Source: Candidatus Binatia bacterium (GTDB lineage: Bacteria > Desulfobacterota > Binatia > UBA9968). Taken from it: a stretch of 37,125 nucleotides of DNA. The stretch spans positions 1-37,125 of the forward strand of contig JAICEJ010000005.1 in assembly GCA_025924215.1 (NCBI GenBank), in the 5' to 3' direction. A model generated the notes under the pieces. It ran no database searches. It was not told the DNA's origin and saw only the letters and a list, made by a program, of their open reading frames with translations. Shown one piece after another: positions 1 to 37,125 of the stretch. Each line of letters starts with the position of its first letter. Position 1 is the first letter of the stretch. Position numbers and translations under genes: made by a program.

Positions 1-1
1 A

Positions 2-1048
2 TCTACCAGTAAGGATCTCGCAAGATTCATTCGCTCGCGGTCGCTGCGGTCGCAAATGTCCTTTCCCAATGCCGTTTTGTCATTTCTTCCGAGCTCGCCT
101 TTCATTCTCGGGCAGACCCCATGGGTGATCGAGATTGAGGACACCACGACGTTGTTCGCGCCATTTCCAAGAATCAACGGCAAGAGACTCTATCCGCGCT
201 TGTTAGGATTGGATGGGATCTACGACTCCGGATTCTTTCCATGCATCAAAGCCTTACTGGAAAATGAAAGCTGTCGAGGTATCATCTGCCACGTTCGCTC
301 TAGTGCCCAGAGTATTCCCATCTTGTTCGAAAATCCCAATCTCGCGGAAAAGGTCAGCCATATTCCGATGGGTATTCAGGTCCCGCCGTATCAAAAAAGG
401 AGGACCGACACCGATGCAGTTACGCTATTGTTTACGAACTCCTGGCATCAAGGAGCCACAGGCTTTTACCTGCGTGGCGGTCTCGATGTCTTAGAAGCTT
501 ACTCAAAACTTTATTCAGAATACAAAAACTTGCGACTCATTGTCAGAAGCAAGCTACCCACCGACTTGGATGGGCGATATCGGCAAATTATTGAACGTTG
601 CAACGTTACGGTGATCGATCGATTTCTTCCGGCAGACGAGATTCAATTGCTGTTTGAAAGTTCGGACATCTACTTATTGCCTTCCGCCCGGCTGCACGTG
701 GTCTCGATTCTACAAGCGATGGCCCACGGTTTGACAATCGTCGCTTCCGATGGTTGGGGCATTGCGGAATATATCGATCATGAGAGAAACGGCCTAATAG
801 TGGCCGGTCGTTATGGGGAGACCTCGTGGATGACCCCAGGCGGTATGCTTATGGAAGATTACAGGCCGCTCTTGATGGCAAGCCCTAAGGTAGCGGATGC
901 CTTAACGGACGTTCTTGCTATGCTCATCAAGGACCCACGCAGGCGAAGACAGTTGGGCGAGACCGCCAGAAGAGACGTTGAAACGAAGTTTTCGCTTGAG
1001 TCATGGAACTTGGGTCTGGCGCGAGCATTCGACCGCGCTTTAGTGTGA
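2..1048 (+). CDS. Glycosyltransferase family 4-like protein, 5'-truncated by the window edge
   Basis: The frame is open from base 2 through ATG 56 with no stop, so ATG 56 may be internal. GT-B C-terminal pattern: FLPADEIQLLFESSDIYLLPSARLHVVSILQAMAHGLTIVASDGWGIAEYIDHERNGLIV. Confidence 0.85.
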   Translation, partial: STSKDLARFIRSRSLRSQMSFPNAVLSFLPSSPFILGQTPWVIEIEDTTTLFAPFPRINGKRLYPRLLGLDGIYDSGFFPCIKALLENESCRGIICHVRSSAQSIPILFENPNLAEKVSHIPMGIQVPPYQKRRTDTDAVTLLFTNSWHQGATGFYLRGGLDVLEAYSKLYSEYKNLRLIVRSKLPTDLDGRYRQIIERCNVTVIDRFLPADEIQLLFESSDIYLLPSARLHVVSILQAMAHGLTIVASDGWGIAEYIDHERNGLIVAGRYGETSWMTPGGMLMEDYRPLLMASPKVADALTDVLAMLIKDPRRRRQLGETARRDVETKFSLESWNLGLARAFDRALV

Positions 1049-1213
1049 GCCGCAATTGCGCGTGGCATGCGTCATTCCGATTACTGTACCGAGAACTGCG
1101 GTGTCGGGTCAGAGACAGCTATTTGGCAATAAGGAGAGGGGTATTGAGCTACCGGAAGCATCGGCCCGTGTATTCACGTGAATGTCGCATGGAACGTAAT
1201 ACCATGAATTAAG

Positions 1214-1219
1214 TTGACA
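1214..1219 (+). promoter_or_regulatory. Candidate -35 element (TTGACA) upstream of the 1270 ORF
   Basis: Exact TTGACA in the intergenic region, ~50 nt upstream of ATG 1270. No convincing -10 at the ideal spacing. Confidence 0.25.
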
Positions 1220-1269
1220 TCTGTTCCATTTTAGGCAATTGTGAGCGCCGCAAACGGCGACCGACATTC

Positions 1270-1839
1270 ATGCTCTCCAGTGAAACTCAAGGAACTGGCA
1301 GGCTGGCCAAACTGTCATACCGACTCGCGACGCGTCGCATAGTATTTCTATTCATCCTAATATTTCTGTGGGCTGGAAATAGTCGGGCAAGTTCTGTGAT
1401 TACTCGCGCGCTTTCGATCGCTGAGCTAACGACGCGGTCCGATGTCATCGTTCTTGGCACGGTAAGTTTCATAACGAGTGATTGGAACTTAAATCAAAAA
1501 GCGATTGAGACTCGGATCGATTTGAAAGTGGAAGAGATCTTCAAAGGTACAGTTGACCATGGCAAAATCAGCTTCCATCAACTTGGCGGCATCGCGGGGG
1601 AGATCGCTAGTTCCGTGGGAGAAGCGGCGTTGTTTGAAGAGGGAGAAAGAGTCGCCGTATTCTTGCTTAAAAACAACCGAGACAGGTTACAACTAGTCGG
1701 CTCTTTCCAAGGTAAGTTCTCGGTTCAACGACGTCCTGAAGGGGAGATGGCGATGCGTAGAATTCCGGGACTTAGTAAACCAGTGGACCAAGTACCGCTC
1801 GACATCTTCAAGTTGCAAGTGCGAGAAGCAATTACATAG
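1270..1839 (+). CDS. Exported protein of unknown function; paralog of the N-terminal domain of the downstream metalloprotease
   Basis: ORF with an N-terminal hydrophobic segment (IVFLFILIFLWAGNSRAS). Shares the pattern VLG-V...T.I.L.VEEI.KG....I...QLGG..G......F..GERV..FL with residues ~40-170 of the 772-aa ORF. Confidence 0.75.
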   Translation: MLSSETQGTGRLAKLSYRLATRRIVFLFILIFLWAGNSRASSVITRALSIAELTTRSDVIVLGTVSFITSDWNLNQKAIETRIDLKVEEIFKGTVDHGKISFHQLGGIAGEIASSVGEAALFEEGERVAVFLLKNNRDRLQLVGSFQGKFSVQRRPEGEMAMRRIPGLSKPVDQVPLDIFKLQVREAIT

Positions 1840-1872
1840 TAACAGGCGAGGTCCAACGTTTTATACAAAGAT

Positions 1873-4191
1873 ATGATCAACTTGATTTATCAACAGCGGA
1901 CCAGAGTATTTTCGCGCCGACGCCCGAGGCTACTGATCCTTTGCGCTATTTTGATTTCCGTCATGGGCCATCTGAGGAATGCCGATGCAACTATTATCAT
2001 ACCCACGGAAGATCGTAAGCTCATTCGACAAGCAACCACGATCGTACTAGGGCAGGTTACAAGAATTGATGGCCATTGGTATGCGGCAAAGACGCAAATC
2101 TATACCCATATCGGGATTAGGATCGAGGAAGTCCTCAAAGGAGAACTCGGTGACGCTGAGATAACGATAAAGCAGTTAGGTGGAGTCGTTGGAGGGCTCC
2201 GGTCCTGGATCTTTGGAAGCCCTGAATTTGTAATGGGCGAGCGAGTTCTGCTATTTCTGACGCCAAATTCCGATGGCAGTCCACGAGTGCTAAACCTGTA
2301 CGAGGGAAAGTTTTCGATCGTGCAGGATTCACGAACCGGAGAACAATTTGCCTCCAGATATTCGATGCCAGAAGGAGTCCAACGTCTAGCGCCTTCAGCT
2401 ACAAGTCCAACTTCAGCTAGTGCGATCGAAACGCGAGCCTTGACCCGGTTCAAAGCGGAAATAAAAGCTCAAGCCGCGCAAGAACAAGCAAGTCGGTCTG
2501 CGGCTCTTTCTATTCTGCACGCGTTGCCGGGAGACATCGTCGAGAATCATGAAAGGTTTAGTTTTCTTGGCACTGCGTCAAGGTGGTTTGAACCGGACAG
2601 CAACAACCAGATCTCGATGTTCCTGAATTCTCAGGGAGAAGCCAATGCTCCAGGTGGTGGATTTGAGCAGATCCGTAATGCGTATCAGGCTTGGAGCACC
2701 GTTATAGGAACGGCATTTAGGTTTCATGACGCTGGCTTTACCTCTGCGCAAGGGTTTGCGTTTGACGGTATCAATGCGGTTTCGTTTGGTGATCCACTGG
2801 GTCAGATCGATCCACCACAGGGTTGCAGTGGCACACTAGCTATCGGCGGATTCTTTCGAAGTACGAACCAGACCGGAGTGGCCAATGGTCAAACGTTTTT
2901 CCGGATCCTTGAAGGAGATCTTGTATTCGCCGACGGCTGGCAGGGTTGCGGGTTTTATGAAAATTTCAACAATCTCGCCGAAGTAGCAACGCATGAATTA
3001 GGGCACGTGCTTGGTTTGGGCCATTCGTCAGACACGACTGCGACTATGAATGCTTTTGCCCACTTCGACGGTCGCGGTGCCGCGCTACAAACTGACGACA
3101 TTGCAGGCATAAACTTTATCTATCCGAAAAGCGTTTCTATAAGTCAAATCCAATATGCTGATGTAAACGGAGACGGTAAGGTCGATACTCTAAATTTCGA
3201 CGTTTCCGGCGGGGCAGGGGTTTGGGTGAGTCTATCGACAGGCACTGATCCAACGGTTCCAGAATTGTGGTTGCAGCATGGGTCATCAACTCCCGATCAA
3301 ATCCAGTACGCTGACGTAGACGGGGATGACAAGGCCGATGCACTGTATTTCGATACTTTTCGAAGTAACGGCATTTGGGTCAGTTTGTCTACAGGCAGCG
3401 CCTTCACGACACCGCAGTTGTGGCTGCAACACGGACCATCGACGCCTGAGCAAATTCAGTACGCTGATGTCAACGGAGATGGCAAAGCCGATGCCCTATA
3501 TTTCGATACTTCTCAAACCGGAGGAGTATTGGTGAGTCTATCCACCGGTGCTGGCTTTGCGACGCCGGAAATGTGGGCTCAATACCCGCCATCCACGCCG
3601 GATCAGATCAAGTATTTTGATGTAAACGGGGACGGCAAAGCCGATGCGCTCCATTTTGACAACAGCGCAACGCTGCGGGTCGGGATATCGACTGGCTCGG
3701 GTTTCACGACTCCGTCGATCTGGCTGCAGCATGGACCGTCGACATCCGAGCAACTTCAGTATGTCGATGTTAATGGGGACGGCAAAGCCGATGCACTATA
3801 TTTCGATACCCTGAGGAGTAATGGTGTCTGGGTGAGTCTATCAACAGGCGCCAGTTTCTTAGGGGCGCAATTATGGCTTCAACACGGGCCTTCGACCCCT
3901 GATCAGATCCAATATGCCGATGTCGACGGAGATGGTAGGGTCGACGCAGTCTACTTTGACACACTGCGCAGTAGAGGCGTGTGGGTAAGTCGGTCAACAG
4001 GAACATCGTTCGGTGCTGGAGAGTTGTGGTTACGGCACGGGGACTCTACTCCGGATCAGATCAAATACATCGATGTGAACGGAGATGGCAAAGCCGATGC
4101 ATCTTATTTCGACATTTCAAGGAGTAAGAGCGTTTGGGTTAGCCTTTCAACCGGAGCTGCTTTCGGTAATGGCCTTCTTTGGCTCCCATGA
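1873..4191 (+). CDS. Secreted matrixin-type (M10-like) zinc metalloprotease with C-terminal VCBS/FG-GAP-like calcium-binding repeats
   Basis: N-terminal signal-like segment. Zinc motif HELGHVLGLGH (HExxHxxGxxH) followed by a Met in TATMNAF. Then seven repeats of the type IQYADVNGDGKADALYFDT..SNGVWVSLSTG..F...LWLQHGPSTPDQ. Confidence 0.9.
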   Translation: MINLIYQQRTRVFSRRRPRLLILCAILISVMGHLRNADATIIIPTEDRKLIRQATTIVLGQVTRIDGHWYAAKTQIYTHIGIRIEEVLKGELGDAEITIKQLGGVVGGLRSWIFGSPEFVMGERVLLFLTPNSDGSPRVLNLYEGKFSIVQDSRTGEQFASRYSMPEGVQRLAPSATSPTSASAIETRALTRFKAEIKAQAAQEQASRSAALSILHALPGDIVENHERFSFLGTASRWFEPDSNNQISMFLNSQGEANAPGGGFEQIRNAYQAWSTVIGTAFRFHDAGFTSAQGFAFDGINAVSFGDPLGQIDPPQGCSGTLAIGGFFRSTNQTGVANGQTFFRILEGDLVFADGWQGCGFYENFNNLAEVATHELGHVLGLGHSSDTTATMNAFAHFDGRGAALQTDDIAGINFIYPKSVSISQIQYADVNGDGKVDTLNFDVSGGAGVWVSLSTGTDPTVPELWLQHGSSTPDQIQYADVDGDDKADALYFDTFRSNGIWVSLSTGSAFTTPQLWLQHGPSTPEQIQYADVNGDGKADALYFDTSQTGGVLVSLSTGAGFATPEMWAQYPPSTPDQIKYFDVNGDGKADALHFDNSATLRVGISTGSGFTTPSIWLQHGPSTSEQLQYVDVNGDGKADALYFDTLRSNGVWVSLSTGASFLGAQLWLQHGPSTPDQIQYADVDGDGRVDAVYFDTLRSRGVWVSRSTGTSFGAGELWLRHGDSTPDQIKYIDVNGDGKADASYFDISRSKSVWVSLSTGAAFGNGLLWLP
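3148..4188 (+). repeat. Seven tandem ~51-aa (about 153-bp) DxNGDGxxD repeats
   Basis: Read from the translation: IQYADVNGDGKVD, IQYADVDGDDKAD, IQYADVNGDGKAD, IKYFDVNGDGKAD, LQYVDVNGDGKAD, IQYADVDGDGRVD, IKYIDVNGDGKAD, at regular spacing. Confidence 0.9.
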
Positions 4192-4200
4192 TTCTGTATC

Positions 4201-4219
4201 GGCAACTTCGATCGTTGCC
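4201..4219. terminator. Possible bidirectional terminator hairpin between convergent genes
   Basis: GGCAAC-ttcgatc-GTTGCC, a 6-bp perfect stem 9 nt after the protease stop, in the convergent intergenic region. The T-tract is weak. Confidence 0.35.
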
Positions 4220-4301
4220 AATTCTGTCGCTTAGCAGCCGCAGGCCAGAGAAGTTGCTCAGCTAACAATTATGAAGCAAATGATCCGGGTTAGATCGGTG
4301 A

Positions 4302-5825
4302 TCAGTTCGTCGACCAAAGAAAAGCTGAAGCGAAACTATCACCGTTAGATAAACTGACCCACACGCCTCCGCTGCGCAGAGTATCGTAGTAAATAGCGTC
4401 GGCTTTTCCATCCCCGTTAAGATCGGAGTATTCGATCTGGTCTGGTGCGGATTCTCCGTGTTCTAGCCACAGCTGGCCTTGGGTAAAACCTGTTCCGGTA
4501 GATAAGCTCACCCATACGCCTCGGCTGCGGAACGTATCAAAATAAAGCGCGTCTGCTTTGCCGTCTCCGTTCACATCGGCATACTGAATCTGATTGGGCG
4601 TCGAATCGCCATGTTGCAGCCAGTTTTTCACCGGCTGAAAGGCTGTCCCTGTGGATAGGCTGACCCATACGCCTCGGCTGCGAAATGTATCAAAGTATAT
4701 TGCATCAACTTTTCCATCCCCGTTCACGTCTGCATACTGGATCTGGTCCGGTGTCGAGGGTCCATGGCAGATCCAGGATTTCGGAGAAGTAAAGCCGATG
4801 CCAGTCGAGAAACTGACGCGGACACAGTTCGACTTACCGCTGTCAAAGTAAAGCGCATCAGCCTTACCATCTCCGTTGATATCTGCGTATTGGATTTGGT
4901 TTGGGGTAGACTCGCCATACTGGACCCACATCTCTGCCGGCTTGAAGCCGATTCCTTCAGACAGGCTGACCCATACGCCGCGGCTGCGTAACGTGTCGAA
5001 GTAGAGTGCGTCGGCTGTTCCGTCTCCATTGACGTCTGCATATTGAATTTGATCCGGGGTGGAATCGCCGTGTTGCAGCCACATCTCTGCCGGTGCAAAT
5101 CCATTCTCAGTGCCTAAACTAACCCAGATTCCTCGGCTTCCGGCAGTATCGAAGTAAACTGCATCGATTTTTCCGTCGCCATTGATGTCTGCGTATTTGG
5201 TCCGGTTGGTTAAAAGCTGTGCGCTATCGTGCAGCCACTCCGCCCGCAGATCGACCGTAGGTTTATTGAAGGTCGCGATACAGCTTTTATTTGCGTTCAT
5301 CGTAACCGAACCATCGATGCAATCTGCGTGACCGCTCCAGCCGGTAAATGTCGAACCTGCGGCCGGTGTGGCCACCAATGTTACAGTAGCGCCGGTGGTC
5401 AACGTCGCATTGCAATTTGTGCCGCAGTTTACGGCTATTGGATTGGAGGTGACGGTGCCACTGCCATTTCCTGACCTGCTAATCGAGAGAATAAAAGTTG
5501 CCAATGTTTCAGTAGCCTTGCAGGCTTCGACGGAGGGTGAATCTCCAGCGCTGTTGAAAGCTCTGACCCGATAACAGTAGTTAGTTCCGTAGGAAAGGTT
5601 TGGATCGGTGTAGGAGGTTACATTTGCGCCAACCGTTGCAATCGGCACGAAGGCTCCAGTTGCTCCAGTCCTTCGATCAATCTTAAAGCCGTCCTCATTA
5701 GCGGAATTATCTACCCACGCCAGCTGAAGTTGCGCCGCGAGCGCCTCACGACTGAACGAAAGCGACAACAGCAGCAGTGATATGAACCGCTGATTTATGA
5801 ACTTCCGTAGTTTCTTTTGCCTCAT
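4302..5825 (-). CDS. Secreted protein with fibronectin type III-like domain, bacterial (InlB B-type-like) repeat and six VCBS/FG-GAP-like repeats
   Basis: Signal-like N-terminus (FISLLLLSLSFSREALA). Fn3-like segment LAWVDNSANEDGFKIDRRTG...NYCYRVRAFNSAGDS. Repeat-like segment GSGTVTSNPIAVNCGTNCNATLTTGATVTLVATPAAGSTFTGWSGHADC. Then six DxNGDGxxD repeats. Confidence 0.88.
   Translation of the reverse strand: MRQKKLRKFINQRFISLLLLSLSFSREALAAQLQLAWVDNSANEDGFKIDRRTGATGAFVPIATVGANVTSYTDPNLSYGTNYCYRVRAFNSAGDSPSVEACKATETLATFILSISRSGNGSGTVTSNPIAVNCGTNCNATLTTGATVTLVATPAAGSTFTGWSGHADCIDGSVTMNANKSCIATFNKPTVDLRAEWLHDSAQLLTNRTKYADINGDGKIDAVYFDTAGSRGIWVSLGTENGFAPAEMWLQHGDSTPDQIQYADVNGDGTADALYFDTLRSRGVWVSLSEGIGFKPAEMWVQYGESTPNQIQYADINGDGKADALYFDSGKSNCVRVSFSTGIGFTSPKSWICHGPSTPDQIQYADVNGDGKVDAIYFDTFRSRGVWVSLSTGTAFQPVKNWLQHGDSTPNQIQYADVNGDGKADALYFDTFRSRGVWVSLSTGTGFTQGQLWLEHGESAPDQIEYSDLNGDGKADAIYYDTLRSGGVWVSLSNGDSFASAFLWSTN
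4305..5205 (-). repeat. Six tandem ~51-aa DxNGDGxxD repeats, inverted relative to the 3148-4188 array
   Basis: TKYADINGDGKID, IQYADVNGDGTAD, IQYADINGDGKAD, IQYADVNGDGKVD, IQYADVNGDGKAD, IEYSDLNGDGKAD, each followed by YFDT.RSRGVWVSLS.G..F...W.QHG.STP.Q. Confidence 0.9.
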
Positions 5826-6261
5826 GTATGGAGCCTCGCTGCAGCCGGACTACGCATGCCGAATGCCATGCGGCGGTTGCATGCCTTGTACAGAAATTGG
5901 CGTAATTGGACATTGCCTTACAAAATTGCTCCGAACTGGCAATGTACATTCTTGTGCTTGAGGCCAGAGCGCTCGTGGTGTGAAAAACGAGCATCAAAGA
6001 ACGAGCACGCACTACATCGAGAATCTCCGCATAGAAGAGAAAGTCCTGATGCGAATGCGATGCAGTTATGCCGACCGAAGCTGATTGATCGTTGATTGGG
6101 AGGGATTTAACCGAAGGAATTTAGTGCTGGCGGCAGGGAGAATAATCGTCGATCTCACTGCTAAGATTTGTCGCGCAGAATGGGGTCGAGGTTTGTTGAC
6201 TTTCGAGAGGTTTTTGCAAATACCTGCTATCATCTGATAACTCTATTGTCCCGGTCTATCT

Positions 6262-7197
6262 ATGGACACACCGCTGGTTTCCATCATTCTCTTTGCCCAT
6301 GCGCCTTACGCGAAGTTCATCCCGAGCTCACTCGGATCTATTCTGAAGCAGTCCTATAGTTCACTGGAAGTATTTGTGCTCGGAGATGGTTCTAGAGAAT
6401 TAGAACAGGCTCTCGCGCCATTCAGGGAAGATCATCGATGCATTTCGGCTTATCAGGGCGCCCTGCCGTTCCTACAGGCGAGTAACGAGCTAATGAGACA
6501 ATGCCGTGGAAAGTACCTAGGTACCTGGAACAGCGACGACATTTACGAAGTTGATCACGTAAAAGTCCTGGTCAAAGCTCTTGAAGAAGATGCAACGCTG
6601 GGCGGAGCGTTCGACAATACGGAATACTTCAGCGATCAGCCTGCCAGTCTCGTCAAAGAGAAGCCGAAGTTGACCTTGGGCCCGATGGTCAAAAACGGTC
6701 GCGGTAAGAAGCTCGCATCGATGCGGCTTTCGGTTCACGACATCCTTAAGGATAATTTTATGACGGGGCCCTCTTCACTGATAACCAAGACCGCCTTCGA
6801 ATCAGTAGGAGGTTATGACAAAGACATCTATCTTAATTGTGATCTGCATTGGTTTTATCGGCTCACTGCCTATTTCCCGGTTCGCTATGTCGACTACATC
6901 GGGGTGAGGAAGCGTATCCATCCTTTGAATAACACAGCTGTAAACCCTCATTATGAGTATGGCGTGCGCGAGCTCGAGCATATTCGCGATCATTATCCGG
7001 ATGTCTATAGCCGCATTGGCAGGAGCGCTTTCAATAAAAAATTAGGAAGAAAATACTTGCGGCTTGGCTTATACTACGAAAAAAATGGTGAGTTAACCAA
7101 AGCTAGGGCGGCTTATAAGCAGGCCATGCTCCTTAGAAAGTGGAGTCTTCGCTATCATTGGGAATATATCCGCTCCACCCGATCGGCAGCCCGGTAA
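6262..7197 (+). CDS. Glycosyltransferase family 2-like protein
   Basis: GT-A start VSIILFAHAPYAKFIPSSLGSILKQSYSSLEVFVLGDGSRE; WNSDDIYEVDHVKVLV acidic motif. Confidence 0.85.
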   Translation: MDTPLVSIILFAHAPYAKFIPSSLGSILKQSYSSLEVFVLGDGSRELEQALAPFREDHRCISAYQGALPFLQASNELMRQCRGKYLGTWNSDDIYEVDHVKVLVKALEEDATLGGAFDNTEYFSDQPASLVKEKPKLTLGPMVKNGRGKKLASMRLSVHDILKDNFMTGPSSLITKTAFESVGGYDKDIYLNCDLHWFYRLTAYFPVRYVDYIGVRKRIHPLNNTAVNPHYEYGVRELEHIRDHYPDVYSRIGRSAFNKKLGRKYLRLGLYYEKNGELTKARAAYKQAMLLRKWSLRYHWEYIRSTRSAAR

Positions 7198-7391
7198 GTC
7201 CTGCTCTCCGGGGTCTTGACCCTCTAGTATTATCATTGCCGCCGATAGCTGCGAATCGATCCACCCTCCGGGTTCCGACATCTTGAGAATAGGGTAACGC
7301 TGGCATACTGGGCGGTGAGAAAAGTTCCATCAAAGCCTCAATCGCAATCGTTTTCGCTCGGTTGGGAATCTGTTATAGTGACGCCCTGACA

Positions 7392-7757
7392 ATGCAGCCC
7401 GTCACCTACAAAGGCAGAATAATCGACAAACCCTGGGGTCACGAGCTCATATGGGCCCACACGGAGCGCTACGTCGGGAAAATTCTCCATATCAATAAAG
7501 GGGAGTCACTGAGCTATCAATATCATCGTATTAAGGACGAGACCGTTAATTTGCTGGCCGGAGTTCTCGAAATGGATCTGGAGACCGACAACGGAAGAAC
7601 GACCGTGCGGTTCTTCCCCGGCGATTGCCTCCATATAACTCCGGGCATGAAGCATCGCATGACTGCGGTGGAGGAATGCGACGTACTGGAAGTCTCCACG
7701 CCCGAACTGGACGATGTAATTCGTTTGGAAGACCGTTATGGCCGCGCGGGCACCTAA
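7392..7757 (+). CDS. Cupin-domain mannose-6-phosphate isomerase-like protein
   Basis: KPWGHELIWAHTERYVGKILHINKGESLSYQYHRIKDETVNLLAG...PGDCLHITPGMKHRM is the cupin pattern of type II phosphomannose isomerases. ATG 7392 preferred over 7362. Confidence 0.8.
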   Translation: MQPVTYKGRIIDKPWGHELIWAHTERYVGKILHINKGESLSYQYHRIKDETVNLLAGVLEMDLETDNGRTTVRFFPGDCLHITPGMKHRMTAVEECDVLEVSTPELDDVIRLEDRYGRAGT

Positions 7758-7781
7758 AACGAATCGCTAGGTTACTCATTT

Positions 7782-9482
7782 ATGGAATCTTATCTGAATC
7801 TTGCCGAACGTTTAGTCGAACGACGAATGCTTTCTGACGACGAGTTGGAGCGGGTTGTGAAATTACAACACGAACAGCCAGCTTCTTTGACGCGACTCAT
7901 GGTTGAGCTCGGATTTGTTTCGGAGGACGATCTTCTGCCTGTGCTCCGCGATCACTTCAACATCCCATTGGTGACTCTGCGAGAAATTCCAGCCGTGCCG
8001 CTGCCGATCGAATTTTCTGCGAACTTGGGCGAATTCCTAAAAACCGCGCGAATGGTTCCGGTGAAAGTAGAAGGACGCGATCTCATCGTCGCCACTAGCG
8101 ACCCGTTTGCTATAGCGCGGCTGCATGCGCTGGAAGTCGCGTCAGGATTGCGAGTGACGCCAGTTTTGGCAAAGGAAAAGGAAATCTCTGCCCGTATTGA
8201 GGCGTTATTCGGCAGCACTACTACCTCAGATAACACTCAAGGCGCCGTCGGCCGCGAAATCGAGGGCGCGGTTGACGAAGAGGACGTTGCTCATTTGCGC
8301 GACATGGCATCAGAAGTGCCGGTGATCCGTTTGGTTAATCAAATGCTGGTGCGCGCATTAGAGAGCCGTGCATCGGACGTTCATATCGAGCCATTTGAAA
8401 ACCAGCTAAAAGTTCGTTACCGAATAGACGGTATTTTGCACGAAGTCGAGCCGCCGCCGAGGCAGCTTAAAGCTGCGGTTGTCTCCCGTCTTAAGATCCT
8501 CGCTCAGCTCAATATTGCGGAACGGCGCTTGCCGCAGGATGGCCGGATCAAGATCAGATTAGCGGGAAAAGACGTTGATTTACGTATCGCTACGGTGCCG
8601 ACGCTTTACGGCGAGAGCGTGGTCATCCGCCTGCTCGAGCGCGGGCAAATCTTTACGCAGCTCGAGACCATCGGATTTCCCTCGGATATATTAAACTATT
8701 TCAACGGCATGATTCTTAAGCCACATGGCATGATACTCGTCACCGGACCAACGGGAAGCGGCAAAACGACGACGTTATACGGCGCGTTGCAGAAGATCAA
8801 TGATCCGGGAAAGAAGATTATCACCATCGAAGATCCTGTTGAATATCAACTGAGTGGAGTCAATCAGATACAGGTCAAGCCGCAAATCGGGTTGACATTC
8901 GCCAATGGGCTTCGTTCGATTGTGCGACAAGATCCAGACGTTATCATGGTCGGTGAGATTCGCGATGCCGAGACGGCGGAAATCGCGGTGCAAGCGGCCC
9001 TAACAGGCCACTTAGTCTTTTCGACATTGCACACCAACGATGCTGCCGGAGCAATTTCCAGGCTACTCGAGATGGGTGTTCAAGACTACCTATTATCATC
9101 CTCTCTGCTAGGTGTGCTGGCGCAAAGATTGGTGCGTCGGCTATGTAAGACGTGCCGCAAACAGGTTTCATTCTCGAACTTTGATAGCAATGAGCCGGAA
9201 CTTAGTCTGCCCACCGGAAATCTGCCGGAGCAGGTTTGGGAAGCCGTTGGTTGCAACACTTGCAGCGGCACCGGTTATCTAGGCCGAGTCGGAATATTCG
9301 AATTATTGCCGGTGACTTCTGAGATCTGCAAAATCATCGTTCAACGCGCCGACGCCGGAACGATTCGCAGTCTTGCCGTTCAACAGGGAATGCGCCTGCT
9401 GAGAGATGACGGCTGGGATAAGGTGCGTCACGGCGTTACCACAGTTGCGGAAGGGCTCAGAGTGACAAGGGAAGAGGCGTAA
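7782..9482 (+). CDS. gspE: Type II secretion system ATPase GspE
   Basis: Walker A GPTGSGKTTTLY; Walker B region GLRSIVRQDPDVIMVGEIRDAETAEIAVQAALTGHLVFSTLHTNDA; tetracysteine CKTC...CNTCSGTGY; N-terminal MshEN-like domain. Confidence 0.97.
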   Translation: MESYLNLAERLVERRMLSDDELERVVKLQHEQPASLTRLMVELGFVSEDDLLPVLRDHFNIPLVTLREIPAVPLPIEFSANLGEFLKTARMVPVKVEGRDLIVATSDPFAIARLHALEVASGLRVTPVLAKEKEISARIEALFGSTTTSDNTQGAVGREIEGAVDEEDVAHLRDMASEVPVIRLVNQMLVRALESRASDVHIEPFENQLKVRYRIDGILHEVEPPPRQLKAAVVSRLKILAQLNIAERRLPQDGRIKIRLAGKDVDLRIATVPTLYGESVVIRLLERGQIFTQLETIGFPSDILNYFNGMILKPHGMILVTGPTGSGKTTTLYGALQKINDPGKKIITIEDPVEYQLSGVNQIQVKPQIGLTFANGLRSIVRQDPDVIMVGEIRDAETAEIAVQAALTGHLVFSTLHTNDAAGAISRLLEMGVQDYLLSSSLLGVLAQRLVRRLCKTCRKQVSFSNFDSNEPELSLPTGNLPEQVWEAVGCNTCSGTGYLGRVGIFELLPVTSEICKIIVQRADAGTIRSLAVQQGMRLLRDDGWDKVRHGVTTVAEGLRVTREEA

Positions 9483-9534
9483 CGGATTCACTCGTCAGGT
9501 TTTTGTCGGATTTCGTAAGAGTGTCTGAGAGTAG

Positions 9535-10758
9535 ATGGCGTTCTACCAATATCGGGCCGCAGATCACGCAGGCAAGATCGTCGAGGGTATCATGGAGGCT
9601 GAGGCCGAGCAGGGAGTTGTGTTGCGCCTCCACGAGATGGGCTGCATTCCGCTGCGCATCGGAGCTTCCGCCGGCAGTGGGGCGGTGGCTTCACAGGCGC
9701 GCTTGCCGCTGTTTTCGAAGCGCAAAATCAGCCAACAACAATTGCTTCAATTCACCCAGGAGCTGGGCACATTGCTTGCTGCCGGCTTGCCGCTCGACCG
9801 CAGCCTGTCAATTCTCGCGAACCTGATAGAAGGAGAAGAGTTTAGCAAAGTCATGCGCACACTCCTGGAGGCCGTGCGCGCCGGAAAATCACTGGCTGCT
9901 TCCATGGGAGAACATTCGGACGTATTTCCGAAAATCTACATAAACATGATTCGAGCTGGGGAATCCGGGGGAATCCTCGAAGGAGTGCTGCGGTATTTAG
10001 CTGAGTACATGGAGCGTTCGCTGGCGCTCAGGGAAGATCTCAAGTCGGCGCTGATTTACCCTGTGATTCTGGCGAGCGCGGCTGGAGTTTCGTTGATAGT
10101 GCTATTCCTTTACGTGATCCCGCGCTTTGCTGTGATCTTTAAAGATGTAGGCCAGGCGGTTCCTTGGATTACGCGAGTCATCATTGGCCTGAGCACTTTA
10201 TTGACCGAGTATGGTTGGCTAATCGCTATCGCGACGATTGCCGCTGTTGCCGCCGCGGTATTTTATTTGCGCAACCCCGAAGCGAAAACGGAGTTGGACC
10301 GTGTTTCTTTGCGCGTCTGGTTAGTCGGCGATCTGGTTCGGAAGTTTGAGACGGCCAGGTTCTCCCGCACTCTATCGGCCCTGCTAAAAGGCGGCGTGCC
10401 GCTTCTCGAAGCACTGGGCACGGTCCAGGGTGTTATGGGAAATAGATTGATGGCACGGGCTATCAACCAAGTGCAGGTCCGAGTTCGGGAAGGAAAGGGC
10501 ATGGCGCGGCCTTTGGCGGAAAGCGGTTTTTTCCCACCGCTGGCGCTTAACATGATCGCTGTGGGCGAAGAAACTGGCAAACTGGAAACGATGCTCGGGG
10601 AAGTGGCGGGTTTCTATGATCAAGAGGTAAAGCGAACGACAAAAAGATTGACGTCCATTATCGAGCCGGTATTGATTTTGGGGATGGGATTGGTGATAGG
10701 TGTCGTCGTGATCTCCATGCTGCTGGCAATCTTTAGTATCAATGATTTACCGTTCTAG
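9535..10758 (+). CDS. gspF: Type II secretion system inner-membrane platform protein GspF
   Basis: QFTQELGTLLAAGLPLDRSLSIL, MIRAGESGGILEGVLRYLAEYMERS, MIAVGEETGKLETMLGEVAGFYDQEV, C-terminal EPVLILGMGLVIGVVVISMLLAIFSINDLPF. Confidence 0.97.
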   Translation: MAFYQYRAADHAGKIVEGIMEAEAEQGVVLRLHEMGCIPLRIGASAGSGAVASQARLPLFSKRKISQQQLLQFTQELGTLLAAGLPLDRSLSILANLIEGEEFSKVMRTLLEAVRAGKSLAASMGEHSDVFPKIYINMIRAGESGGILEGVLRYLAEYMERSLALREDLKSALIYPVILASAAGVSLIVLFLYVIPRFAVIFKDVGQAVPWITRVIIGLSTLLTEYGWLIAIATIAAVAAAVFYLRNPEAKTELDRVSLRVWLVGDLVRKFETARFSRTLSALLKGGVPLLEALGTVQGVMGNRLMARAINQVQVRVREGKGMARPLAESGFFPPLALNMIAVGEETGKLETMLGEVAGFYDQEVKRTTKRLTSIIEPVLILGMGLVIGVVVISMLLAIFSINDLPF

Positions 10759-11176
10759 ATATCTTAACGATGCCAGAGGGTTCACCCTCGTCGAACTGAT
10801 CGTCGTCGTGATTATCATCGGTCTGCTTGCTGGGCTCGTGCTGCCGCAGTTCATCCGTCAAGAAGAGAAGGCAAAGCTCAGGACCACCAAGGCGCAAATC
10901 GAGCTTTTTGGGACCGCCCTCGATACCTTTCGTTTGGATGTTGGACGCTATCCGACCACCGATGAAGGCCTGCAAGCGCTTCGACAAAAACCCGGAGGAT
11001 TGGAGCGTTGGGATGGTCCGTATCTGAGAAAGGATCTGCCGTTGGATCCTTGGAGTAAGCCGTACGCTTACCGAAGTCCTGGAGAGCACGGCCCTTACGA
11101 CATTGTGTCCTACGGCGCTGATGGTACACCCGGGGGTGACGGCGATAATCGTGATATTACTAGCTGGGAAAAATAG
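10742..11176 (+). CDS. gspG: Type II secretion system major pseudopilin GspG
   Basis: Prepilin motif RGFTLVELIVVVIIIGLLAGLVLPQF; GspG signature YPTTDEGLQAL, LPLDPWSKPYAYRSPGEHGPYDIVSYGADGTPGGDGDNRDITSW. Confidence 0.97.
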   Translation: MIYRSRYLNDARGFTLVELIVVVIIIGLLAGLVLPQFIRQEEKAKLRTTKAQIELFGTALDTFRLDVGRYPTTDEGLQALRQKPGGLERWDGPYLRKDLPLDPWSKPYAYRSPGEHGPYDIVSYGADGTPGGDGDNRDITSWEK

Positions 11177-11615
11177 TCGCGGCTTTTCTCTGCTCGAGTT
11201 GGTTCTAGTTCTGATGGTTCTTGGTCTGAGCGGGCTAGTGGTCCTGCCAAACGTTGAGAAAGGATTGCGAGACCGGGATTTGCGACGATCGGCGCTTGCT
11301 TTGGCCGCGGCTGCCCGCGATTTACGCAGCCAAGCGCTTCACAAAGGGGTGCCGCAGCGATTGGTTCTCAATATGTCAGAGAGCACTTATCGGGTCGCGC
11401 ACAACGAAATCCATTTTCCTTCCAACGTAAAGATCGCCTTAGTTGCCGGCGCTGAAGTTCTGGACGGTGGCAGCCGTCAATTTTTGTTCTTTCCTAATGG
11501 CAGCACGTTGGGCGGCCGAATTGATCTTACTAGCGGTGCTGATTCAACGTCCTACTCGATCCGGCTTCACCCGCTCACTGGTACTGTCGACGTGATGCGG
11601 GGCGATAGCTCGTGA
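11151..11615 (+). CDS. gspH: Type II secretion system pseudopilin GspH
   Basis: Prepilin motif RGFSLLELVLVLMVLGLSGLVVLPNVEKGLRDRDLRRSALALAAAARDLRSQA. The start is uncertain; in-frame options are ATG 11121, GTG 11136 and GTG 11151, all inside the gspG 3' end. Confidence 0.85.
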   Translation: MILLAGKNSRGFSLLELVLVLMVLGLSGLVVLPNVEKGLRDRDLRRSALALAAAARDLRSQALHKGVPQRLVLNMSESTYRVAHNEIHFPSNVKIALVAGAEVLDGGSRQFLFFPNGSTLGGRIDLTSGADSTSYSIRLHPLTGTVDVMRGDSS

Positions 11616-12025
11616 CGCGTATCAAATCATGCTTGGGTTCAGGCCGAGGCTTCACACTGCTCGAGGTCGTGGTAGCCATGGCTATCGTCGGGCTTGGCGT
11701 GGTGACCCTGCTTGAAATCTTCTCCTCGGGTTTGCAACTCGGTGCCCGAAGTCGAGATAGAACTCAAAATGTTGCTTATGCCCGTCATGTGATGGATCAG
11801 TTCCTCGCGCGGCGCACGCTTGCGGAAGGTACCGAACAGGGCACGATTGGCGACTCCCACCGGTGGCAGCTTCAGGTTCAGCCTGTCAGACCCATTGACG
11901 GGCTGGTGTTGGGCAACGATTGGGAGCTGAAAGAAATAACCCTTGAGATGTTTGTACCGGAAACAGGTCGCGAAAGGGGCGTCGAGCTTAGAACCCTGCG
12001 TCTGGTGAAGAAGGGAGATCGCTGA
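11612..12025 (+). CDS. gspI: Type II secretion system pseudopilin GspI
   Basis: Prepilin motif GFTLLEVVVAMAIVGLGVVTLLEIFSSGLQL; position between GspH and GspJ. Confidence 0.88.
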   Translation: MTRIKSCLGSGRGFTLLEVVVAMAIVGLGVVTLLEIFSSGLQLGARSRDRTQNVAYARHVMDQFLARRTLAEGTEQGTIGDSHRWQLQVQPVRPIDGLVLGNDWELKEITLEMFVPETGRERGVELRTLRLVKKGDR

Positions 12026-12663
12026 TGAAAGCATCGCGACATCCCCAAAATTCGCTCGGCTTCACGTTAATTGAAGTCGTTCTCGCATTAAGTATTTTTG
12101 CTCTCATAGGAGCTGTTTTGTATGGCGCTTTCTCGCTAAGTCATAGCGCTGTTACAAAGTCGCAGGCTAGCTTCGAAGATAATCAAAAGCTGCGATCGTT
12201 TACGGATTTGTTAGGCAGCTATGTCCGATCCGCATATCCGTATCGACAATCTGTTCAGGATACAACGGTGTTTTTTGATGGACAGGAAGACCAACTCACG
12301 TTTGTGTCTTCAATCTCTCTGGCTATGGGTGGTCGAGGGATGTCAAAGATTCGCGTTGCCTGGGAGCCTGCTGAAGAGGGCGAGGGTCCGATCCAGCTCG
12401 AAGAAGAGGTGCCGGTGCGGTTTAACTTGAGCGAAGATCGTGATCCCGGCGGTCTGCGAAACGATGTAATTATACGAGAGCGAGTGAAAGATTTTCGGTT
12501 CGCCTATTTGGACCCAAAGAGTGAAGACGAGCGATGGGAGGAACGCTGGGACGGTAGAGAAAAGCTGGCGCTTCCGCGCGCCATTCGCGTCAGCTATCGT
12601 AATCATGATGGCAAGGAAATTCGCTGGGTGTTTCCGCTGATGATTAGTGTTTTGGCGCAGTGA
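12025..12663 (+). CDS. gspJ: Type II secretion system pseudopilin GspJ
   Basis: GFTLIEVVLALSIFALIGAVLYGAF; position in the operon; size ~212 aa. Confidence 0.88.
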   Translation: MKASRHPQNSLGFTLIEVVLALSIFALIGAVLYGAFSLSHSAVTKSQASFEDNQKLRSFTDLLGSYVRSAYPYRQSVQDTTVFFDGQEDQLTFVSSISLAMGGRGMSKIRVAWEPAEEGEGPIQLEEEVPVRFNLSEDRDPGGLRNDVIIRERVKDFRFAYLDPKSEDERWEERWDGREKLALPRAIRVSYRNHDGKEIRWVFPLMISVLAQ

Positions 12664-13685
12664 AGATTGTGGAGTTTCTGAAAACCAAATTAGCCGGCGT
12701 CTCAAGCGAGCGTGGCGTCGCGCTTCTTATCGTTCTATGGATATTTATCTTTCTTTTTGTCGTGGCCTTCGATTTCAGCACCGGTGTGCGCGAGGAGGCC
12801 ACCGCAACGCATCGGTACAGCGACGACAATCAAGGCTACTATCTGGCGCTGGCAGGCTTTGAACAGGGCCTATACGACTTTCTAAGTCAATCACGGGGAT
12901 CTGAGTTACAGCCCGTCGACAAGCCAAAAGATATCTTCGATGCGGGCTGGCGCGAGGCAACTCTCGGTAGCGGTACTTACCGCCTCCGGCTGGTAGACGA
13001 GAGCAGCAAAATAAATCTCAATCGAGCAGACGAGAATGTGCTGCGCCGCATTTTTTCCAATCTCGGGGTCGAAGAACCTCTCATCGGAGTCTTAATCGAT
13101 TCGATCATGGATTGGCGTGATCAGGATGATCTTCATCGGAGTAATGGTGCGGAAGACGACTATTATCTTTCTCTCAGTCCTCCCTATACCGCTAAGAACG
13201 GCGCCTTTGACAGCCTCGAAGAGCTGCTGTGGGTCAAGGGCGTGACCGCGAGCCTTTATTATGGCTACGATAGCAGCGGAACTCCAGCTGGCGATGCACC
13301 GCGCCTGGGTCTAAGAGAGATCTTTACCGTTGACAGTCCGATTGACCGCGTCAATCTCCGCACCGCCTCGGCGGCGGTTATTCACGTTTTGCTCGGCATA
13401 CCACTTGAGAAGTGTCAGGCGTTCGTCCAGGAGAGGACGAAGCTCGCCGATAAGACCCTCGCGGATCTGCTGCCGCTCTTGGGGGTTGGCTCCGGTGATG
13501 CGGCGCTACAGATGTTTATCTTCACCAATCCCAGTATCGTAACGGTTGAGGCTGAAGGTTATGCTAGTGAGTCGCGCCAGCCGCGGCGCGTTAGAGGAGT
13601 CATCCGGGCCGGCGGCGGCAACCGCGGATACGAGCTGACTCGCTGGGTAGACCGAGAAATTGGCTATCTCAGTGGTACACAATGA
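12660..13685 (+). CDS. gspK: Type II secretion system minor pseudopilin GspK
   Basis: ERGVALLIVLWIFIFLFVVAFDFS; RLVDESSKINLNRADENVLRRIF...DWRDQDD; SLEELLWVKGV. GTG start overlaps the gspJ stop. Confidence 0.93.
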   Translation: MKIVEFLKTKLAGVSSERGVALLIVLWIFIFLFVVAFDFSTGVREEATATHRYSDDNQGYYLALAGFEQGLYDFLSQSRGSELQPVDKPKDIFDAGWREATLGSGTYRLRLVDESSKINLNRADENVLRRIFSNLGVEEPLIGVLIDSIMDWRDQDDLHRSNGAEDDYYLSLSPPYTAKNGAFDSLEELLWVKGVTASLYYGYDSSGTPAGDAPRLGLREIFTVDSPIDRVNLRTASAAVIHVLLGIPLEKCQAFVQERTKLADKTLADLLPLLGVGSGDAALQMFIFTNPSIVTVEAEGYASESRQPRRVRGVIRAGGGNRGYELTRWVDREIGYLSGTQ

Positions 13686-13687
13686 GG

Positions 13688-13693
13688 TATAAT
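13688..13693 (+). promoter_or_regulatory. Possible internal -10 box (TATAAT) upstream of gspL
   Basis: Exact TATAAT just after the gspK stop in a 64-bp gap. No good -35 at 16-18 bp spacing. Confidence 0.2.
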
Positions 13694-13749
13694 AGGCAAC
13701 CTTTGTCTCCAACTGGCAAGGGTTCCAGCCGAATATTTGTAGTTAAATT

Positions 13750-15297
13750 ATGAACTTGTCTAATTCTATTAAAAATCTTCCGCGCGCCGATTTTCTCAGA
13801 AGTGTCGGGATTTACATCATGCGCGACAATCTGGTGTTGGTTCGGCTGCGCAAGAATTTTCTTAGCGTCACGCTACTTGAACAGGAGCTGAGAGATCTAC
13901 CAGTCGGTGAAAACCGCCAAGCCATTTCGGAGTTAACCGGATGGATTGCTGAAGACGTGCGTGAGATCGCACTGAAAGCCGAACATGATTCGCGTGAGCG
14001 AGCGTTGCGTCAGGCGATTCTCTCGCTCTTGCCCCATTTCAGCGCCGGTAGGGATTCGCTCTATATCTGTGTTCCACAAGATCAGGCGATAGTTCAAACT
14101 ATCTATCTGCCGCAAGCGGCCGAGGCTAATCTTCAACAGGTGCTGGAATACGAAATTGAACGGCAATTACCCTTCAATCGCGATGAAATTTTTTACGATT
14201 ACCTGCCGATGGGAAAACGCGGCGATAAGATCGGCCTCTTTCTGTTCGCCATTCCGAAGAAACATCTGGCCGGCGTATTGGACGTCTTGGGATCGTTTGG
14301 TATCCTTCCCAGCGGAGTTGAAACGACCGCGACGGCTCTCGCGAATTATCTGCTTTTTTGCAAGAGAGACTTGGCCGGTTGCGCGGCGATCATTGGCGGC
14401 CACGCCGATGATCGCGAATTAATCGGAGTTCGGGCTAGCCCCGCCGGTTGGACGCAAGCTCCGGAACTGCTCTTCTCACACAGATTGCCCGACGCTGAGT
14501 GGGCCGAAGGCATCGGCAGGGAACTCATTGCCGAATGTTTACGTCAAACCCCAAAACTCTACGCATGGGGAAACGCGGAGCAAGTCTTTCATTCTGCGAA
14601 TGGGGAAAAGGTTGAATGCGAGGATCTTTGTACTCTGGCAATCGAAAAGCTTGGCGGTAGAGACCAGTTATCCGCTGCAACCTTGCCGGCCGTTGGCGCG
14701 GCGCTGCGCGGCGTTCGAGAAGCGCGCTTAGAGACCAACGTTCTTCGGCCAGCTGGGGCGGATCGCGGCGCACGAAACAATCTCTCGCGCATGAATTCAT
14801 TGATGATCGGCTTGCTGCTTCTCTTGCTTCTGGGCTGGGGAATTAGCTACCCGATCAAGGACGAATTACGACTAAAGCAACTGCAGCAGGAGAATCACAA
14901 AACCGAACCTTCTGTGGAGGCTTTGCGCCGTGAGGAGGCCCAGCTACAGACGGTGCGCAAGGAAGTACAGTTTCTATCGGATATAGATCGACGTAAGGGC
15001 GAGGTGCTGCGCGTGCTTGATGAACTTTCGAAGGTGGTACCGACCAGCGCTTATTTGTCTAATTTCCGCTACCGCAATGGCGTCTTGGAACTCCAGGGCA
15101 ACGCCGAGAATGCGTCTACCTTAATTCCGCTATTAGAGAAGTCGCCGCTTTTTGAGAATGTTGCATTCAATGCGCCTTCAAACCGCGGCCGTGACAATCG
15201 GGAAACATTTTCGCTGAAAGCCGAGTTGGAGAAACAACCTAATAGCGGAAAATTGCCCCCCGTCGATAAGTCTAAAGAGAAGGCTGGTAAGCTATGA
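13750..15297 (+). CDS. gspL: Type II secretion system protein GspL (PilM/PilN-like)
   Basis: PilM-like pattern SLYICVPQDQAIVQTIYLPQAAEANLQQVLEYEIERQLPFNRDEIFYDYLPMG, then a TM segment and PilN-like ELSKVVPTSAYLSNFRYRNGVLELQGNAENASTLIPLLEKSPLFENVAF. Confidence 0.92.
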   Translation: MNLSNSIKNLPRADFLRSVGIYIMRDNLVLVRLRKNFLSVTLLEQELRDLPVGENRQAISELTGWIAEDVREIALKAEHDSRERALRQAILSLLPHFSAGRDSLYICVPQDQAIVQTIYLPQAAEANLQQVLEYEIERQLPFNRDEIFYDYLPMGKRGDKIGLFLFAIPKKHLAGVLDVLGSFGILPSGVETTATALANYLLFCKRDLAGCAAIIGGHADDRELIGVRASPAGWTQAPELLFSHRLPDAEWAEGIGRELIAECLRQTPKLYAWGNAEQVFHSANGEKVECEDLCTLAIEKLGGRDQLSAATLPAVGAALRGVREARLETNVLRPAGADRGARNNLSRMNSLMIGLLLLLLLGWGISYPIKDELRLKQLQQENHKTEPSVEALRREEAQLQTVRKEVQFLSDIDRRKGEVLRVLDELSKVVPTSAYLSNFRYRNGVLELQGNAENASTLIPLLEKSPLFENVAFNAPSNRGRDNRETFSLKAELEKQPNSGKLPPVDKSKEKAGKL

Positions 15298-15944
15298 AAC
15301 AGCTTTGGGCAAGATTATCTAAACGGGAACGTGGCCTGGTTGTAACCACCTTGCTAATCCTATTACTCGTGCTCGGGCGCATTTCGGTGGTCAGTCCCTA
15401 CATGGCTCATCGTGAGTGGGTACAAACCCAGCTGGAAATACAGCCGCAGCTTCTGGAAAAAAACTTGCGGTACATTGGACAAAAGGAACAATTAAGTGCT
15501 GCGTTGGAAGCGGCACGAAACGACGTGAAGGCCCATGAGGCCAAGCTATTGACGGGCGATACACCATCTGTGAATGCCTCGGATTTGCAAGAAACCGTGC
15601 AAGGACTAGCGGCCAAGGAAGGTACTCAGGTGATTACCACACGGGTGCTGAATCCGGAAGCTACCGGAGCTTTTTCCAAGATCGCTATTCAAATGGAAGT
15701 CGGCGGTCAAGTCGAGCAGGTTGCTTCGCTTGTTCGTGGCATTGAGACCTCCCCCAAGCTTCTGGTCATAGATGAAATCAATGTCCGTTCATTGTTTCGT
15801 CCTGTTGGATTGCCGCAACAACAAGGGGCGCAGCCAACGGCACAGAATCTGCGCGTCAGTATCACCGTCGCGGGCTTCGCCCGCGGACAGGCCGCTGCGG
15901 CAAAATCGGATGCGCCAAAGACGATGGTAGAAAAAGGCGTGTGA
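15294..15944 (+). CDS. gspM: Type II secretion system protein GspM (PilO-like)
   Basis: WARLSKRERGLVVTTLLILLLVLGRI N-terminus with TM; coiled-coil region; ATGA overlap with gspL. Confidence 0.88.
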   Translation: MKQLWARLSKRERGLVVTTLLILLLVLGRISVVSPYMAHREWVQTQLEIQPQLLEKNLRYIGQKEQLSAALEAARNDVKAHEAKLLTGDTPSVNASDLQETVQGLAAKEGTQVITTRVLNPEATGAFSKIAIQMEVGGQVEQVASLVRGIETSPKLLVIDEINVRSLFRPVGLPQQQGAQPTAQNLRVSITVAGFARGQAAAAKSDAPKTMVEKGV

Positions 15945-16035
15945 GTAGCAGAGCACCTGACCTGATTTTTCACTGCCATAGACTGCGTTCGAAAGATGGC
16001 GGTTATTTCCGAGAAAAGAAGCCCAGGTTTTCTTA

Positions 16036-16061
16036 ACGCTAAAGGTGAACGAGGTTAGCGT
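16036..16061 (+). terminator. Hairpin followed by a T-rich run in the gspM-gspC gap (possible attenuator)
   Basis: ACGCTAA (16036-16042) pairs perfectly with TTAGCGT (16055-16061); followed by gaggTCTTTTGTTT. Confidence 0.35.
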
Positions 16062-16082
16062 GAGGTCTTTTGTTTACCTGAG

Positions 16083-16098
16083 AACCCCCTGGAGGGTT
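16083..16098 (+). promoter_or_regulatory. Hairpin AACCC-cctgga-GGGTT containing the GGAGGG Shine-Dalgarno of gspC
   Basis: 5-bp perfect stem. The GGAGGG (16091-16096) ends 7 nt before ATT 16104. Confidence 0.4.
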
Positions 16099-16103
16099 TC
16101 GAA

Positions 16104-16751
16104 ATTTTAAAAAGGTCATCACTGCTCAGCATTCTTCTTTTGGTCGCCATAGGTTTGGTCGGCTGGCGCATCTACAAAGTCTGGCAAGAGGAGCCGTGGA
16201 GTTTGCCGCAGCAGCCCAAGACTGCGACTCCGTTAGCGCTTGACGAGCAGCCAACCAACGCCAACCCGACGCTGCCGGCGGTAAATCCGGATCAGATCAT
16301 CAGCAAAAATCTCTTTGATCCGGAGCGAGGCGCAGGTGCAACTCGAGAAGCGGAATTTAATTCTCGTTCTTTTCAACGAATCCGTAATATGGTCCTGCTT
16401 GGCACGGTGATTCTCGGCGAGAGTCGCTCGGCGATTTTGCAAGATCCGGCCACCCAAGCGTCGACGCCCAGTGGACCAGCAGCGCCCATTGGTCCCATGC
16501 GCGTAAAACTCGGTGACAGTGTAGAAGGCTTTCGCTTAACTGAAATTGCCGACCGGAGGGTCGTCTTTACCAAGGGCGGGTCGAGGGTCGAGGTTCTCTT
16601 AGACTATTTCCGGCGAGATGATCCGGCACCCGGTCGAACAGCGACACCGCCAAGCCAACGCGGTGAGCCGGCGGTCGCACCGAGAGTCGTTCCCAACCTG
16701 CCTAGAAGAGGAGCTCTTCCCGCTCCACCAAGTCCAAATCCCGAGTCATAA
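16104..16751 (+). CDS. gspC: Type II secretion system protein GspC (TM plus HR domain, no clear PDZ)
   Basis: (I/M)LKRSSLLSILLLVAIGLVGWRIYKVW TM anchor, then ISKNLFDPERG...LLGTVILGESRSAILQD...RVKLGDSVEGFRLTEIADRRVVFTKGGSRVEVLL. The ORF track starts at TTG 16140, which removes half of the TM anchor. No ATG/GTG/TTG lies between the upstream in-frame TAG (16056) and 16140. Confidence 0.8.
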   Translation: MLKRSSLLSILLLVAIGLVGWRIYKVWQEEPWSLPQQPKTATPLALDEQPTNANPTLPAVNPDQIISKNLFDPERGAGATREAEFNSRSFQRIRNMVLLGTVILGESRSAILQDPATQASTPSGPAAPIGPMRVKLGDSVEGFRLTEIADRRVVFTKGGSRVEVLLDYFRRDDPAPGRTATPPSQRGEPAVAPRVVPNLPRRGALPAPPSPNPES

Positions 16752-16766
16752 CCAGCAGGAGGATTG

Positions 16767-19700
16767 ATGCCAGGAAAGTGTTTCAGAGGGTTGGTGACGT
16801 TGATGTACGTCACTAGCAGTGTGCTACCGCTCGCTGCACAGCAAGGTCCCACGCAGCCTCCGCTTACACCCGTACCCGTGCAACCCGCGCCTACAGAACC
16901 GAATCAGGCGCCGCCGGGGCAGGGTCAGCCACCGCCCAGTCAGCTTCCGCGCCGCGCGCCTATAGTGCCGCAACGGCCCCCCTCCGCTGCGCAACAGGTG
17001 CCAGGAACTCCTGGCGCATCGGACGGAAGCGTTCCCCAAGGTGTACCCGCGCCCGCGCCTGCCCCTGCTCCGACGCCGATTCCGCCGGAACGAAGAATGT
17101 TGCCGCCGCCGAGCACGGCGGGCGGTATGGTTTCGCTGAATTTCAACCGAGCCGATTTAGTCGAGATCATTCACATTTTAGCCCAGCACCTTCGGCTGAC
17201 ATACACCATTGATCCCGAGGTTAAGGGAATCGTTACGATTCATAGCGCCGAGCCGTTGCGCCCCGAAGATTTGCTGCCCATTTTCCATCAAGTCCTGCGC
17301 ATGAACAATGCGGTAGCGGTGCGCACCGGAAACATCTACCGGATCACGACGATCAAGGATGCTAAGGGTCTGGTACGGCCATTGGCGCAAGGCCGTGAAG
17401 ACAGTTTCGCGCTGCAGGTCGTTCCGGTGCGATTTTTTTCAGCGGCGGAAATGAAGAAGCTTTTGACTCCGTTTTTGACGCCCGGCGGCGAGCTCGTAGA
17501 TTATCCGAGGGGAAATTTTCTGGTCATTATCGATCTTCCTTCTAACATCCAGCGCCTAGTCGAAATCGCCGATATGATCGACGTTCAGGTGTTTGCCGGA
17601 ACGCGCATGGAGATCTATCAGCCGAAGGTTGCCAGCGCTGAAGAACTTGCCACCGAAATGACGAAAGTGATGCAGTATTACGCGGCGTCGGCGCCGCAAC
17701 AAGAGAACTTCGCTTCTCAATTCGTTCCATTGCCGCGGATCAATCAGCTCTTGGTGATCAGCCACAGTGAGGCTGCGTGGACTTATGCAAAGAGGTGGCT
17801 GGAGCGCGTCGACGTTGCTGGTGAAGGACCAGGCAGGCGAATCTTTATATATCCGGTGGAAAACGGCAAAGCGACGGAGCTGGCCGATGTCTTGACCCAG
17901 GCGCTTGGTCAGCCGATGACGGGCAGAAGGGATACTTCCAGAACCCTTCAAGACTTGCACCGATCGACACCTGGAGGATTCGGACAGTTCGATAGCGGCA
18001 GCCGTTCATTGAGTCCATCGTATGGGCGCTCAGGTTTTCAGCAACAAACCCAGCCGTTAGGGGGCGCGTTTGCCACCGTTCCCGCGCCAGCGCCCACTCA
18101 AGCGCCGCCCGCGGCGCCCACCCCCGGATTGCCGCCTGGATTACCATCCGTGCCGGGAGCACCCAGGCCGGCCACGCCTGCCGCTCCCGGAGCCAAGCCG
18201 GAAGAACAGCTGAGAATCGTGCCTGATCCGGGAACCAATTCGTTGATAATTTATGGCACTGTTCAAGAGTTTCAAAATATCAAGAATATTCTTAAAGATC
18301 TCGACATTATCCCACGGCAGGTTCTGATGGACGTGATGGTGGCGGAAGTAAGCTTGACGGGGTCTGAATCATTCGGCGTTGAATATGAATTGTTTCGCAA
18401 ATACAACCCTTCCATTTTCGGTCAAACTTTCGATTCTCAAGGAGCGGTGAGAAGCGGGATTTTCAATCAAGCAACTCGCCCCGCCACTGAGAATTCGCCG
18501 TTTGCTCAGTTCTTGAACGGCATCAGTGGCGTTGCCGGTCGGGGCAATACGATCCGCGCATTTATCTCGGCACTAGCGACCGACAACCGCGCAAAAATTC
18601 TCTCCTCGCCCAGTGTCCTGGCCACGGATAACCGGCCGGCCCGAATCCAAGTCGGCCGCGAGATTCCTGTTTTATCGTCGCAATCACAATCCGTTGTCGG
18701 CGACAGTCCGATCGTGAACAGCGTGCAGTATCGGAACACCGGCGTGATTCTCACGATCATTCCACAAGTCAATTCACAGGGTTTAGTTCACCTGCAGGTC
18801 AAACAAGAGGTTAGCGATGTTGGAGCCCCGTCTTTTGGCAATACCAACTCGCCTTCGTTCACGACCCGCGATGCGGAAACCACCGCAGTAGTGCAAGACG
18901 GGGACACGCTGGCGATCGGCGGTATCATTAGCGACACTACAAGGCGAGATCGATCAGGAGTTCCTTACTTGATGGATCTGCCAGTCTTGGGGCGTCTTTT
19001 CGGCACCACCAATGATACGACGGATCGCACAGAGCTGGTGATGCTGATTACGCCCCATGTCGTTCGCAACAGAGACGAAGCACAGCAGGTCACTGAGGGG
19101 TTCAAAGAAAAGATCTATGGAGTAAGAAACGAACTCGAACGTTTTTGGATGGAACAGGAGCGCCTGAAATCAAGAAGGCAGCAGCCTGCCATGCCGCCGG
19201 CTGAAATTCCTGCGGTGCCGGGCCCCAGAGAGAATTTACCAATTCCCACTCCGAATACATCGTCGATCCCGAGGGGTATGCCTGGACCAGCCTTGCCGCA
19301 GCACGCGCCGCAGAATCCTGCGCCGCCCCAGCCTTCGATATCCTTGGATAAAAGAGGCAGGAAAAATGCTTCGGCTATGGAAAGGGCAGGTGCGACGGCG
19401 ATATCGGATCGTCCTGCAGATGTCGCGGTAGTAACCGAGTTGACCAACCGCAACCCGCCGTTGCCGTGGCCTCCAGCCGTGCCCCACTCCCCAGCCAATT
19501 TAGTTACGTCCAGTGATCCAATGCAAGTCGCACAGGGTCTACAATCTGAAGGCATCGCCTCGGCGTTGTCGGTTCGATCGATTGACGCAGTCGCGCAATT
19601 CGAACGACCGGCTCCGGCGCAAGCGAGCTTAGGTAATCCGATCCATCCTACGAACCGGGTCATCACAGCCGCGAAAAAAATCGACCAGGCAACTCGGAAT

Positions 19701-19955
19701 CCTGACATGAATCACATTTGGATGGTTCAGGTCGCGTCTCTGCCGGAAGAAAAAGATGCTGATCAGATGGCCGATCGGCTCCGTCAAAAAGGCTACGATG
19801 CGCGCGTCATCCGGGCCGCGGTCGACAATCGATTGCGCTACCGCGTTCGTGTCGGCCAATTGACGACCCGAAATGAAGCAGTCGAACTAAACAATACGCT
19901 TAAAGCAAATGAGAAGTTTTCCGATAGCTACATTTCGCGCGTAACGGTTAGATAA
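16767..19955 (+). CDS. gspD: Type II secretion system secretin GspD with proline-rich linkers and a C-terminal SPOR-like domain
   Basis: N0/N1 domains: VSLNFNRADLVEIIHILAQHLRLTYTIDPEVKGIVTIHSAEPL. Secretin core: ILSSPSVLATDNRPARIQVGREIPVLSS...VQYRNTGVILTIIPQVN...DGDTLAIGGIISDTTRRDRSGVPYLMDLPVLGRLFGTTNDTTDRTELVMLITPHVV. C-term: WMVQVASLPEEKDADQMADRLRQKGYDARVIRAAVDNRLRYRVRVGQLTTRNEAVELNNTLKA. AGGAGG precedes ATG 16767. Confidence 0.95.
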   Translation: MPGKCFRGLVTLMYVTSSVLPLAAQQGPTQPPLTPVPVQPAPTEPNQAPPGQGQPPPSQLPRRAPIVPQRPPSAAQQVPGTPGASDGSVPQGVPAPAPAPAPTPIPPERRMLPPPSTAGGMVSLNFNRADLVEIIHILAQHLRLTYTIDPEVKGIVTIHSAEPLRPEDLLPIFHQVLRMNNAVAVRTGNIYRITTIKDAKGLVRPLAQGREDSFALQVVPVRFFSAAEMKKLLTPFLTPGGELVDYPRGNFLVIIDLPSNIQRLVEIADMIDVQVFAGTRMEIYQPKVASAEELATEMTKVMQYYAASAPQQENFASQFVPLPRINQLLVISHSEAAWTYAKRWLERVDVAGEGPGRRIFIYPVENGKATELADVLTQALGQPMTGRRDTSRTLQDLHRSTPGGFGQFDSGSRSLSPSYGRSGFQQQTQPLGGAFATVPAPAPTQAPPAAPTPGLPPGLPSVPGAPRPATPAAPGAKPEEQLRIVPDPGTNSLIIYGTVQEFQNIKNILKDLDIIPRQVLMDVMVAEVSLTGSESFGVEYELFRKYNPSIFGQTFDSQGAVRSGIFNQATRPATENSPFAQFLNGISGVAGRGNTIRAFISALATDNRAKILSSPSVLATDNRPARIQVGREIPVLSSQSQSVVGDSPIVNSVQYRNTGVILTIIPQVNSQGLVHLQVKQEVSDVGAPSFGNTNSPSFTTRDAETTAVVQDGDTLAIGGIISDTTRRDRSGVPYLMDLPVLGRLFGTTNDTTDRTELVMLITPHVVRNRDEAQQVTEGFKEKIYGVRNELERFWMEQERLKSRRQQPAMPPAEIPAVPGPRENLPIPTPNTSSIPRGMPGPALPQHAPQNPAPPQPSISLDKRGRKNASAMERAGATAISDRPADVAVVTELTNRNPPLPWPPAVPHSPANLVTSSDPMQVAQGLQSEGIASALSVRSIDAVAQFERPAPAQASLGNPIHPTNRVITAAKKIDQATRNPDMNHIWMVQVASLPEEKDADQMADRLRQKGYDARVIRAAVDNRLRYRVRVGQLTTRNEAVELNNTLKANEKFSDSYISRVTVR

Positions 19956-20015
19956 TAGCAAAAATCTCCGCCAGAGAGCCACGTCCCGAATTCCTAGAGA
20001 GAAATCTTCCCTCAA

Positions 20016-20046
20016 CAGCACAGCGGCGGAATCCGCCGCTGTGCTG
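20016..20046 (+). terminator. Long perfect hairpin after gspD, likely terminator
   Basis: CAGCACAGCGGCGGA-A-TCCGCCGCTGTGCTG, a near-perfect 15-bp-arm palindrome ~60 nt downstream of the gspD stop. The T-tail is poor (gcgttta). Confidence 0.6.
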
Positions 20047-20136
20047 CGTTTAAGTATTACGCCGGTTCTTATTCGTCAGGACCATCTACAAAGCTTTCCC
20101 TAACCTGGACAGCTTTGTTATGATAAATACAGCGAT

Positions 20137-20970
20137 ATGACAGTTTCGATCTCTGAGTTGATTGTACTCATCCGTGGTGGCGGCGAAATGGCTACAGGTA
20201 TCGCGCACCGGTTGCACCGTTGTCATATGCGGGTGTTAATCACTGAAATTACTATGCCCACGTCGGTCCGGAGAAATGTTGCATTTGCCGAAGCGGTTTA
20301 CAAAGGCGCTCACACCGTCGAAGGAGTCGAGGCTGTTCGCGCTGCTTCTTGCGATGAAGCTTATATGGCTTGGAAGCGAAATCAAATTCCGGTCTTTGTA
20401 GATCCCGAGGCGTCGATTCGAGAAATTCTTAAGCCCGTCGTGATTGTCGACGCCATTATGGCTAAGAAGAATGGCGTTGCAAGACTCACTGACGCGCCGG
20501 TTGTGATCGGTGTGGGCCCAGGCTTCACGGCGGGGTTTAATGTGCATGCGGTAGTTGAAAGTAATCGGGGTCATCATTTAGGGCGTGTCATCTGGGATGG
20601 GGCCGCCGAAACCGACACCGGCATACCCGCTTCGGTGGATGGCTATACGGCATCCAGAGTTCTGAGGGCGCCGCGGAGCGGGACCTTTAATGCGCTCCGA
20701 GCTATCGGTGATGTGATCGCGACGGGTGAGCCGGTCGCACACGTGAATGGTGAATTGATCAAAGCGGAGATCTCAGGGCAGATTCGCGGGCTACTCCGCA
20801 ATGGCATTCAGGTCCAGCAAGGCAGCAAAGCCGGCGACATTGATCCGCGCGGTGAAAGGGGTTATTGTGATTCGATTTCCGATAAGTCGCGGGCGATCGC
20901 CGGCGGTGTCTTGGAAGCGGTTCTTCATTCTCTCGGAGATTTAAAAATTCATGGCGATTCTAAATTCTAA
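20137..20970 (+). CDS. YqeB/EF2563-family selenium-dependent molybdenum hydroxylase-associated protein
   Basis: VLIRGGGEMATGIAHRLHRCHMRVLITEITMPTSVRRNVAFAEAVYKGAHTVEGVEA..., VDAIMAKKN, VGVGPGFTAGFNVHAVVESNRGHHLGRVIWDGAAETDTGIPASVDGYTASRVLRAPRSGTF, as expected for this family. Confidence 0.85.
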   Translation: MTVSISELIVLIRGGGEMATGIAHRLHRCHMRVLITEITMPTSVRRNVAFAEAVYKGAHTVEGVEAVRAASCDEAYMAWKRNQIPVFVDPEASIREILKPVVIVDAIMAKKNGVARLTDAPVVIGVGPGFTAGFNVHAVVESNRGHHLGRVIWDGAAETDTGIPASVDGYTASRVLRAPRSGTFNALRAIGDVIATGEPVAHVNGELIKAEISGQIRGLLRNGIQVQQGSKAGDIDPRGERGYCDSISDKSRAIAGGVLEAVLHSLGDLKIHGDSKF

Positions 20971-20992
20971 AATCTCAAACGGTGAGGCTGGC

Positions 20993-21913
20993 GTGAATCC
21001 AAAACAGCTGACAATCGAGGACGTCCAGGAGATTCTGCTCAAAGAGGAATATGTTTGCGACCGCTCATTGGCTACCGTGGTGTATCTTTCATTGGCAATG
21101 GGTAAACCATTGCTGCTCGAAGGAGAGGCCGGAGTAGGTAAAACCGAAATCGCCAAGGTGCTTGCGAAAGTGTTGAACGCCAAACTGATCCGGCTCCAGT
21201 GCTACGAGGGCTTGGACGCCAACACGGCACTTTACGAGTGGAATTATCCCAAGCAAATGTTGCGGATCAAACTGGAGGAAGTTCAAAGAGGAGATAAAAA
21301 GGCGGTCGAAACCGAGATCTTCAATCAAGATTACTTGCTCAAGCGCCCTCTGTTGGAGGCCATTATCAGCGAAGAGGAGAATCCGCCGGTGCTGCTTATC
21401 GACGAAATTGATCGCGCCGACGTCGAGTTTGAAGCCTTCTTGCTCGAAGTACTGTCCGACTTCCAAATCACTATCCCCGAGATTGGCACTGTACAAGCGA
21501 AGCAGCGTCCTTACGTCTTTTTGACTTCAAATCGGACCCGCGAAATTCATGATGCCCTAAAGCGACGTTGTCTTTATCATTGGATCGAGTATCCAACTTT
21601 TGAAAAGGAGCTGGAGATCATTTCGACCAAGTTCCCAGAAGTCGCCCCGGCAATGGCCAAGCAGATCTGCGCTTTTATGCAGCGGGTTCGCGAGATGAAT
21701 TTTTACAAAAGACCCGGCGTGGCCGAAACATTGGATTGGGCGACAGCTCTGATTGCCCTCAACCGAAAGGGATTGGACGACAAGACCGTCGTTGAAACAA
21801 TGGGCTGTGTATTTAAATATCGAGAAGATCTACACCATCTGAAAGAGCAAATCGAAGGCAAACATCTCAATTTGGATACATTGCTCAGGTCTTCGCCCGA
21901 ATTGATGAGTTAG
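20993..21913 (+). CDS. MoxR-family AAA+ ATPase (CoxD-like)
   Basis: Walker A LLEGEAGVGKTEIAKVLAK; Walker B PVLLIDEIDRADVEFEAFLLEVLSDFQITIPEIG; sensor FLTSNRTREIHDALKRRCLYHWIEYP. GTG 20993 with GGTGAGG upstream is preferred over ATG 20951. Confidence 0.93.
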   Translation: MNPKQLTIEDVQEILLKEEYVCDRSLATVVYLSLAMGKPLLLEGEAGVGKTEIAKVLAKVLNAKLIRLQCYEGLDANTALYEWNYPKQMLRIKLEEVQRGDKKAVETEIFNQDYLLKRPLLEAIISEEENPPVLLIDEIDRADVEFEAFLLEVLSDFQITIPEIGTVQAKQRPYVFLTSNRTREIHDALKRRCLYHWIEYPTFEKELEIISTKFPEVAPAMAKQICAFMQRVREMNFYKRPGVAETLDWATALIALNRKGLDDKTVVETMGCVFKYREDLHHLKEQIEGKHLNLDTLLRSSPELMS

Positions 21914-21918
21914 CGGAT

Positions 21919-23130
21919 ATGGAAATCACTCCAGAACTCGTTGCAGCTGCAGTCAACAATTTTGCGGCGGTGCGTGGACACGGCACTGTGGCCAATTTAC
22001 TCGCCTTCGGGCGCGCTCTGAAGCAATTGGGGGTGAAGGTAAGTTTGAGCCAAGTCATCGACACGTCCCGCTCGCTCGATTTAGTGGATATCGGCGAGAA
22101 GGAGGATTTTCGCGCTCTTCTGCGGTCCAATTTGATTTCTCAAGTGGAGGATTTTCCCGTCTTCGACATGGTCTTCGATTGCTTCTGGCGCGAACAGAAC
22201 TACGAGCGGGTGCCGATGGAGACGCTCGAGATTCAAGGAACGCCCACCGAATCTCAGGCGCAAGAAGGCGGCGAGGAGGAGGGGTTGGATGAAGCCTTTG
22301 CTGACACGCCTGCGAAAGAGAATGTCGAGTTGGAGAATTTGGACGAGTTTTCGATTCCGACCTACAGCGCCCAAGAATTGCTCAACCGCAAAGATTTTAG
22401 CGAAATGAGTGTCGAGGAGAGTCGCGCGATCGCCCGCGCAATCTTGCTGATTGCCACGAAAATTGCCACCCAGATCAGCCGGCGCAAGAAACACTCGCGC
22501 AAAGGGGCGACAGTGGACCCGCGCTGGACCTTGCGAAAAAATATCAAATACGGCGGCGACGTGGTCGAGTTGGTTAACCGCAAGCGCCGCATCAAAAAAA
22601 CCAAGGTGGTGCTGCTTTGTGATGTCAGCGGCTCGATGGATTGTTACAGTCGATTTTTGATTCAATTCATGTACGGATTGCAGAATGAGCTGTGGGGTGT
22701 TGAGACGTTTGTTTTTAGTACCTCGCTTACCCGTATCACCCATCTGATTCGCACCAAGGATATTGCCAATGCGCTGGAGCAGATCTCCGGCAGCATTTTG
22801 GGCTGGTCCGGCGGGACCAACATCGGCCGTTCTCTGCAAACCTTTAACCGAAATTTTGCTCCGGCCATGGTGACCTCCCGAACCATCGTCGTTATCATCA
22901 GTGACGGTTGGGACCGGGGCGACGTTAGCCTACTAGAGCGGCAGATGCAGGATCTAAAGCGTCGATGTAAGAAAGTGATCTGGCTCAATCCGCTGCTTGC
23001 CAGTGAAAATTATGAGCCCTTGTGCAAGGGAATGCAGGCGGCTTTGCCGTACATCGATCTGTTCTTGTCGGTTCATAATCTCAACAGTTTAGTTGCGTTG
23101 GGGCGCACTTTACAGAAGATGGTGGCTTGA
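21919..23130 (+). CDS. VWA-domain protein (CoxE-like)
   Basis: VVLLCDVSGSMDCYSRFLIQFMYGLQNELWGVETFVFSTSLTRIT...GWSGGTNIGRSLQTFN...VVIISDGWDRGD (MIDAS); directly follows the MoxR gene. Confidence 0.93.
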   Translation: MEITPELVAAAVNNFAAVRGHGTVANLLAFGRALKQLGVKVSLSQVIDTSRSLDLVDIGEKEDFRALLRSNLISQVEDFPVFDMVFDCFWREQNYERVPMETLEIQGTPTESQAQEGGEEEGLDEAFADTPAKENVELENLDEFSIPTYSAQELLNRKDFSEMSVEESRAIARAILLIATKIATQISRRKKHSRKGATVDPRWTLRKNIKYGGDVVELVNRKRRIKKTKVVLLCDVSGSMDCYSRFLIQFMYGLQNELWGVETFVFSTSLTRITHLIRTKDIANALEQISGSILGWSGGTNIGRSLQTFNRNFAPAMVTSRTIVVIISDGWDRGDVSLLERQMQDLKRRCKKVIWLNPLLASENYEPLCKGMQAALPYIDLFLSVHNLNSLVALGRTLQKMVA

Positions 23131-23153
23131 AATCGTCGCCACGGAGGAAAATC

Positions 23154-23549
23154 ATGTCAGGTCAAGGAACGTGCTTTGAGGACCCCGTTTTGGAAGCCAA
23201 GAAGAAGGACTCGGTTTATCATCAGGTAAAAGAGTTTCTCGATAAAGGTGAAACAGTCGCGGTGGCGACTATCGTTTCGGCCAAAGGCTCGACTCCGCGA
23301 GAAGTCGGCGCGAAAATGGTGGTCACAGCCTGGGGAGAAATTCTCGGCACTATTGGCGGTGGTTGCGGTGAGGCAGACGTCAAGCGCGAAGCTATTGAAG
23401 TCATCCGAACGCGCAAACCGAGAATGGTGCGTGTAGATCTGCTCGATGACATATCGTCCGACAGCCCGGCTGTTTGCGGCGGAATCATGAATATTTTTGT
23501 CGATCCTTGGTGGGAAGAGAGCGATCGGGAGCCAGTGGCCAAGGAATGA
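23154..23549 (+). CDS. XdhC/CoxI-family N-terminal-domain protein
   Basis: VAVATIVSAKGSTPREVGAKMVVTAWGEILGTIGGGCGEADVKREAIEVI...DSPAVCGGIMNIFVDPW. GGAGG precedes ATG 23154. Confidence 0.9.
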   Translation: MSGQGTCFEDPVLEAKKKDSVYHQVKEFLDKGETVAVATIVSAKGSTPREVGAKMVVTAWGEILGTIGGGCGEADVKREAIEVIRTRKPRMVRVDLLDDISSDSPAVCGGIMNIFVDPWWEESDREPVAKE

Positions 23550-24316
23550 GCGCCCTTTCTGAAGAATTGGTGCGGATCAGCGAGCAAGGCCTATCCGCTG
23601 TTCTTGCGACGATCGTCGAAGCGGAGGGAAGCGACCGTATTCAAGCTGGCGCTAAATGCCTGGTAGTGGACGGCAAAAGCCAAACCGAGACGATCAGCGA
23701 TTCGCGCGCGGTTGAGCGGATTGTTCGTGAGAGCGAGGCGATACTAAGCGGGGAGAAGTCCAAGCTCATTGCAATTGAAATACCCGAGGCCGGAAGACTT
23801 CAGGTTTTTTTTGAAGTCATGTTGGCGCCGCCCAAGCTGATTGTTGTCGGTGCCGGCCATATCGCTGTGCCTCTAGTTCAAATCGCCAAGGTTCTAGATT
23901 TTCACGTTACTGTCATTGACGATCGCCTCCTTTATGCCAATCGCGACAGGTTTCCGGCGGCTGATGAAGTGCTGGTTGGTGATATGGCGCAAATGTTGAA
24001 AGAGATGACGATTACTCCATCCTGTTATATCATCCTGATTACCCGCGGACATAAATATGATGAACCTTGTCTGCGCCAGATCCTTCACAGTAAAGCGAAA
24101 TACATCGGTATGATCGGTAGCCGGCGCCGAATCAAGGCCTGCTTTCAAAGATTCCGGGACGAGGAGAAAATCGCCGAGGAAGTCATCGAGCGGGTGTACG
24201 CTCCGATAGGTCTGGATATCGCAACCGAGACACCGGCCGAAATTGCATTGTCAATTCTGGCTGAGGTGGTCAAGGTTCGTCGCGGCGGCAAGGCGGCATC
24301 GCTCTCTGGCCATTGA
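23546..24316 (+). CDS. XdhC-like protein with degenerate N-terminal domain and C-terminal Rossmann domain
   Basis: PPKLIVVGAGHIAVPLVQIAKVLDFHVTVIDDRLLYANRDRFPAADEVLVG...TRGHKYDEPCLRQIL...YIGMIGSRRRIKACF...VYAPIGLDIATETPAEIALSILAEVV. ATG 23546 overlaps the previous stop. Confidence 0.92.
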   Translation: MSALSEELVRISEQGLSAVLATIVEAEGSDRIQAGAKCLVVDGKSQTETISDSRAVERIVRESEAILSGEKSKLIAIEIPEAGRLQVFFEVMLAPPKLIVVGAGHIAVPLVQIAKVLDFHVTVIDDRLLYANRDRFPAADEVLVGDMAQMLKEMTITPSCYIILITRGHKYDEPCLRQILHSKAKYIGMIGSRRRIKACFQRFRDEEKIAEEVIERVYAPIGLDIATETPAEIALSILAEVVKVRRGGKAASLSGH

Positions 24317-24343
24317 GCCGGCACTTGTTTAACGGACGCTGCA

Positions 24344-24757
24344 GTGTCGCGCAGAATCGAAGGTGTGATTTTTTCGGACCTGGGCCAAGCGTCCAAATTT
24401 ATGGCGCTAGATTGGGTGCAGGAAGCGCTTCGGGAAAGTTTAGGCTTTGCGCCGTACCCGGCTACTCTCAATCTGCAGCCATCAACGCCGCAGGATGCGC
24501 GGCTGTGGGAGCAAATCCAGAGAGACGTTGCGGCGGTGCCACTGGCGCCGGTCCCGACCGGCTTCTGTAGCGCTGGGCTTTATTTTGTCAGCTTACGGCG
24601 ATTGGCCGACGGCCAGGAAACGGTCAGGGGAGCTGTACTACTTCCTGCCGTGGTCGATTATCCAAAAGACAAAATCGAAGTCGTTGCCCAAGTTCGAATA
24701 AAAGATGCGCTCTCTGTCAAGGATGGTGATCGCTTGGTTTTGGAGTTTGACGATTGA
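24344..24757 (+). CDS. DUF120 / CTP-dependent (archaeal-type) riboflavin kinase-like protein
   Basis: EGVIFSDLGQASKFM...LRESLGFAPYPATLNLQP...GFCSAGLYFVSLRRLADGQETVRGAVLLPAVVDYPKDKIEVVAQVRIKDALSVKDGDRLVLEF. The pattern LGF.PYP.TLNL ... GAV..P....Y....IEV.A...++D.L.+KDGD is typical of RibK/DUF120. Confidence 0.75.
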   Translation: MSRRIEGVIFSDLGQASKFMALDWVQEALRESLGFAPYPATLNLQPSTPQDARLWEQIQRDVAAVPLAPVPTGFCSAGLYFVSLRRLADGQETVRGAVLLPAVVDYPKDKIEVVAQVRIKDALSVKDGDRLVLEFDD

Positions 24758-25407
24758 ATAACAAAAAGCGACTGATCGTTGGTATTTCCGGAGCCACCGG
24801 CGCCATTTATGGCGTTCGTATGCTCGAGATCCTGGCGAAATTGGCTGAGATCGAAACTCATCTGGTTTTGAGCAAAGCGGGTCGAATGACGATCCAGGTG
24901 GAGACTCCGTACTCGTCTAAGGATGTCGAGGCAATGGCGGATGTCGTTCACGACGTTAACAATGTCGGAGCCAGCATCTCGAGCGGTTCCTTTCGCACCG
25001 AAGGCATGGTCATCGCGCCGTGCTCGATGAAGTCGATGAGCGGTATTGCGCATTCGCTCGGGGGCGACCTCCTAGTGCGCGCCGCTGATGTGGTATTAAA
25101 GGAGCGCAAAAAGCTTGTCCTCGTAGTACGAGAAACCCCGCTCCACTTGGGCCATCTCGAGGCGATGGTGTCGCTGACCCGAATGGGGGCGGTTATCTTT
25201 CCACCGGTGCCGGCTTTTTATCACCGACCTAAAACATTGGACGACGTAATCAATCAGACAGTCACTCGTATTCTGGATCAGTTCGGCATCGATGTGAAAC
25301 TATTTCACCGATGGGATGACGAAGGAATGACTCGTCATCCTGATGCCGGAAAAACCACCACGCTGGCGGCCGCCAAGGCCAGCCAGCGGATCAAAAAGCA
25401 GTCGTAA
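24754..25407 (+). CDS. ubiX: UbiX-family flavin prenyltransferase
   Basis: LIVGISGATGAIYGVRMLEIL; APCSMKSMSGIAHSLGGDLLVRAADVVLKERKKLVLVVRETPLHLGHLEAMVSLTRMGAVIFPPVPAFYHRPKTLDDVINQTVTRILDQFGID. TTG start overlaps the previous stop. Confidence 0.95.
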   Translation: MNNKKRLIVGISGATGAIYGVRMLEILAKLAEIETHLVLSKAGRMTIQVETPYSSKDVEAMADVVHDVNNVGASISSGSFRTEGMVIAPCSMKSMSGIAHSLGGDLLVRAADVVLKERKKLVLVVRETPLHLGHLEAMVSLTRMGAVIFPPVPAFYHRPKTLDDVINQTVTRILDQFGIDVKLFHRWDDEGMTRHPDAGKTTTLAAAKASQRIKKQS

Positions 25408-25425
25408 AGCGCTGCTCTGCTCGAC

Positions 25426-26478
25426 ATGCCAAGCCGCCGAGAGAACAAAGCTCTCACCAAGACCCAACAGCGAAAAAAAGAACATCTCGAGCTGTGTCTC
25501 GACAGCAAAACAATTTTGGATCCAACAGGATCCGGTCTCGGTTCCTATACCTTTGTTCACAACGCATTGCCCGATCTCGACATAGACGAAATCAACACCG
25601 AGACAACCTTTCTGGGCAAGCGACTGAAGGCGCCTTTACTGATCTCGTCGATGACTGGCGGCTTCAGCTTGGCGCGAACGGTTAACCGCAACCTTGCGGC
25701 CGCGGCGCAAGAGCTTGGTTTGGCGATGGGGGTCGGGTCGCAGCGCGTCGCCATCGAGGAACCATCGGCCGCAGAATCTTTTCAAGTCAGGGAAGTTGCC
25801 CCGGACATCCTCCTGCTAGCCAATCTGGGTGCTGTTCAACTCAATTACGGTTACGGTCTGGATCACTGTCGACGCGCCGTTGAAATGATCGGTGCGGATG
25901 CCCTAATTTTACATCTGAACGTTCTCCAAGAAGCTGTCCAGCCGGAGGGCAACCGCAATTTTTCCGGCTTGACGGCTAAAATAGCGGCGATTTGTCGTGA
26001 TCTGGAGGTAGCGGTGGTCGCCAAAGAAGTCGGCAGCGGCATCTCGGCCGAAGTTGCTGTGCGGCTTGCTCGCGCGGGCGTCAAAGCCATCGATGTCGCG
26101 GGCAAGGGCGGAACTTCTTGGTACGCGGTCGAAGCCTCCAGGGCCGCCAAGGCCGGGCAGCCGGTGGATGTCTCGTTTGCCGACTGGGGTATTCCAACCG
26201 ATCAGTCCCTGATTTCGGTACGGGAAGTCCTCCCGGAGATGACACTGGTCGCTTCCGGCGGCATTCGCTCCGGCTTGGACATGGCGAAAGCCATAGCTCT
26301 TGGGGCCGACATGGCCGCTTTGGGTCAACCGTTGCTGGCGCCGGCATTAGAGTCCGTCGAAAAGGTAGTAAAATCGCTGCGTTCGATTATCTACGAGATC
26401 AAGGTGGCGATGTTGTGTGTCGGCGCTCGTGATCTTGGCGCTCTACGTAGAACTCCATTGTTGCGGCGATCCCTGTGA
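25426..26478 (+). CDS. fni: Type 2 (FMN-dependent) isopentenyl-diphosphate delta-isomerase
   Basis: [120 protein letters not shown]. Confidence 0.96.
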
Positions 26479-26536
26479 GCGTCTCGAGTTCCGTTCGACT
26501 CTATAAATTCTATGCTCATTTGGTTCCGTAGCTTCT

Positions 26537-27016
26537 ATGCCTGACGACCTAAAGCAGCAGGTTATCCATTACCTCCAGACTCATAACACCATGACGTTGG
26601 CGACTTGCGCCAACGATGTGCCGTGGGCAGCCACGGTGTTTTATGCCAGTGAAGAATGGAAGCTCTATTTTTTTTCGGCGCCGCAATCGCGCCATTGTCA
26701 AAATCTCGCTGTCAACGCGCGAGTTGCAGTCACCGTCCAAGAGGATTACAAGGATTGGCGCCGGATTAAGGGGATTCAGTCGGAGGGAAAAGCGCTGCTG
26801 GTGGATTCGACTCTCGAGAAAACCAAGGCGATGGCCGTTTATGCGCGCAAGTATCCTGAGGTGATTAAGCTTTTCACGACCCCCGGCAGCGGAGTTTTTT
26901 ACCAGGCCTTTCTTAAAGTCAAATTTTACTGCGTCGTTCCTGAGAAAATATATTTCATCGATAACGAACAGGGCTTCGGCAAAAGGCAGGAGTTGGAGTT
27001 GACGGAGCAGGCGTAG
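26537..27016 (+). CDS. Pyridoxamine 5'-phosphate oxidase-like FMN-binding protein
   Basis: HNTMTLATCANDVPWAATVFYASEEWKLYFFSAPQSRHCQNLAVNARVAVTVQEDYKDWRRIKGIQSEGKA is the PNPOx-like split-barrel pattern. Confidence 0.85.
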   Translation: MPDDLKQQVIHYLQTHNTMTLATCANDVPWAATVFYASEEWKLYFFSAPQSRHCQNLAVNARVAVTVQEDYKDWRRIKGIQSEGKALLVDSTLEKTKAMAVYARKYPEVIKLFTTPGSGVFYQAFLKVKFYCVVPEKIYFIDNEQGFGKRQELELTEQA

Positions 27017-27029
27017 CAAAGGATGGACA

Positions 27030-27503
27030 ATGTCGCAAATGCTGGGCAATGAGTTGACCGCAGAGCTATTGAGCCGGTTGGATGGACGGGATGTGGGATC
27101 CTATGAAGGTAAGATCATCCCGATTTTCACGGTGGATGAATACGGCTGGCCTCATCCGGCTTTGCTGTCGTATTACGAAATGGTGGCCAAGAATCCACGT
27201 ACTATCGATATGGCGCTGTGGAAGAACAGCTCAACGGCTAATAATCTCAGGCAAAGCGGTAAGGTGACCTTGATGATCAACGATCACGCGCTGAATTATT
27301 ATCTTAAGGGAACGGTGAGCCAGACCGAAGCTGAAATGTCCGGCACCCCTGCGGTTTCACGCTTTCGCGTGACTCTGGAGCAGGTGATCGAGGATCAGGA
27401 ACCCAATGCCGAGATAACTACCGGATTAACTTACCGCCGAATGAGTCAGCGTGATCCCAACGATTTTGCCACGAAAGTTTTCCGAGGCTTGAAAGAAAAA
27501 TAG
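27030..27503 (+). CDS. Second PNPOx-like FMN-binding split-barrel protein
   Basis: IIPIFTVDEYGWPHPALLSYYEMVAKNPRTIDMALWKNSSTANNLRQSGKVTLMINDHALNYYLKGTV. Confidence 0.7.
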   Translation: MSQMLGNELTAELLSRLDGRDVGSYEGKIIPIFTVDEYGWPHPALLSYYEMVAKNPRTIDMALWKNSSTANNLRQSGKVTLMINDHALNYYLKGTVSQTEAEMSGTPAVSRFRVTLEQVIEDQEPNAEITTGLTYRRMSQRDPNDFATKVFRGLKEK

Positions 27504-28798
27504 TGAATCGCAAAAAAGCCATCGCCTGGATCGCAGCGGCAAGCGTCATTGGGGTGGGTGGCGCCGGCTGGTGGCAGCTAAGCGATAGCCCCAAAGAACC
27601 CCCATACGTTACCACGCCGGTACAAACGGCAAGTATCACCCAGGTGGTCTCATCAACCGGAACTCTGCAGGCGGTGGTCACTGTGCAAGTCGGCAGCCAG
27701 GTGTCCGGAACCATCGAAAAGCTCTTCGCTGATTTCAACACCAAAGTAAAAGCCGGACAGATTGTCGCTCAACTCAATCAGGATAAATTCAGAGCTGCCG
27801 AAGATCAGGCGCGCGCGAATTTGCTCGCGGCGCAGTCGAATATCGAGAAAAGTAAGGTTGGCGTGGCCGATACGTTGCGTACCCTCGAGCGCAACCGGCA
27901 GCTGAGAACGAAAGACTTGATGGCGCAAAGCGATCTTGACGCGGCGCAGGCGGCGTACGACGCCGCCGTTGCCCAGGTGGAGGTGAACCGGGCGCAGGCT
28001 GCGCAGGCTCAAGCCTCATTGAAGCAAGCGACAGTGGATCTCAACAACACGGTGATTCGCTCGCCTGTCGACGGACTCGTGATCTCAAGAAACGTCGATG
28101 TCGGTCAAACGGTGGCGGCTTCACTTCAGGCGCCGACGCTGTTTACGATTGCCAACGACTTGGCGCGAATGGAAGTTCATACCAATGTCGATGAGGCGGA
28201 TGTCGGCAACGTTAGAGAAGCGCAGGAAGTCACGTTCACGGTGGACGCCTTTCCGTCGCGACGCTTTAGGGGGCGCGTGCATCAGGTGCGCAATGCGCCC
28301 ATTGTCGTGCAAAATGTGGTGACCTATGTAGCGGTCGTCCGCATCGACAACAAAGAATTGCTGCTCAAACCCGGTATGACTGCCAATGTGCAATTTCTGG
28401 TCAGCCGAAAAGAAGATGTCCTGACCATCCCGAATATGGCAATGCGCTTCAAACCACCTGAGGAGAAAGAAGAAGCGCAGGAACTTCTGCGCCGCGAACA
28501 GAGCCGAACCGCGCCAAAGGTGGGCGAGCGGCGGACCAGCCGTCAAAGCGCCGCGGGTGGAAGTGGCGCTGGGGGCGGGGGAACCAGGCGGGCGCGTATC
28601 TATCTCCTCAAGGACGATAAAGCTCAACCAGTTGAAATTCAGCTGGGCATTACCGATGGATCGAGAACCGAAGTTAGAAGCGGCGATGTCAAAGAAAATG
28701 ATCCGGTGATCATCGGCATGAGCAGCGCTGATTCTAGCGGTCCAGCGGTCGCCAACCCATTTCAGCCGCAGCGGCCCCGTGGTTTCGGATTGCGATGA
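27503..28798 (+). CDS. macA: MacA/HlyD-type efflux periplasmic adaptor
   Basis: SSTGTLQAVVTVQVGSQVSGTIEKLFADFNTKVKAGQIVAQLNQDKF...TVIRSPVDGLVISRNVDVGQTVAASLQAPTLFTIANDLARMEVHTNVDEADVGNV, typical of MacA-family adaptors. Confidence 0.93.
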   Translation: MNRKKAIAWIAAASVIGVGGAGWWQLSDSPKEPPYVTTPVQTASITQVVSSTGTLQAVVTVQVGSQVSGTIEKLFADFNTKVKAGQIVAQLNQDKFRAAEDQARANLLAAQSNIEKSKVGVADTLRTLERNRQLRTKDLMAQSDLDAAQAAYDAAVAQVEVNRAQAAQAQASLKQATVDLNNTVIRSPVDGLVISRNVDVGQTVAASLQAPTLFTIANDLARMEVHTNVDEADVGNVREAQEVTFTVDAFPSRRFRGRVHQVRNAPIVVQNVVTYVAVVRIDNKELLLKPGMTANVQFLVSRKEDVLTIPNMAMRFKPPEEKEEAQELLRREQSRTAPKVGERRTSRQSAAGGSGAGGGGTRRARIYLLKDDKAQPVEIQLGITDGSRTEVRSGDVKENDPVIIGMSSADSSGPAVANPFQPQRPRGFGLR

Positions 28799-29508
28799 CC
28801 GAGCTCCTCCGGGTCAAAGATCTGGTGAAAAAATACCGCATGGGCGACATGGAGGTGCCGGCGCTGCGCGGCGTCACTCTTACTATCGGACGTGGCGAGT
28901 TCGTCGCGGTTATGGGTTCTTCCGGCTCAGGCAAGTCGACCTTTATGAATATACTGGGTTGTCTCGATCGCCCGACCAGCGGAAAGTACTTTCTTGATGG
29001 CGATGAAGTCGGAGCATTGACCGCGGATCAATGGGCGGAAATTCGCAACCAGCATATCGGTTTCGTCTTTCAGGGCTTCAATTTGCTAGCACGCACCACC
29101 GCCTTGGAAAATGTTGAACTGCCGATGATGTACAGCGGCTGTAACGGCAAGCAAAGACATCAGCGTGCCCTGGAAGTGCTCGGACTGGTCGGTCTCAGTG
29201 AGCGTCTTGGTCATACGCCCAATCAACTCTCCGGCGGGCAGCAGCAGCGTGTGGCTATCGCGAGAGCCCTGGTGAACCGACCGTCGTTGATTCTCGCCGA
29301 CGAGCCCACCGGAAATCTCGATTCCGCCACCAGCGCGGAGATCATGGGATTGTTTCAAAAGCTCAACCGCGAGCAAAGCATCACCATCGTTTTAGTGACT
29401 CATGAAACCGACATTGCCCAGTATGCCAAGCGTCAAATTCATTTCAAGGACGGCTTGGTGGTTTCAGACCGCCCCACCGGATCACTTCGGTCATCAATGG
29501 AGCCCTGA
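28795..29508 (+). CDS. macB: MacB-type ABC transporter ATPase
   Basis: [79 protein letters not shown]. Confidence 0.95.
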
Positions 29509-29511
29509 GCA

Positions 29512-30726
29512 ATGTTGTTCATGACACTGCGGATCGCGCTCCGTGCTCTAATGAGGAACAAATTGCGCGCTTTTCTGACGATGCTTGGCATTATCATTGG
29601 AGTTGGCGCCGTGATCGCAATGGTGGCGATCGGTGAAGGAGCCAAGGCTACTATTCGGTCTCAAATCGCCAGTCTGGGAACCAACGTATTGATTATCTTG
29701 CCCGGCACCTCTGTGCAGGGGGGGGTACGGACGGGGTCCGGAGGTGTCAACACACTTGTTGATGGCGATGCCAAAGCGATGATGCGAGAGCTGCCTGCCG
29801 TTGCCTTCGCCTCGCCGGCGTTGCGTCGCAACGAACAGATTGTGGCGGGCAATCTTAACTGGCTGACCTTAACACAAGGAGTTGGGCCGGAATTTCAGCA
29901 GATTCGCGATTGGCAGGTCGCCGAAGGACGATTTATTCACGATGGCGATATTGAGAGCGCCGCCAAGGTAGCGGTAGTCGGCGAGACCGTGGTTAATCAG
30001 TTATTCGGGAGTGACGATCCCATCGATGCAGTCATTCGTATCCGAAACATCCCATTTCGGGTCGTAGGCGTGCTTGCGCCCAAAGGACAAACGAGCCAGG
30101 GCACTGATCAAGACGACACGATTATCATTCCTTATACAACCATGCAAAAACGGTTGATGCGTATCACTTTCGTGCAAAGTATCGTTGCCTCTGCGATCAA
30201 TGCCGAGCGCCTTCCGGAGGCGCAAGCACAGATCACCGCGCTCTTGCGCCAGCGACACCGCATCGGGCCGGATCGTGACGACGATTTTTATATTCGCAAT
30301 CTATCGGACATCGCCGAGGCTGCCTCAAGCAGCGCGCGGGTCATGGCCGTGCTGCTTGGCACCGTGGCTTCGATCTCTCTACTGGTCGGAGGGATTGGCA
30401 TCATGAACATCATGCTTGTCTCGGTGACAGAGCGCACTCGTGAAATAGGCATTCGCATGGCGGTGGGAGCGCGCCGCAAAGACATCATGCTGCAATTTTT
30501 GGTGGAGGCCGTGGTCATGGCGGCAACCGGAGGCTGTATCGGGATATTACTCGGTATCGGCAGCTCCGAGATCCTCAATGACTGGGCGCAGTGGCCGACT
30601 CACATCAGCACCACCATCATTGCCATCGCCTTTTTCTTTTCCGGCGCCGTCGGAGTATTCTTCGGCTTCTATCCCGCCAGAAAAGCGGCGAATTTAGATC
30701 CCATCGACGCGCTGCGCTACGAGTGA
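29512..30726 (+). CDS. MacB-type ABC transporter permease (FtsX/MacB_PCD)
   Basis: ALRALMRNKLRAFLTMLGIIIGVGAVIAMVAIGEGAKATIRSQIASLGTNVLIILPG; C-term GGIGIMNIMLVSVTERTREIGIRMAVGARRKDIMLQFLVEAVVMAATGG...FGFYPARKAANLDPIDALRYE. Confidence 0.95.
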   Translation: MLFMTLRIALRALMRNKLRAFLTMLGIIIGVGAVIAMVAIGEGAKATIRSQIASLGTNVLIILPGTSVQGGVRTGSGGVNTLVDGDAKAMMRELPAVAFASPALRRNEQIVAGNLNWLTLTQGVGPEFQQIRDWQVAEGRFIHDGDIESAAKVAVVGETVVNQLFGSDDPIDAVIRIRNIPFRVVGVLAPKGQTSQGTDQDDTIIIPYTTMQKRLMRITFVQSIVASAINAERLPEAQAQITALLRQRHRIGPDRDDDFYIRNLSDIAEAASSSARVMAVLLGTVASISLLVGGIGIMNIMLVSVTERTREIGIRMAVGARRKDIMLQFLVEAVVMAATGGCIGILLGIGSSEILNDWAQWPTHISTTIIAIAFFFSGAVGVFFGFYPARKAANLDPIDALRYE

Positions 30727-32868
30727 ACTCAATTCAAAATCGATTTCGTTCCGGAACGCATTGATGCGCGCGACCTTGACCCGCACGTTGTCGCCCAAAC
30801 GGAACTTTCGCCCGTGACGCAAGCCTTTAATCAGGTATTCTTTTGCGTAATAGTAATAGTCGTCATCGGTAAGCGATGCGATTTTCACTAGCCCTTCAAC
30901 GAAATAGCTGTCGAGCTCGACGAAAAATCCGAAGTTCGTCAAGCTGGTGATGAAGCCGCTAAACTCATCACCGATCTTATCCATCATGAATTGGGTTTTC
31001 TTCAGCGCGACCATTTCTCGTTCGGCATCCATGGCATTTCGCTCTCTATTGGAAGTGTGCTTGCCGGCTTCTACTAGGTAGGACGAGAGATCTTCACGCG
31101 CGGAGCCTGTCAATTTCTCGCCGCGAAGCGCTTTGTCGAGCATCCGGTGCACGAGCAAATCGGGATAGCGCCGGATCGGCGAAGTGAAATGCGTGTAGCA
31201 TCTGGAAGCGAGTCCGAAGTGGCCGATGTTTTCGGGTTGGTACAGCGCTTGTTTCATTGCTCTCAAGAGCACACGGTTGAGCACTCTCTCCTCGGGCTTG
31301 CCGCGGGCAGCCTCGAGCAGGTTTTGTATTTCCAGGGGCGCGATTTTGTCTTTCTTCAGCGGCAGCCGGTATCCTAGACTCAATAGGAAGGGCGCTACCT
31401 CTTCAAGAGATTCTTTCTCCGGTCCCTCGTGCACGCGATAAAGCGCAGGAAACTCCTTTGCGGTTAAATGACGCGCCACCGCCTCGTTAGCGGCGATCAT
31501 GAATTCCTCGATGATGCGATGAGCGATGTTGCGCTCGGCGCGGATGATGTCTTCCGGCACTCCTTGAATGTCGAGAATGATCTCCGCTTCCGGTAGATCG
31601 AAATCTAGATTGCCGCGAGCCTTGCGTTTGTCAAAAAGCAGCCGTGTGAGCTCTTCCATCAATTCAAACTGGGGCACGAGATCGGCATAGCGTTCGATTG
31701 TTGCGGGATCACGATCTACCAGGATTCGGCGCACATCGGTATAGGTCATGCGCTCTCGGCTGCGGATCACCGAATTGAAAAAGCGGCTGTCGATGACTTC
31801 GCCTTTGGCGCTGTATTCAATGCACGCGGTTTTCGTCAGCCGGTCCTCATGGGGATTGAGACTGCAGATGCCGTTGGACAGCGCCTCCGGAAGCATGGGG
31901 ATGGCACGGTCGGGAAAATAGACGCTGGTGGCCCGGCTGTAAGCTTCCTGGTCCAGGGCGGTGGCGGGGCTGACATAATACGCGACATCAGCAATGCAAA
32001 CGTAGAGCTCATAACCTTCGTCGGTCTTGCGCACGTAAACGGCATCATCGAAGTCGCGTGCCCGCTCACCATCGATGGTGACAATCGGCAAACCGCGCAG
32101 GTCTGTACGGGAGGCGATTTCATCAGCACTGACAACAAAGGAGGCGCTGCTTGTCTCTCGGTGGACCTCCGGCGGGAAGCTGGTGCTTAGTCCATAACGG
32201 AAGACTATCGATTGCACCTGCACCTCGGGATCGTCCGGATCGCCGATGACTGTCAGGATCTCGGCCTGTGGCGGCGACGTCGCGGTCCCGTAGCGAGAAA
32301 TTTCAGCAGCAATGATCTTGCCCTTTTCGGGCCGCTCATGCCCTCGGGTTAGCGGGATCACCGGAGCGATTCTCGGCTCCATCGGGACTAAGTAGCCATG
32401 ACCTTCGATTTCATCGTAAGTACCAATCAGACGCTTGTGAGCCCTTTCGAGCACCTGGACTATGTGAGTTTCCACGCCGCCCCGTTTGTTCCGATCAACC
32501 CGTACCATTATGCGATCGCCATGCATGACACGACGCATCTCGCGCCGATTTAAGTAGAGATCCACAGCGTTCTTTTCGTCGAGAATGAGGAACCCGTAGC
32601 CGTCGGGATGGGCGTGGACTCTGCCCGTCATCAGGTTATCGCTATCGGGTAATCCGTAGTGGTTCTTCTTTAGTCGGACCAATCTTCCTTCGCGCACCAG
32701 CCGGCGCAAGGAATCGATGATGGTTTGTAGGTCGTCCTGTTTGAAGCCGGTCCTTCGGGAAATTTCTACCGGGGTTAAGCGCAGGCGCGGCTTTCCCTGA
32801 AAGAGATTGGAAATTTTTTCTAGTACCTGCGGCGATTCTGTCGCTGCGGTTGCGGATCTGCGCGCCAT
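30694..32868 (-). CDS. rnr: Ribonuclease R (RNB-domain exoribonuclease with S1 domain)
   Basis: IVTIDGERARDFDDAVYV; HFTSPIRRYPDLLVHRML; ALYQPENIGHFGLASRCYTHFTSPIRRYPDL; C-term S1 domain DEFSGFITSLTNFGFFVEL. Confidence 0.96.
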   Translation of the reverse strand: MARRSATAATESPQVLEKISNLFQGKPRLRLTPVEISRRTGFKQDDLQTIIDSLRRLVREGRLVRLKKNHYGLPDSDNLMTGRVHAHPDGYGFLILDEKNAVDLYLNRREMRRVMHGDRIMVRVDRNKRGGVETHIVQVLERAHKRLIGTYDEIEGHGYLVPMEPRIAPVIPLTRGHERPEKGKIIAAEISRYGTATSPPQAEILTVIGDPDDPEVQVQSIVFRYGLSTSFPPEVHRETSSASFVVSADEIASRTDLRGLPIVTIDGERARDFDDAVYVRKTDEGYELYVCIADVAYYVSPATALDQEAYSRATSVYFPDRAIPMLPEALSNGICSLNPHEDRLTKTACIEYSAKGEVIDSRFFNSVIRSRERMTYTDVRRILVDRDPATIERYADLVPQFELMEELTRLLFDKRKARGNLDFDLPEAEIILDIQGVPEDIIRAERNIAHRIIEEFMIAANEAVARHLTAKEFPALYRVHEGPEKESLEEVAPFLLSLGYRLPLKKDKIAPLEIQNLLEAARGKPEERVLNRVLLRAMKQALYQPENIGHFGLASRCYTHFTSPIRRYPDLLVHRMLDKALRGEKLTGSAREDLSSYLVEAGKHTSNRERNAMDAEREMVALKKTQFMMDKIGDEFSGFITSLTNFGFFVELDSYFVEGLVKIASLTDDDYYYYAKEYLIKGLRHGRKFRLGDNVRVKVARINAFRNEIDFELSSLVAQRVDGI

Positions 32869-32935
32869 ATAATTTCAAGATCTTATGGAACTAACGGTTT
32901 GCAATCAGTTCTGACTGAAGTGATGATCACCTCCG

Positions 32936-33202
32936 TCACGGATCAATCGCAAGCTCCGTCATCAGCCAGTCATCGCTTAGGTCCGGCGGAGGCGGGATTT
33001 CGATCAAGGTGACTTCCTGCTGCAGTGATTTTACTATCGCGCGGGCAACCTCGATAAAGTCCGAAACGGCTAAAAGTACGACGATGGCCTTCTTGCGATC
33101 GATCGTGCGAATGATGCCGACTTCTTCGTAGGACTCCAAAATGAATTTGATATAAGCGATATCTTTAGGGCAAATTTCCAAGTAGATGGGAACCAAGCTC
33201 AT
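32936..33202 (-). CDS. Small DUF4911-like protein
   Basis: IYLEICPKDIAYIKFILESYEEVGIIRTIDRKKAIVVLLAVSDFIEVARAIVKSL resembles DUF4911 as I recall it. Lies 3 nt downstream of the AsmA-like gene on the same strand. Confidence 0.6.
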   Translation of the reverse strand: MSLVPIYLEICPKDIAYIKFILESYEEVGIIRTIDRKKAIVVLLAVSDFIEVARAIVKSLQQEVTLIEIPPPPDLSDDWLMTELAIDP

Positions 33203-33205
33203 GCC

Positions 33206-35866
33206 TTAGCGGCTCAAAAATTGCTCGAGTTCTGCCGGAAGGGATTCTTTCTGTTCTTGCGCCTCGGGTCGGTTGTCGATTGGCGGTGGCTCGATCGTTT
33301 TCGGTAGAGACCCGCGCCGGACGATCTGCGCGATGATGCGGCTGTCGGGTCGTACTCGCAAGTTCGCCAGAGTGCCTTCGGCACGGAATGGCAAATTGAT
33401 TTGACCGCTCCGGTCTATGAGATAGCGCAGACTCTTGGTCTCGCGCAAGAGCTCTTGACTGATTCGGAGCGACAAGACCAACATTCCGTTCCATCGGGTT
33501 ACCTGGTCAAGCATCATCCACCCCGCTGCCTTGATCCGATAGTCTGCGGTTGTAAGCTGTAAATCTTCGGTGCGAATGACTTCTTGATCGAATACGACCC
33601 GCGCCTCGATGTTTTCGAAGGGGGTGTCTTTGGATTTCGCCAACTCGGCTAAACTCGGCGAGAGCTGAAGCGAGATCGGCGACCCAGAACTGCCGATTCG
33701 AGAGATCATGAGCGCGATCAGATTGAAGTTTTTGAGTGTTCCGCCCTGAATCCGGGTTTCTCCAGAGCCTTGCAAAGAGCCGGGTTTCATTCCGCCGTTG
33801 TGCGCCTCAGCACTGAATTCTCCTTGGAAATTGAGCTGACCGTCTATGAGATCTTTGGACGCCGGCAGTTTGCTTGTGAGTAAAGCCGTTAGATCCACCG
33901 AGGTTAATTGAGAGGAGAGTTCCAGGCGTTGAGATTTGCCGGTCTGAGTGATTGACACATCGCGGCTGCGCCAGTTGCCGTTTAAAGCGCGAAAAGAAAG
34001 ATCTCTGAGGCTGGTCTCTGCTGCCGACCAAGCTATGACACTACGCAGGTCGAGATACGGGACATCGTGCAGCGTACCCTCCGACGACGACACCGTGCCT
34101 CGCATCCGTGGCGTCCCGTCTTCCAATGTAAGCTTGCCGCTCAATCTGACGTTTTGCAGCCGATCCGATTTCGCCACTGGAAAATCGGCAAGATCGGCCA
34201 GATGTAAATTCGCTGAGCGAAGCTCGCAGGTTAGCGTGGGAGTCGCCAGATCGGCCACTGCTCCTGTCAGTTCGAAGTCAGAAGACCTGATCCGAAACGC
34301 GGCGTGTTCGATGCGCGCCTGCTTGCCAAGTAAGAGAAGGCTGGCCCTTAGGCGCTCTAGCTTACGCCTGCTGTTCTCATTTCTTAACTCCGCTTCACTG
34401 ATCTCAAGCTTGCCGTTCATACTCCAGGACGAGTCGCCGATCATCACTTTCGTAGCGAGAACTTCGCCATGCAAGTTCCCGGTTGCTCGAAACGACTGCA
34501 GCGCTGGAAAGAGCTCGAGCACCTGAGACAAATCGGACTGATCGGCGCGGGCTCTGATCTGCAGGCGAGCCCTCGAGCCATATTCATAAACGCCTGAGAG
34601 ATTTGTTCTGGTGCTGCCCAATGTCAGAACCGATTCGTGAACAACAAATCGGTTATCCTGCCGTGAAATTTTCGATGACCATTCAGCGGCGGTTCCTCTT
34701 GGCTTGCGCAGCCAAGTGCCGTAACGAATCTCACTGTTCCTGGCCCGCACTATTGTCCCCAAGCGCAACCTATTCCATGTTCCTTCGATGATACTCTCGA
34801 CGCTGACTTCACCATCGCCGCTAAGAGCAATAGGCAAGAGATCCTGAAGCATGCTCGTGCCTTGAAGACGCGTGATATCGATGGAACTTAGAAGAAGATT
34901 GCCCTTGAGTTGAGCTTCTGACCAGACTCCGTTTGCGGAAAGATCTGCCGAGCCCTTCAGGACCGCGTTATAGTCTAAAGAGCCCAAGATCGGCGCTTTG
35001 ACGATAAAGTCTAGAACCTGGGGGCGAGCCAGGACGCCGGTTAGCTTGGCGCGCAACGATAGCGGCCCGGCGATATCGAGCTCCGGCGGAATTTTGTCTC
35101 GGAAGAAAGGAACGGCCCGGGTGAGTAGCGGCACAAATAACGAGTCGAACTCCACATTGACTTCGACGGGCTGTTCTTTCCATCCTTTGCCCCGAGCGAA
35201 TGGGCCTAAATATCCGGCTACTCGCACGTCCTGACCCAAACTTTCGCTTAACGACGCGGCCAAGGTCATTTTCGCTCGGCCATTGGGGTTGATTCCTTGG
35301 AGATTTATGTCGACGCGCTTGATCTGCATTTCCGCCGGTGCGCGCACCGAACGATCGATAAAGTCTATGCGACCATTCTTAATTTGGAAGTTGGTGACAA
35401 CAAAATTGACTGAGCTGAGCTCTCTTTTTGAAGCGGACGAGCGTGCTTTTGGCAAGTCGACAAGCTGTTTCCGGTCTTCCAGGGACGAGATATTCATCAC
35501 ACCCTCTTCGTTGGTGATGATCTGAAACTCCGGTTCGATGAAGGTTAGTTTATTGATCACGATTCTGCCGAGCATCAGGGAGAGCAGGCTGACACCCATC
35601 CTGAGTTCCTTTGCTCGTAGCAATGGAGTTGCGGCAAAAACCGGGCTGTCGGCGATTCGGAATGCTTTTGCGGAAAAACCGAGTCCAGTCAGCAACGTCA
35701 CTTCGAATTCGTCGAAAGCGACGTCTTTGCCGGCGAACCTTTGGAGTTCCTCATAGACGAGATCACGCTTGGTAGCGACAAGAAGATTGACACAGTACAC
35801 CAGCGCGACGGCGGCGAAGATGACCGCGCCCAGCGCAAGCGAAATGGATTTTTTCGACAACCTCAT
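33206..35866 (-). CDS. AsmA-family protein
   Basis: Single N-terminal TM; long beta-rich body; C-terminal AsmA-like segment GSGETRIQGGTLKNFNLIALMISRIG...VRTEDLQLTTADYRIKAAGWMMLDQVTRWNGMLVLS...RSGQINLPFRAEGTLANLRVRPD. Confidence 0.85.
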   Translation of the reverse strand: MRLSKKSISLALGAVIFAAVALVYCVNLLVATKRDLVYEELQRFAGKDVAFDEFEVTLLTGLGFSAKAFRIADSPVFAATPLLRAKELRMGVSLLSLMLGRIVINKLTFIEPEFQIITNEEGVMNISSLEDRKQLVDLPKARSSASKRELSSVNFVVTNFQIKNGRIDFIDRSVRAPAEMQIKRVDINLQGINPNGRAKMTLAASLSESLGQDVRVAGYLGPFARGKGWKEQPVEVNVEFDSLFVPLLTRAVPFFRDKIPPELDIAGPLSLRAKLTGVLARPQVLDFIVKAPILGSLDYNAVLKGSADLSANGVWSEAQLKGNLLLSSIDITRLQGTSMLQDLLPIALSGDGEVSVESIIEGTWNRLRLGTIVRARNSEIRYGTWLRKPRGTAAEWSSKISRQDNRFVVHESVLTLGSTRTNLSGVYEYGSRARLQIRARADQSDLSQVLELFPALQSFRATGNLHGEVLATKVMIGDSSWSMNGKLEISEAELRNENSRRKLERLRASLLLLGKQARIEHAAFRIRSSDFELTGAVADLATPTLTCELRSANLHLADLADFPVAKSDRLQNVRLSGKLTLEDGTPRMRGTVSSSEGTLHDVPYLDLRSVIAWSAAETSLRDLSFRALNGNWRSRDVSITQTGKSQRLELSSQLTSVDLTALLTSKLPASKDLIDGQLNFQGEFSAEAHNGGMKPGSLQGSGETRIQGGTLKNFNLIALMISRIGSSGSPISLQLSPSLAELAKSKDTPFENIEARVVFDQEVIRTEDLQLTTADYRIKAAGWMMLDQVTRWNGMLVLSLRISQELLRETKSLRYLIDRSGQINLPFRAEGTLANLRVRPDSRIIAQIVRRGSLPKTIEPPPIDNRPEAQEQKESLPAELEQFLSR

Positions 35867-35968
35867 GCGCTGCGAGGGATGAGCGAACTAGCAATAACGG
35901 CGGTGGTGTTCAGCGAGCTTTCTCGGCTGGCCGCGCACGATTATCTTGCCCGGAAGCTTGACCGAAAA

Positions 35969-37125
35969 TCAGTTGATACGCTCCACAATCGTCGCGATGC
36001 CTTGACCGACGCCGATGCACATTGTGGCCAGCCCATAGCGGCTGCGGCGTCTCTTCATCTCGTGAACCAGCGTGGTCATGATGCGCGCGCCGCTACATCC
36101 GAGAGGATGTCCGAGAGCGATGGCGCCGCCGTTGACGTTTAACTTTTTTAGATCTATGCCGAGCTCTCGCGCGCAGGCGAGCACCTGTGAAGCAAAGGCT
36201 TCGTTAATTTCGACTAAATCGATTTGATCTATAGTGAGTCCGGCGCGTTTCATGGCTTTCTGAGCCGCTGGAATCGGCCCGATGCCCATGTAGTTAGGGT
36301 GAACGCCCGCGGCCGCAGAGGCGATGATGCGGGCCATCGGCTTGAGTCGCAGTTGCTCGGCTTTTTCACGGGTGGCAATCAGCAAAGCCGCTGCGCCATC
36401 GGAGAGCGGCGAGGAATTGCCAGCCGTCACCGAGCCGCCCTTTTTAAAGGAAGGCTGCAGAGCCGCGAGCTTTTCCAATGAAGTGTCGGCGCGGGGTCCT
36501 TCGTCTTTGTCATGCACTAGGGGCGCGCCTTTTCTCTGTGGAATCTCGACGGCAATGATCTCGTCTCGAAGCAGCCCTTGGTCCTGCGCTTTTAAAGCCT
36601 TCTTATGACTGGATAACGCAAATGCGTCTTGGTCCTCGCGGCTGATTTGGTATTTCTCGGCGACATTCTCGGCGGTCTCGCCGTTATTGATCAGGGAGTA
36701 CAGCTCGCCCATCCGCTTATTGGGAAAGCGCCAGCCCAGCGAGCTATCGTACAGAGTCACATCGCCGCGTTGAAAAGAAGTGGTGGGCTTTCCCATGACC
36801 CAAGGGCCGCGGGTCATGCTTTCGACACCGCCGGCGACGAACAAGTCTCCATGATCAGTTTCGGCGGCACGGCCCGCTTGGTTGATCGCTTCCAGGCCCG
36901 AGCCGCACAAACGGTTGACCGTTGCGCCGGGGATGCTATAGGGGAGGCCGGCTAAGAGTGAAGCATTGCGGGCGACATTGCGCGAATCCTCCCCCGCTTG
37001 ATTGGTGCAGCCGAAGTAAACATCTTCGATTTCTTCCTTGTTGACGCCGGTTCTTTCGACGAGCTTGGCGATGATGTAGGCGCCGAGATCATCGGTACGG
37101 ATGTCTTTAAGGATGCCGCTGTGTC
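35969..37125 (-). CDS. Thiolase (acetyl-CoA C-acyltransferase), 5'-truncated by the right edge
   Basis: Frame is open to the window edge: [79 protein letters not shown]-term [31 protein letters not shown] and [13 protein letters not shown]. Confidence 0.96.

Follow-up and report, generated by a model that had tools for sequence, protein, structure and literature searches.

A conserved bacterial operon predicted to supply and activate prenylated FMN is joined to molybdenum-hydroxylase maturation genes

Introduction

UbiD enzymes catalyse reversible carboxylation and decarboxylation reactions, and their active forms are hard to obtain because synthesis and maturation of prenylated FMN (prFMN) are limiting. 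The flavin prenyltransferase UbiX prenylates FMN and needs it in the reduced form, and type 2 isopentenyl-diphosphate isomerase (IDI-2) converts IPP to DMAPP in an FMN-dependent manner.

Among the described systems, phdABC of Mycolicibacterium fortuitum comprises a phenazine-1-carboxylate decarboxylase, the UbiX PhdB and the recently described prFMN maturase PhdC, which has an HpaC-like flavin reductase fold; the published close PhdC-like sequences are all actinobacterial (PMC13040415). In the LpdB/LpdC/LpdD system, UbiX is likewise accompanied by a small accessory protein that aids UbiD activation, the prFMNH2 chaperone LpdD, whose fold is reported to be different and proteasome-assembly-chaperone-like (PMC10865409). 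Both LpdD and PhdC indicate that helpers matter for UbiD, and more are expected (PMC10865409, PMC13040415). Furthermore, the phenylphosphate carboxylase (ppc) operon on plasmid pAZKH of Azoarcus sp. KH32C carries ubiD-ubiX-DUF120-NUDIX in a row.

Here we describe an operon in a 37,125-nucleotide stretch of a Candidatus Binatia bacterium (the window). With phdABC it shares UbiX and a PhdC-type split-barrel protein, PpoxB, but it lacks UbiD, adds a DUF120 protein and IDI-2, would serve many UbiDs, and is joined to molybdenum (Mo) hydroxylase maturation genes. The likeness to the Azoarcus operon lies in the DUF120-ubiX pair, whereas that operon is concerned with phenol degradation, has NUDIX instead of IDI-2, and lists neither PpoxB nor Mo genes. 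The upstream half belongs to the cox/xdh maturation (CoxD/CoxE, XdhC) and YqeB families, here fused into one operon with the prFMN genes.

Results

Architecture of the locus

Coordinates and family matches confirmed the five consecutive plus-strand genes with overlaps or small gaps (24344-27503) that the initial annotation had recognized as a cassette, separated by -4, 18, 58 and 13 bases. The cassette is larger than these five genes, which form the middle of a run of 13 tightly packed genes, with no gap above 58 bases, in the order yqeB-moxR-coxE-xdhC(N)-xdhC(C)-DUF120-ubiX-idi2-ppoxA-ppoxB-hlyD-macB (Table 1). Directly upstream of DUF120 lie yqeB, moxR, coxE and a split xdhC, and hlyD-macB follows ppoxB. 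The initial annotation had overlooked this connection to Mo-hydroxylase maturation genes. This packing suggests that the whole run is co-transcribed. Promoter and terminator scans found nothing above chance that would divide or bound the operon (promoters 10 vs 6.6, terminators 10 vs 12.9).

Table 1. Genes of the 13-gene run, with positions in the window.
Gene and assignment	Position	Strand	Supporting match
yqeB, selenium-dependent molybdenum cofactor maturation protein family	20137..20967	+	NCBIfam TIGR03309 342 bits, cut-off 220
moxR-type AAA+ ATPase (CoxD-like)	20951..21913	+	Pfam AAA_5; NCBIfam MadB below cut-off
coxE, VWA-domain protein	21919..23130	+	Pfam VWA_CoxE 1.3e-62
xdhC N-terminal (XdhC_CoxI) protein	23127..23549	+	Pfam XdhC_CoxI 4.5e-25
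xdhC C-terminal Rossmann protein	23546..24316	+	Pfam XdhC_C 2.6e-44; likely start ATG 23546
DUF120 protein, RibK-like, divergent bacterial form of the CTP-dependent riboflavin kinase family	24344..24757	+	Pfam PF01982 (CTP-dep_RFKase) 9.5e-20
ubiX, flavin prenyltransferase, Gln gatekeeper, DMAPP type predicted	24754..25407	+	TIGR00421 246 bits, cut-off 109
idi2, type 2 isopentenyl-diphosphate isomerase	25426..26478	+	TIGR02151 414 bits, cut-off 281
ppoxA, split-barrel flavoprotein, general-stress-protein-26 / YhbP type	26537..27016	+	Pfam PNPOx_N 2.9e-12
ppoxB, PhdC-like candidate prenyl-FMN maturase	27030..27503	+	weak PNPOx_N below cut-off; fold and profile match PhdC
HlyD/MacA-like membrane fusion protein, predicted from its position to be co-transcribed	27503..28798	+	Pfam HlyD_D23
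MacB-type ABC ATPase	28795..29508	+	Pfam ABC_tran
MacB-type permease	29512..30726	+	Pfam MacB_PCD and FtsX

Conservation of the cassette

The initial annotation would have abandoned its proposal had the adjacency been confined to one genome. Neighbourhood comparison instead found the cassette order in 33 loci from three families (f1, f2 and f3) of one bacterial order, down to about 50% identity in DUF120, with further linkages in unrelated lineages. This recurrence shows that the order is not due to chance, and conservation so far beyond one genome supports the earlier idea of a local prenyl-FMN supply module. These results come from whole-genome searches; a single-protein DUF120 scan of contigs gave one near relative. 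Within f1, the upstream gspD is also syntenic in about eight loci. The f3 clusters keep the cassette order but are without idi2, hlyD and the type II secretion gene found upstream in the window.

Outside the order, independently arisen ubiD-ubiX-DUF120 operons occur in two other families of the phylum (f20 and f64), and locus L132 combines idi2, DUF120 and ubiX with a second DUF120. One other lineage (G185) brings together yqeB-xdhC-moxR-coxE, ubiD, DUF120 and idi2, in the arrangement yqeB-xdhC-moxR-coxE-(masked)-ubiD-DUF120-191aa-idi2; its sister copy of DUF120 belongs to a cluster with ubiD and ubiX.

UbiX and IDI-2

The window UbiX shares 53% identity with the E. coli O157 enzyme and 51% with that of A. 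niger (AnUbiX). Residues E46, K112, R122, E123, Y152 and W183 (O157 numbering), some of which we take to be catalytic, are invariant in all aligned rows, including AnUbiX and O157. The gatekeeper is a Gln aligned to AnUbiX Q203, in place of a Phe at PaUbiX position 181. DMAPP-using UbiX enzymes carry Gln or His rather than Phe at this position, and the gatekeeper residue alone does not settle specificity (PMC6541611). The alignment thus suggests a DMAPP-using type. With such a donor preference, which the Gln suggests, the cassette would not require the DMAPP-to-DMAP phosphatase whose absence from the window the initial annotation had noted (PMC6541611).

IDI-2 matches solved IDI-2 structures at 1e-80 and retains the H-x-N-x-x-Q-E active-site stretch as HLNVLQE, aligned to HLNPAQE and HVNPLQE of the solved enzymes. 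True UbiX, scoring above the cut-off, is single and inside the cassette in every genome of the order where it was found; IDI-2 is single and inside the cassette in f1 and f2 genomes.

UbiD expansion

The chain had been called incomplete for want of a UbiD in the window. No UbiD lies in the cassette, but the genome encodes 25 elsewhere, which disposes of the absence of UbiD as such, and it has no true UbiX besides that of the cassette. Genomes of the order hold 16 to more than 40 UbiDs, with at least 16 in 35/35. An apparent frame of 1470 residues in L127 consists largely of N, and its genuine sequence is limited to the end, which encodes the C-terminal part of a UbiD. UbiD, true UbiX and DUF120 are all absent from the 23 class relatives tested. 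In a set of 297 genomes from the phylum, UbiD is present in each of the 27 that carry DUF120, and the UbiD count is higher with DUF120 than without (median 4 vs 1, Mann-Whitney p 2.6e-16, ignoring kinship and with a tally of 10 meaning at least 10).

One UbiD of the window's genome (locus L136) adjoins a UbiA-like gene, assigned by reading the sequence, and some prFMN may therefore serve quinone synthesis. This pair, together with the partial synteny of the upstream secretion cluster in f1, would fit ordinary housekeeping genes, a menaquinone or ubiquinone UbiX and an isoprenoid IDI-2, held together by shared ancestry only. We regard this as very improbable: neither UbiD nor true UbiX occurs in the class relatives, the gene order persists into f3 despite different flanks, and these partners are found together again in unrelated families and on a betaproteobacterial plasmid.

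The molybdenum-hydroxylase half

Mo hydroxylases are similarly expanded, with 25 in the window's genome and 8 to 40 across the order, compared with 0-4 in the majority of class relatives. Genes for UbiD and for Mo hydroxylases adjoin each other more frequently than expected from rotation (10/34 vs 3.1, P 0.0014; 7/38 vs 3.3, P 0.04); one such pair lies near position 510000 on contig 1 of genome G028. The operon suggests that the two families work together in this uncultured order.

The operon could instead be devoted primarily to Mo-hydroxylase maturation, with DUF120 serving XdhC/CoxE by binding CTP or a cytosine dinucleotide cofactor, and its link to UbiX and IDI-2 being incidental. The archaeal riboflavin kinase MJ0056 uses CTP, molybdopterin cytosine dinucleotide is the cofactor of many Mo hydroxylases, yqeB-moxR-coxE-xdhC precede DUF120 both in the order and in G185, and the hydroxylases are expanded. 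This explanation is nevertheless improbable, as DUF120 occurs with ubiX and ubiD in f20, f64 and Azoarcus with no Mo genes seen nearby, tracks UbiD number in the 297 genomes, and neighbours the only UbiX of UbiD-rich genomes.

The DUF120 protein

The Pfam DUF120 domain scores 71 bits (gathering cut-off 25), and the protein reaches 53 bits against the RibK equivalog NF040694, far under its cut-off of 168. Its model closely agrees in fold with the CDP/FMN-bound MJ0056 enzyme (2vbu, TM 0.79/0.83). T43 and N45 of MJ0056, presumably Mg ligands, are invariant in all archaeal and bacterial DUF120 rows, and P96 and E107 in all bacterial sequences. In contrast, the bacterial proteins have an altered glycine loop, Cys73 and Trp26. 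More specifically, the loop G14-x-G16-x-G18 reads D-L-G-Q-A in the window, Gly14 being Asp in 30/30 aligned sequences of the order and Gly18 mostly Ala or Ser in bacteria, and the Cys at position 73 is invariant in 58/58 bacterial sequences and missing from archaeal ones. The contexts also differ: ribB for MJ0056, UbiX/UbiD for the window protein, whose host has RibF as well.

RibF was found in every genome of the order, so that bulk FMN can be made without DUF120, whose role as sole FMN source is ruled out. A literature search for UbiD/UbiX together with riboflavin kinase found nothing relevant. The loop substitutions, Cys73, the low NF040694 score and the constant presence of RibF would all fit a protein that is not a riboflavin kinase but handles flavin or prFMN alongside UbiX, whether as a chaperone, a carrier or a kinase acting on some other small substrate, with prFMN still being made by the remaining cassette genes; LpdD is one known UbiD helper, and others are anticipated (PMC10865409). 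Such a role is a real possibility that we hold somewhat below an even chance, given the invariant T43, N45, P96 and E107 and the fold so close to ligand-bound MJ0056.

PpoxA and PpoxB

The two PNPOx-like proteins had been proposed to use or carry flavin. PpoxA resembles the general-stress-protein-26 / YhbP type: its profile matches (3ec6, 1.2e-5) are to other split-barrel proteins only, and a PhdC-like identity was rejected on these grounds. PpoxB does not look like a generic carrier but like PhdC (PMC13040415). In the fold search, ranks 1-9 of 350,542 PDB chains were all PhdC (E 7e-9 to 3e-8, TM 0.61-0.71), and in the profile search only PhdC chains (three) were significant (E 1.6e-4 over 67 residues). 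Glu47 of PhdC aligns with the invariant E50. The region of PhdC Glu136 (ExW) may correspond to an invariant EDQEPNAEIT stretch with no Trp, as in YclD, in a loop modelled at low confidence; the model is moderate overall (pLDDT 75.5), with pLDDT below 50 in this loop, which is expected to carry the second catalytic Glu. Together, these matches make PpoxB a candidate PhdC-like prFMN maturase. A homologue sits near a ubiD in another hyper-UbiD genome (G091), and none was found in G185, which is also UbiD-rich.

UbiX depends on reduced FMN, PpoxA resembles general split-barrel proteins, and PhdC itself shares the fold of HpaC-like flavin reductases (PMC13040415), so PpoxA and PpoxB might be FMN reductases that provide reduced FMN to UbiX and IDI-2. 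With the nine best fold matches and all three significant profile matches of PpoxB being PhdC, and Glu47 conserved, we find it unlikely that they are reductases instead of maturases.

Discussion

The cassette is probably a dedicated prFMN supply and activation unit that shares an operon with genes for Mo-hydroxylase maturation, the whole serving two enzyme families that have both expanded greatly. In the predicted scheme, IDI-2 would convert IPP to DMAPP, UbiX would combine DMAPP with reduced FMN to give prFMNH2, and PpoxB would oxidise prFMNH2 to the active iminium form. DUF120 would most likely supply or deliver FMN to UbiX, as a riboflavin kinase or a flavin-handling relative. The prFMN would be delivered to UbiD enzymes encoded elsewhere in the genome, and YqeB, MoxR, CoxE and XdhC would mature the expanded Mo hydroxylases. 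All of these activities are predictions from gene content and homology.

Several observations count against this scheme, namely RibF in every genome of the order, the altered RibK glycine loop, the f3 clusters without idi2, the moderate PpoxB model and G185 without PpoxB.

As a whole, the operon may represent a natural multi-gene kit for active prFMN in bacteria that encode UbiDs by the dozen. It offers DUF120, IDI-2, PpoxB and PpoxA as candidate UbiD helpers. It points to a likely role for bacterial DUF120 proteins and would extend PhdC-like maturases beyond actinobacteria. On balance, we lean towards the view that the DUF120 proteins of bacteria form their own branch within the archaeal riboflavin kinase family and have become a general, as yet unnamed component of prenyl-FMN metabolism, through local FMN supply or through flavin or prenyl-substrate handling for UbiX. 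In this order they would anchor a combined cofactor operon for two expanded arsenals, UbiD and Mo hydroxylases, perhaps acting in joint pathways.

Gene content and conservation of the operon

The operon is real and conserved. Domain and family searches found five genes where the initial annotation had placed them and confirmed their identities: a DUF120 protein (71 bits against a Pfam cut-off of 25), UbiX and IDI-2 (both above the curated NCBIfam cut-offs), and the split-barrel proteins PpoxA and PpoxB, the latter weakly so by Pfam. This cassette, with internal gaps of -4, 18, 58 and 13 bases, is the middle part of a longer gene run. Directly upstream lie yqeB, moxR, coxE and a split xdhC, whose families are all linked to molybdenum hydroxylase maturation; hlyD and macB follow downstream. 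All gaps among the 13 genes are 58 bases or less, which makes a single operon likely.

Features of the window and of related loci
Feature	Sequence	Positions (strand)
Dockerin / FG-GAP repeat proteins, neighbouring pair	window	1873-4191 and 4302-5825 (-)
Type II secretion cluster (GspE, F, G, H, J, K, L, M, D)	window	7782-19955
13-gene run	window	20137-30726 (+ in the cassette)
DUF120 gene	window	24344-24757 (+)
ubiX	window	24754-25407 (+)
idi2	window	25426-26478 (+)
ppoxA	window	26537-27016 (+)
ppoxB	window	27030-27503 (+)
HlyD-MacB efflux genes	window	27503-30726
Second lineage with yqeB-xdhC-moxR-coxE, ubiD, DUF120 and idi2 (L127)	G185, contig 4	6260-16399
UbiD-rich locus (L140)	G005, contig 14	46000-65000

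The window genome is a member of an uncultured order, and its nearest named relative is the MAG Deltaproteobacteria bacterium C_No_T20_B_bin.39. Of the 35 genomes of the order, 34 carry DUF120, one of them with a score under the family cut-off; 23 other genomes of the class were searched and have none. The adjacency is not confined to one genome, as the order moxR-coxE-xdhC-DUF120-ubiX-(idi2)-ppoxA-ppoxB is kept wherever the contig is long enough (33 loci), extending from the first family of the order (f1) into the other two (f2 and f3). A few f1 loci carry one or two additional genes near ppoxA. The f3 clusters lack idi2, hlyD and macB and retain the remaining genes. In f1 the last cassette gene and the efflux genes overlap. 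The f1 loci also share some of the secretion genes upstream, so it is only the persistence into f2 and f3, together with independent cases elsewhere, that argues strongly for selection.

The secretion cluster itself encodes a GspD with a C-terminal SPOR domain, and in about 8 family members the gspD gene keeps its synteny with the cassette. One of the two adjoining dockerin / FG-GAP repeat proteins has a matrixin-like peptidase domain.

A single UbiX and many UbiD enzymes

The window holds no UbiD, as initially annotated, and the proposed genome-wide search recovered 25 UbiD genes. Every one of the 35 genomes of the order carries 16 or more, with counts above 40 in many, and all 23 class relatives have none. 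UbiX above the cut-off occurs once per genome and always in the cassette (33 genomes; in G009 ubiX is split across two contig ends), and the class relatives give only weak matches below the cut-off. The one cassette-borne UbiX would therefore have to feed the entire UbiD set of its genome. In f1 and f2 the cassette holds the sole IDI-2 that scores above the cut-off; f3 has none.

Unusually large sets occur in G005, G007, G008, G010 and G015, each with over 60 UbiD candidates at first look, and reach 125 in G010 (8.3 Mb, 9% contamination). At L140, at least six UbiD genes lie within 15 kb, in the company of genes for an amidohydrolase and for binding proteins of transporters.

The DUF120 protein and its linkage to UbiD

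The DUF120 model matches the archaeal CTP-dependent riboflavin kinase MJ0056 with CDP (TM 0.79/0.83). In the alignment, the Mg ligands T43 and N45 of MJ0056 do not vary, nor do P96 and E107. The glycine loop differs from that of the kinase: Asp replaces Gly14 in all 30 sequences of the order, and Ala or Ser stands in place of Gly18 in most of the bacterial DUF120 sequences. Position 73 is Cys in every one of 58 bacterial sequences and in none of the archaeal sequences. Given this loop, a score far below the cut-off of the RibK equivalog model, and the separate riboflavin kinase RibF, found in every genome of the order when searched for as initially suggested, we do not accept the protein as a proven riboflavin kinase. 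Most likely it has a flavin-phosphate role for UbiX, with FMN supply slightly favoured over FMN/prFMN handling.

In a phylum sample of 297 genomes, with UbiD counted to at most ten per genome and relatedness ignored, DUF120 occurs in 27, all with UbiD; the median count is 4 in these carriers versus 1 in the other 270, and four or more are present in 19/27 versus 11/270. The genomes richest in UbiD candidates (G007, G091, G185 and G000) all have DUF120. Gene neighbourhoods agree with this co-occurrence. Two families (f20 and f64) have ubiD-ubiX followed by DUF120, locus L132 has a DUF120 gene on each side of ubiX and both idi2 and ubiD close by, and in G091 idi2 overlaps DUF120. Genome G185 represents a second lineage combining these genes, arranged as yqeB-xdhC-moxR-coxE-[masked stretch]-ubiD(C-terminal part)-DUF120-191 aa-idi2, where a long run of N separates coxE from ubiD; elsewhere in G185, a sister copy of this DUF120 lies within a ubiD-ubiD-ubiX-ubiD cluster. 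A plasmid of Azoarcus sp. KH32C, from outside the phylum, carries a phenylphosphate carboxylase operon that ends ubiD-ubiX-DUF120-NUDIX.

In several lineages DUF120 instead adjoins a HAD-type phosphatase gene (L117, L119, L123, L125, L129, L132 and L133, from several families of the phylum), whose product may be a phosphatase acting on a substrate of the prFMN or riboflavin route. A haloarchaeal DUF120 protein of the bacterial-like type, on a Natrinema gelatinilyticum plasmid (L151), has GRAS instead of the GEGR loop and a very long branch.

Prenyl donor and maturation

Among characterized UbiX enzymes, the P. aeruginosa enzyme has Phe181 and uses DMAP, that of A. niger has Gln203 and uses DMAPP, and that of E. 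coli O157 has His164 and uses both, although this residue alone does not settle specificity (PMC6541611). The window UbiX and all sequences of the order align with Gln at this position; other DUF120-linked UbiX proteins have Gln or His, and none has Phe. With this DMAPP-type residue, the cassette UbiX is predicted to be served directly by the DMAPP-making IDI-2. E. coli Nudix proteins can convert DMAPP to DMAP (PMC12359138), an activity that would fit the NUDIX gene of the Azoarcus operon.

The nine best PDB matches of the PpoxB model (AlphaFold2, pLDDT 75.5) are all the prenyl-FMN maturase PhdC, which is also the only significant profile match (1.6e-4). PhdC forms the active iminium by oxidising the prFMN radical, and it increases the activity of E. 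coli UbiD some tenfold; Glu47 and Glu136 are its proposed catalytic residues, and its relatives have been reported only from Actinomycetota, except the distant YclD (PMC13040415). Glu47 aligns with the invariant E50 of PpoxB, and an invariant EDQEPNAEIT stretch falls in the region expected for the second Glu, in a poorly modelled loop. Outside the order, a PpoxB homologue was found in G091, near a ubiD, and searches of 25 other genomes found none. PpoxA gave no profile match to PhdC.

Association with molybdenum hydroxylases

Mo hydroxylase large subunits are expanded too, numbering 25 in the window genome and 8 to 40 across the order; most class relatives have 0 to 4, and family f6 has up to 13. 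In two nearly closed genomes, tested against rotation of positions, a Mo hydroxylase lies within 5 kb of 10 of 34 UbiD genes (3.1 expected, P 0.0014) and 7 of 38 (3.3 expected, P 0.04). UbiD genes also lie near genes for amidohydrolases and NMT1-type binding proteins, as in catabolic clusters.

Every enzyme family of the operon is already known. In the literature searched, which covered few subscription journals, we found no description of the gene combination, of a bacterial DUF120-UbiX link or of a PhdC-like protein outside actinobacteria. The best reading of the operon is a unit dedicated to making and maturing prenyl-FMN and joined to Mo-hydroxylase maturation; given the expansion of Mo hydroxylases and their proximity to UbiD genes, it appears to serve, as a shared source of cofactors, two enzyme sets whose pathways would partly overlap.
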